A DNA stretch of 64,000 nucleotides from Physcomitrium patens. Taxonomy: Eukaryota; Streptophyta; Bryopsida; Funariales; Funariaceae. Under the pieces are notes generated by a model. The model was not told the origin of the DNA, ran no database searches, and was given only the letters and a program-made list of their open reading frames with translations. A program made the position numbers and the translations under genes. Positions within the stretch are counted from its first letter, which is position 1. Each line of letters starts with the position of its first letter. Of the stretch, positions 1-64,000 are shown one piece after another. The DNA lies in contig NC_037254.1 in NCBI RefSeq assembly GCF_000002425.4, positions 8,476,144-8,540,143 of the forward strand, read 5' to 3'.

Positions 1-574
1 ACTTGCATCAAAGGCACCTTCATCTCGTAAGAGTACCTCCTCTTTTGTACCTTTATAATCCCGCTTAATAGTGGTACTTCTCCAAAATCCTTAAATCCTT
101 CAACAATCCTTGGCAATGGTTTCTCCCTCAACCTATCTCGATTCCGTTCATGATTACGAGGTAGTGTTAGAAATTATACAACATTCTTTCTATCTTCACT
201 ACGTATCCTTGTATAAGTAGAACCATCGTCAAGTACTTTTGTTTTCATATGTGTTACCGTAATATAAGGTTGTCCTAAAATCAATGGATAAGATGTTGTA
301 TCTTGAACAAAGAAATGTTGTTCTGTCGCAACATCTCCAATCCAAATTTTGACATCTAGACAAGCTCCATATAATTCGCCTCGTGTGTTATTAGCAGCTT
401 GTATTGTCCATCCATGTTCCATATCAATTGGTCATTTCTGCTTCTTATAAAGATCCTTAGACATAAGATTTATTTCAGAACCATGGTCAACTAAAGCAAC
501 AATTGGTTCTTCTATATCTCCTACTTTCACCAATACCTCAGTAGTTGCCCTTGTCCAATGCTTTCGAGTATAAT
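1..574 (-). pseudogene. A2 retrotransposon, protease region (3' part of the copy split by B1)
   Basis: This is the protease portion of a family A Ty3/gypsy element and matches A1 at 6000-6590 nearly base for base. The same DHGSE active-site string and the downstream SYPLILGQPYIT segment are readable. Frame is lost by a CAA-to-TAA stop where A1 reads VQFL. The element stops abruptly at position 574, where B1 is inserted. It resumes at 19989, and removing B1 plus one copy of ataat restores the A1 sequence exactly. The RT, integrase and 3' LTR of A2 lie left of the window. Close to position 60 the reading frame moves by -1 into the RT frame, as in A1. Confidence 0.9.
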
Positions 575-1135
575 TGTCAAGGACAAGAACTCGATGAAAA
601 AATAATTCAAACAAGTGAGCCTTCACTCAAAGAGAGGTAACAAAATATATATAAACAAGTATATATATTGAAAGAGAAACTGGAATGGCTATTGCCAAAA
701 GACAAGAAAACTAGAGACCCTTGGAACTAGACTAGAAGCAAGAAAGGAGTTGACAAGAATGAAGAAGCCTTCACTCTTGTCTCTATATATATTATCAAAT
801 TAGGAGCTATGTGGCGACGTTCTATAGGACCTCCAATATGTGTTGACTTTGTAGGACACATGCCTTGACTTACAAGGCAAGTTCTTCTATGTGTGGGCCA
901 CATAGTTAGCTTGATCTTCAAGCTAACAACATGTGTGGTACATGGCGAACTTGTTGACCACGTTTCTAATCCAAAAAGTCAATTAAAGACACCTATGAAG
1001 TCAAAGCAACGTCTATAAAGCTTCTAGGAAGCTCCCATATTAAATACTATAGAATTTACTTATTTTTACCTACTTTTACTTACTTCTACCTAATTATATA
1101 TGTAATTACTAGCTTATATGATTATGTCTGTGACG
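575..1135 (-). repeat. B1 3' LTR
   Basis: It is 561 bp and matches 19423-19983. It begins tgtcaagg and ends tgacg, where the other copy ends tgaca. A TATA-like run, read on the minus strand, lies near 782-797. The sequence just inside it (1136-1150), read on the minus strand, is the purine tract AGAAGGGGGGATAT, a polypurine tract. Confidence 0.93.
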
Positions 1136-1276
1136 ATATCCCCCCTTCTAGAGACGAGTTCTACGAGGAGCAATCATCATATGTCGAGAAAATCTATGAT
1201 GCGACGAATTATATTTGCCACATACTCTGATCTTTGTTCTCTTCGAAGATGATTGATAGGGCCTTTCAACCATCGG

Positions 1277-2539
1277 TGTCGTATTACGTACTTTCTTGCT
1301 CGAGAACGTGCCGGGCGTCTGGCTGTAGAAGGTAGTATGGAGATTCACCAATAGTCAAGCAGTCTATCAGTTTTTGACTGCTGGAATATAAACGACTGCA
1401 ACAATGTATCGTAAATCTATATGGATGCTCTTCGACTGCTTGTCGAAGTCTTTTTTTTTGCCCCAGCCGATAGGTCTCTAGACGTTACAGAGAACCCCGA
1501 ACAACCCAAACTGTTAATCTTCAATACCCCTTTGTACTTACGATCTTGTATCCACTGACTGTCCTGTTAGATTAATCCAATAAATTTCATTCACTCCGCA
1601 TACTCAATCCTATAGACACCCCTTTAATCCTTCAATCATAGACGTAACTCGATTTTACAAAACAGTCAAGAGTATTCAAACCCACTTCATTTAAAAATCC
1701 CGATTCACCATTACAACACTGACTTCAGCAGCGATTGCCTCAGTCTTCCCAAAACTCTACGAAGAAGAAAAATCCAAATTCTATGTCTTTCCTTCCCCGA
1801 CCCGAAGCATGAAGCTCCTCTCTCTAATTCCCTTGATCTTCAAAAACCTCCCTCCCTAAAACTATATTCTCCCCTAATCTTATCCTCTGAATTTCTTCAA
1901 TCTTCCATCTTAGATCCAGAATTGGCTCCCGCCGTCAGAGCTTAGATCCGAAATTGGCTCACGTCATCAAGGCCTTCTCCTTCGTTTTTACCTTTAAGAG
2001 ATCAATTTACCGTAAACAATGTTCCCTGAAACGGCACAGAGAACAGGACAGCCCGAAACAGAATCGAAATCCCGTAATCTGGACCACATTGAGTCGCCCG
2101 ACCAATTCAGGTCCTATATTGGTAAAGATGCCCGTAGTAACCTGGATGTTCCCGTAATTGGGTCAAATTGGTCCTCGCGTCAGATTGGCTAAGACCTGTA
2201 GTAAGACCTGGATTTCTCGTAATTAGACTGCATTGGGTTGACCGGCCAATTCAGGTCTCATATTGGATAAGAGGACCCGGATTGGATTATCGAAATTGAA
2301 TCCAATTGGCTCTTCGAACCCGTCGTGTGAATTGATCTTTCTCTTCCTGCTGACTCCCGTTATTGGAATCGAATGGAGCATTTCAGTATGCCCCGGCTGA
2401 CTGTAACGGAGTGACTGAACCTGACCACTCAGTATTTGTATTGGAGTTGGTCGATGCTCCCAATATTCGAGGTAACTGAATATTAATAAAATTCCCCTTT
2501 CTTTTTATTTTCACTGTATACTCGTGTTACAACACGACA
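1277..2539 (-). repeat. A1 3' LTR
   Basis: It is 1263 bp and nearly identical to 8522-9784. It begins tgtcgtattacg and ends cacgaca. Inside it are diverged direct repeats about 70 bp apart near 2114 and 2184, with shared text of the type attgg..aagacc/atgcccgtagtaa..cctgga. The short ORF at 1954-2157 lies in the LTR, recurs in the other LTR, and shows no coding signature. Confidence 0.95.
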
Positions 2540-2551
2540 TCCACCCCCTCT
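2540..2551 (-). other. A1 polypurine tract
   Basis: Read on the minus strand, AGAGGGGGTGGA abuts the 3' LTR, as expected for the plus-strand primer of reverse transcription. Confidence 0.85.
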
Positions 2552-2601
2552 GAACCTGTGCATCCTCCGGTATGCACCAATTTATCCAATTGCTGTTTGA
2601 T

Positions 2602-5600
2602 TCAAAATATATCCCCTACGTCTTTGTCCAGTTCGTCTTCGTCACCTTCATTTTCCAAATCACTTTCATCTTCTTGCTGCGGAATCTCTGTACCTTCATT
2701 AAGATCTTCCATATTCATCTCCGCGGGTCTTCGTTTAAATATTTTTACTCTCTTCCCTGCAATTGGTATTTTCAATTTTGTACCATCTAACTCCCGTAAT
2801 GAGTAAGTCGCATTATCATGAACAGTTGTTACAACATATGGTCCAAACCAACGTTTTGAAAATTTCCGCAAAGTACTATGTTGATTATCCAGACTATTGT
2901 CATAAACAAGTACCCAATCACCTTCCTCGATTGCTTTTGGTCTCAATCGATGTTGCTTATCGAATCGCGCCTTGTTTTGTAACCTTGCTCTTTTTAACCT
3001 TTCCAATGCTATCTGGACATCTTCCGTTCTTTGCTCCAATTGTCGAATCCTAATAGCCAGAAGTTCTTCTCTTGTCAATCCATCTTCCCATGGTAGCATA
3101 CTCCAAGTAAGTACCTTTTCTTCAATCGGCATAATTGGTTTTTGACCTGTCATAAGTTCTACTGGCATATATCCTGTCACCGAACTATGTGTTGTTCGAT
3201 CAGCCCATAATGCAAATGACAAAAGCCGTGGCCACTCTTTAACTTTCCCATTACAAGCTTTAACCAATGCTTTCACAATCGGCGGGTGATCGCGTTCGCT
3301 TTTCGCATTCCCTTCCGGATTATAAGCAGTAGTCAGTGATAGTTTAACTCCACATCTTTCAAAGAACTTACGAGCTTCTTGTGCATTTAATTCTCCACGA
3401 TCTGCAGTGATTTTTACTACGCACCCGTAACGGCAAATGACATCTTCAAGCAAAAACCTACAAATCCCCTCTGTAGATTTTGTCCTCAATGCTCTTCCTT
3501 CTACTTGATTTGATAAATCTTCACGAGCTAAAACCAAATATCTCATCTGCCATAACCCAACCGGCATAATAACCAAATCAACAACCCATTTAAAATGAAT
3601 AGCCAGAGGATACGTAGGATGAAGACCATCTCGATGTCGGATATTAGAATACGATTGACAGATTTCACATGACTCTACAAATGAGAGCACATCTCGATAC
3701 ATATTTTTCCACCAATATCGTTCCTTGAGTTTAGCAAAAGTAGCCCAGATTCCTCTATGCCCTGCCCATAAACTATCATGAAACTCCTTTAATAATTTTA
3801 GTTTTTCTTCCCTTTTGCCTATCACTCGTTGTGGCATCCCAATTCCTTTCTTCGGTCTCTTCCATAAGAATCCATCTCGAAGTAAAAATCCATATGCTTT
3901 TTTTCTTATTTGTTTGAATTTTTCTGTAGACCAATTCCCCTGCTTAGACAAGGTATTCAAATAATGACCAATATCCAATAATTCTCCTTCATAAGCTTCT
4001 TCAAGAAATAGCTTGTCTTCTCTGTTGAGATTTGATATTGAATAGAATTTCAATCCGACATCATCAATGTCTTCAACCATTTCGTCCTCCCTCTCGTATC
4101 TTACTCGAGATAGCATGTCTGCTACTAAATTGTCCTTTCCAGTGATATGCTTAAATTCTGGATTTAGTGACTTAATATAAGCAATCCATCTCAACATTGC
4201 AATATCTGGCGTTGAACAGTTAATAATCATTCCAAGCAATGGCAAGCAATCTGTTTCAATTACTACTACTGCCCCAATCAAATAGTCCTTTTCAGCTTTC
4301 ATAGCCGAAACGACTCCCCAAAGTTCTCTTTTGACTTGCGAATATGCACGCTGACGAATACTTAAAACTTTAGCCCCAAATCGAACTGCAAATCTACTCC
4401 CATTCGAATCATCTTGACCCACCGCCCATCCAACGGCAATTGGACTAGCGTCTACAGTAAGAATCACTGGTCTATTGCACTTATAATCAACCTTCCTCAA
4501 TATTGGAGGTGACATCAATAATTTCTTCAATCTTTGCATTGCCTGAATATGCCTTTCTTTCCATTCAAATCGGTAACCCTTGCGTAACAGTTCATATAAT
4601 GGATCCGCTATGTGAGCAAAATGAGGGATCCAGATTTGATAAAATACACATGCACCCAAAAACCTGCGAACTTCTGTTAAAGAACCACAATCCTCTTTCA
4701 TCCTTCCAATTGCATCAACTTTAGTCGAATCTAGTTTTCTTCCGTAAGATCCGCATAAATGTCCAACAATTACAACCTCTCGCACTCCAAATACGGACTT
4801 CATACCCGATAATGTAAGATGAACTTCTCCAAGCCGAGTTAAAATCTTTTCACAATCTTGTATATGATCAACAACATATCTGCGACACCCCCTCGTATCT
4901 AAAGTTTCATCCTTGTCTCCTTCTCTGCACCCTTTAATAGGAACATCATCCAGAAAAGGTATAGTCTTTTCCGGAATAAAATCTCTCAATACCTTATTCA
5001 TCCCATTTATCATATGCGCAACTGAGTTGGTCGCGCCTTGAGGAAGAGTGCACATTCTAACCAATCCAAGCGGTGTCCTCATCGTTGTCATATCTCTACT
5101 TCCTTCGGCAAGTTCAAATTGATCATAACCTGAATACAAATCACCCATTGAATAGATCGCCCTTCCAGCAAACGCCTCAGCAAATTCATCCACAATAGGT
5201 CCAATTCCTGCATTCCTAACAATTACAGCATTCACCGGTTGCATATCTTGAATAAACCGTAGTGACCCATTCTTCTTAGGTACCGTAAACCATCGACTAG
5301 AATACGGCGCAAATAAAGGTTCTAATATTTTCATCTTTATCTTTTCTTTCAATAGTTCCACCAATTTAAGTAAATGTGCCCTCGGTATTGGAATCGGTCT
5401 TAGATTCCAAGGTACATGCGGTACAGTGAAGATAACCATAGGTGTTATAATATTTGGATCCACACACCCAATTTCATGAGATTCGAAGGCAAATGATCTA
5501 CCTTGTTTAGCCAACATCTTTTTGAAGCAAGTAATTTCCTCCGGCAATAAAGAACCATCAGAACCAATCTTCAATTCTTCAAAAGTCTCTTCAGTAAACT

Positions 5601-6000
5601 GATGTCCAATACTCATTGGATCTCTTAAACTTGCTTCTTTTGATGCTTCTCCCATTTGTTCTTTAGAATCCTCTGGTAATGGTCCGGCAACAGGCTTTAC
5701 CTTCTTATCTGCCGTTTTATATCTCGTCTCTACTGTGACTTCTGGTGCTTGAAAAGATTCAAGCATGGTATAAACCTCTCTCGAATGAATCTCAACAATC
5801 TTATCATTATCCCCTAACCCAATAGATGTAATCAATTCCAATGAATCTTCCAGCCCATTTTCTTCATAAACACCCAAAATCCTCTCATCATCTTGCAATG
5901 TACCTATCTTGCGTAACTGTCCTTCAATATCATATAATCTTTTTCTTTCTTTTCTTTTAAAATCATCAACTTTCTTATACATAATATTTCCATTCTCCAA
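2602..6000 (-). CDS. A1 pol: reverse transcriptase, RNase H, integrase (1132 codons, open)
   Basis: This is one uninterrupted frame. An acidic linker of about 180 residues is followed by RT with FTVPKKNGSLRFIQD, LPQGATNS and the catalytic box FLDDVPI in place of the usual Y/F-x-DD-I. RNase H follows with its acidic residues in TVDASPIAVGWAVG, RELWGV, IETDCLPL and KDNLVADMLSR. The integrase zinc finger is HDSLWAGH...CEIC. The DDE core has D in WVVDLVIMP, D in ITADRGELNAQE and E in NPEGNAKSERDHPPIV. The C-terminus has a GDWVLVYDN fold and ends in an acidic tail; there is no chromodomain. The frame is open upstream of the Met to about 6097, so the true N-terminus probably comes from a -1 shift out of protease. 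The overall look (FLDD, ER.H after the glutamate) is unlike the B and C elements here. Confidence 0.93.
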   Translation of the reverse strand: MENGNIMYKKVDDFKRKERKRLYDIEGQLRKIGTLQDDERILGVYEENGLEDSLELITSIGLGDNDKIVEIHSREVYTMLESFQAPEVTVETRYKTADKKVKPVAGPLPEDSKEQMGEASKEASLRDPMSIGHQFTEETFEELKIGSDGSLLPEEITCFKKMLAKQGRSFAFESHEIGCVDPNIITPMVIFTVPHVPWNLRPIPIPRAHLLKLVELLKEKIKMKILEPLFAPYSSRWFTVPKKNGSLRFIQDMQPVNAVIVRNAGIGPIVDEFAEAFAGRAIYSMGDLYSGYDQFELAEGSRDMTTMRTPLGLVRMCTLPQGATNSVAHMINGMNKVLRDFIPEKTIPFLDDVPIKGCREGDKDETLDTRGCRRYVVDHIQDCEKILTRLGEVHLTLSGMKSVFGVREVVIVGHLCGSYGRKLDSTKVDAIGRMKEDCGSLTEVRRFLGACVFYQIWIPHFAHIADPLYELLRKGYRFEWKERHIQAMQRLKKLLMSPPILRKVDYKCNRPVILTVDASPIAVGWAVGQDDSNGSRFAVRFGAKVLSIRQRAYSQVKRELWGVVSAMKAEKDYLIGAVVVIETDCLPLLGMIINCSTPDIAMLRWIAYIKSLNPEFKHITGKDNLVADMLSRVRYEREDEMVEDIDDVGLKFYSISNLNREDKLFLEEAYEGELLDIGHYLNTLSKQGNWSTEKFKQIRKKAYGFLLRDGFLWKRPKKGIGMPQRVIGKREEKLKLLKEFHDSLWAGHRGIWATFAKLKERYWWKNMYRDVLSFVESCEICQSYSNIRHRDGLHPTYPLAIHFKWVVDLVIMPVGLWQMRYLVLAREDLSNQVEGRALRTKSTEGICRFLLEDVICRYGCVVKITADRGELNAQEARKFFERCGVKLSLTTAYNPEGNAKSERDHPPIVKALVKACNGKVKEWPRLLSFALWADRTTHSSVTGYMPVELMTGQKPIMPIEEKVLTWSMLPWEDGLTREELLAIRIRQLEQRTEDVQIALERLKRARLQNKARFDKQHRLRPKAIEEGDWVLVYDNSLDNQHSTLRKFSKRWFGPYVVTTVHDNATYSLRELDGTKLKIPIAGKRVKIFKRRPAEMNMEDLNEGTEIPQQEDESDLENEGDEDELDKDVGDIF

Positions 6001-6077
6001 TATACCAATAAAACTCGCATCAAAGGCACCTTCATCTCGCGAGAGTACCTCCTCTTTTGTACCTCCATAATCTCGCT

Positions 6078-6989
6078 TTACAGTGGTACCTCCCCAAAAT
6101 CCTTAAATCCTTCAACAATCTTTGGCAATGGTTTCTCCCTCAACCTATCTCGATTCCGTTCATGGTTAGGAGGTACTGTTAGAAATTGTACAGCTTTCCT
6201 CCCATCTTTGCTCCATACCCTTGCATAAGCAGAACCATCGTCAAGTACCTTTGTTTCCATCCGTGTTGCCGTGATATAAGGTTGTCCTAAAATCAACGGA
6301 TAAGACGTTGTATCTAGAACGAAGAAATGTTGCTCCGTCGCAACATCCCCAATCCGAATTTTGACATCTGGACAAGTTCCATATAATTCGCCTCGTGTGT
6401 TATTAGCTGCTTGTATTGCCCATCCATGTTCCATATCAATTGGCCATTTTTGCTTCTTATAAAGATCTTTAGACATGAGATTTATTTCAGAACCATGGTC
6501 CACCAAAGCAACTATTGGTTCTTCTATATCTCTTACCTTCACCAATACCTCAATAGTTGCCCTTGCCCAATGCTTTCGAGTATAATGGCTCAAAGTTTCC
6601 ATTTCCTTGTCACTAGAATCTTCGAAACGTACTCGCTGATTATACCCATTCTTTTCATTTGTTGGTTGCTTGTAACTAATATCAACCTCTTCTTCATCTC
6701 TACATATTCTTGCATCAATAGCATGACTCATTCCAGTTTCGCTCATTAATTGCCTCTTTCGCTTAATGCTATCAATAATAACATCATGAAACTCCTTCTT
6801 TGCAATTCCCAAGACTTCTTTCAATGTGAATTCCACCTTAGCGTTTAATATACATTCTTCCAATACCCCTTTCAAATTTGTTGCCGCTTCAATGTCAGAA
6901 AGTAGCTTATAAGCAATTGATTTGTCCTTATCTTTTGTCTCCGTTGTTTTTTCTCCCAATGATGCTGAGGTATCCTTTACAGGCAATTC
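6078..6989 (-). CDS. A1 aspartic protease region
   Basis: About 303 codons lie between a stop shared with A2 (TAA at 6990-6992) and a terminal TAA at 6078. The retroviral-type aspartic protease is recognised from VALVDHGSEINLMS followed by a flap/C-terminal segment SYPLILGQPYIT. The catalytic triad reads Asp-His-Gly instead of Asp-Ser/Thr-Gly, and A2 has the same residues. The frame equals that of gag. At the 3' end the coding signal passes to the -1 frame near KDFGEVP, where both frames are open for about 10 codons. In A2 the position of the terminal stop is a sense codon (TTA), so this TAA is a private mutation. Confidence 0.85.
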   Translation of the reverse strand, partial: ELPVKDTSASLGEKTTETKDKDKSIAYKLLSDIEAATNLKGVLEECILNAKVEFTLKEVLGIAKKEFHDVIIDSIKRKRQLMSETGMSHAIDARICRDEEEVDISYKQPTNEKNGYNQRVRFEDSSDKEMETLSHYTRKHWARATIEVLVKVRDIEEPIVALVDHGSEINLMSKDLYKKQKWPIDMEHGWAIQAANNTRGELYGTCPDVKIRIGDVATEQHFFVLDTTSYPLILGQPYITATRMETKVLDDGSAYARVWSKDGRKAVQFLTVPPNHERNRDRLREKPLPKIVEGFKDFGEVPL

Positions 6990-8450
6990 TTATGAAGCTG
7001 CCTCCCGAGCCTTGTTTCCTCGAGTTTGCCTCTTAAAAGAATTTCCTTCTCTAGTATCATCAAAATTTCCTCGTCTTTTTTCTTCCATCAAAGCTTCATG
7101 TTGGCTCTTAGCAATATATGCATGAACTGAAAGAGACTCAACAGGATCCTCCCAACTTGTTGCACCTCGTATTGTAGCTGCAGTCCTCAATAACGCTTCT
7201 CGAGGTAATTTCCCTTCTTACATTGTAGAAACGGTAGAAGCCCAAAACTCACTAGTTTTCGTACTTCCACCAATTTCATCATCTACTCTAGCACCATAAC
7301 TTGCACTTTCTCGTGCTACTGTTTCATGCCCTTTTAAGTAATCTTGAACCAATGCTCTCATTCCTCCCTTGCCAAAATTGGTTTGAAGAAGATCCTCCCT
7401 ATCTTTCAATGCTATCTTCCCATCTTTCCAGCAAATAATTCCCTGCAGTATCATATTATTAAATTCATTGCAATCTTTTCTAGTGTGTGAAGCATCATCA
7501 CACCAAATGCATCTTTGTACATATCTTTGTTTTAAAACATTCTTCGAATTGTTTATAGAAGTATTCTCTTCAAGTCTTGCCAATTTGATTTGAAGATCTC
7601 GCATTCCTCGTATAATTTCTTCCATACCCATATCTGCTTTCTTTGACAAGGATGTCGAAGGTTGAACTGTAGGCATTGTCGATGGTGTAGTACGTACTGG
7701 AGCTTTGGGTGCTTGTACTGGTTTCAGAATATTACTCCTATCCTTCCTCCTTTCTTTTTTTGTAAGCAACCTCACCGCATCTTCAACGTTCTTCCACTTC
7801 GTTGTCAATCCTTCATCTTCTTCTTTGTCTTCAAGAAGGGGTTCTAATTTCTCTTGCAATTCTCCATCAGTAGCTTGAAGAAATAGATCAACTTTGTTCG
7901 GCTCCAATGTCAATTTTTCTACCTTCAATAATTGAGAGTACTGCCTCTCAAATTTCCTTAGTAGCTCTGTTGCTTGCAAATTCTTATTGGGCCATTCAAT
8001 CCATCCCAGAAACAGCTTCTTAGTAACGCGATCAGCATCTTTTAAGAAATATTCGTCTTTCAATGCATGTGAAAAATCCTCCCATGAATTCCCACAACGA
8101 TCCGTAATCGATGTAATGTGGTCCCTTATCTCCGGTATCGTGGCAAGTCCAAATAGTGCAACCATTTTCTTCTCAGAAACCCGATTTAATTCCATTTCAC
8201 GAACATAACATCTTAAATACCTTGAAATATTCCTCCCATCAAATTGATCAATTTTATTGACCACTGCTTGCAATGCTTTAGTTGCCAAAGCTTCCTTTCG
8301 ATCATTGCTTTACTGTTGCTGCATTGAAAATGAGAAGGCTTGAAACAAACTAGCAATAGACGGATCCATGTGCATACCTTGTCCTTTAGAAGACTCCCCA
8401 CTAGAAACTTCTCCCAAAAATCCTTCAAATTTTTTATTTTCGTTTTCCAT
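6990..8450 (-). pseudogene. A1 gag (capsid and CCHC nucleocapsid), with stops
   Basis: The start chosen is the ATG at 8450-8448 (MENENKKFEGFLGE), because the same start and text occur in A2. A retrotransposon gag domain follows (around YLRCYVREMELNR and FERQYSQLLKVEKLTLEPNKVD), then the zinc knuckle CIWCDDASHTRKDC, which fits C-x2-C-x4-H-x4-C. Stops are TAA at 8310-8312, TAA at 7218-7220 and TAA at 6990-6992. A2 reads a sense codon (CAA) at the position of each of the first two. The third is present in both copies. The stretch after the second stop, to 6990, is basic and lysine/arginine-rich and stays in frame with protease. Confidence 0.85.
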
Positions 8451-8499
8451 AAAAATAAAGATAAAATCAACCAAAATCCAATACCTTCTACCTCAAGCT

Positions 8500-8517
8500 T
8501 TCACGTCGGGTTCACCA
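8500..8517 (-). other. A1 primer-binding site (tRNA-Trp)
   Basis: The plus strand reads TTCACGTCGGGTTCACCA. From established knowledge this is the 3' end of plant tRNA-Trp(CCA) including the CCA tail. It lies 4 bases inside the 5' LTR (LTR edge 8522), as a minus-strand element requires. Confidence 0.88.
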
Positions 8518-8521
8518 CTTA

Positions 8522-9784
8522 TGTCGTATTACGTGCTTTCCTGCTCGAGAACGTGCCGGGCGTCTGACTGTAGAAGGTAGTATGGAGATTCGCCGATAGT
8601 CAAGCAGTATATCAGTTTTTGACTGCTGGAATATAAACGACTGCAATAATGTACCGTAAATCTATACGGATGCTCTTCGACTGCTTGTCGAAGTCTTTTT
8701 TTTTTACCCCAGCCGATAGGTCTCTAGACGTTACAGAGAACCCCGTACAACCCAAACTGTTAATCTTCAATACCCCTTTGTACTTACGATCTTGTATCCA
8801 CTGACTGTCCTGTTAGATTAACCCAATAAATTTCATTCACTCTGCATACTCAATCCTATAGACACCCCTTTAATCCTTCAATCACAGACGTAACTCGATT
8901 TTATAAAACAGTCAAGAGTATTCAAACCCACTTCATTTAAAAATCCCGATTCACCATTACAACACTGACTTCAGCAGCGATTGCCTCAGTCTTCCCAAAA
9001 CTCTACGAAGAAGAAAAATCCAAATTCTATGTCTTTCCTTCCTCGACTCGAAGCATGAAGCTCCTCTCTCTAATTTCCTTGATCTTCAAAAACTTCCCTC
9101 TCTAAAACTATATTCTCCCCTTATCTTATCCTCTGAATTTCTTCAATCTTCCATCTTAGATCCAGAATTGGCTCCCGCCGTCAGAGCTTAGATCCGAAAT
9201 TGGCTCACGTCATCAAGGCCTTCTCCTTCGTTTTTACCTTTAAGAGATCCATTTACTGTAAACAACGTTCCCTGAAACGGCACAGAGAACAGGACAGCCC
9301 GAAACAGAATCGAAATCCCGTAATCGGGACCACATTGAGTCGCCCGACCAATTCAGGTCCTATATTGGGAAAGATGCCCGTAGTAACCTGGATGTTCCCG
9401 TAATTGGGTCAAATTGGTCCTCGCGTCAGATTGGCTAAGACCTGTAGTAAGACCTGGATTTCCCGTAATTAGACTGCATTGGGTTGACCGGCCAATTCAG
9501 GTCTCATATTGGATAAGAGGGCCCGGATTGGATTATCGAAATTGAATCCAATTGGCTCTTTGAACCCGTCGTGTGAATTGATCCTTCTCTTCTTGCTGAC
9601 TCCCGTTATTGGAATCGAACGGAGCATTTTAGTGTGCCCCGGCTGACTGTAACGGAGTGACTGAACCTGACCACTCAGTATTTGTACTGGAGTTGGTCGA
9701 TGCTCCCAATATTCGAGGTAACTGAATATTAATAAAATTCCCCTTTCTTTTTATTTTCACTGTATACTCATGTTACAACACGAT
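8522..9784 (-). repeat. A1 5' LTR
   Basis: It is 1263 bp and pairs with 1277-2539. The end at 9784 is cacgat rather than cacgaca, followed directly by the target duplication atcgg. Confidence 0.95.
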
Positions 9785-10047
9785 ATCGGAAGTGTCCCAT
9801 ACCAGGGGGGGAAGACCACCCAGTTATTTGATCATTGTTGAGGCCTTCGTAACTTCCTTCAAATAGAATATTTGAAACACCATCAAGAGTTGTTCCTACC
9901 ACTAGCACAATTACCAAACATCGGGAGTCTCTTCTCAAATCGTGATACCAAACGCGTTGTATCTCGCCATCTATTTGAGGAAGAACATGTCATTCTTGAA
10001 GATCTTTATGTTAGAGACATAGTTCTTAGACCTTTCTAGAGACAAGT

Positions 10048-10065
10048 TTCTAGAACCTTCTAGAA
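10048..10065 (+). promoter_or_regulatory. Heat-shock-element-like motif, four perfect alternating units
   Basis: The sequence TTCTAGAACCTTCTAGAA is TTC-nn-GAA-nn-TTC-nn-GAA. From established knowledge, three or more inverted nGAAn units form a heat-shock factor binding site. Further single nGAAnnTTCn dyads occur downstream in the LTR (for example agaatattct). It lies about 250 bp upstream of the TATA box. Heat response is inferred, not shown. Confidence 0.7.
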
Positions 10066-10304
10066 AGAAGTCTCTAGAAACTTTCAGAAGATTCCCTGAA
10101 TATTCTCTTAGAATATTCTTTAAAGATTTCCTAAAGATTCTTTGAAGATTCCCTAAATATTCCCTTAGAAGGCTCTAGAAGATTCTTAGAATATTCTAGT
10201 AGATTCTAAGAAGTTACTTGAGAAGCTTCCTAGCTCTTGGGTAGTAGCTCGAGAAGCTTCATAGTTCTTGGGAAGCTTCTTGATGCGCTTCCTTAGAACC
10301 ATAG

Positions 10305-10320
10305 GCCAATAGTATATATA
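10305..10320 (+). promoter_or_regulatory. C1 LTR core promoter: CCAAT and TATA box
   Basis: GCCAAT is followed within 3 bases by TATATATA. It is the only such pair in the LTR and sits about 160 bp from the LTR end, a normal U3 layout. The copy in the right LTR is at 14331-14346. Confidence 0.65.
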
Positions 10321-10499
10321 GGAGTCGAGGCTGAAGTGTTCTTCAGTCTCGACAACACATCTCTTGGAGTTCTAGCTCACCTTTCTGGTGTTGTTCTTGT
10401 ACTCATCTGTTTAATCTAGTTCTGCCACTTCTTCTTGAACTTCTTATTAGATTTCAAGTCTGTATTTTGTGTCCGTGACAGTTTGTCGAGATTACACTA

Positions 10500-10880
10500 A
10501 CTTGAGATATCACAGCTAGTTCTTTCTTAGTAGAGTGTGGATTACCCCTCTACTTGAAGGTATACTAACATTTTTTAGAGGTTGCGGATTACTCTCCTCT
10601 AAACTGATATTTTCTCAATCACAATATCAAAGCTTAGTTCTTTGAGGCAGAGAGTGGACTACCCCTTTCCTTGGAGATACTTGAGCGTTCTAAGGATTGC
10701 GGATTACCCTCTCTTGGACTGATATTAATTCCTTCTTTTTGTTTAGCATAGCTAGTAGAAAAGACTGTTAACATCGATTTCAGAGGTTTGCCTTCTTGAT
10801 AGAGTGCGGATTACCCCTCTTCTCGAAAGCATTGAGGCATTTTTAGAGGTTGCAGATTACCCTCCTCTAAAACTGAAATC
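10500..10880 (+). repeat. C1 leader: three hairpin-forming direct repeats
   Basis: Three diverged copies (about 10515-10612, 10634-10728, 10784-10880) share the order GTGnGGATTACCCCTC, a spacer, then TTTAGAGGTTGCGGATTACnCTCCTCTAAA. In copies 1 and 3 the second part can fold as an 8-bp stem (TTTAGAGG with CCTCTAAA). Copy 2 is weaker. Similar modules lie at 54008-54205 in C2 and near 48050 in C3. A primer-site relic of the TATCAGAGC type (here gatatcacagc) precedes them. A role in RNA packaging or translation is a guess. Confidence 0.75.
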
Positions 10881-10888
10881 GTTTAGTG

Positions 10889-10913
10889 TTTTTTTTTTTT
10901 TTTTTTTTTTTTT
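10889..10913 (+). repeat. Poly-T tract (25 T)
   Basis: An uninterrupted T run lies between the last leader repeat and gag of C1. Confidence 0.9.
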
Positions 10914-11015
10914 CTTTTCTCTGAGTAGGTTTTAGTGACAGGTAGTGCTACAATTTTCTCCAAGAGACTTAGCAATTTCTTCTTCTCTCAAAATTTTTCC
11001 ATCTATTCACTAAAT

Positions 11016-12064
11016 ATGGAAGTAGACCAGGTCATAGACAGTGCATCTCCACAAGTAGACAATAGAGTGGCAACTCTTGCAGATCTTCAAGCTCTTATGA
11101 ATAGTGTACGAAAGGAGATTGCATTTCTTCGCAATCCAAGTAAAGAACCTCAAATTGATCTAGTGACCGAAGAAGCTAGACGCGAAATTCATAGCCTACA
11201 ACAAGAGATTATTCGACTGAGAGAAGCAAGACATGTGTCACATACGATCCCTATAGATACTTCATGGATTAGTACGAAAGAACCAAAAGCGAGTATGCCA
11301 GACAAGTTTGACGGAACAAGAGCCAACTTCCGAGGTTTTGTGCAACAAGTACGGCTTTACCTACGCCTATATCCTTCTCGTTATCCGAATGGATTTACCC
11401 AAGTTACTTTCATAGGTACTCTTCTATCAGGGAATGCTCGCTCTTGGTTTGCTCCACTATTGGAGAAAGATTCTCCAATATTGTACGACCTAGAGGCTTT
11501 CATAGAGAGACTTACTGCTGCGTTTGGAGATAGCGATCAAGAAAGAGTGGCTGAAAGAAAGATACAAAATCTGCGACAAGGATCACGTTCTGCTGCAATC
11601 TATGCTGCAGAATTTCAACAGCTTACATGTGATCTTGATTGGAATGATAAGGCGTTCATGACACGATTTCGATATGGACTGAGAGATGATGTCAAGAACT
11701 TATTGATCACCATGCCTAAGGCGGATACTTTAGAAGAACTTATATCTCAGGCAATTATTTGTGACAACCGCCTCTTTGAATTACGACAAGAAAGACGATC
11801 AGGCTGGAGAAATGATGGAGCATTTGCTACATTTTCAAAAGGTCCAGAGAATCACTCCACAGATCCTGAACCCATGCAAATTGATGCGGTACGTTTCAAA
11901 CCCCTCACAGCTGAGGAAAGGAAGCGACGGTTTGAATAAAACTTGTGTTTATATTGCGGAGAAGCGGGCCATAAAGCTGTAGATTGTCGGAAGAAACAGA
12001 AGCCTCAAACAACAAGACTCAGGAGTACAAGCATGCAGGAAAACAAGGACGCCCAGCCACAATA
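11016..12064 (+). pseudogene. C1 gag
   Basis: The start is taken at the ATG giving MEVDQVIDSASPQV; the longer upstream frame has no ATG. Residues of the retrotransposon gag domain follow (PDKFDGTRANFRGFVQQVRL, then the region ending LRQGSRSAAIYAAEFQQL). After an in-frame TAA at 11937-11939 the same frame gives the zinc knuckle CLYCGEAGHKAVDC (C-x2-C-x4-H-x4-C). So the stop is a point mutation, and gag really ends at the TAG at 12062-12064. That terminal stop (DAQPQ*) is also present in C2 (DAQLQ*). Pol overlaps in the -1 frame. Confidence 0.88.
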
Positions 12065-12913
12065 GGGACCGTGCGGTTGGACATCTCAACATCCAAAATT
12101 AATCAAGGTCCCTTTCTCTCAGCTCAACCTTCAGATTGTTTTATGGTACCTTTACATCTGGGTATTCAAGAATTACAAGTCGATGCTTTATTAGACTCGG
12201 GTGCATCCGCTTGCTTTATAGATGAAGAGTTTGCCAAGCTTCACAATATTTCTCTTGTAAAGAAACTTAAGCCTGTCCATGTAGAAGTCATAGACGGACG
12301 ACCATTGTCTTCGGGCAATGTTATCCATGAAACTAAACCATTGAAGGTACGTCTTGAAAACCATGAGAGCAATATTGTGTTTAATGTTATCAAGACCCCT
12401 TCATGTCCTATCATTTTGGGACTATCTTGGCTTGATAGATATAATCCATTGATAGATTGGAAGTTGCAAAAAGTGACATTTCCAACAAACTATTTGAAGG
12501 TGGAATCTGCCAAGATAATGTCTAGAAACAAATCCTTGTTTATAGGTGCAAGGGCTTTCATGAAGGAAGTCAAGCAAAATACACCTCTTGTCATCTTCGC
12601 AACTCCGACTCGAGAAGATGCAACTCCGACTTTGGTTATTCCAAAGCAGTATGAAGAATTCAAAGATGTCTTTGAAAAGAAGATTGCTGATATGCTGCCA
12701 GAGCATCGACCCTATGACTATGCCATTGAATTGCAAGAAGGAGCACAACCACCTTTTGGACCAATCTACAATTTGTCGCTGACGGAGTTGACTGAGTTGC
12801 GGAAGTACATTGACGAGAATCTAGCCAAGAACTTCATGCGTCAACTCAATAAACGCCATTCTTTTTCAATTATAGATACCATCCGAAGCTTGACTTATGG
12901 AGTTTGTCAATGA
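11984..12913 (+). pseudogene. C1 protease and start of RT, fused by deletion to integrase sequence
   Basis: The frame is -1 relative to gag and overlaps its end. Protease carries the canonical ALLDSGASACFIDEEFA and the downstream PIILGLSWLDRYNP. The first RT block (PPFGPIYNLSLTELTELRKYI, then NLAKNFM) follows. At 12833-12837 the sequence jumps, through a TTCAT microhomology, into the integrase region, where it runs in the wrong frame and stops at 12913. About 2 kb encoding RT palm, RNase H and the integrase core are absent compared with C2. Confidence 0.88.
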
Positions 12914-13491
12914 TTAACAATTCGGCAGCTGAAGGATTGGTGAAGGAGCTTTCGCAGCTTCAAACTACATTGAAGCTTCAATTGTAAACTGCCCAAGAAT
13001 CTTACAAGGCGTCCGCGGACAAATTTCAGAATCAGGCACCTAAATTCACGATTGGAGACAAAGTTTGGCTGCTTCGACGAAATATTAAGACCAAGCGATG
13101 ATGTGATAAATTGGACTATCGGAGATTGGGACCATTTGTTATCCAGAAGCAGATCAATCCTGTAGCGTATCATCTGGAGTTACCAGCTACTATGAAGGTA
13201 CATCCTGTCTTTCATGTTTCTTTGTTGGAGCCTTATCGAGAATCGTCTTTTCCTGGAAGAGTACAATGTCCACCACCTAGCATAGAAATAGAGAACCACG
13301 AAGAATACGAGGTGGAAAAGGTCCTGGATTCACGGCAAAGACGGGGTAAATTAGAATACTTTGTGCATTGGAGCGGTTACGATATTAATGAACGAACATG
13401 GGAGCCGGCCAAAAATCTCGCGAATGTGCCACAAAAAGTACAGGAGTTTCATCGACGATATCCTGAGAAACCCAAGCCGGTTCGACGATAG
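12914..13491 (+). pseudogene. C1 integrase C-terminus and chromodomain
   Basis: From about 13105 the frame is open and gives the integrase C-terminal [17 protein letters not shown] segment with [13 protein letters not shown] chromodomain follows: [20 protein letters not shown], then [15 protein letters not shown]. The aromatic/acidic residues typical of plant chromovirus chromodomains are present. A TGA just upstream (near 13100) breaks the link to the integrase core. The frame ends with TAG at 13489-13491. From family knowledge, chromodomains steer integration toward particular chromatin. Confidence 0.85.
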
Positions 13492-13636
13492 CTTCTTACT
13501 GAAGCTTGCTCATCCAGAAAACAGAAAAGAGGAGAGAGCACCACCAAAATCCATAGTTGATGTAGTCATTCTCTCCAAGATAGCGTAGAGCTTTGTTAGT
13601 AGCCCAAGTTTGTTCTTATTGTTTTAGCCTTTGAAT

Positions 13637-13984
13637 ATGGATAGCCAAGATACTACACTTGTCATGTCATCTCAAGCAACTAGCTCACGAAGACGACCGC
13701 GAGATGAAGAACCGCCTACACCACGACGACGTCGAAGGATTCTGAGCAACAGATCGCTGGTGATTGTATTTGAGGTCGAGCCTGCCTACAATGGTCAGCC
13801 AGAAGGAGTGTTTGCAGGACAATTTCACAATGAAGACACGGAGGTTCATGCTTGGTCAGAAGTTGAAGGCGTGGGCCACTACCGTTGGCTTCAAGGACCA
13901 TTGAATCACTTCCCTCGTGAACAACAATTGGAGTTCATAGCAGAGGTTATGCGACAGATCTTTATTTTCTTGCGTTGGTATTGA
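13637..13984 (+). CDS. C1 extra ORF (aORF), 115 residues, open, unknown function
   Basis: The ATG at 13637 lies about 145 bases after the chromodomain stop and about 35 bases before the polypurine tract. The N-terminal third is serine-rich and then strongly basic (SSRRRPRDEEPPTPRRRRR), like a bipartite nuclear-localisation signal. The C-terminal two thirds hold LVIVFEVEP, then HAWSEVEGVGHYRWLQGP, then a probable amphipathic helix with EQQLEFIAEVMRQ. No signal peptide, membrane helix or cysteine motif is seen. The same ORF, at the same place, is recognisable in C2, B1, B2, B3, B5 (partial) and B6. In C1 it has no stop although gag is interrupted and most of pol is deleted. I do not recognise the fold. 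Confidence 0.82.
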   Translation: MDSQDTTLVMSSQATSSRRRPRDEEPPTPRRRRRILSNRSLVIVFEVEPAYNGQPEGVFAGQFHNEDTEVHAWSEVEGVGHYRWLQGPLNHFPREQQLEFIAEVMRQIFIFLRWY

Positions 13985-14019
13985 CTGACGATAACATTGC
14001 TTCTCGGAGACCTCGAAGC

Positions 14020-14034
14020 TAAAGGAGGAGGTGA
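14020..14034 (+). other. C1 polypurine tract
   Basis: AAAGGAGGAGGTGA abuts the right LTR. A matching purine tract lies at the same place in C2 (about 59279-59290). Confidence 0.8.
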
Positions 14035-14506
14035 TATTAGGGACATAGTCCTTAGACCTTTCTAGAGACAAGTTTCTAGAACCTTCTAGAAAGAAGTCTC
14101 TAGAAACTTTCAGAAGATTCCCTGAATATTCTCTTAGAATATCCTTTAAAGATTCCCTAAAGATTCTTTGAAGATTCCCTAAATATTCCCTTAGAAGGCT
14201 CTAGAAGATTCTTAGAATATTCTAGTAGATTCTAAGAAGTTACTTGAGAAGCTTCCTAGCTCTTGGGTAGTTGCTCGAGAAGCTTCATAGTTCTTGGGAA
14301 GCTTCTTGATGCGCTTCCTTAGAACCATAGGCCAATAGTATATATAGGAGTCGAGGCTGAAGAGTTCTTCAGTCTCGACAACACATCTCTTGGAGTTCTA
14401 GCTCACCTTTTTGGTGTTGTTCTTGTACTCATCTGTTTAATCTAGTTCTGCCACTTCTTCTTGAACTTCTTATTAGATTTCAAGTCTGTATTTTGTGTCC
14501 GTGACA
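14035..14506 (+). repeat. C1 3' LTR
   Basis: It is 472 bp. The first bases are tattag, where the left LTR has tgttag. The four-unit heat-shock-like motif is preserved perfectly at 14074-14091, and the CCAAT/TATA pair at 14331-14346. Confidence 0.95.
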
Positions 14507-14814
14507 CTTTATCTCGATTACGTCATCTTGAAGGTTGTGACAATCGTAATGTCTCATCCGACAGGTCAGCAAATGAAGGCTCTTGAGTCGAATCCATTGG
14601 TTGTTGGTTTTCCATCTCCTGAGCGTCACTACTACAAAAAAGCTATGAACAAGAATTGAAAGTAGAATGTTATCTTGCCTAGATGTTGTTTCTTTTATAA
14701 AGAAGGTTTTCATCTTGATTTTAATGGATGTCGTCGATGAAAAGCCTCCACTGCCTTTGGTGCATTTGCAAGATTCTTTATTGGCTCCCATGTGCATTCA
14801 CTAATACCATATCC

Positions 14815-15252
14815 GTGCCAATGAATAAGCTATTCTAATTTATTTCGACGCCGCCTTGAATCTAAGACTTCTTCTACTTTAAACTCTTCATTATTGTCCA
14901 CTTCTATAGGAGGAGGTGGAGCTTATCATCTTCTTGGTATGTCCACTGTCTTGTATGGTTCAAGAAGAGACACGTGGAATATTAGATGGATTTTCATTGA
15001 CTCCGGTAGATGTAAACGATATGCAACTGGATTGATTTGTGCAGAAATAAAAAATGGTCCCAGCCTTCGATAGTCCAAGTTGTCACAAGGACGAGTGGTC
15101 TTGATATTGCGATGAAGTAGCCATACCTTATCACCCAAGATGAATGATGGTTGTTCCTTTCGATAGACATCCGCATTGACCTTTTGTTGTTCTTGAGCCT
15201 CTTTTAACTTCGCCTTCATCGTTGCATGTAGCTCTGATAAACGAATTGCCAA
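14815..15252 (-). pseudogene. B1 integrase C-terminus and chromodomain
   Basis: The frame runs through a GDKVWLLHRNIKTTRPCDNLDY segment (split from the core), the [13 protein letters not shown] motif and two adjacent stops. A chromodomain then reads FKVEEVLDSRRRRNKLE, a stop, and IHWHGYGISECTWEP. The intact counterpart in B3 is at 62157-62585. The stops look like point decay rather than indels. Confidence 0.82.
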
Positions 15253-16716
15253 ATCTTTCGCAGCAGTATTATCAACTTTTGAAAAGTCAAAAGTATCAAG
15301 TCATGGATGATAACCATAATTAGCAAAGAAAGGTGTTTGTTTTGTAGAAGAATGTACCATGTTATTGTAAGCAAACTCTGCCAATGGCAAAAGAGTTGTC
15401 CAATCATCTTGTTGGTAATTAATGGTACATCTTAAATATTGCTCCAAAACTTGATTAACACGCTCCGTTTGTCCATCAGTTTGAGGATGGAATGTCGAAG
15501 ATAGTTTTATATCTACTTTAAGAATCTTGAAAAGAGTCCGCCAAAATCTTCATACAAATTGAGTTCCCCTATCTGATATAATATCTTTCGGTAATCCATG
15601 ATAGCGATAGATATTGTCAAGAAAGAGCTTAAGTGTTTCTACACCTGTGATAGATTTTATACATGGTACAAAATGTGCCATCTTGGTAAAACAATCTACT
15701 ATCACGAATATAGAGTCATAAGAACCTGAGATTGGAAGATCCATGATGAAGTCTATAGAAATAGAAGACCATGGTTGTTTTGGAATGGGTAATGGCTGAA
15801 GAAGTCCAAAAGGTCGATGACGAGGAGTTTTTGATCTTGAGCAAATATCACATGATTGTACAAAATCTTTAACTGCCTTCCACATTTGACGCCACCAGAA
15901 ATCCTTAGATATCAGCTCTAAAGTCTTATTATATCCAAAATATCCTGCTGCTGAGAAGTCGTGATGAGCTTGAAGAACACGTAAATGTGCTTCTCCTTTT
16001 GGAACATATAGGCATCCTTCAAAATAGAGTAGGTTGTTCTTGAATTCAAATTTAGAGGAATCATAAGATTTAGAAGAATTATTCTTGATATCATGAACAA
16101 GAGGTTCTGAAGACATACTTAATTGGACTTGCTTAAAAAAAGTTAAATTAACAATCAATGTTGATTTTATTGCTCGAAGATGAAATTGCTCCAACTTCAA
16201 GAGAACCATTCTTTGTTGCTCAAAAGCTACATCTCCTCCTTTTGGTACAAGATAAGAATGTCTAGACAAGGCATCGAACAAACCTTGTTGTTTTTTTGGC
16301 CGATAAGTGATGATGAACTCGAATCTTGATAAAGACATGCTCCAACGAGCTTGGCGATGATTTAATATGCGTGTTGACATAAAATATTCGAGGTTCTTAT
16401 GATCCATATATACGATAATTGGACTAGAAGCACCTTCTAGATAATGACACCATTCTTGAAAAGAATCCACAATTGCAAGAAGTTCTTTGTCGTGGATCTC
16501 ATAATTGATTTCTGCTGCTAAGCATTTTCTTAAATGAAAGGCTACTGGATGAAGTTTGTCATCTGTTCCCATTTGTGATAAAACCGCACCTAGAGCAAAG
16601 TCCGATGCATCTGTTTCCATAAAGAAAGGTTTGGAAAAATCAACACGATACAAGATTGGTGCAGAAACAAACGCTGTCTTCAAAGATTCAAAAGCAACTT
16701 CCGCTTCTTGATTCCA
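15253..16716 (-). pseudogene. B1 RNase H and integrase core
   Basis: RNase H text includes FFMETDASDFALGAVLSQ, YEIHDKELLAIVDSFQEW and VYMDHKNLEYF. The integrase zinc finger (HHDF...CDICSRSK) and the first two core acids (SIDFIMDLP and IISDRGTQF) lie in a 377-codon open stretch, 15550-16683. A TGA near 15547 then interrupts the core before the glutamate block, which is still readable as [14 protein letters not shown] in the region around 15450-15500. All of this shares the RT frame. Confidence 0.87.
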
Positions 16717-17700
16717 TTAGAGTTTGTCTTTACAAGTCAAACGTGTAAGTGGAACTACAACTCGAGAGAACTCTTTGATGAAGGTCCGATAGTAATTAGC
16801 AAATTTCAAAAAATATTGGACATCTCTTACCGTTTTTGGGATCTTCCAGTCTATAATAGTTTGAACTTTCTTAGGATCCATCATAAGTCCATCATTTGAA
16901 ATGATGTAACCTAAGAAATCGACTTGAGTAGTGTGGAACACACACTTTTCAATCTTGGCATAGAGTCTTGCATCTCTTAATTTTGGTAATATACGACAAA
17001 CATGAAGTTCATGTTCTTCTGGATTCTTAGAATAGATCATGATGTCGTCTAGATAACAGACCACAAAATCGTCCAAAAACTCTCAAAAAACATCATTCAT
17101 TACATGTTGAAAAGCTGCTGGTGCATTTGTAAGTCTAAAAGGCATGACGTTGTATTCAAAATGTCCATACCTAGTTCGAAACACAGTCTTCCATTCATCT
17201 CCTTCTTTGATGCGTACTAGATTGTATGCTCTCCAAAGATCTATTTTTGTATAGATCTTAGCTTGATTCAACTGATCAAAAAGTCCAAATATTAATGGCA
17301 GTGGATACTTGTTCTTGATGGTAATCTTGTTGAGTCCTCGATAATCAACATACATCCGCAATGATCCATCTTTTTTCTTCACAAATAGAATTGGAGCTCC
17401 TGGCGGAGATTTAGAATGGCATATAAAATTCTTGGCTAGATATTCTTCAATATACTCTTTGAGTTCAGCCAACTCATTTTGCGATAAATTGTAGATTGAT
17501 CTGAATGGAAATTGTACTTCTTCTTGAAGGTCAATTGAACAATCATATAGATGATGTTTCGAAAGTGTATCCACATTCTTTTTTTCAAATACATCTTGAA
17601 ATTCTTGATATTGGCTTGGAATACTACGTGAAGTCTTTGCACTGTTAGAAATAGGTGTGGCATAAATAATATATGGTGATTCTTTCATAGCAGCATGCAA
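16717..17700 (-). pseudogene. B1 reverse transcriptase
   Basis: The two open pieces are 17083-17700 and 16717-17076, separated by a TGA (probably a decayed TGG). Domain blocks are [20 protein letters not shown], the [13 protein letters not shown] block, [13 protein letters not shown] and the catalytic CYLDDIMIYSK. The connection with MDPKKVQTIIDW leads into RNase H. A frame change separates this from protease near 17780. Confidence 0.9.
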
Positions 17701-17777
17701 GAAAGTTTTTGTACGTATAAATACGGATTTAATTGAACTGGACTTATGACTCTCTACTTGATTAACTACATTGTTAG

Positions 17778-18332
17778 TTATACTTTTAGAAAAAGTAAGA
17801 GTTCAGAAATCCAATCTATTTGAGGGTTGTATTTTTTTAACCACGATAAACCTAAAATGATTGGATTAGAAGGAGATCTAATGATATTAAATACTACAAA
17901 ACTATTATGATCATTGATTATTACTTCTATAGAAAGTATTTGATGAGTAATATCTCCAGAAGACAATGGACGACCATCTATGACTTCTACATGAACAAGT
18001 TTAGTTTTCTCTACTAAAGATATGCTATGTCTTTTAGTAAATTCTTCATCTAAAAAACACGCTAAGGCTCCCGAATGTAACAAGGCAGAGACTTTGTAAT
18101 ATTTAGGTCCTAAAATAACATTTAATGTAAAACAAGGAGAGGGCTCTGAGGAGAGAATAGGATCTTTACTAGATGTTGTGCAAGGTTCCAACCGCACGGT
18201 CCCTATTATAGCTGGACAAACTCGTTTTCTGACATATTGTCTTCTTTCACAGCCATACTCCTCATTTTGTGATTGCGTCATTTCTTTGGACAATGTTGAG
18301 CAGTGTGCTTTGGTTCTCCACAATATAAACAT
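17778..18332 (-). pseudogene. B1 protease
   Basis: CPAIIGTVRLEP begins the pol frame. The protease site reads ALLHSGALACFLDEEF, so the catalytic Asp has become His in this copy (the family consensus, seen in C1, is LLDSGA). PIILGLSWLKKYNP follows. The frame lies -1 relative to gag, overlapping its end. The lost Asp and the frameshift at the RT side make it inactive. Confidence 0.87.
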
Positions 18333-19210
18333 AATCCTTTTTGACGACGATGAGTCTTTTTTTGCTTAGTAAGAGGTTTGAAACGTACTGCATCAATTTG
18401 TATATCCTCTACTTTCGAATGTATGTGTTGAAGAGGTGTTGGTGTTGCCATTGAATTATAGTAACATTGAGGTCCACTTCTACGGTTCTTAGATCGAAAT
18501 CTAAAAAGGTGATTGTCGTACTTCACAGCAAAGTCAATTGCTTGACTCAATGTTTGAAGATCAGGTAAGTTGAGCATTAATTTTTTTACCTCAATTGTAA
18601 TCCATAGAGAAATTGGCTAATAAGTACAGCATCATCCCACTTGATATCAGTTGCAAGTTGTCGAAATTGTGAAGCATATAACGTTAGTGATCGATTGCCT
18701 TGTCGTAAAATATGGATCTTATTGGTTGCAACACGAATTGCATCATGTTCTCCATACATGGATCGAAACTCCACCAAAAAAGCCTCTAGATTATCCAATA
18801 TTGGATCTCGTCATTCAAGAAAAGATGAAAACTACGATAGTACTGAACTTGAAAGAAGTGTACTAATGAATCTAACTGGCAATCTTGGAGTTGGATAGCT
18901 TTGGGATTGAAGTTCAATCATAAGTTACACTTGATTGATAAATCCTCGAAACTTGGATCTGATGCCTTCAAACTTCTCAGGTAGGACAATTCTTGGTTCT
19001 CTAACATTTGAAGGGCGTTCCACCATAGGAGAAAGGACATGGTTTGGTGCAGATGTTGAAGCAGCTCCAACCATTTCTATATCTTTACTTCCTGCCAATC
19101 TTTGTTGCTCTTTGTGGTGGTAAATTGAGTTGATGCATTGCAAGCATTAACTCCCTCAATTGCTCTTGCATTTGTGCCATTGCACTCTTCATTTCAACAA
19201 ATTCTGCCAT
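18278..19210 (-). pseudogene. B1 gag
   Basis: The start is taken at the ATG 19210-19208 (MAEFVEMKSAMAQMQEQLR). The order is a glutamine/methionine-rich N-terminus, the gag domain (VLPEKFEGIRSKFRGFINQV; HILRQGNRSLTLYASQFRQL) and the zinc knuckle CLYCGEPKHTAQHCPKK. Stops and indels fall near 18580-18600 and 18800-18930. The knuckle has Lys before His, where other families often have Gly. The protease-pol frame begins within its 3' end. Confidence 0.85.
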
Positions 19211-19388
19211 GATAACACTTAGAAGAGAGAAGATGTCTAATATCGCTCAAGAAAAATAGAAGAGAGGACTTGAAAATAAAGAAAATACTAAGGACAATAT
19301 CAGTTTAGAAGAGGGTAATTTGCAACTTCTAATATGCTTATATCTTATCAAGAAAAAAGGGTAATGCACTCTTAATCAAGATTAGATA

Positions 19389-19422
19389 AAGCTCTGATAT
19401 TGTAGGTGTACTCTTGTCAATC
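19389..19422 (-). other. B1 primer-binding site, displaced
   Basis: Read on the minus strand, AATATCAGAGC follows the 5' LTR after about 21 bases. It resembles the tRNA-iMet site TGGTATCAGAGC over its last nine bases. The same offset is seen in C2 (catatcagagc near 53980). Confidence 0.6.
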
Positions 19423-19983
19423 TGTTAAGGACAAGAACTCGATGAAAAAACAATTCAGACAAGTGAGCCTTCACTCAAAGAGAAGTAACAAAATATATAT
19501 AAACAAGTATATATATTGAAAGAGAAACTAGAATGGCTATTGCCAAAAGACAAGAAAACTAGAGACCCTTGAAACTAGACTAGAAGCAAGAAAGGAGTTG
19601 ACAAGAGTGAAGAAGCCTTCATTCTTGTCTCTATATATATTATCTAACTAAGGGCTACATGGCGACGTTCTATAGGACCTCCAATATGTGTTGACTTTGT
19701 AAGACACATGCCTTGACTTACAAGGCAAGTTCTTCTACGTGTGGGCCACATAGTTAGCTTGATCTTCAAGCTAACAACATGTGTGGTATATGGCGAACTT
19801 ATTGACCACGTTTCTAATCCAAAAAGTCAATTAAAGATACCTATGAAATCAAAGCAGCGTCTATGAAGCTTCTAAAAAGCTTCCATATTAAATACTATAG
19901 AATTTATTTACTTTTACCTACTTTTACTTACTTCTACCTATTTGTATATGTAAGAACTAGCTTACATGATTATGTCCGTGACA
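19423..19983 (-). repeat. B1 5' LTR
   Basis: It is 561 bp, tgttaagg...gtgaca, paired with 575-1135, and is followed by target duplication ataat. Confidence 0.95.
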
Positions 19984-19988
19984 ATAAT

Positions 19989-21839
19989 GGCTCAAAGTTT
20001 CCATTTCTTTATCACTATAATCTTCGAAACGTACTCGTTGATTATACCCATTCTTTTTATTTGTTGGTTGCTTGTAACCAATATCAACCTCTGCTTCATC
20101 TTTATATATTCTTGCATCAATAGCATGACTCATTCCAGTTTCACCCATCAATTGCCTCTTTCGCTTAATGTTGTCAATGATAACATCATGAAACTCCTTC
20201 TTTGCAATTCCCAAAATCTCTTTCAATGTGAATTCCACCTTAGCATTTAATATACGTTCTTTCAACACCCCTTTTAAATTTGTTACCGCTTCAATATCAG
20301 AATGTAGCTTATAAGTAATTGATTTATCTTTTTTTTTGTTTCTTTTGTTTTTTCTTCCAATGATGCCGAAGTATCCTTTATAGGTAATTCTTATGAAGTC
20401 GCCTCACGAGCTTTGTCTCCTTGAGTTTGCCTCTTAGAAGAATTTCCTTCTCTTATATCATCAAAATTTCCTCGTCTCTTTTCTTCCATCAAAGCTTCAT
20501 GTTGGCTCTTAGCAATATATACATGAACTGAAAGGGACTCAATAGGATCTTTTCAACCTATTGCACCTCGTATTGCAGCTGCATTCCTCAATAACACTTC
20601 CCGAGGCATTTTTTCCTTTTGTATTGTGGAAATGGCAGAAGCCCAAAATTCACTAGTTTTTATACTTCCGCCAAAGTCATCATCTACTCTACCACCATAA
20701 CTTGTATTCTCTTGTGTTGCTATTCTATATTCTATTAAGTAATCTTGAATCAATGCTCTCATACATCTTTTGCCAAAATTGGTTTAAAAGAGATCGTCTA
20801 TATCCTTTAATGCAATCTTTCTATCTTTCTAATAAATAATTCCTTGCTGTATCATATTATTAAATTCATTGCAATCCTTCCTAGTATGTGAAGCGTCATC
20901 ACACCAGATACATCTTTGTACATAACCTTGTTTTGAAACATTCTTCAAATTTTTTGTAGAAGTATTTTCTTCCAGGCTTGCTAATTTGATTTGAAGATCT
21001 CGCATTCTACGTATAATTTCTTCAATCTCTATTTCTCTTTTCTTTGATAAAGATCTTCAAGGTTGAACAGTAGATATTGTTGATCATGTTATATATACTA
21101 GAATTTTAGGTGCTTATATTGCTTTTAGAATATTACTCCTATCCTTCCTCCTTTCTCTTTTTGCAAGCAAATCCACTACATTTTCAATATTTTTCCACTT
21201 TGTTGTCAATCCTTCATCTTCTTCTTTATCTTCAAGAAGCAAGTCCAATTTCTCTTGTAACTCTCCATCAGCAGCTTGAAGAAATAATTCAACCTTGTTT
21301 GGCTCTAATGTCAATTTTTCTACCTTCGATAATTGAGAATAGTGCCTCTCAAATTTCCTTAGTAGCTATGTTGCTTACAAATTCTTATTAGGCCGCTCAA
21401 TCCATTCTAGAATTAGTTTTTTAGTAATACGATCAGTGTCCTTGAAGAAATATTTGTCTTTTAATGCATGTGAAAAAATCTCCCAAAAATTTCCATAATG
21501 CTCCATAATTGATGTAATATGCTCTCTTATTTCCGATATCATGGCAAGTCCAAATAATTCAACCATCTTCTTCTTAGAAATCCGATTTAATTCTATTTCT
21601 TGAACATAACATCTTAAATACCTTAAAATATTCCTTCCATCAAATTGATCAATTTTATTGACCACTGCTTGCAATGCTTTGGTTGCTAAAGCTTCTTTGT
21701 GAACATTGCTTTGCTATTGTTGCATAGATAATGATAAGGCTTGAAACATACCAACAATAGATGGATCCATGTACATACCTTATCCTTTAGAAGAAGCTCT
21801 AGTTGAAGCTCCTTCAAAATTTTTATTCTCGTTCTCCAT
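19989..21839 (-). pseudogene. A2 gag (continuation of the split A2 element)
   Basis: It is homologous to A1 6590-8450. The start ATG is at 21839-21837. A TAG early in the Met-Gln-Gln stretch, a stop in the zinc-knuckle region and several others break it. A knuckle is still visible near 20880-20915. The gag/protease TAA at 20391-20393 (SFHKN-type context S-stop-E-L-P) is at exactly the site of the A1 stop at 6990-6992. Confidence 0.87.
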
Positions 21840-21888
21840 CAAATAAAAATGATAGTAAATGAATCCCAATACCTCCTATCTCAAGCAT

Positions 21889-21906
21889 TTCACATCGAGT
21901 TCACCA
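21889..21906 (-). other. A2 primer-binding site (tRNA-Trp, two mismatches)
   Basis: TTCACATCGAGTTCACCA is the A1 site with two transitions. It stands 4 bases from the LTR, as in A1. Confidence 0.8.
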
Positions 21907-21910
21907 CTTA

Positions 21911-23772
21911 TATCATATTACATGCTCTCTAGCTTGAGAACGTACCAGGCATCTGGCTGTGGAAGATAAAACGATGTTTTACAAGTATCCAAATAGTCTA
22001 GTGGATTTCAACTATCTAAACACAAACTATTTTGGATTTCAATATAAAAGCTTAATCTCAATATAAAGTACTTAGAACTCTATTTTTAATAGCTTCTGGA
22101 TATTATAAGCATAGATTCTCTTATTATTTATTATTTTATTTATTTATTTATTTATTTATTTATATTTATTTTTATTTATTATTATTTTTAAAATCCTAAC
22201 CCTAGACAACGAGCCTCGGCAAGCTATAATTCTCAATCTGGCTGTCCGATTGTTATGAGACTTCTACCACTAGTGTCTTTACAAGTTTTCTAAATGTTCA
22301 AGAAGTTCAATCCAATCCAACTTACAGATTGCAAGAACACCGTAAATCCATGCTGAAGTCCCTTGACCGCTACCTAGAAGATTGATGACAAACTTTAACT
22401 TGCAATTTTTCCTTCTCTAATCGTTAATTCTCATTCAAACTTTGTGTGTAGCTCCACTTTTAAGTCCTCGACTGATCGTGTCAAAATTCACCTTATTTCA
22501 ACTGATAGATCTCAGATATTATAAAAATCTTAAACAACTCCAATATGCCAACTTCTGATACGTCTTTATACTAATGATCAAATATCCTCTATCCGTACTG
22601 TAAGATTAATACAAATTTTTGCATACACTTAATATACTCAATCATCTAGATACTTCTAAAATTTCAACTACAGATGTCTCTCTAATTTCACAAAATAGTC
22701 AAGAGTACTAGCCTTTATTTTATTATAAAAATCCAATTCACCAATACAAACACTGACTTTGAGCAACGATTGCAAAGTCCTTTCAAATCCTATAGAACCC
22801 TACACCTTTGGAAGGAGCTTGAAGCTAGCTCTCCAATCTCAAAATTTCGATCTCCGAATGCCTCCTTACTTTTCCACTCCTCTCTTTTAACTCAGTGAGG
22901 TTCCTTATTCTTCCATCCTAGACTCCGAATTGGAACAGCACACTTGCCTCCATGGAATTCCCGCCTCTAAGAGGATCTTTCCACTGAAAGGATGTTTCTC
23001 TGAAACGGCATAGAGAACGAAACAGCTTGAAATGAAATCGAAGCCTCCGTATTCGGGACTTCATTTGGTTGCCCAACCAAGTCAGGTCTCATACTGGGTA
23101 AGAGGTCCATACCAGGACCTGGATTGGATGTATCCATAATTGAGTCAAATTGATCCTTCACATCAAACTCACTCGAATATTGAATTAGTCCTTTCTCCTT
23201 TTTCCAACTCTTGATAAGAATGACTCGGATTCATTCCATCCGATTTATCGAAGAATCTTGAGGACCTCAATTTATCCCCTCAATTTTTTCCTGGCTTTGG
23301 ATCTGCTAATCCCGATTATTGAAATTGAACGGAGCATTACATTGCTGATAAGTATGCCCTGACTGCTTACTATTCCCACACACTGGTACGTAATTGTCAC
23401 TGGCTCTAGTATTAGGACATTGACTAGCATAATGATCAATCTATGTATAATGGAAACAACGAAGTGGTCTTCTTGCACTCCCATCAAGCATATTGAGTAT
23501 CTCCACTGATATATATCTAGTAGGCTTGTTTCATGTAGGGTTAGAAATTGATCTTGGTCGTCCCGTTGGTATAGAGGGTATTTGGTTCGATGACGCCAGT
23601 GGAGCATATGCTATTGTCACGTTCGGTGGTACAGCTTGTAATGAAAAGACATTAACTGGCCCCTGAATATTGGCACTGGAATTGGCCACTATTTCTAACA
23701 TCCAAGATGACTAAATATTAATCAATCTTTTTCATTTATATTTTCACTATATAGTCGTGTTGCAATACGACA
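21911..23772 (-). repeat. A2 5' LTR, long variant (1862 bp)
   Basis: It starts tatcatattacatgctc, ends gcaatacgaca, and aligns with A1's LTR at both ends and in the block around 22620-22800. It carries about 600 bp more, largely between 21960 and 22560, including a TTTA/TTTATTTA run near 22130-22190. The right flank acgtt continues B2 gag, so A2 had inserted in B2. Confidence 0.85.
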
Positions 23773-24467
23773 ACGTTGAGGTGCACTTATATGACTGTTA
23801 GATCAAAATTCAAAAAGTTGATTATCACACTTCATAACAAACGGAATTACTTGACTTAATATTTAAGAATTAGCTAAGTTGAGCATCAATTTTTTTACCT
23901 TATATTATAATACATAAAAAGATTTATTAATAAATAATGCATCATCACACTTGATATCAATCGTAAGTTGTCAAAATTATGAAATATATAATGTTATTGA
24001 TTGATTGCCTTGTAAAATATGTATGTTATTGATTACAACATGAATTGCATCATATTTTTTATACGCAGATCAAAATTCTACAAAGAAAGCCTTCAAATTA
24101 TCCAATATTGAATCTTGTCATTCAAGAAAAGATAAAAACCAAATAATATTGAACATGAAAGAAGTATATCAATGAATTTAATTTGCAATCTCAGAATTGG
24201 ATAACTTTGGAGTTGAATTTCAATCACAAGTTGTACTTGATTGATAAATCCTCAAAACTTAGATCTCGTGTCATTAAACTTCTCAAGTAGTATAACTACT
24301 GATTTTCTAACATTAAAAGAGTATTCTACTACAAGAAAAGGGGCATGATTTAATACAGATATTGAAAGATCTCCATCATCTCTATATCTTTCCTCCCTCC
24401 TATTCTTATTACTCTTTGTGGTGGTAAATTAAATTAATGCATCGTAAGTATTAACTCTTCAATTATT
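23773..24467 (-). pseudogene. B2 gag fragment
   Basis: It aligns with B1 gag at about 18460-19160, in the same orientation, with many point changes and no long ORF. At about 24467 it changes abruptly to plus-strand pol of the same family. Confidence 0.8.
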
Positions 24468-27400
24468 TTTGACTTATAAAGACAAACTTCAATAGAATTA
24501 AGAAGCGGAAGTAGTAATTAAAGCTTGAAAGACAACCTTTGTTTCTGCACTAGTTTTATATTGTATCAATTTATCTAAGATTTTTTTTATAGAAGAAAAT
24601 ATATTAGAGCTTTCTTTGGATGTTATATTATCACAAATGGAAATTTATGATGAAATTCACTTAGTAGCTTTTTATTCTAAAATATTTTTAATAATTACAA
24701 TGAATTATAAGATCACAACAAAAAAATTCTTATGTTTGTGGATTTGTTTCAAAAAAGATGCCATTATCTAAAAGGTGCTCTTAGCTTAATCATTGTATAT
24801 ATTGATTACAAGAACCTTCAATATTTTATATCAACATATATTTTGAATGGTCGCCAAGCCCATTGAACCATGTTCTTGTCAAGATTTGAATTCAAGATTA
24901 ATTATTGACCAAAAAAATAATAAAGTTTGTTAAGTGCACGCTTTAAGTGATCTTACCTTACACCAAAAGAAGAAGGTGCCACTTTTAATCAACTATAGAT
25001 AATTTTTTTTAAGCTAAGGCATCTTCATCTTTGAGTAATGAAATCAACACTAACTATTGATTCAACTTTTACTAAGCACATTCAATTAAGTATATCTTTT
25101 GATTTCTTTTATTTGTGATATTAAAAAAAAAAAAAAAACCTTTAAAGTTTCATGATACTTCTAAGTTTGAATTCATGAACAATCTATTATATTTCAAGAG
25201 ACACTTATATGTTCTAGAAGGTAAAGCTTGATTACAAATTCTTCAAGCTCATCATAAATTTCTAATAGCATGACATTTTGGATACAATAAGACTTTGAAA
25301 TTAATACTTAGAAATTTTTGGTGGCCTCAAATGTGGAAGGCAATCAAAGATTTTGTACAAATTTGTGATATTTACTTAAGATCAAAAATACCTTGTCATC
25401 AATCTTACATACTTTTTTTTAATTATTATCTATTCCAAAATAACTATGGTCTTTTCTTTTTATGGATTTTATCACGGATCTTCTAGCCTTAAATTCTTAT
25501 GATTTTATATTCATGATAGTAGATCATTTCACTAAGATGGTATATTTTGTATCTTATATAAAATCAATAATAAGTAAAGAAATAATTAAAATTTTCTTAG
25601 ATAACATCTATTACTATCATGAATTTTTTAAAGATAATATATTAGATAGGAGAATTCAATTTATGACAAGATTTTAGAGAATGCTATCATATTACATGTT
25701 GTCTTACTTGAGAATGCAGTGGGCACCTAACTGTGGAAGGTGAGGTTGTGTTTCACAAACATTCAAGAAATCCTAATAAGTTTCACCTATATGAGAAGAA
25801 TATAATCCAAAGTCTAATTCAAAATTGCTAAAAAAAAACTCTTCTTAGTGGCCTCAATCACACATAAACCTCAATTATCTTATTACTTTCATATTTAAGC
25901 AATTTAAATTTTTCTTGTAAGCTTCAATCCTAATCAGTGAACTTTGACAAGCTGTAACTTCTAATTTGACTATTCACTTATTGTGAAATTTTGCATACAA
26001 TTATCAATGTAAGTCTTCTATATGCTCAAGAATTTTCAGTCCAATCCTATATACAAATTATGAGAAAACTACCAAAAACTACATTGATATCACTCAGCCG
26101 CTAACTTGAAAGGTGAAGCAAAAGTTCCAATAGTGATTTCTTCTTCTCCAACTGTTAAATTTGATTCAAAATTGGTATGCAGCTTGATCTTCAAGTCCTT
26201 CAATACCATGCCAAATTTCATCTTAATCCAATTGATAGATCTTCAAATATCATAGAAATCCTACCTAATTCCAAACTGCCAACTTTCGATATGTTCTTAT
26301 ACCAAAACCCAGATAACTTCTAATTATACCATTGGATTACCACAAAATTTTACATATACTTAAAAAATCTAATTATTCAAGCATTATCAAAATTCTAACT
26401 ATAGATGTGACTCCAATTTTACAAACTAGCCAAGAGTGTTAGCTCTAATTTCATTGCATAAATCCCAAGTTGCCAATACAAACCTTGACTTCCAATAAAA
26501 ATTGCTAATTCTTTCCAAAACTTACTAAAAAAAACCTTAAGTCTTTGAAACAAGCTCTAATCTAGCTTTCAAATCCTAATCTTCGATCTTTGAATAAAAT
26601 CCTAATTTGCCCTATGGGGTCATTTTAATGGCCACAAGTTTGATTTTGTCCATGTCTCACAAATGGTCAATCTTCGGATATCAATCTAACCTGTCTTAAG
26701 GATTTTTTAGTCCAATCCTACCTTCAACTTGATCCTAGTATCAAGCATACCAACCATTTACCTCTTCTATCTTAATTTTATTAATTTATGGCTTTTCTAA
26801 GATAGTAAAAGAGTTTCTATATCCTAGAAGGAAAAAATACTAATTAACTTTTATCTGCTTGCTATTAAGACAAGAAAATAGGCTAAGAGGCTTTCATAAA
26901 ATCCTTATTAAAATATGTTGAATTCTTGTTAAACTAATATAATAGAGTATTAATTAAAAAATCATTTTTAGCCATATTTTTACTATGTAATTGTGTCACA
27001 ATATGACAATACTTTTCAAGATTCTTAAAATAAATGTAAAACTATCTTCAACTTTCCATCTTCAAAATGATGGATAAATAGAGTGTATAAATCAAGTTTT
27101 GGAATATATTTAAAATATAATATCAATTATTAATAAGATGATTGAATAAGTCTTTTATCATTGATAGAATTTACTTATAATAACACAATACATTCTTCTA
27201 CGCAACAAACATCTTTCTTTACTAATTATGGTTATCATCGATAACTTGATGCATTTGACTTTTCAAAAGTTAAAAATCTTATAGTAGAAGATTTGATAAA
27301 TCATTTATCTGAGCTATATACAATAATGAAAGGATGACTAATAGAAGCTGAAGAACAACAAAAGAACAATATAGATGCCTATCGTAAGGAACAATCTCAT

Positions 27401-28372
27401 TTTTACATTGGTGATAGGTATAATTACTTTATCGTAATATTAAAATTATTTGTCTTTGTGACAAATTAGATTATCATAGATTTGAACCATTTCTTATTTG
27501 TGAACAAATCAATCATATTGCTTATTGATTACATCTATCAAAGTTTATGAAAATCCATTCCATATTTTACATGACTTTTTTGGATTCATATAAGACAATG
27601 AATATTCCAAAAAGAAGATATTTGTCTTAGACTCAAAGGGTCAAATGTCTTAGAATCAAAGTAGTATCAATTTAAGTTGCAATATCTTATTTATTAGCAT
27701 AGATATAATATTAGCAAATAGACATGAAAGCTAACAAAAATCTTAAAAATATAATAGAAAAGATCAAAGCTTTTCATCAACAATATCTATCAAAATCAAA
27801 ATAAAGGATAACAAACCTTTGCTATAAAATAAATACAATTTAAAAAAAATTACATTCTACCTTCTATCTTCGTTTGTAGTTTCTATATACTTGTGGTATT
27901 AAGGACATGGAGAACCAATAGCCAACAAATTCAACTCAAGAGCTATTATTTGTTGACATGTTGGAAGTTATATTATGATTATTTAAATCTTTAAGATTGT
28001 ATAATATAGATAAAGACTTCAAGAATAATATGTTCTTCTTTGAATAGATGGCGAGATACAATGCATTTGATATCACGACCTAAGAAAAAAGTCTCAATTT
28101 TTGGTGATTTTATTGAAGGTAGAAATAACTCCTCATGAAATTACAAATATTTTATTTGAAAGAAGTTATGAAGGTCTCAATAATGATCAATTAACAAGGT
28201 GGTCTTTTTGCCTTATAATGGAATATTATTGATGGCTATGAAGACTTGTCAACTACCTTCAAAGAAAACAAAGATTAGAATATGTAGCAAATACAATTTG
28301 TCACATCTTTGACTTTCTCAACATGTCATCACCACTCCTCATAGAACTTGTTTTTGAAAGGGGGAGGGATAA
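24468..28372 (+). pseudogene. B2 RNase H, integrase and aORF remnant, interrupted by a solo LTR
   Basis: Plus-strand text begins at the RT/RNase H link (gaattaagaagcggaag) and continues through RNase H. The integrase zinc-finger region is FWWPQMWKAIKDFVQICDIY and the core is MDFITDLLALNSYDFIFMIV. It is split by an A-type LTR (25685-27008), then resumes with ttcaagattcttaaa and the rest of integrase. An aORF remnant from ATG 27907 to about 28328 still reads SYEGLNNDQL near its middle. The tract GAAAGGGGGAGGG (28356-28368) is the polypurine tract. There is no intact protein. Confidence 0.83.
25685..27008 (-). repeat. A-family solo LTR in B2 integrase
   Basis: It starts tatcatattacatg and ends caatatgaca, about 1324 bp, in the same orientation as the A1 and A2 LTRs. 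The flanks aatgc and atac fit a decayed 4-5 bp duplication, and B2 integrase reads through once it is removed. No internal A sequence is present. Confidence 0.8.
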
Positions 28373-28910
28373 TGTTATAGATATATATATATATTTATTA
28401 TAATTATTACCTAAATAATATAAATAAGTAAAAGTACATAAAAATAGATTAATTTCATAATATCTTCTAATAAAAGCTTCTTAGAAGTTTCATAGATGCT
28501 ACTTTGATTTTACATATAGGTTAGAAACTTGGTCAACAACTTAACCATATACTATACATTTTGGTAGCTTATAAAATAAGCTGACTATGTGGCATTCATA
28601 TAAAAAAACTTGCCTAGTAAGTTAAGATATGTGTCGTATAAAGTCAACATCTTTTGGAGGTCCTATAGAACATTGCTATATAGCTTCTAAGTAGATAGTA
28701 TATATAGAGGCAAGAATAAAGCCTTCTTTATTCTTATCAACTCCTTTCTTGCTTTTATTTTAGTTTAAAGAATTCTCTAATTTTTTAATATACATAATTT
28801 TAATTTCAATTTCCTTTTAATATACATACTTCTTTATTTCTATTTTGTTATATTTATTTGTCAAAAGTTTTACTTGTTTATTTACTTTCATTAAGTTTTT
28901 GTTCTTGATA
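28373..28910 (+). repeat. B2 3' LTR
   Basis: It is about 538 bp, tgttatag...ttcttgata, and aligns in reverse to the B1 and B3 LTRs. It contains a TATA-like tagtatatatagagg near 28694. Confidence 0.8.
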
Positions 28911-28924
28911 TCTTGCTTCTTCCA

Positions 28925-29540
28925 TTTCCAACTTTTATCTTAACCTCTTTGTTTTCAACCAATGCTTCCTCCATTTTCAACCTTCATCTCAACCCCCTTC
29001 ATTTCTAACTACCACTCACTCCATTCTCAACCTCTGCTCCTTTTGTTCCTATTCTTCATCCCAACCCCTTCTATTTTCAATTTGTACTTTCATCTTTCTT
29101 TACATTTTCTGACCCTCATTTCAACCCCTTCTTTTTTCAATCTTTGCTTTTAATCTCCCTCACATTTTCTAACTTTTATCTCAATCCCATTCTTATGTAA
29201 ATAATAAGTATAAAAATAAAAATAAAAAATTATACATTTGGAGATTAAGACAACTTGGGTTATAAAATCTATGAGCTATATGGAATTAGCCTAAATCTTT
29301 GAACACGATCTATTGTGGTAAAATATAGAATAAGACTCACTACTATAGCTCTTAATAATAAAACATAGCATAGTCCACTTGCAATTTTTTCATTGTCATT
29401 CTCAAATGCTTCTTTTCTTGCGATGAATGTTGGAAAGGAAAAGAACGGAGGTTAGGAACAAAGGAGGTTGGGAACAAAAGAGGTTGGGAATAAAGAAAGC
29501 AAAGACTGAGAATGAGGAGAGTTGGGATGAGGTTCATGAT
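28925..29540. repeat. Pyrimidine/purine foldback region
   Basis: The left arm (about 28925-29195) is almost pure pyrimidine with A, with repeated phrases like CTTCATCTCAACCCCTTC and CATTTTCAACC. The right arm (about 29410-29540) is the purine complement (gaggttgggaacaaa repeats). About 210 bp of AT-rich sequence separates them. It could form a long imperfect hairpin or be a foldback element. The small ORFs on either strand are products of the low complexity. Confidence 0.6.
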
Positions 29541-29657
29541 TCTAATGATGGTTTTTGAAGATGATCCATTTTTCTAATGATGGTTACAAAATAGTGGATT
29601 GATTTAGTAAAATAGTGGATCATTTTAACATTTCCTTGTATGTATATGAATATATAT

Positions 29658-29688
<31 letters not shown>

Positions 29689-31183
29689 AGAAAGCCTTAA
29701 ATTTAATATCAATATTATTATTTTTTTTGTAAGACTTGAATTAGACTAATTGGCTAAAGTCTTAAAAATGTTACTATTTGTGAGTTATTATAAAATTCAA
29801 CATTTAATAATTTGTAGATTATCTCAAATAGACAAAGTTCTAGAAGTTTCATTTTCAATAAACTTTTAAATGATTTTCATATTGTAATCAATTTAAATGA
29901 TATTGAATCTTCTGAGTTTGATAATAGAATAAAAGAAATTTAAACTTTGTATAAAATGGTAATTTTTTAAAACAAATAAATAACTGATAATCTAGAATTA
30001 TATTATAACCAAAAAACTTATGTATTAATATTATCCATAACTTTTGACACAATTAAAGACTGTTTTAATGCATGTTTGACCATGGGTAGCCACCATCAAA
30101 GATGTTTGACATTATGGTGTTCAAAGAATAATATGCTTGTAAATGACCAAAGCTTTTTGGCACAACTCTTGGATAAACGTTTTTTAAATCAACTATTAGT
30201 AATCAGTTCATATTCAATTTATAAAATCCTGATCACGTCTGAATATTTAGTAAAAATACGTTGAAAGCAATCATTTTATCCGAAGGTGGGGTTGAAATCA
30301 TTCTCCTGACTTAATCCAAAAAATTAATCTACAATGCCAGGTTTATTGAATTGAATGTGGGGCCCCGAGTGAATAACTACATAAATTCAAGATAGGAATT
30401 CAAGACTCGAGCAAAAGACAAGATTCAACTCATACTAAGTCACAAGAACAAGTTCAGGCATTTTTTCTTTGACCATGACACCGCCACCACTTGAAGAAGG
30501 GACGGCACAATTTGGCACAACTAGACATTTGGTACAATTCTTATACAAATTAAAATTTCAACACGTACTTATTCATTTGTAAAATTCTATTTCTATTCGA
30601 TACATATAAAATTCAAATAACTTATTTCATCAAATATAATCATTAATGGTCTACAATGACCAAAGAACAAGATACAAAATAAATGACAATCCAAATTCCA
30701 TCGAGACTATCTGATGCTCCAAAAAGCTGGGAAAAAGGAATAATATTTATACACATTAATTCTTGAAGTCATCTGTTTACAAAAGTAATAACTCAAAATT
30801 ATCGAAATTATTGTTGTAATAAAAGGTAACATATTTTCAAAAAGGATCAAACAAAACCACAAAGATCACAGTTTCACCAGAATGTGGTAGGAGACATGCA
30901 GTGTTTATTTCAAATACTTTATTCATTTGATAATGTTGATAATTTTCATAATGTAGAATTACTACGACTAACAGATTAGCATTATGGGGGACAGAAAATG
31001 GTCATCATACTGTAGCACCTCACACTGCATCTTCGAATTGCAATTTGTGTAACATTTCAATATTAGTGGGGCTGGCAGTGGTGGTGATGCTAGAAAGACA
31101 AGTCTGACGTGGATCAAATCTAAGTTATATCAGAAGACCGCTACAGAACTTTAAAAAAAAAAAAAAAAAAAAAAATAGTTTGA
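29541..31183. other. Intergenic; (TA)n at 29659-29688; 3' region of the SH3 gene
   Basis: I see no gene or recognisable element here. The (TA)n microsatellite has about 14-15 units. The part from about 30960 to 31183 is the likely 3' UTR and downstream flank of the SH3P-like gene. The 62-codon ORF at 30076-30264 has no recognisable motif. Confidence 0.6.
31153..31175 (-). repeat. Poly-T (23) in the 3' UTR of the SH3P-like gene
   Basis: On the coding strand a run of 23 T begins about 8 bases after the TAG stop. It is unusual so close to a stop codon and is prone to length variation. Confidence 0.8.
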
Positions 31184-34100
31184 CTAAGCAACTTGTAGGC
31201 CAACATCAACCACCTTACTTGCAGGGATACGTTGCCTCTTCTCAACGTGTGACGATGGAAACCATCCTGCTCTTCCTCTAGTTTCTCCTTCTGACCATCC
31301 AGTTGAAGAGACCTGCCACATAAGAAAAACTCGTAAGAACCCACAATTGAAGTTCATCAAGGCACAAAGCAGTGTTCAGGAGAACGTCTAGTTAAATAAA
31401 ACATTAGAAGATTGGATCAATTTTACCTGACGGACAACCACATAATCTCCAACTTGTAAGCCTAACTCGCCTCCCTCTTCTGGTTCAAATGGGTACATCA
31501 CCTGCAAAAAGACAGGATCGTTAGTCTACAGCGGAGACAACGGGAAAGAAGAAGCTTCGACTGCCGGTCACATTTGACTCACGAGGCACGAGAGAATTCA
31601 GAAGTTCATGAATCGGAACTACAGTCAGCCGATTGCTGCGCTGCACAGGTGCAGTTTGATGAGTACCTCTGCAAGGAAATACAATGACTTTGATGGCTTA
31701 GAGCCACTCTCATGCTGTGACGCGTCGTTGACTTTGACATCATCATACGAGGGCGGTGCATATGAATCGCCCGTTGATGGTGCGTTTGTTTCATTCCGTT
31801 GACGCTCAGATGCCATCTGCAATTTGAGGGTTCAAAATTGGTGACTTCTGTGAGCAAGATGAGGTACATAGCATCAAGATAAATGCAAACTTGACCAAAG
31901 TAAGCTGTACAAGTGTGACCTACGTCTACGTGTGCTTTGCCACATTAAAAACTACAACAGTTGACCTTGCACATGCAAATAGTCTTTCAGCCAATAAGTC
32001 CGTGTTTCAGAGCACATACTTGTCCTTGGAGCTGTTCCAAAATCTCTGCTGCCCGCAGATGATATGCGCGTTCAGCTTCAACCTGAAGCATGGAGTAGGA
32101 TCAGCTCAAGCCCAAACAAATGAAGGCCAAAACTATCCAACAATGGTTGACTAGCACTTGCAAGAAGAAAACACTTCCAACCTGGAAAACTACATGACAT
32201 CCTCGGTCCTTTCACTACGCTGTATTCTTCTATTGTTCATGCTCAGACCATGCTGGAAACCCTAGCTTTCAACATATTCCAAAGTATTCAAGCATGTTTT
32301 AAAGGATGATATATACAGCAGAGATAACAACAAAAGTTTCATAAAATCATTCAACGCCGCTCCTCTAGTTTTCTAATCTTGTGAATTGTCCAGCAGAGTT
32401 CATCACAACGAGGTCATTTCATAAATGATTAAAGACTAAATTGGAACGCAAGTATTTTTCTAAATTAAAATCAGAAAAACAGTGAAACCAACCATGGACA
32501 TCAGTCGTTGCAATGTTTGCCGTTGTTGTTGGGCTTCTACTGAAGTCATGGCAGCAGCAGCTTCCTTCCCGAGTACAGCCATGGCTGATAAAAGTTCTCC
32601 CATTTTCTGTTCAGCTAACTGAAGCTTCTGATCGGCGTCTGGATTCCCCTCCTTGCTCCTGACCTGCTTTCTTCCTACATCCAAAGCCTGCCGAGACATA
32701 TTTAAGTCCACTACAATTACTACCAAGTAAAACATAACGCTATAATATTTAAATGAAAAAACACATTCCACGTATCGAGAGAATAACAGCAACTAAAACT
32801 GATCTCCTTAGGAAGATTTATGTCACAATATTCGGGAAATCGAACAACGCGTACGCAGATAACCCAAACTAAGCTACTTGACACTTGAAATTTAATCTGC
32901 TGATTGAGATACTAAATTATGAGTTAGTGGTCACAAGCCACTTAAAGAAAAACAGTATACCTGGTTTTCAGCCTCTTGACGCAAGCGCTCATACCGCTGT
33001 GTCAAGAGACGTGCGTCTTCTAAGGGAGCACCCATCACCATTGATCTCAAAGGTTCTGCCACCTGTTAAGTACACATATCATTGAGTTTCGAGAACGTAC
33101 CGTTGGAATAGGTTTTTTCCTCAACCAGAACAAACGACCACGAGCAGAACACTGATAACCGGAGTAAAATAGTGGAACTAACCAAGGAATAATTAAAAAG
33201 AAGGATGACTGGCACTCTGCGCACCAATAACTAGACGTACTTAAACAACCTCTACAGTACAAAGGTTATCAATTAACGAACCTGGGTACCGATAAATCGA
33301 TGCATATTATCGCGCTCGTTCTCCATCTGCTTGCGGGCACTTCCAAAATGAAAGGAAGCTTTAGCAAGCACCCCTGAACTGCTGGGTCCTTCTGTGGCAT
33401 ACTTGCGACAATCGTCGGCAAGCTTGTTGGCTACAGAAGAAGCACATAAAATTCTCATTACAGTGATCGGCCAAGTAAGAATCTGGAAGAGCTTTCGTGT
33501 TACAAATCATACAAGTCACACAAATCATATTGAAAACTGTCGCTTGAAGAAGGTCGATATTGATTAACAAACTAGGATTCTTTTTTTTGTTGGAAAGAAA
33601 AAGAGCGAAAGCAATGACTTGAAACTATACTGTAGGACCTACCAACTTCGTATTGTTTGACGCCAGTAGATATAATGCCCTCCACGCCACGCACAATTTC
33701 TCGTTGAAAGTGCTGATATTCAGAAAGACACGTGCAAAATAAGCTACTACTTTAAACCAAGTAACATACGATGCTAAACCAGCTCAACACAGATTGCCCT
33801 TTGCAGAAACTGCCGCTTCATTTGGAACATAAAACTCCTACAAGCCACTTCGTCGAAGCACAGTTACAAGTGGCACTTTCCTAAAAATGCAATGTGCACT
33901 GGACGAACCTTTGCAATCTTTGTAGAGGTATAAAGCCTCTCGAGTTGATGATGTCGTTGAAGCTCTGCCTCATCAATAATCAATTGGTCTCCTGAACCGT
34001 GACTTGAAAAGGACTTAAAGACGGCCTGGTTGCACATAAATACGTGTTAGATATTCATCAAAGAATGGTGATTGCCTGTTAACAGTACTGCCAAATCTTG

Positions 34101-34458
34101 TCGCTTAAAGATGAGCTAAACGCACCACATACCAATGCAGTAACGACCTTCACAAATGAAATCCATGTGGATCGCTTAATATGCTTGACCTTGTTAGACA
34201 GCGTTCCAGCTTCCACTACTAAGAAAATATATACTATCAGCTGTAGCAACTATCTATGTAGATTATGTTAAGCGTAGAAACTGTTTACAAGCAGTTGATA
34301 GAAAAACAGTATGTTGCATGCATTCATAGGCAAAGCAAGAAGCACGGCAAATCCAGAGTTTAAGAAGGCATTAAACAATAACGTATCATTGTAGGCACCT
34401 GCTGTTGCTTGGCCACTGAATCTCTGAACGCACTTGCTCGTTTCCTAATTGCATCCAT
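31184..34458 (-). CDS. SH3 domain-containing protein, SH3P2/SH3P3-like (BAR plus SH3), 10 coding exons
   Basis: The coding exons are 34399-34458, 33909-34025, 33643-33712, 33282-33430, 32961-33062, 32493-32687, 32020-32082, 31667-31816, 31427-31501 and 31184-31312. All introns are GT-AG. The sum is 1110 bases, or 369 residues, which matches the family (about 350-440). The start is MDAIRKRASAFRDSVAKQQQ. A helical BAR-type region covers about residues 1-250 (HFQREIVRGVEGIISTG; GAPLEDARLLTQRYERLRQE; KEAAAAMTSVEAQQQR). A linker with PPSY follows near residue 271. The C-terminal SH3 domain is at about 297-353 (VMYPFEPEEGGELGL, GDYVVVRQ, GWSEGE, GWFPSSHVEKR), with its ligand-groove Trp and Pro present. 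Relatives in Arabidopsis bind phosphoinositides and act in clathrin-linked trafficking, autophagosome formation and cell-plate membranes. It is the only intact host gene here. The exact paralogue (P2 or P3) is not settled. Confidence 0.95.
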
Positions 34459-35980
34459 TTCTGCACACACTAGTAAAAAAATCAGTTCCTTGCGAATGTC
34501 TGCACTTCAAATTCCTGACTCGACAGTTCGAATGCAGATCACAACCCTAAAATTATGGATCATTCTGCAATGAACTCATGAAATGATCCTAAAATAACCT
34601 GCTGCTGATGTGTTTACAGAGCTCATAGACACATCGGAGGTGGGTTGGGACTCCTGTGGCTGATTCTCAAAAGATTAATGTATCGTATTTCATGCTGAAA
34701 ATGATTATAGGGCACCAGTTAAAATTCCATCTGTACGCTAGGTTACAGTGCCGTTCTATTTTGTCAATACGTGAATGTTCTGCCTAGCTAATAGATCCAT
34801 AAAAAGAGATCACATCAGTTGGATCTGCCAAGATAAGGACTTTTTGTTGCAAGACTAGCGTTACTGATGGCTCAAATCCTCAACGCCGGTTGACTAACTC
34901 CAATACCGATAAGTAAAATCAGGTACAATCAGAGCACTAACACCAATCAGAAAAAACAGAACCTTAAGCAAAAAGATGGAAAATCCCAATGTGGAAACAC
35001 ATTACTGCAGAATGACTCGTTTCAAATTGAAGGAAGTATTGCGTGACGACCAAGGTCAACACATCCAATGACCTCTACGAACCAAATACGCAGGTTGGAT
35101 TCTTCTATTATGAACGTTAAGGAACCTAGAGCTCAGGCTGCGACCCAGAGTCGAAGCAAATGACCTAAACCTCCAGATCCTTGCGAGGATGGGTACGCAC
35201 CCCTAACATAATCACGCCACCTAACAATCAATGTACAAAGGGCAGAGCACCCAGATCGTCAAGACCTTCACCAGTACTCTTTTCTCACAGCGTCGGCCTC
35301 GGTCACGACACACAGATCTGCAATCCGCCACCCAGAAACGCTACCACTCACCACCACCTCTCACCACCACAACCAGCCCACGAACACCACGGTACCAGCT
35401 CTCCGAAGTCTAGAATCTACAGTGATTCCTCCAGCGAACGAGCCCACAAGTTACAGCGCTTTCCCAACACGAAAGAAATGAGTGTCGCGGCTATCAAAGC
35501 GACTCAACGAAAGGGGATCTGATGGAAACCCGGCAAAATATACAACGAGCACGCGGATGGAAGAAGCAGCGAGAGAGCAGAAAGCAGAGAGGAAAGAAAT
35601 GGTCAACGAAACAGGACCGATCCGGACAGCAGGAAGGGGAAGCGCTCCCTCCCTCGCTCCCTCCCTCGCTCGCTCCCTTCTCTGCTCGGCTCGGCTACGC
35701 CGCTGGACACTGAAAGGCCGTGGCTATGGCGCTGGCCTTGGTTGGGAAATGGCTATGGCGACGGCGATTGCGATGGACGGCCTCTCACTCACGTCATGGG
35801 GGGGAGCACCAACGCCATCGCTTCTCCTTCCTCCCCTCGACCCAGTCCCCCCCGTGACGTGGACTGCCACGATGGATTCTTCCTGACGTGGCAGCTTGAG
35901 TGCCACCTAGGCTGATGCTGCTTCATGCTTCATGCTTCACGCGTTTGGTTTCTGTGCGTTCACACGTGGAGTTTCCTGAC
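34459..35980 (-). promoter_or_regulatory. 5' leader and promoter region of the SH3P-like gene
   Basis: A splice acceptor (tgtgtgcag) lies only 3 bases before the ATG, so a 5' UTR intron is likely. Its first exon should lie in the GC-richer block at about 35100-35900, but I cannot fix the donor or the transcription start. The block stands out from AT-rich flanks. Upstream, ACGT-core motifs cluster: ACGTCA 35791-35796, TGACGTGG 35855-35862, TGACGTGGCA 35884-35893 and CACGTG 35963-35968. Such cores bind bZIP and bHLH factors. Confidence 0.6.
35647..35665 (-). promoter_or_regulatory. Putative G-quadruplex motif in the SH3P leader/promoter
   Basis: On the coding strand four GGG runs have loops of 1, 5 and 1 bases (GGGAGGGAGCGAGGGAGGG). 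A fifth GGG lies 9 bases further upstream (35675-35677). It fits the standard G3N1-7 pattern. Folding is inferred. Confidence 0.6.
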
Positions 35981-38254
35981 AGCTTTCAGGTTTTCGGCCA
36001 TAATAGTTTGTGTTTTTATTTTCAATGAGGATATTCTTATTTGGAATCTAAGAATGATGATCGTATATAGGTAAGGCAATAAAATAATTAGCAGTGATGA
36101 AAGGAGGCATGGAAGGGATTGGTAGTTAGGGATAATTTAAAATTCTTGTTCTAAATTCTTATTTGGATTTTATTGCAACTTTTGTATCCAAATTGTTTAC
36201 ATCCATAATTTTTGAAGAGGCAACCATGTGATTAAAACCTTTGATTTAAGTAGTTTATAGAAATTACTATTTAAAATGAAAATTCACACCATGGTTTTGA
36301 TGTGAATAGATTTGTGACCAATTTATAAATTAGATGTCCTTTGCACTTGAGTACAATTTTAAAATCTATTAAACCCTAAATTTATTCAATAACAGAAAAC
36401 AACAATGTATTATAATGTTTTTATTAACTTTCTGTTTCTATATACTAATTCCTAAACCACAGTATTATACAAAATACATGAATAAGATTGTTTTTTTTTT
36501 GCTCTAATTTTTATTACAGGTCTATCTTAGTGAATAAATTAGTGGAATTAAGCTTATTCATTAGTTTGTAAGTTTTTATGTTCTATGAATCTTATGTAGT
36601 GTCCTTCTAACTTTAATTACAGAATATTCTTGTTGGGGAGTAGAATTTTTTTTTTTTTTTTTTTTTTTCTCATTACTTTGCAAACATTCTAAAAAAAATT
36701 CAAGTTATATTGAAACACTCTTATGATTTCAACTTAATAAAATCAATTATTAAATCTAGTATTTTTTTCTTGTAATTATAAAATAAAATCTAAAAAATAG
36801 ATATATTTTTAGGAAGTATGATTCTATATCTAATGATATTTAAAATATTATACTATGTAGATTTTAGACCTACCATCCATTTAAATAAAATACTATTATT
36901 ATTATTATTTGAAAAAATATGTTTAAGCTTCTTTCTTCTTTTTTTATAAATTATTATAAATTATACTCATTGTGTATATTTTTCTATATACTATTTTTTA
37001 TTAATACTAATTTACATTTTATCATAATATAAGTCCTACAAATAAATTTTAATTAGTAGAATTATTAAAAATATAATTTTAAATTATTTAGACATAAAAA
37101 TATTAAGATTAGAGAGATTATTTAATTATTTAATTATTATTAGAATTTAGATGGTTTTATAAGTTATAAGAGTCTGATTTTAAAAAAGTCATAAAAATAA
37201 GGTCTTGCTAAATTTTGAAGGCAATTATCTTGGTTGGTTTGGTATTTTTTTATTAATGGTAAAATTTAGTGCTTGATTATTAAGATCAACTTCTACATTT
37301 ATCTAATATCTATATATATTTTTGATAAAAAAAAACCCTTTGGATATTTGTACAAAGTATAATTGTGGTTTTTGATTAAAAAAAAATTATCACAAAGTAT
37401 AATTGTGGTTTTTTTAAATACATATTTGGAATTTATTTTGAAATTTGTAGAGTAATTTTTCAAGACTTTGGATAAAATAATTTTTACTACCTTGGGAGGC
37501 TATGATGCAGAATTTGAGTAAGATTTGAAGGCCTAATAAGGTTCTTAGAAAAGTTGGATGTTTTTGAACACATTGGTATATTAATAAAAAAATAAAAGAC
37601 TTATAGCTAATATAGTAGTTATGAGAAGAAGTGTGCACATGTTTCATACAGGTTATAGCACCTTGGATGTAAGTAGGATGATAAGACTAAGACCTTGTGG
37701 CCTTTCTAAGATACACATATACATTACTTGTGAGTCTTAGTGAGGTTCAAATCCTTACTATTTTTAAAATTTTATTCTTGAGATAAAACATATTTATTTA
37801 TCTTTTTATTTGTGATATATCTTATTCTAACACTAACAATTGTAAAAAAATGTATTAGACTTATCTTATAAAATGATCTTCTTTATGTTTTTTTTAAAAA
37901 TTGCATTGAAAACAGTTAAAAAAAAGATAAAATATATATATTATATATATATTAAATTTATTTTTTGTATAAAATAAATTTATGTATATAAATATTTTTA
38001 TTTTATCTTTTATATAATCTAATTTTTTTAAAGATTATTTTCATATTAAAAAATATATTCAATATATAATCTTATCTAAATTTTATTTATAATATGTTTT
38101 TTATTTTTTTAATTAAATATATTTTTAAAAGAAGATTTTTATTTTTATTCTTCTTCAATTATCATTAATAATATATGATATTTTATTGATAGATTATTAA
38201 TAAGATTTAAAGGACATGAATTATATAGAATTTAAAAGTCAATATACTCTTATA
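35981..38254. other. AT-rich intergenic sequence without recognisable genes
   Basis: The stretch is very AT-rich with many short homopolymers, including 23 T at 36646-36668, and TATATA-type low complexity near 37930-38110. No ORF has protein-like character and no repeat end is recognised. Confidence 0.6.
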
Positions 38255-41200
38255 TTACTAGAAATGACCGGAATATCACTTGAAAATAGTATGATATTAG
38301 AACAATAATGGCTATTACTAAGTACAAGAAGATGAGAGACTCTTAAAACAACACTAAGAACAAAAAAGATATTGACAAGAATAAAAAAGATCTTGCTATT
38401 GCTTTCATATATATTATTTAATTAACAGCTATATAACAATAGTCTATTGGACCTCCAACATATGTCCAACTTGTAAGATATACATCTAATTTGTAAAACA
38501 AGTTTCTGTAATGTGAGCCATATAGCCACCTTGTACCATGAATGGCTAATATGTATAATATGTGGCTAATTTTTTTACCACATTTTCAACCTATCAATCT
38601 TCTATTAACACTTTTAAAGTCAAATTTATATTTATGAAGCTTTTAAGAAGCTTACATACAAGATAATTTCAAATTTATCTTCTTTTATTTCTATCTATTT
38701 TTTTTTATTTAAGTAATTGATAGTGTCAATTATATTTTGACATTACCTTTTTTTTTAGATATGAGTTTCACAATGAGTAGAAATTATATGTTGAGAAAAT
38801 CAAAGATACAATAAATTATATTTTCCATATATTTTAATCTTTATTTCTTTCGAAGATAGTTGATAGGTCTTCTTAACCATTTTTAGTGTTTCTTATCAAG
38901 GCATAAAGACTATCTTGATATTTATTTATTATTGATGCTTTTATAACTCCATTCAAATAAAATATTTAAAATACCATTAAGAATGACAATTCAAGATAGC
39001 AATAATATTTTTAAGAAATTTTTAAATTATTTTCTAATTTATGAGAATTTTTGTAAATAGTACAAAATGTGCCATCTTTGTGAAATATTCTACTATCACA
39101 AATATAGATTCATAAGAACTTAAAATTAAAAAATCTATAAAAAAGTCCATAGAAATAAAAGTTCTTAATTATTTTGATATAAATAATAGCTAAAAAAGTC
39201 CATAAGATTGATGACATGGAGTTTTTGATTTTGAAGATACATCACATGATTATACAAAGTCTTTAATTGAATTCTAAGTTGAGGCCACTAAAAATCTCTT
39301 AACATAAGTCTTATTATATTTAAAATGTTTAATAGTTGGGAAGTCATGATGTTGTATTATGTGAAGTATTGCTTGAGAGTACACTAGATACCTAACTATA
39401 GAAGATAGAATGGAAATTGTAATAATAAAATCTTAATTGTAATAAAATACTAAATATGCTCTAATTAAATTTTAATAATGCTAAACAAGCTTTAATCAAA
39501 TTCAAAATAAATCTTAAATAAATTACAAAAGAAACAATAAGAAATCTTAAAGGAGCTCAAAGAAAATCCACAATAAATTTTAAAAGAATCTTTAAGAAGT
39601 TCTAAAAAATATTAAAATAATCACAAATATATCTTAAATAAATCTCAACAAAGTTTTAATTTAATCCTAGTTGAAATCCTAGAAGTCTTTAATTTAACCT
39701 TAAAAAAATTCTAAATCTTAAATCAAATCCTAAATCAAATTCTAAATTCTAAATCAAATCCTAAATCAAATCCTAGACAAATCTTAAATCCTAAATCAAA
39801 TCCTAACCAATTTCTAATCAATTCAATCTAATCCTAGCACTATTTAAAACCTTGATATCTATCAATCAAATGTTTGGTCTTATCTAAAAATTTAAACACT
39901 TTTAAAAATCTAAATTGGCAATAGTACACAAAATTTGAAGATAATTGCACTTACCAAATGGAAGAAAAATCCTAAAATCTACTCAAGTATTAGCCAATAT
40001 CCTACTTCAATTTGAAGGTTGAATTTTCAATGCCTATATCTCTTTATTGAACCATTCAATTATTCTCAAATTTCACATGTGTATAGAGAATCAAGTCTAT
40101 TATCTTTAAATATAAATTTTATCTCAATCCAATTAGTAAATTGCTAAAGCTCTTAGAAATCCTAACTGCCTTTCAAAGTCTAATTTCTGAGATCTCAACT
40201 TACTTGAAATTGAATATCCTTTAGTTCAATTGTTTGAATAAGCTCAAACTTACAACATACAATTTAAACAAATATTCTCATAAGACATCAAATTTTGAAT
40301 CTTAGATCTACTGCCATACTCACAAAATTCTCCAAAATATAATATTCTTTTTATTTCACAAATTCTAGAGTCACCCAAAATAATTGTGACTTTGCAAAGT
40401 TCTTGCAAATTCATTACACATTGAATTCCTTCAAACTCAATGCTCAAAGAAACCCTCTCAATTTTTCTCTCAAATTTTATTCTTTGATCTACTAAAGAAC
40501 CTCCAAATTGCCGTCTGTGCCTAGTTTTGTACCTTAGGGTCTGATTTTGATGCAAGTTGATAACTTGTCATCTTTGGATATCAAAATTTGTCCTTTTGAT
40601 TTAATTTTTGTTTCTTTAAACTTCTAAATTTTTTTTATATATGATCATATTCTTTATTTTTTTAATCTATCTTATTTTACCTTATTTAAGACCTTACAAA
40701 GTAAGTAGAAGCTTACTTTGTAAAGATATAGCATTTAAATCTTTAGTTCTACTTTTTTTTGGACTATTATCTATTTTCTAAGATAATTTTCTATAATATT
40801 TGAAGTAAGATCTTTTATAATATAATAGATTCTTTACCCCTTTCACCTATTAGTCATGTTATATTACAACAATAATAAGTTTGAAGATCAAATAATTGTG
40901 TTTCTTTTTCTAAAATATATAAGCATTCTTTGAAATAAAATAGATTATTCTTGAATTTAAACTTTGAAGAATTATGAAATTTAGATGTATTATTTTTAAT
41001 AACTAAAATCAAAAGATCTAAAGACATACTTAATTGAACTTATTTAAAAAAAATTCAATCAACAATAAATTTTGGCTACAATATATGATAATAAAATTAT
41101 TGTAGTATCAAAAGAATTATTATTTTTTAATTATAAGTTATACTTTTTACTTTTAATATAAGATAAGAATATTTAAAATATTTTTTTTGACATATCCTAT

Positions 41201-42600
41201 TATTTTTTCAATTAATAAGTGATCTTGAATTCAAATCTCAAAAAAGACATGCTCCAACAAGTTTGGTAATAATTTAGAACAAGTTCTTGCATAAAATACT
41301 TGAAGTTCTTGTAATCAATATATACGGTGATTAAAATCGAAGCACCTTTTAAATAATTAAAACATTCTTAAAAAAAATCTACAGTTGTAAAAAATATTTA
41401 GATCTTATAATTGACCTTAGCTACCAATTTATTTTTTAAAAATAAAAAGCTATATGATGAAGTTTTTTATCTACTTCTATTTATGATAATACTCCATTCA
41501 AGACAAAATTTGATAATCTATTTATATAAAGAAATGTCTTAAAAAATAAACATGATTCAAGATTAAGGCTATAATAAAGGTTGTTATCAAAGCTTTAAAT
41601 TATATTTTAGCTTTTTTATTATACTCAAATTTGTCTTTATAAGTTAAACTTATAAGTGGAATTGTAATTTTATAGAAATTCTTTATAAAGTTTTGATAGT
41701 AATTAATAAATTCTAAAATAATTAATATTATTTATTATTATTAAAAACTTTTAATCTATGATAGCTTGAATATTTTTAGAATTTATTATAAGGCCATCAT
41801 TTGAAATGATATATTTTAAAAAGTCAACTTGAGTTTTTGAAATGTATACTTCTTTATCTTAGTATATAATCTTGCATCTCTAAGAATTTTTAATACATAA
41901 TAAATATAAAATTTATGCTTGTATGTATTTTTAAAATAAATTAAAATATTATTTAGATAATAAATAATAATTAAAAAAAAAGATTATTCATTAGATGTTA
42001 AAAAGTAGCAAGTGCATTTGTAAGTACAAAATACATAACATTAAATTCAAAATGTCTATATCTAACTTAAAATATAATCTTTTATTCAACTTTTTTTTTA
42101 ATGCATATGAGATTATATACTCCTTGTAGATTTATTTTTGTATAAATATTTATTTGATTTAATTGATGAAAAAGTCTTAATATCAAAAATAAAAGATATT
42201 TATTCTTTATACAGATCTTGTTGAATTCTTGGTAATCCATGCATGTCTATAATTATCTAGCTTTTTTCTTTACAAACAAGATATAAGCTTTTGCTAAAGA
42301 TTTTGAATGGCATATGAAATCTTTAATCAAGTTTTTTTAATGTACTTTTAGAGTGTAATCAACTTATTTTTTAGTAAGCTATAAATTGATACAAATGGTT
42401 GTTGAATTCGTTCTTAAAGACCAATTGAACAATCATACAAAAAATATTCTAAAATAATATTTTTATTTTTATTATCTAAAAAATATCTTGATAATCTTGA
42501 TACTAACTTGAAATAAAGCTTGAAGTCTTTCTACCATCAAAATTAGGTGTAATATGAATTACAAAATGTGATATTATTTTTACAATATGCATGAAAGTTC
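38255..42600 (-). mobile_element. B5: decayed B-family remnant with a nested A-type solo LTR
   Basis: It contains a B-type 3' LTR (about 38255-38742, ending attttgaca), then part of the aORF (to about 39000), then a jump into integrase (gtacaaaatgtgccatctttgtgaaat). The A solo LTR follows. RNase H, RT (ending near 42330) and protease-side text follow to about 42600. There are many indels and no ORF of note. Its boundaries are approximate and its 5' LTR is not seen. Confidence 0.7.
39350..40871 (-). repeat. A-family solo LTR in B5 integrase
   Basis: It starts tgttgtattatgtgaag and ends ttacaaca, about 1522 bp, oriented like A1. The flanks read catga/ataat-like, a decayed duplication. The B5 text (aagtcatga...taagtttgaag) joins when it is removed. 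The interior is rich in tandem-like taaatcaaatcc repeats near 39700-39800. Confidence 0.72.
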
Positions 42601-42612
42601 TTATATATGTGT

Positions 42613-42615
<3 letters not shown>

Positions 42616-42666
<51 letters not shown>

Positions 42667-42678
42667 CATATATATATA
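42616..42678. repeat. (TA)n / (CATA) microsatellite
   Basis: The run is about 60 bp of TA with two CA interruptions. The minus-strand ORF over it (YIYVYIYIY text) is an artefact of the repeat. Confidence 0.9.
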
Positions 42679-42689
42679 GATAAAAAGTA

Positions 42690-45600
42690 TGAAGTATCAA
42701 AAACATGAATCAAAATAAGAAGAACCTTAAAATATTCTTATACAATTCAAAAAGAATAAATAAGAAGGCTATAGATTATAGATTAAAAAATAAGAAGATT
42801 ATAGATTCTTGAAATTAGACTGAAAATAACAAAAGCATTAATAAGAGTTAAGAAGGCTTCACTCTTACTTCTATATATAATATCTAATTAGGAGCCATGT
42901 AGCGACATTATATAAGACCTCCAATATCTGTCAAAATTATAAGATACATGTCTCAACGTACAAAGCAAATTTTTTAGATGTATACTATATAGTTAACTTG
43001 TTCTAAAAACTATCAATATGTATGATACATGCCTAATTTATTGACCAAGTTTCTAACCTACAAATATGTATAAAGTCAAAGCCATATCTATAAAGCTTTT
43101 AAGAAGCTTTTCTAGAAGATAATATAAAATTAATCTACTTTCACCTACTTCTATCCAATTGTATAAGTAATTATAAGAATACATTTGTATATTTGTAACT
43201 TTATTCATTTTTTTAGAAACAAGTTCGATGAGGAGTAGTTATTATATGTTGAAAAAATCTAAGATGCAAAATATTATATTTTTCATATATTCTGATTTTT
43301 TTTTCTTCAAAGATGATTAATAAGTCTTTTTAGCCATCAATGGTGTTTTATATCAAGACATAAAGACTATCTTATTATTTAATTTTTGTTGAGGCCTTCA
43401 TAATTCCTTTCAAATAAAACATTTGAAATACCATTATGAATCATTTCTACCTATAATAAAATCACCAAATATTAAGAATTTCTTTCAAAGTCTTGATATC
43501 AAATATATTATATCTTACCATCTATTTGAAGAAGAACATGTCATTCTAGAATATCTTCATCTTAATTATGTCATCTTAAAGGTTGTGATAATTATAATGT
43601 TTTGTTTGATAAGTGAACAAGTCATAGTTCTTGAGTTAAATTTTTTGGTTGTTGGTTCTCTATCTCCTTTGTGCCACAAATGTATAAAAATTATAAACAA
43701 AAATAGAAGATAAAATGTAATTTTTTTCAGATCTTTTTTCTTTTATAACAAAGATTTGCTATTCTTTATCTTAGCTTTAATAAATATTTTTGATGAAAAG
43801 TGTCAACTTTCTTTATTGCATTTATAAGATTTTTTTTTTTCCTATATAGATTCATTAATATTATATCTGTGCTAATAAACAAGATATTTCAACCTATTGC
43901 AGTGCTACTTTGAATTTGAGACTTCTTCCACATTGAATTCTTGATTATTATCCACTTCTATAAGAAGAAATAACATTTGTCTTCTCTTAGAGATATTCAT
44001 TGTCTTATATGGCTTAAGAAGAGACCTATTGAATATAAGGTGGATCTTTATAGATTTTGATAGATGTAATCAATAACCAATATGATTGACTTGCTCACAA
44101 ATAGAAAATAATTCAAGCTTATAGAAATCCAATTTATTAAAAAGATGACTAGTTTTAATATTGTGAAAAAGTAATCATACCTTATTGCCAACTTGGAATT
44201 GAGATTATTTCTTATAATAGGAATTTGTATTGATCTTTTGTTGTTCTTGAGCTTTTTTTAACTAAGCCTTCATTGTTATATGTAACTCAAATAAATAATT
44301 CACCATATCTTTTGTTGCAAGATTATTAACTTTTGAAAAGTCAAAAGCATCAAGTTATAGATAATAATCATAATTAGAAAAAATATATATTTATTGTATA
44401 ATAAAATATATTTATTATATAAGAAAATATATTATATTATTATAAATAAACTTTGCTAATAGCAAAAGAATTTTTCAATCATCTTATAGGCAATTGATGA
44501 TAAACCTCAAATATTGCTTCAAAACTTCATTTACATACTTTGTCTATCCATTAGCTAAAATTTAAAAGGTTAAATATAATTTTACATTCACCTTTTGAAA
44601 TCTTAATATAAATTAAGTTCTTCTATCTAATACAATATCTTTAGACAATCCATGATAGCAATAGATATTGCTAAAAAAAATGCTCAAGTATTTCATAACT
44701 TAAAATAGATTTTACATATTGTATAAATTATACCATTTTGATAAAATAATCTACTATCATTAATATAAAATCATACAAACTTAAGAGTAGAAGATCCATG
44801 ATAAAATCCATAGAAACAAAAGATTATGGTTGTTTTGAAATTGGTAATGGTTGAAGAAGTCCATAAGGTTGATGAAAAGGATTTTTGATCTTTAACAAAT
44901 GTCATATGATTGTACTAAGTCTTTACCTACCTTTTGTATTTGAAGCCACAAAAGTTTTTTAGACATTAGCTCTAAAGTCTTATTATATTTAAAATATTGG
45001 ATTATTAAAAAATCATGACAAGTTTGAAGAATATGTAATCATGCTTCGCCTTCTAAAATATATAATTGTTCCTTGAAATAAAGTAGATTATTCTTAAATT
45101 TGAACTTAGAAGTAATATGAGACTTAAAAAATTTATTCTTAATATCATAAATAAGAGGATCAAAAAACACACTCAATTGAATTTGTTTGAAAAATATTGA
45201 ATTAATAATTAATATTGATTTTATTGCTCAAAGATGAAAATGCTTTGGCTTCAAGAAAATTTTTATTTATTATTCAAAATCTACATCTCTTTTTTGATAT
45301 AAGATAAGAATTTTTAAAAATGACATTTGATAAATCTTATTTTTTTAAAATCAATAAGTGATTTTGAAATTAAATCTTGATAAATATATCTTCTAATGGG
45401 CTTAACAACTATTCATAACACATGTCGATATGAAACATTGAGGTTCTTATGATCCATATATATAGTAATTGGATTAGAAGCGTCTTCTAGATAATGACAC
45501 TACTTTTGAAATAAATCCATAATTGTAAGAAGCTCTTTGTTGTAAATCTCATAATTAATCTTAGCTGCTGAAAATTTTTTATAATAAAAAACTACTAAAT

Positions 45601-47660
45601 GAAGCTTATAATCTGCTTCTATTTGTAACAAAATCACATTCATAATAAAATTTGATGTGTTTTTTTCTATGAAGAATGATTTAGAAAATTCAATACAATA
45701 CAAGATTAGTACAAAAATAAATGCCATCTTCTAGGATTCAAAAGATGCTTTAGCTTCTTTGCTCTACTTAAGTTTTTTTTACAAGTTAGACCTATAAAAA
45801 GAGCCATAATTTGAAAAAAGTTCTTGATGAAGTATTGATAATAATTAAAAAAATTTAAAAAATATTATACATCTCTAAATATTTTTAAAATCTTTAAGTC
45901 CAAAATAATTTGAACCTCCTTGGAATCTAACATAAGGCCTTTTTTGGAAATATTGTATCTTAAAAAGTCAACTTAAGTGATATAGAATATATACTTTTTC
46001 ATCTTTTCATATATTCTTGCATCTTTAAATTTTTGTAATATACAACAAATATAAAGTTCATGTTCTTGTGTGTTCTTAGAATAGATTAAAATATCATTTA
46101 AATAGAAAATACCAAAATCATAAAAAAAATCATAAAAAATATTATTCTTAAAATGTCAAAAAGTGTTTGATGTATTTGAAAGTTCAAAAGGTATGATATT
46201 ATATTTAAAACATCCATACCTAGTTTATTTCCTTCTTTGATGCAAATCAAGTATATGCTCTTCATAGATCTATTTTAATGTGGATCTTTTCTTGAATAAA
46301 TTGATAAAAAAGAATCATGAAATCAAAGCTAAAGTATATCTATTTTTTATAGTGATCTTGTTAAGTCTTCAATAATCTATACACATCCTCAAAGATCCAT
46401 CTTTTTTCTTCACAAATAAGATAAGAGTTAATATTAGAAATTTTGAATAATATATAAAGTTTTTAGCCAAGTTCTTCTTAATATATTCTTTTAGTGCAAT
46501 GAACTTATTCTATGATAAGTTATAGATTGATCCAAACAATGGCTGAGTTCTTTTTTGAAGATCAATTGAAGAATCTTAAGATTGATGTTTTGAAAAGATA
46601 TCTACATTTTCTTTTAAAAAAATTCCTAAAAATATTGATACCAATTAGGAATATTACTTGATATCTTTTTATCATAAAAAATAGACATGCATATATAGCA
46701 AAAAATGATTCTTTTTTTGTTGCATACAAGAAGGCTCTTGCACCTACTAGTAAGAGTTTGGATATATTAGACTTATGTATTTCTATTTAACTAAAAAAAT
46801 TTAGATTAAACTATAAAAAAAATTAAAGTTATAACAAATTCAATCTATTTGAGGATTATATTTTTTTAATCACAATAATCCTAAAATAATTAGATTAAAA
46901 AGAAATCTTATCACATTAAATATTACTATGCTATTATGATCTTTAATTACTACATCTAAAGGAATAATCTCATGGATGATATCTCTAAAAGACAACAAAC
47001 GATTATCTATGACTTCTACATATATAGATTTAATTTTATTTACTAAAGATATTTCTTATTTTTTGACAAAATCTTTGTTTATAAAATAAGTAAATATTTT
47101 TAAATATAATAATACAAAATCTATGTGATTTTTAGGTCTCAAATATATATCTATTATAAAATAAGATGACAGATCTAAAGACTGAATAAGATATTTATTA
47201 GATGTTGTACATGATTCTAGCCACATGATTTTTATTGTAGCTGAAATTTTTTTTTTCTGAGACATTGTCTTCTTTGGCAATTGTACTTGTCATTTTGTAA
47301 TTGTATTAATTCTTTGAAAAATACTGAATAGTGTACTTAGCTTCTTGACAATATAAGCATAAACCTCTTTGACAACATTGAGTCTTTTTCTGCTCTGCGA
47401 AAGTTTTAAAACATATTGTATTAATTTATACTGATTTTAAATTTGATGAATAAGTTTTAAAAAACTTAGGATATATTATCATTATTTGATTTGTTTCTCT
47501 TCAACCAAGTCTTTGCTCTTGACACCTTTTAAATAATTGATTGTTGCATTTAATGGCCTGAGTATTAAATTATTCTATATTTTTTTTTGATATTATTAAT
47601 AAAAAAATCTTTGACGTTTTCTTTCAATCTATGTTAAAATTGATTGATAAGATCTTTATC
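42690..47660 (-). mobile_element. B6: decayed B-family element, nearly full internal region
   Basis: On the minus strand it reads, from right to left: gag (47330-47660, truncated), protease (46790-47330; the catalytic site is degraded), RT (about 45760-46780), RNase H (about 45200-45760, with FIEKNTSNFIMNVILLQ), integrase and chromodomain (43880-45200), aORF (about 43230-43700) and 3' LTR (about 42690-43200). There are many stops. The gag end runs directly into C3 near 47660. Confidence 0.75.
43230..43700 (-). pseudogene. B6 aORF remnant
   Basis: It is collinear with the B1 and B3 aORF (atatgttgaaaaaatct end, cttttagccatcaatgg region, aaatattaag centre) and too decayed to read as protein. 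The plus-strand 96-codon ORF over it is antisense text, also seen over B3. Confidence 0.65.
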
Positions 47661-50627
47661 ATTTTATTCAAAAAAGTGTCTAAGAAACTTTTTAGGATTG
47701 CTTCACCTTGAAAGAATATGAAAAATTCTCAAGAAGCTTTTTAAGATTTTTTCATCTTCAAGCAATATGAAAACTTCTCTAAAAACTTCATAATACTTAG
47801 TATATATTAAAGTCAAGACTAAAGAGTTTTCAATTTTAATAATGTATCTTTTAGAGCTTTAATTCATCTCTCTTAGCATTGATCCTATTCTCATTTGATT
47901 TCATCAAGTTCTTGCTAGTTTTTTTAATAAAATTCTTTTATTCAACTTCTTATTTGGTCTTTTATAAAGTATATCTATGATAGTTTGTTAAGATTGCCTT
48001 CTTATCAATTCTAAAACTTGATCCTTCTTCTTAAATATATTTAAGCACTATAGTGGTTGTAGAGTACCCTCCTCTAAAATAGTATTATTTAGAAAACTTC
48101 TTTTTTATCTTTTAAGATAGTTGGAAGTAAAGATATTAATATTGTTGAATTTCTTGAGTCCAAATTAGATATTATTATGAATACAATGAATACTTTAATT
48201 TCTAGAATTATTAAAATTGAAAGATTTTTTGTAAGATTTTATTGTGATGTAGGACTTAAAGTAGTTTAGCTTGTAATGCAACTACTTTCTTAAGCTTCTA
48301 TATCTAAGGAGGTGGTGGTATTTATACCTTAATAAGAAAATTTATATGTTCAATAATATAAGGAACTTTGGATTAAACTTTTATAAAAGTATGATGGTAC
48401 ATATTCCAAGTTTTGAGGATTTATTAATCAAATTTGATTAGTAATTTTTTTATAATTTGAGTGTTATCCAACAAAAGAGTTGTGAGTTGGTTTAGTTGAA
48501 ATCTTACTCATAAGACAAACTTATCTTGGTTTGCTCTTTAATTTGAGAAGAAATCTCTAATATTAAAAAAATTTAAAGTTTTTTTAGAAGAATTTACAGA
48601 AGCATTTGGAGAACAAGATAAGTTCCAATAGATGACAAAAAAAATTTACTTATTACATCAAGAATCAAATTCTATATTAGTTTATATATGTGATTTTAGA
48701 CAATTGGCTTGTAACATTAATTGAGATGAAGAAGCTTTCATGAGCCAATTCTATTAAAAATTAAAGAATAATATAAAAGACCTATCATTATCATTATCTA
48801 ATCTTCAAACTCTCAATGAAGTTATTAACAAAATTATGAAGTATGATAATTGATTATTTCAATGCTGTAAAAATCAATGCTCATGGATTTTGACAAAAAA
48901 ATTTACTAGAAATTTGTATTACATTATTTCAACAAATACATTACCTTCATAATTCTAAGTTGAGAATATGCAAATGATACAATTTGGTTCAAATTTCTTA
49001 TAGCAGATGAGAAGAAGTATCAATTTGGATAAAACCAAGTTGAAAAGATATAATCCATCTATAGATTGAAAATTTTATAAGGTTGAATTTCCTATAAAAT
49101 ATCTTTGAGCAAAACCTATTAACAAATCATCAATAACAAAGAATTATTATTTGAAGCAAGGTCTTTTATAAACAAAACTAAGAAAAAAATGCCATTTATC
49201 ATTTATGTAATTCTAGCTCCTGAAGAAGCAAGTTTGCTAGAAGCTATCTTAAAGTAATATAAGAAATTTCAAAATATCTTTGAAAAGAAAAATGTTGACA
49301 TATTACCAAAACAATGACCAAATAATTGTGCCATTGATTTTCAAGAAAGGACTCAACTACTATTTGGTCTAATTTATAATTTATTATAGAAAAAAATTGG
49401 TATTGAAGGATTACATAGATAAAAATCTTGCAAAAATATTTATTTGGTATTCCAAATCTCCAATAGATACACCAATATTTTTTGTGAAGAAAAAAAATAG
49501 ATCTTTGCAAATATATATTGATTATCACAACCTCAACAAAATAACAATGAAGAATTGTTATCTATTATTATTGATATCAAGACTTTTGGAGCAATTTGGT
49601 TAAGCCAAGTTCTATATGAAAATAGATCGTTATAAAGTATAAAATTTGGTAAAAATCAAAGAAGAAGATGAATAAAAGATAATATTATGGACAAAGAATG
49701 GATATTTTGAATATAATGTCATACTTTTTTTATTGATAATTATTCCAACTATATTCTAATATTTGATGAATGATATTTTTTGAGAATTTTTGGACGAATT
49801 TTTTATTTATTATCTTGATGATATCTTAATCTATTCTAAGACTCCTAAAGAATATGAAGAGTATATGAGATTAGTCTTATAAAAATTACGAAATGTAAGA
49901 TTTTATGCTAAACGAAAAAAATATATATATTTCATCAAATAAAAGTAGAATTTTTTGGATATATTATATCTAATGAAGGCCTATTGATGGATCCAAAGAA
50001 AATTCAAGCTGTAATAAAATAAGAAATTCTAAAGAAAATAAAAAATGTGTAATATTTTCTTAAATTTATTAATTTCTATCAGATATTTATTAAGAATTAT
50101 TCCCAAGTTGCTGCTCTTTTTATTTGGTTGACATTCAAAGATAAATTGAAATAGAGACCTCAAGCTCAAAGGGCCTTTCAAGATTTAAAGGCAACTTTTA
50201 TTATAACTCTAAGATTAATGCACTCAAATTTTACAAAGGCCATTTAATTGAAGACTGATATTTTTGACTTTGAATTAAGAGTTATACTATCATAGATAGA
50301 AAAACATAAAAATTTCCACTTAATTGCACTCTATTCTAAAAAAATTCAACTATAGTTATCAATTATAAGATTTATGATATAGAACTTTTTGCAATTATAG
50401 ATTCATTTCAAGAATAGCATCACTTGCTAGAAGATGCTATATATTCTATAACTATTTATACAAATTACAAAAATTTAGAGTATTTTATATCAACTTGAGT
50501 TCTAAATTATCGCCAAGCTCGTTGAAATATGTCATTATTGCATTTTGATTTTATAATTGTATATTGACTCTAGAAGTAGTAAGGACTATTAGATGCTTTA
50601 TTAAAGAGATCATAACTTGTTCCAAAG
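47661..50627 (+). mobile_element. C3: decayed C-family fragment
   Basis: A C-type LTR part ends at about 47982 (tctatgata then gtttgttaag). A leader with one recognisable hairpin repeat near 48050 follows. Gag begins near 48125 and is joined directly into the end of protease near 49040, so the zinc knuckle and protease core are deleted. RT (FFVKKKNRSLQIYIDY at about 49480) and RNase H run to about 50627, where similarity ends. There is no 3' LTR. ORFs are short and broken. Confidence 0.72.
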
Positions 50628-51400
50628 GCTATTCACGACAATACTGCAAAGTATTTGGCTGGTGTTTCTTCAAAGAAGAGCCATATAGAATTTACTTACT
50701 CTCTACATCTTCCTCTTCTTTTCCTTGCTACTTTGTTTTGAATGTTGAAAGTTTTATCATTTATTTTAGAAGTTAAGTTTTGGTGCTTATTCCACCTATT
50801 TATATGATTGTGTTATGGCATTTACTAATGCCATATAAAAGTGCAACAATATTCTATGCAATATAAAAATTTAGAAGTATGAACTTAAAAATTTCAAATA
50901 TTCAATAATTAGAATTTAGCAAAAACATCTTTTATTAAGTTAAAATCCTTCCAATCTATAGCAGCATTAATTCCATCACAATCTAGGATAGAACAGACTA
51001 AACAAAATTGAGTAGAATTAAATAGAATGGAACAATGAAAGGTAGAACAAAGAAAAAGAAAATAGAAAAGAATAAAAAAAATACAAATCAAAATTTATTG
51101 AGAAAAAAGAACCAAAGACATTCTTGATCAAATATCCAAATAATTTTAGCCAATCCTATTTATATTTTTTTCAATCATCTTAGAACTTTCTAGAATATTT
51201 TTAATAGTAGGTCATATCAAAATAACCACCCTATTTAGAAGGTTTATAGGTAGATCCTACTTATATGACTACCATAAGTCTTTTTAGAATGTTCTATGGT
51301 GGATTCTACATAGACCACCAATTTAGCCCCAATTCTAGAAACTCTCTAAAAACAACTCCAACTACTTATCTCTATGCATCAATAATACAAATATCTTATC
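50628..51400. other. Unclassified sequence between C3 and D
   Basis: No gene is seen. It may include the 3' LTR of element D, which should lie on this side, but I cannot find a matching partner. Confidence 0.45.
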
Positions 51401-53567
51401 CTTATCTTGTTATAGTTAATCTTCCTCTACTTATATAGAACATTGTCATTTTACTCCTGATAGTATCTCCAAGTTGTTTCTTAATAATAGATGAGGTTCT
51501 GTGCAAGTTCTTACATTCCATCATGAATAGAATAATCTTTCTAGAGGACTTTGTACTAAAGTTGTAGACATCCATTGCCATGGCAAAGGTAGCAATGCTC
51601 CAAAATGTTATCCACTTCATATCCTTATTGGTCATTAATTACAATTGGTGGTAGTGGTGGTAATTGGTGTTGGTCCAAGAAGCACATTAGTTCAATATGA
51701 AACTTCTTGAGTTGCAAAACATGGAAGATTGGATGGACTTGAATATGTGATAGAAGCTTGAGGCAATATACAACATCAAAAATCACTGCTAAAATATAAA
51801 AAGGTCTAAGCCATTGATGTGCCAACTTATGGACTCGAGTTGATATAACAAGTGGAAAGTTGGCATTAAAGAGTAATACCTACTCACCTTCTTGAAAGAT
51901 CTTATATTCTTAATGGTTATTTGCATACTGCTTCTATCGATTCTATGTAGTGAGAAGGCACTGTGATACCTTGTTCAAGGTAATTATAAGTTAGTGTATA
52001 AACTCCCCTATTGTGATATTGTTGGTATTGATGGAATAATAGAGAATTATTGGTGTAATCAAATATTGACCACTACTAAAGAAGAATGGTAAATAACCAA
52101 TATTTGCTTGAATAATATTATTGTAAATAAACTCCAATAGCATCAAATATTCATTTTAGTCATTATGATGAACCGCCACGAATGTCCATAGCATATCTTC
52201 TAAGATTTGATTTGCATGCTTTGTTTGTCCGTTTATTTGAAGATAAAAGATTGTAAATATGGCAATTCATGTGCTTAACAACTTGAACAAATCTTGCCAA
52301 ATACTTCCCCTGAAGCACGGATTTCAATCCAAAACAAGGACATGAGGTAATTTATGGTGATGAAAGATAGTATTAAAAAAGATCCATATAAATATTAGGG
52401 CATCAATATCAAAGCGCATTGCACTCAAGTGAAACTGCTTTGAGAGTCGATCCAAAAAGATAATAATTGTGGTGTAATTATGATGCGTCTGTAGCAAATA
52501 CACAATGAGATCCATGGTCACTTACTCCCATTGTGTCATAGATAATAGAATTGGTTGTAGTAGCTTAAAAGATGTTGTATTCCATGCTTTGTTACATTAG
52601 CATGATTCATAGAAGTACAAAAAAGATTAAATATCATAATTCAAATCTATCTAAAATCATGTCTTTTAAATTTATTTTAGAATCTTCTATTACAGTACAT
52701 GTCTAGATATTGGAATATTGTATCTCTCTTGAATTATATATATTTAGAGTATAATATCGTAAAGTACATAAATCTACTTCTTGAAATATAATAAGTCATC
52801 ATTGAGATGGTAATCTTGATACTATACATCGCCCACCTTCAATTAATTGATAACCATCTTGAAATAAGCATTCCAATGTCTAGCTTCCTTCCATTCTGCT
52901 CTTTTGATTAGATTTGAAATAATACTAATAATGATAGTAATTTTTATATTATCCTTCGATTTGGGCTTTAAGTCTAGTTTTTATAATAAGATATCTGGCA
53001 TGGTGTATTGTTGCCTTTGCTTGTACTCAAGTTCAATGTCAAAGAGTTGTAATTATTCTTTTTAACAATGATGTCATGCTTTTATATTTTTCAAATACAA
53101 ATCATGTAGCAAAGACCAATGGTCAATCCAAACAATCACTCGCTTCTCCAATAGATAGTGTTGCTACATCTTTGTAGCATGTACAATTGCCAATTACTCT
53201 TGATCACATGCAAAGTAATTGCACTCTATCCTTTTGAGCTTATGTGATTCATATGCCACAAGTTGAAGGCTTCTATTAAAATCTTATTAAAAGACTACAC
53301 CAAAGTCAGAAGCATCAATGTTAAGTCTATAGAGAAGATTGACTTCATGCAGTTGCAATATTGGAGTAATAATGAATGCTTCCTTCAACTTATTGAAGAT
53401 ACCTTGCTGCTCTAGTTTTCATTCAAATAAATCACTTTTTTCTAATAAGCTTGTTACTGAGGCAATCATGTGTGCAAATAAAATGAAAATAATATCTAGC
53501 AAGGTAAATGAGTAGACTTTAAAAGCATCCTTGGAGGTTCGTCAATCTTCAATTGCTTTCATCTTAT

Positions 53568-53956
53568 TATCAAGGACATATACTAGAAAATTGTAGAAGT
53601 TTTTAGAAGGTTCTAGAGAAGCTTTGTAGTTTGTAGAAGCTACTTGAGAAGTTTTTAAGCTCGTGAAAGCTACTTGAAAAGCTTTCTAGCTTGTGGAAGC
53701 TGCTTGAGAAGCTTCTTAACTTGTAGAAGCTACTTGAGAAGCTTCTAAGTTTGTAGAAACTACTTGAAAAGCTTCTTAGCTTGTAGTATATATAAGAGCC
53801 AAAATTGAGGGGATCCTCAATCTCGACAACACACCTCTTGGAGCTCTAATTCACCTCTCTAGTGTTGTTCTTGTACTCATCTGATTAATCTAGTTCTTGT
53901 CGATTCTTCTTGAGCTTCTTCTTTAGATTTCCTGTCAGTATTCTAAATTCGTAATA
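53568..53956 (+). repeat. C2 5' LTR with five 30-bp tandem units
   Basis: Units at 53627-53656, -53686, -53716, -53746 and -53776 are exactly 30 bp each, of the type TAGCTTGTAGAAGCTACTTG plus AGAAGCTTCT. Most carry the dyad aGAAgcTTCt. A TATATATA box follows near 53786. Confidence 0.9.
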
Positions 53957-54007
53957 GTTTGTCAAGACTACACTCATCTTTCATATCAGAGCTAGTTCCT
54001 TCTTGTT

Positions 54008-54205
54008 ACAGTGTGGATTATTCCTCTGCTTGAAGGTGCTAGCATTTTAGAAGTTGTGGATTATCCTCCTTTAAATTGATATTTCTTCTATTATAATATT
54101 GGAATCTTATCTTTCTTGGAGAGAGTAGATTATCCCTCTTCTTAAAGGTTTTAAGGTGTTTTAGAGGTTGTGGAGTATCCTCCTCTAAACCAATACTGCC
54201 TTCTT
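54008..54205 (+). repeat. C2 leader hairpin repeats (two modules)
   Basis: Two copies of the GTGTGGATTAT..CCTC / TTTAGAGGTTGTGGAGTATC module end in CCTCTAAA. The second keeps the TTTAGAGG/CCTCTAAA stem. The order is as in C1, directly before gag. Confidence 0.7.
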
Positions 54206-54233
54206 GTAGAGTCATTTCTTTCCTTTTCTTAGG

Positions 54234-55260
54234 ATGACTGGAGGTCAAGATATTAGTATGAGTGAAAGTTCGGACTGCAAGTTAGATGCCATTATGAATG
54301 CTCTAACTACGTTATCACAAAAATTGTAGAGATTGAAGGAGTCATTGCAAGACTTCATAATAATGGAATATCCAAGATGGCACAATCAAGGATTCACCAG
54401 TCTCAAGCTTCAACACTAAGAGAAGCAGCTTTGCCTCTAATTCAACAAGAACCATTGGTCTTACAGTGAAAGGAGCCCCAAATTAGCCTTCCAAATAAGT
54501 TTAATGGTACGCATTCTAAGTTTCAAAGTTTTATCAATCAAATTAGATTGATTACAGCTTTACAGCCCAAATGCTATTCGATGGATAAGTCACTTATTGG
54601 ACTAGTTGGAACTTTGTTCACAAGGCAAGCTCTATCATAGATTGTTCCTTTGTTTGAGAAAAGATCATCAATTTTGAACAACTTCAAAACTTCTTTGGAG
54701 GTATTTGCAGAAGGATTTGGTGAACATGACAAGGCGTGATGGGCTACAACAAAGATCCCGTTGCTATGACAAGGAGCACGCTCTACGTCAATCTATACAT
54801 GAGATTTCACACAATTAGCGTGTGACATCAACTGAGACGAGGAAGCATTGATGAATCAATTTAATTGGAGCTTGAGGGACGACGTAAAGGATTTATTATT
54901 ATCTCTTCTCGATTCACAAATGCTCAACAAAGCCATTAACCAAGCTATGAAGTATGATAACCGTCTGTTCCAATATCGCCAAGACTAATACTCAAGACAA
55001 TGTATGGCTCACCACACTCCAACTATGTCAGTAAGCAACCTGAATTCACATTCAGAGGTAGAAGACATGCAAATTGACGCAGTACATATCAAATCCCTAA
55101 CTCTAGAAGAAAAAAAGCAGCGTATGGAAGAAGGACTAGGCTTATAATGTAGTGAAGAAGGCTACAAAGTTGAAAACTACCTCAAGAAATAAAATCGATG
55201 CATTGCCAGGATTAGAAGCACATTTGTTCAAGAAAATGAAGATGCCCAGCTACAATAAGG
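54234..55260 (+). pseudogene. C2 gag
   Basis: Starting at ATG 54234 (MTGGQDISMSESSDCKLDA), it is homologous to C1 gag over its length. Frameshifts and stops are scattered through it, including near 54740-54760. The knuckle region near 55140 is damaged (GLGL-stop-CSEEGY). The gag frame ends at TAA 55256-55258 in the same place as C1. Confidence 0.8.
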
Positions 55261-55960
55261 ACTAGGTGGTTGGACAATTCAATACCACAACAACAATCAG
55301 GTTCCTATCTTTCTGTTGAGCCTACCCATTGCTTTACCATTCTTTTATCTTTTGATCCTCAGAAACTAAAAACTTTAGCGTTATTAGATTCAAGAGCATC
55401 TGCTTACTTTTTAGACGAAGAATTTGCTAAGCATCACAAAATTTTTCTAGTACAAAACTTAAATCCATTCACGTAGAAATAATAGATGGACGACCTTTAT
55501 TATCTGGTAGTGTCACCCATGAATCAAAACCTATAAAGATGACGTTTAAAGACCATAGTATTTATATTATTTTTAATATTATTAGAACTCTGTCAAACCC
55601 TGTTATTCTTGGTCTTTCTTGGTTGGAAATACATAATCCATTCATAGATTGGAGGTTACAAAGGATGACATTTCCTATAGAATATTTGGAATGTAAGCCT
55701 GTTAGAAGATCCCAAATCAAAAAATCCTTATTTATTGGAAGAAGAGCATTTATAACATCATCTAAAGAAGACTCATCGTTTGTCATTTATGTGACTCCAA
55801 CGAGCGGAGAGAAGATTTTGACAGTAAATATACCGGAGCAATATAAAGATTTTGAAGATGGTATTCAAAAGAAGAATGCTGACATGCTACCAGAACATTG
55901 ACCATATGATTGTACCATAAACTTGTAAGAAGGAGCACAACTACTTTTTGACCTAATCTA
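55261..55960 (+). pseudogene. C2 protease
   Basis: LLDSRASAYFLDEEFAKHHK shows the family site with Gly changed to Arg. PVILGLSWLEIHNP follows in a second open piece. A stop and frameshift lie between, near 55480-55540. Confidence 0.82.
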
Positions 55961-57240
55961 CAATTTATCGCAGACAGAGTTAGCGGAGTTGCAAAAGTAT
56001 ATTAACGAGAATCTAACCAAGAACTTCATTCATCATTTGAAATCACCAACTAGGGCACCAATCTTATGTCTGAAAAAAAAAAGATGGCTCGTTGCAGATG
56101 TGTGTGGATTATCGAGGTCTCAACAAGGTAACAAAGAAGAATCATTATCCATTATCCTTGATATCAAGTCTTCTAGAGCAACTTAAGTATTCAAAGATCT
56201 TTACAAAGATTGATATAAAGAGAGCTTATAACCTCGTGTAAATGAAAGAAGGAGACAAATAGAAGACAGCTTTCCGTACAAGGTATGGCCATTTCGAATA
56301 TAATGTCATGCCTTTAAGTCTTACCAATGCTCCGATGGTCTTTCAACACATGATGAATGACATCTTTTGAGAGCACCTTGACTATTTTGTTGTCATCAAT
56401 TTAGATGATATTTTGATATTTTTTAAAAATATAGAAGAGCATGAGAAACACGTTTGTTTGGTCCTTAAAAAACTCTGCGAGCGAGGACTTTATGCCAAGT
56501 TGGAGAAGTGCTTGTTTAATCAAACTGAGATAGAATTTTTGGGATTCATTGCAATTTTGGAAGGCTCGAAGATGGATCCTAAGAAAGTGGAAGGAATTAT
56601 ATCATGGGAAGTTCGAAAGACGATTAGAGATGTACAATGCTTTCTTGGCTTTGTTAACTTCTATCGAATCTTCATCAAGAATCATTCTCAAGTTGCTTCT
56701 CCGCTCACTCGATTGACATTTAAAGACAAGCTCAAATGGAGACCTCTAGCACAAAAAACATTTCAAGATCTTAAGATGGTATTTATTACTGCTTTAATCT
56801 TGATACATCCAGACTTTGCAAAGGCCTTCTATTTGGAGACTGATGCTTCAGATTTTACTATGGAAGCTGTAATGTTACAAATAAGTACAGACAAGAAGCT
56901 TCATCCTATTGTGTTCTACTCTCAAAAAATTTCTGCTGTCGAGATCAACTATGAAATCCACTATAAAGAATTTCTTGCGATAGTGGATTCTTTCCAAGAG
57001 TGGTGTCACTTTCTCGAAAGAGCTACGCATCTCATGACTGTATAGATGGATCACAAGAATTTGGAGTACTTCATGTCAGCTCGGATTCTGAATTGTCATC
57101 AAGCTCGATGGAATATGTTACCATCCAGGTTTGACTTTGTTATTACTTATCGACATGGAAAGCAACAAGAACTATCCGATATATTATCAAAGAGATCATA
57201 TCTAGTACAAAAGGCTAGAGAAGCAATGTTTGATCAATAG
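55961..57240 (+). pseudogene. C2 RT and RNase H
   Basis: RT blocks are ENLTKNFIHHLKSPTRAPIL, an indel in the KKKDGSL block, [11 protein letters not shown] in another frame, [20 protein letters not shown], and NLDDILIFFKN in place of YLDD. From 56413 a 210-codon open stretch has KMDPKKVEGIISW and RNase H (LETDASDFTMEAV, YEIHYKEFLAIVDSFQEW). It then continues after a TAG with MDHKNLEYFMSARIL. Confidence 0.85.
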
Positions 57241-58240
57241 TGTATAATATTATTGAAGTCGATACAATTCAAGCTTTGCTCTCTTTTAGTGCTAATTGAT
57301 GGTGACTTCCTCAACCAAGTATGTATTGCAACTATTGGAGATTCTGAAGCCCTTGATATCATGCAATGTGTCAATAATGACAAATTCAAGGTGGAAAGAG
57401 ATCTTTTATACTTTGAGGAGCGATTGTATATTCCAATAGGACCAACACAACTCCGAGTTCTCCAATCTCGACATGACTTTCCAACTATGGGACATTTTGG
57501 ATTCAATAAGACCTTCAAATTTATTTCTCGAGATTTGTGGTGGCCTCAAATGTGGAAAGATGTCAAGGATTTCATCCTCTCCTATGACATTTGTTCAAGA
57601 TCCAAGAACCCTCGACATTGTCCTTATAGTCTTCTTCAGCCATTGCCTACTCCACATCGGCCATAGTCTTTACTTTTTATGGACTTCATTATGGACCTGC
57701 CGCCATCAAATTCATTTGACAGCATCTTTGTTGAGATAGATCCACTTACAAAGATGGCACACTTTGTCCCTTGCAAAAAAACATCGTCAAGCAAAGACAC
57801 AACAAGGCTCTTTCTTAATAGTGAGTATCGATATCATGGTTTATCAGATGATATCATGTCGGATCGAGGAATCTAATTTGTATCAAAGTTCAAGAGATCT
57901 CTCTTTGAAATATTGAAGGTGGATATCAAGCTTTCTTCAGCTTTCTATCTTCAAACTGAAGGCCAAATGGAATGGGTGAATCAATTTTTGGAGCAGTATT
58001 TATGATGCAACATCAATTATCAGTAAGATGATTAGATTGCATATCTATCATTAGCCGAGTTTGCATATAACAACACCCTTCATGCGTCAACTCAACAAAC
58101 ACCATTCTTTTCTAACTATGAGTATCATCCAAAGCTTGATTTATTAAATCCGTCAACTAATAACAACCTGACAGCTAAAGGATTTGTGAAACAACTATTG
58201 GAGCTTCAAAATACATTCAAGCTTCAATTGCAAATCGCCT
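57241..58240 (+). pseudogene. C2 integrase core
   Basis: The zinc finger region is RHDFPTMGHFGF...YDICSRSK. The core is MDFIMDLPPSNSFDSIF, then MSDRGI (stop follows), and a degraded QTEGQMEWVNQ in place of the glutamate block. The residues of the triad remain recognisable across stops. Confidence 0.83.
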
Positions 58241-58735
58241 AAGAAGCTTACAAGGCATCCGTAGATAAATTTCGAAATCAAGCACCTACTTTCAAAATTG
58301 GAGATAAAGTATGGCTGCTTCAATGGAATATGAAAACCAAGCAGCCATGTGATAAGTTGGATTGCCGGAGATTGGGACCAATTATCATCCAAAAGCAAAT
58401 CAATCCATTGGCGTATTGTCTGGAGTTACCGACTGCTATGAAGGTACACCTAGTCTTTCATGTTTCTTTATTGGAGCCTTATCGAGAATCGTCTTTTCCT
58501 GGAAGAGTGCAATGTCTACCACCTAGTATTGAAATTGAGAACCACAAAGAATACGAGTTGGAAAAGGTACTAGATTTGTAGCGTAAGTAGGAAAAATTGG
58601 AGTACCTAGTGCATTGGAATAGCTATGATATCAATGAGCGCACATGAAAATTAGCAGAAAATTATATCAATACATCGCAAAAAGTACAAAAGTTTCATCG
58701 ACGCTATCCTCAAAAACCTAAGTCCTTTCGATGAA
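58241..58735 (+). pseudogene. C2 integrase C-terminus and chromodomain
   Basis: KIGDKVWLLQWN and KQINPLAYCLELPTAMKV with [20 protein letters not shown] are nearly identical to C1. The chromodomain starts EYELEKVLDL and then has stops. Remnants (VHWNSYDINERT) run to about 58735. Confidence 0.83.
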
Positions 58736-58889
58736 AGTTTTTCAGTGAAGTTTCTTCTCCTTGAAGCCTCTTAATCCTCGACCTTACAAAGAAGGAGGAG
58801 TAGGAACCTCTAAAAGACATAGTTAAAGACTATAAATCTGTAACATGAACCCATTCTTCCATATTTAATGCTTGTTTTTTTGGTCTCAT

Positions 58890-59240
58890 ATGGATAGCCA
58901 AGAGATAGATACCATATCAGTCATATCCTCTCAATTGAGTATCTCACAAAGATGACCCCGAGATGAAGAACTGCATGTACTACAAAGACGATAGAGGATA
59001 CATAGTAACAGGTCACTAGTGATTGTGTTTGAGGTAGAACCTACCTATGGTGATCTTCTCGAAAGAGTGTTTGTAGGGTATTTTCACAATGAAGATATGG
59101 AAGTTCATGCTTGGTCTGAAATTGAAGGCGTAGGATACTATCATTGGTTACAAGGATCAATGAACTATTTACCATGTGAACAACAATTGGAGCATATTGT
59201 AGATACTATGCGATAAATTTTTAACTTCTTATGTTGGTAT
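58890..59240 (+). pseudogene. C2 aORF
   Basis: It is collinear with the C1 aORF from ATG 58890 (MDSQEIDTISVISSQ). Internal TGA and TAG codons lie in the basic part. It is then open with LVIVFEVEPTYGD and HAWSEIEGVGYYHWLQGS. It keeps the same slot, about 160 bases after the chromodomain and just before the polypurine tract. Confidence 0.8.
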
Positions 59241-59292
59241 TGACTCGCAATAGGAGTGCTTCTCGGAAACCTCGAAGCTAAAGGAGGGATCA

Positions 59293-59608
59293 TATCAAGG
59301 ACATACACTAGGAAGTTGTAGAAGTTTCTAGAAGGTTCTAAAAAAACTATGTAGTTTGTAGAAGCTACTTGAGAAGCTTCCTAGCTCGTGGAAGCTGCTT
59401 GAAAAGCTTCCAAGTTTGTGGAAGCTACTTTAGAAGTTTCTTAGCTTGTAGTATATAAAAGAGGATCCTCAATCTCGACAACAAATCTCTTAGAATTCTA
59501 TCTTACCTCTCTAGTGTTGTTCTTGTACTCATCTGATTAATCTAGTTCTTACCGATTCTTCTTGAGCTTCTTGTTTAGATTTTTAGTGAGTATTCTCAAT
59601 TCGTGGCA
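59293..59608 (+). repeat. C2 3' LTR with three 30-bp units
   Basis: It is 316 bp. Units are at 59352-59381, 59382-59411 and 59412-59441, against five in the 5' LTR. A polypurine tract AAAGGAGGGATC lies just upstream at about 59279-59290. Confidence 0.9.
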
Positions 59609-60300
59609 CTTATCCTAGTCCATGTGTATGCCTTTGGAGGATACTACATGCCTCATAAAAGTGACTTCAGACTTCTAAAATTCATACTTTGATTGATTGT
59701 AATAGAAGCAACTAATTCATAGCTGACACAATACTTTTCATAGATGTTACTCATGCTTTATAGGGATTTTACTAAAGACTAAGATATCATCAATGAAAAT
59801 AATTACATACTTGTCTAAAAGGTTATGAAAAAATTTATCCATCTGACCCATGAAAGAGGTTGAAGCATTGATAAGGCCAAAGCTAAAACAAGCCATTCAA
59901 AATTTCCATAGCATGTACAAAATGCCATGTTTTTTATATCTTCTTTTAAAATAGGTATTTACCAATATTCACTCCAAAGGTCAAATTTGCTAAAGATGGT
60001 TGCACCTTAAAGTTGGTCAAGAAGATCATCTATGCTTGGAAGTAGATATGCATTCCTGACAATCTACTTATTAAAGTCTTCATAGCGGATGCAAAGTCAA
60101 AATCCACTATCATTTTTTGATATAAAGAGTACAAGTACTTTTTTTAGCGACATACTTTCTTAAATAAGGCCATTTTTTAAGATTTTAGATAATATCTTTT
60201 ATAACTCTTCAGGTTCATTTGGTGTTAGATGATAAATTGGCCAACTTACCGATTTGGCTCTAAACAATAGTTTTATTTGGAAGGAGGCACCTTGATCATG

Positions 60301-60895
60301 TGGCACATTATCGTGTTAAAAAGTAGTATAATATATAAAAATAATATAAAATATTATAAAAATTTAGATTATAATTAAAAATAAAATAGAAAAAATAAAA
60401 ATAAATAGAATAAAATATTTATCTTATTTATTTAAGTTTGTAATTTAAATTTTGTAATTAAATATAAAAATTTTGGATTTTTTAGTAAAAAATTAAGAAG
60501 GGCTTTGGAGTCAAAGGTATAATATTTTGACTCTTAGATCATTCCATATAGAAGGATAAGATGAATGATAGAGGATTTCATTTCTATTGGTTGAAAATCA
60601 TGCGCAATAGGCTTCAAGATGTTATTTTGGACCATACTAAAATTTGAGACCACTTTAAAGCAATCCATTTAAGGCAAGGTAGACCATTGAAAGCAAGCCA
60701 ATCCATTTGAAGATTAGAGGTTGGATTCAAAAAGTTTGTATTTTGGACTAGAATTTGGATGAAATAAATATATGATTTGGAGTTGTAATAGAAGAGATAT
60801 GGTTGTTTGAAGTTAGGATTTGATTTTCATACCTATTAATACTCATTGAAACATATAGAAAGTTGTAAGAAAGCTTTGAAGAATCAAAAAGTGAG

Positions 60896-60934
<39 letters not shown>

Positions 60935-61037
60935 TAAAGAATTATATTTTATATGAAGAAATAGATACATTTCAATCTAGGAAAAAAGAAGAAGAGCTAT
61001 TGGAAGTTAGTATTATAAATTGAGATTTTTTAGTAAG
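60301..61037. other. Unclassified AT-rich sequence with poly-A (34 A, 60899-60932)
   Basis: No gene is seen. The stretch from about 60480 to 60900 looks like repetitive non-coding sequence. The A34 run could be a retroposon tail, but no body or target duplication is recognised. Confidence 0.5.
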
Positions 61038-61597
61038 TATCAAAGACAAGAACTCGATGAAAAAGTAATTCAGACAAGTGATCCTTCACTCAAAGAAATG
61101 TAACAAAATATAAATAAACAAGTATGTATATTGAAAGAGAAACTGGAATGGCTATTGCCAAAGACTAAAAAATATGAAGACTTTTGAAACTAGACTGGAA
61201 ACAAGAAAAGAGTTGACAAGAGTGAAGAAGGCTTCATTCTTGTCTCTATATATACTATCTAACTAGGGGCTATGTCGCAACATTCTATAGGACCTCTAAT
61301 ATGTATTGACTTTGTAAGAAACATGCCTTGACTTATAAGGCAAGTTTTTCTACGTGTGGGCCACATTAATAGCTTGGTCTTCAAGCTAACAACATGTGTG
61401 GTACATGGCCAACTTATTGACGACGTTTTTAATCCAAAAAGTCAATTAAAGACACCTATAAAGTCAAAGCAACATCTATGAAGCTTCTAAGAAGCTTCCA
61501 TACTATATATTATAGAGTTAACTTATTTTTATCTATTTTTACTTATTTCTATCTATTTATATATGTAATTACTAGCTTACATGAGTATGTCCATGAC
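61038..61597 (-). repeat. B3 3' LTR
   Basis: It is 560 bp, tatcaaag...catgaca, and aligns along its length with the B1 LTRs. Just inside, on the minus strand, is the purine tract AGAAGGAGGGATAA. Confidence 0.92.
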
Positions 61598-61639
61598 ATT
61601 ATCCCTCCTTCTAGGGATGAGTTCTATGAAGAGCGATCA

Positions 61640-62062
61640 TCATATGTTGAGAAAATCTATGATACGACGAATTGTATTCGTCACATACTCTGATCTTTGT
61701 TCTATTCAAAGATGATTGATAGGGCCTCTCAACCATCGATAGTGTCACATACCATGGTGGGAAGACCACCCAATTATTTGATCATTGTTGAGGCCTTCAT
61801 AACTTCCTTCGAATAGAACATTTGGAACACCATCAGTAGTTGTTCCTACTTCTAGTAAAATCACCAAACATCAGGAGTCCCTTCCCAAGTCGTGATATCA
61901 AACGCATTGTATCTTGCCATCTATTCGAGAAAGAACATGTCGTTCTTCAAGATCTTCATCTCAATTGTATCATCTTAAAGGTTGTGACAATCATAATGTC
62001 TCGTCCGATAGGTCAACAAATGAAGGCTCTTAAGTTGAATCCACTGGTTGTTGGTTCTCCAT
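61640..62062 (-). pseudogene. B3 aORF
   Basis: The frame of exactly 423 bases starts MENQQPVDST and ends before TGA TGA. It has several internal stops, mostly TGA at positions where B1 has CGA or another sense codon. The C-terminal part reads SYEGLNNDQIIGW, then HYRWLRGPINHL and a helix-like end RRIIDFLNI. It lies 94 bases after the chromodomain stop. The plus-strand ORF over it (61840-62106) is antisense. Confidence 0.8.
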
Positions 62063-62156
62063 CTCCTGAGCATCACAACTACAAAGAAGCTACAAACAAG
62101 GATTGAAAGTAGAATGTTATCTTATCTAGATCTTGTTTCTTTTATAAAGAAGGTTT

Positions 62157-62585
62157 TCATCTTGATTTTGATAGATGTCGTCGATGAAAAGCCTCCATCA
62201 CCGTTGTTGCATTTGCAAGATTTTTTATTCGCTCCCATGTGCATTCACTAATATCATATCCGTGCCAATGGACAAGATATTCTAATTTATTTTGGCACCG
62301 CCTTGAATCTAAGACTTCTTCTACTTCAAAGTCTTCATTATTATCCACTTCTATAAGAGGAGGTGGAGCTTGTCGTCTTCTTAGTATGTCCACTATCTTG
62401 TATGGTTCAAGAAGAGACATGTGGAATACTAGATGGATTTTCATTGACTCTGGTAGATGTAAACCATATGCAACTAGATTGATTTGTGCAGAAATAGAAA
62501 ATGATCCAAGTCTTTGATAGTCCAACTTGTCACAAGGATGAGTGGTCTTGATATTGCGATGAAATAGCCATACCTTATTACCCAA
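62157..62585 (-). CDS. B3 integrase C-terminus and chromodomain (open, 142 codons)
   Basis: KVWLFHRNIKTTHPCDKLDY, QINLVAYGLHLPESMKI and FHMSLLEPYKIV precede the chromodomain FEVEEVLDSRRCQNKLEYL-VHWHGYDISECTWE. The domain is complete and ends with a basic tail (FHRRHLSKSR). The upstream link to the integrase core is broken near 62590-62660. Confidence 0.83.
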   Translation of the reverse strand: MGNKVWLFHRNIKTTHPCDKLDYQRLGSFSISAQINLVAYGLHLPESMKIHLVFHMSLLEPYKIVDILRRRQAPPPLIEVDNNEDFEVEEVLDSRRCQNKLEYLVHWHGYDISECTWERIKNLANATTVMEAFHRRHLSKSR

Positions 62586-62662
62586 GTGAAATGGTGGTTT
62601 TTCCTTTTGATAGACATCTGCATTGACCTTTTATTATTTTTGAGCTTCTTTTAACTACACCT

Positions 62663-63389
62663 TCATCGTTGCATGTAGCTTTGACAAATGAATTGCCAAA
62701 TCTTTCGCAGTAGGATTATCAACTTTTGAAAAGTCAAAAGTATCAAGTCATGGATGATAATCATAATTAGCAAAGAAAGGTGTTTGTTTTGTAGAAGAAT
62801 GTACCATGTTATTGTAAACAAACTCTGCCAATGGCAAAAGAGTTGTCCAATCATCTTATTGGTAGTTAATAGTATATCCTAAATATTGCTCCAAAACTTG
62901 ATTAACTTGCTCTGTTTGTCCATCAGTTTGAAGATGGAATGTCAAAGATAGTTTTATATCCATTTTTAGAATCTTGAAAAGAGTTTGCCAAAATCTTGAT
63001 ACAAATTGAATTCTCCTATCTGATATAATATCCTTGGATAATCCATAATAGCGATAGATATTGTCAAGAAAGAGCTTAGCTATTTCTTCACTTGTAATAG
63101 ATTTTGTACATGGTACAAAATGTGCCATTTTAGTAAATCGATCTATTATCATGAATATAGAGTCATAAAAATTTGAGATTGGAAGATCCGTGATGAAGTC
63201 CATAGAAACAAAAGACCATGGTTGTTTTGGAATGGATAATGGTTGAAGAAGTCCAAAGGGTCGATGACGAGGAGTTTTTGATCTTGAACAAACATCACAT
63301 AATTGTACAAAATCTTTGACTGCCTTCCACATTTGAAGCCACCAAAAATCCCTAGATATCAACTCCAAAGTCTTATTGTATCCAAAATG
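62663..63389 (-). pseudogene. B3 integrase core
   Basis: A 170-codon open stretch (62856-63368) has CDVCSRSKTPRHRPFG of the zinc finger, MDFITDLPISNFYDS, IISDRRIQFVSRFW and [16 protein letters not shown]. All three DDE residues are therefore present. A downstream piece to 62663 continues in another frame. Confidence 0.85.
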
Positions 63390-64000
63390 TCATGTTGTTA
63401 AGAAGTCGTGATGAGCTTGAAGAATATGTAAACGTGCTTCTCCTTCTGGAACATATAGGCATCCTTCGAAATAGAGTAGGTTGTTTTTGAACTCGAATTT
63501 AGAGGGATCATGAGATTTAGAAGAATTATTCTTCATATCATGAACAAGAGGGTCTGAAGACATACTTAATTGGACTTGCTTAAAAAAAGTTAAATCAATA
63601 GTCAATGTTAATTTTATTGCTTGAAGATGAAATTACTTTGGCTTCAAGAGAACCATTCTTTGTTGCTCAAAAGCTATATCTCCTTCTTTTGGTGGAAGAT
63701 AAGAATGTCTAGACAAAGCATCAGACAAACCTTGTTGTTTTCTTAGCCGATAAGTGATGATGAACTTGAATCTTGATAAAGACATCTTCCAATGAGCTTG
63801 ACGACAATTTAATACACGTGCTGACATAAAATATTCGAGGTTCTTATGATCCATATACACAATAATTGGACTAGAAGCGCCTTCTAGATAATGACACCAT
63901 TCTTGAAAAGAATCCACAATTGCAAGAAGTTCTTTATTGTGGATCTCATAATTGATTTCTGCTGCTAAACATTTTCTTAAATGAAAGGCTACTGGATGAA
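63390..64000 (-). pseudogene. B3 RNase H and linker
   Basis: MDSFQEWCHYLEG and VYMDHKNLEYFMSARVL belong to RNase H. A linker of about 70 codons (LTFFKQVQLSMSSDPLVHD) leads to integrase. It is cut by the window edge. Confidence 0.85.

What the first reader, a model, noticed from the sequence alone, without database searches (positions are those of the whole stretch)
13637..13984. A conserved extra ORF (aORF) in two chromovirus families, between chromodomain and 3' LTR
An ORF of about 115 codons (family C) or 140 codons (family B) occupies the same slot in C1, C2, B1, B2, B3, B5 (partial) and B6. The shared core has a hydrophobic LVIV stretch, a [HY][FY]RWL.GP.NH-type motif and a C-terminal helix-like end. 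Family C adds an Arg-rich N-terminal segment resembling a nuclear-localisation signal. B1 and B3 both give exactly 423 bases. C1's copy is fully open although C1 has lost most of pol. It is not env-like. I know of no described domain that matches. It could be a nuclear or RNA/DNA-binding accessory protein of these chromoviruses.
Basis: partly seen in the sequence, partly recalled or inferred. Interest (0 to 1): 0.88.

Follow-up and report, generated by a model that had tools for sequence, protein, structure and literature searches.

The report
Hidden third gene of moss retrotransposons
Two abundant families of jumping genes in a plant genome (very probably the moss Physcomitrium patens) carry, besides their two usual genes, a small third gene of unknown function that natural selection has preserved.

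Summary
The ORF at 13637-13984 is a complete 115-codon frame, and homologues lie in the same slot (chromodomain end to polypurine tract) in C2 and in B-type elements. It behaves as a gene. Of the best-scoring matches in the host assembly, 128 of 150 (C type) and 137 of 150 (B type) have no stop. Between two C subfamilies dN/dS is 0.06 (core 0.04), against 0.12 in the neighbouring pol tail; other frames lack this signal. Seven of seven checked C copies keep pol sequence that C1 has lost. A self-priming site and chromodomain type fit moss Tcn1-like chromoviruses (no tree built). No Pfam, PDB, PHROG or viral-contig relative was found; AlphaFold gave no reliable fold. Best reading: an accessory protein with a flexible N-terminus (Arg-rich in C) and a conserved C-terminal domain, probably made from a spliced RNA and acting in the nucleus. 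Coding and selection are supported; expression, location and function are inferred. Single copies decay: of 8 picked without regard to this ORF, 3 are open, 4 have one stop, 1 is frameshifted. Extra 3' ORFs are known in other plant Ty3/gypsy lineages; I found no description of this one.

The parts
13637..13984 (+). aORF of element C1: complete 115-codon ORF; residues 18-34 Arg-rich (bipartite nuclear-signal-like), 40-115 conserved core
13606..13627 (+). pyrimidine-rich tract ending in AG (13626-13627), 9 nt before the aORF ATG: splice-acceptor-like; AG present in 48 of 48 copies examined (all chosen by aORF protein score)
13111..13491 (+). pol C-terminus: SH3_Tf2-1-like part and chromodomain (Pfam Chromo E 2e-17, aa 66-116)
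14021..14034 (+). polypurine tract before the 3' LTR, 36 nt after the aORF stop
   Evidence: read by eye
10009..10480 (+). 5' LTR of C1 (TG...CA); LTR pair K2P about 0.017 (8 differences in 470 columns, slice shifted a few bases from these borders)
14035..14506 (+). 3' LTR of C1
10004..10008 (+). target site duplication CTTTA, left copy (right copy 14507-14511)
10483..10491 (+). self-priming-type primer site, exact 9-nt complement of LTR 10347-10355 (26 nt after the end of a TATATATA box)
11016..11939 (+). gag (Pfam Retrotrans_gag, Ty3_capsid; ATG chosen by eye)
12832..12843 (+). junction of C1's internal deletion (about 2.04 kb of pol missing relative to C2)
58890..59243 (+). aORF of element C2, same frame, in-frame stops
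61640..62062 (-). B-type aORF (140 codons plus stop; in-frame stops)
43235..43663 (-). B-type aORF, decayed
27907..28328 (+). B-type aORF, decayed
14512..14615 (-). B-type aORF, N-terminal part, cut by the C1 insertion
9702..10003 (-). B-type aORF, C-terminal part of the same B element, other side of C1
38784..39053 (-). B-type aORF, C-terminal part, decayed
1177..1311 (-). B-type aORF, C-terminal part

Best explanation
SUPPORTED BY TESTS: the aORF is a third gene of two related chromovirus families, under purifying selection between subfamilies, at a fixed place between the chromodomain stop and the polypurine tract; the conservation is at protein level in one frame and strongest in the C-terminal core of about 75 residues. 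INFERRED: gag and pol are read from the full-length RNA, and the aORF, which starts 145 nt after the pol stop in another frame, is read from a spliced (env-style) mRNA whose acceptor is the pyrimidine tract and AG just upstream of its ATG. INFERRED: the protein has a flexible N-terminal arm (bipartite Arg-rich in C) that takes it to the nucleus or to RNA, and a C-terminal domain that makes a specific contact with a protein or nucleic acid. There it helps the element in a nuclear step, most likely export or packaging of unspliced RNA, or escape from silencing. Which step is not decided. The confidence is for the whole chain; for 'a selected protein-coding gene' alone I would say 0.95.
For: Selection: between C and D subfamilies of C-type copies (33 x 13 = 429 pairs) aORF dS 0.507, dN 0.030, ratio 0.06; core 0.04; pol tail 0.12. 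Control frames of the same columns give 2.7 and 8.5 (sense) and 2.6 and 4.8 (antisense); the one other low frame (antisense, 0.09) shares the same third positions and holds about 10 stop codons per pair; the spacer read as codons gives 0.47-0.99. C1-C2 ratio 0.28 although C2 has decayed. Genome: among the 150 scored matches per search, 128 (C query, of 14219 first-look candidates) and 137 (B query, of 20578) are stop-free, at full or nearly full length. Context: 7 of 7 long C loci (L002-L008, chosen by aORF score) keep pol sequence upstream of C1's deletion point. Acceptor-like tract: AG in 48 of 48 copies; rank 6 of 276 AGs in C1, and ranks 2 and 3 of 143 for two AGs in the B element, by a crude score. 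N-terminal Arg runs.
Against: No transcript was examined, so expression and splicing are untested. C2 has no AG at the acceptor position, and no outstanding shared donor was found in the C1 and C2 leaders. The Arg-rich arm is reduced in B, and the N-terminal 39 residues show ratios above 1 within subfamilies. AlphaFold models are poor (mean pLDDT 47.5 and 50.6) with no fold match. The 48 copies behind the rates were chosen by aORF protein score, which favours open ones and lowers dN. Of 8 copies chosen by integrase-tail DNA, 3 are open, 4 have one stop, 1 is frameshifted. The 270 gap cells of the spacer against 0 in the aORF are nearly all one 19-nt deletion shared by the 14 D copies, so this counts as about one event. 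One pol-tail copy in unselected DNA (L061) lacks the aORF.
Confidence: 0.5

Rival explanations
1. Anti-silencing factor: the protein counters host DNA methylation or small-RNA silencing of the elements, as VANC does for Arabidopsis VANDAL transposons (VANC recalled, not looked up).
For: High numbers of first-look candidates for both types (14219 and 20578). Window copies have decayed towards A+T, with many stops that look like C-to-T type changes, as expected in methylated DNA (by eye, not counted). N-terminus variable, core conserved.
Against: No DNA-binding family or fold was recognised; no methylation or expression data were available.
Confidence: 0.25
2. Rev/Rex-like RNA export or Gag/RNA chaperone protein: an Arg-rich arm binds the element's leader or RNA and a hydrophobic C-terminal helix contacts an export or capsid partner.
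For: Bipartite Arg runs in C. Leader sequence with repeated units, alike in C1 and C2 (78% over 329 columns including part of the LTR). C-terminal helix predicted in both models, at low confidence.
Against: The Arg runs are not kept in full in B; RNA binding was not testable.
Confidence: 0.25
3. Env-like protein (membrane or plasmodesmata), as proposed for 3' sense ORFs of Athila and Bagy2.
For: Same position and sense as the env-like aORF-3S class (PMC7264820, part 1 of 3 of the text read).
Against: 115-140 residues; no signal peptide or long transmembrane stretch by eye; N-terminus basic and hydrophilic. No predictor was run.
Confidence: 0.05
4. Not a gene: a passenger or captured sequence that happens to be open in young copies.
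For: Changes of the 8 copies picked by integrase DNA, compared with C1, are mostly nonsynonymous; within-C ratio 0.59.
Against: C-D ratio 0.06 at dS 0.5 over 429 pairs, frame-specific; the same frame and place in the B family at about 41% protein identity, with synonymous sites near saturation (pS 0.79) and nonsynonymous far less changed (pN 0.44).
Confidence: 0.04
5. A diverged extra chromodomain or piece of integrase duplicated downstream of pol.
For: Same neighbourhood, and a weak strands-then-helix impression in the models.
Against: Profile comparison with the B chromodomain (a single sequence on that side) gave probability 0.3%; no Chromo match in Pfam at E up to 10, with HMMER's filters on.
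Confidence: 0.05

Closest known systems
Sense 3' additional ORFs (aORF-3S / eORF-3'F) of plant LTR retrotransposons: Athila, Bagy2, SIRE
   Same: Extra ORF in sense between pol and 3' LTR; spliced RNA reported for Bagy2 (PMC7264820, part 1 of 3 read)
   Different: Those lie in Athila-type or copia elements or in Bagy2; the ones counted in the REXdb survey have at least 250 codons and are very heterogeneous (PMC6317226 passages). This one has 115-140 codons, lies in chromovirus-type elements, and has one conserved core across two families
Tcn1 clade of chromoviruses (Physcomitrella PpatensLTR, Selaginella SM-Tcn1, fungal Tcn1)
   Same: Group I-like chromodomain, PPT, self-priming-type site, moss host (PMC6317226 passages; PMC2864245 passages and its section 6)
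   Different: SM-Tcn1 is described with two ORFs, and its published lengths leave 141 nt outside LTRs, gag and pol (5704 - 880 - 969 - 3714), no room for this ORF
RLG1 and related P. patens gypsy families
   Same: Abundant chromodomain gypsy retrotransposon of that genome, transcribed in protonema (PMC7466625 passages)
   Different: The paper's main text holds no word beginning with ORF (0 occurrences); whether family C or B is RLG1 was not established here
Chromovirus extra ORFs of Poaceae (5' region; Steinbauerova 2011, recalled, not seen)
   Same: Extra ORF in a chromovirus
   Different: Recalled as 5' and confined to grasses; this one is 3' and in another lineage
SM1-Galahad short ORFs (Selaginella)
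   Same: Short ORFs downstream of gag-pol in a non-seed-plant gypsy element (PMC3350952 passage)
   Different: One of those two ORFs is the chromodomain itself, apart from pol; here the chromodomain is in pol and the extra ORF follows it. The other (316 bp) is not described in the passage

Membership tests
Tcn1-type chromovirus (element C1) | Chromodomain at the pol C-terminus | tested here: met
   Pfam Chromo E 2e-17 and SH3_Tf2-1 E 1.9e-15 in 13111-13491
Tcn1-type chromovirus (element C1) | Aromatic cage residues kept in the chromodomain (group I type) | tested here: met
   Y, W, Y at EYEV..HWSGY read by eye from the translation; that these are the cage positions is recalled
Tcn1-type chromovirus (element C1) | Self-priming rather than a tRNA primer site | tested here: met
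   9-nt exact complement 2 nt inside the 5' LTR's inner edge to LTR 10347; 5 of 1000 shuffles had one. Absence of a tRNA site was not tested
Tcn1-type chromovirus (element C1) | RT/integrase tree places it in the Tcn1 clade | not tested
   C1 lacks RT; no tree was built
Plant aORF-3S (sense ORF between pol and 3' LTR) | Separate ORF, sense, between pol and 3' LTR | tested here: met
Plant aORF-3S (sense ORF between pol and 3' LTR) | Present in most copies of the family | tested here: inconclusive
   300 scored matches in two searches, but copies without it would not be found; of 4 pol-tail loci with enough downstream sequence in 20 unselected stretches, 3 have it
Env-like protein | Signal peptide and transmembrane segment | tested here: inconclusive
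   none seen by eye; no predictor was run
Any Pfam-A family | Match to a curated profile | tested here: not met
   0 families listed at E up to 10 for the 7 members of A1 and for L056 and L013 (HMMER's filters drop most matches above about 0.1)
Rev/Rex-like RNA-binding regulator | Arg-rich RNA-binding arm and leucine-rich export signal | tested here: inconclusive
   Arg runs in full only in C; export signal and binding were not tested

The most novel reading that the evidence does not exclude
The aORF founds a new protein family: a nuclear accessory factor without known relatives, gained in the moss Tcn1 lineage after it parted from that of Selaginella, and since then needed for the spread of two very abundant retrotransposon families, through RNA export or escape from silencing.
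Probability: 0.35. Interest if true: 0.8.

Novelty: new variant of a known kind. Interest (0 to 1): 0.62.

Why it matters
Gag and Pol are considered sufficient for LTR-retrotransposon transposition (PMC7264820), and small extra ORFs fall below the length cut-off of a main survey (250 codons in REXdb). A 115-140-codon ORF with a lower dN/dS than the end of pol, in abundant families of a plant genome, suggests that these elements need a third protein. If the host is Physcomitrium, that is testable in a plant with good genetics.

Tried and rejected

Not done: a tree of the elements; searches in other mosses (no relatives held); a full unbiased copy census.

Full report
Where it is. The window is C2:8476144-8540143 of a 470-Mb, 101-contig assembly. 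Size, long contigs and the repeat content fit Physcomitrium patens; this is my inference, since the tool does not name it.

Anatomy. C1 is an LTR retrotransposon: LTRs 10009-10480 and 14035-14506 (K2P about 0.017), TSD CTTTA. Gag and a chromodomain-bearing pol end are recognised by Pfam. About 2.04 kb of pol is missing at a 12-bp overlap, 12832-12843, relative to C2. Seven of seven other long C loci (L002-L008, chosen by aORF score) match C2 upstream of that point, by 136 bases in L004 (which has an insert) and about 700 bases in the other six. So C1's loss is not shared by them; their RT was not examined. Near the inner edge of the 5' LTR, 9 nt are complementary to the LTR at 10347, downstream of a TATA box, as in self-priming elements (5 of 1000 shuffles had such a match). 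With the group I-like chromodomain this fits the Tcn1 clade of mosses and club-mosses (PMC6317226 passages; PMC2864245 section 6), but I built no tree.

The extra ORF. It runs from 13637 to 13984, starts 145 nt after the pol stop in another frame, and ends 36 nt before the polypurine tract. B-type elements have a 140-codon ORF in the same slot. C1 itself sits inside the aORF of a B element. A stop-free B copy was met in unselected DNA (L056). The two proteins share MxxQ, SRRRxRDE, an LVI[VL] strand, WS, HYRWLxGPxNH and a C-terminal helix-like end; C1 and L056 are 41% identical.

How widespread. Two genome searches scored 150 matches each, the best of 14219 and 20578 first-look candidates; 128 and 137 of them have no stop (counted). 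Being the best-scoring, they favour open copies. In 20 unselected 10-kb stretches (5.00-5.01 Mb of contigs C1-C20), 4 hold an aORF, all of B type, one of the four stop-free. Pol-tail matches occur in 6 of the 20: 2 are cut off by the end of the stretch, 3 are followed by an aORF, and 1 (L061) lacks it, apparently by deletion (read by eye). Of 8 C copies picked by integrase-tail DNA alone (8 of the 39 other hits), 3 are open, 4 have one stop and 1 is frameshifted. Single copies decay, as transposon copies do.

Selection. C1 and 47 copies, chosen by aORF score, form two subfamilies, C (34) and D (14); L016 and L034, without a recognisable pol tail, were dropped from the rates. Between subfamilies (429 pairs) the aORF has dS 0.507 and dN 0.030 (ratio 0.06), its core 0.79 and 0.034 (0.04), its first 39 residues 0.11, the pol tail 0.79 and 0.097 (0.12). 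Within subfamilies ratios are higher (aORF 0.59 and 0.31; pol tail 0.59 and 0.39; aORF N-terminal part 1.25 and 1.66), the usual mark of post-insertion decay. Other frames of the same columns do not show the signal, apart from the antisense frame that shares third positions and has about 10 stops; the spacer gives 0.47-0.99. There are 0 gap cells in the aORF against 270 in the spacer, but 266 of these would come from one 19-nt deletion shared by the 14 D copies, so I give this little weight. C1-C2 gives 0.28. For C1-L056 pS is 0.79 and pN 0.44, so synonymous sites are saturated. Choosing copies by protein score lowers dN, but could hardly by itself produce about 7 nonsynonymous beside 29 synonymous differences.

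What it resembles. No Pfam, PHROG, PDB-sequence or IMG/VR relative was found. The protein database search could not be made. AlphaFold models have mean pLDDT 47.5 (C1, 7 rows) and 50.6 (B, 14 rows; ten-residue means of the core 57-66), and no fold match stands out.

How it may work. A pyrimidine-rich tract ending in AG stands just before the ATG in 48 of 48 C copies. It ranks 6 of 276 AGs in C1, and two AGs before the B aORF rank 2 and 3 of 143, by a crude score of mine; C2 lacks it. This suggests a spliced mRNA, as reported for Bagy2 (PMC7264820, part 1 of 3 read). No shared donor stood out. The Arg runs of C look like a bipartite nuclear signal (recalled motif, no predictor run). I therefore favour a nuclear accessory protein, with RNA export or packaging and anti-silencing as the two leading roles; the data do not separate them.

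Known or new. [quoted passage not shown] REXdb counted only ORFs of at least 250 codons, which would miss this one. SM-Tcn1 of Selaginella is described with two ORFs, and its published lengths leave 141 nt unassigned, so the aORF was gained in the moss lineage or lost in the other. Print searches showed no description, with the gaps named under Tried and rejected.

Noticed in passing
10009-10480 and 14035-14506: C1's LTRs are rich in GAAnnTTC units (10 in the 5' and 9 in the 3' LTR, of 59 in the 64 kb), like arrays of heat-shock elements (motif recalled), although RLG1 is reported as repressed by heat shock (PMC7466625 passage).
   Followed up: partly
10483-10900 and 53950-54200: The leaders of C1 and C2 carry repeated units of the kind GTGxGGATTACCCCTC and GAGGTTGxGGATTACCCTCCTCTAAA, alike in the two; possibly a packaging or translation signal.
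   Followed up: no
9702-10008 and 14507-14615: C1 inserted inside the aORF of a B element, with TSD CTTTA.
   Followed up: yes
2602-8288: Element A (minus strand): gypsy-type pol without a chromodomain match in the ORF scanned and without an aORF match; 300-base repeats at 1451-1750 and 8697-8996 are 98% alike.
   Followed up: no
36001-50000: G+C falls to 21-24% where decayed chromovirus copies lie, with many stops that look like C-to-T type changes (by eye).
   Followed up: no
L061:4517-4936: A decayed B-like element whose chromodomain is followed by what looks like the 3' end, without an aORF (by eye).
   Followed up: partly
53538-53805 and 59263-59470: 30-base tandem units at the two ends of C2, in or near its LTRs.
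   Followed up: no
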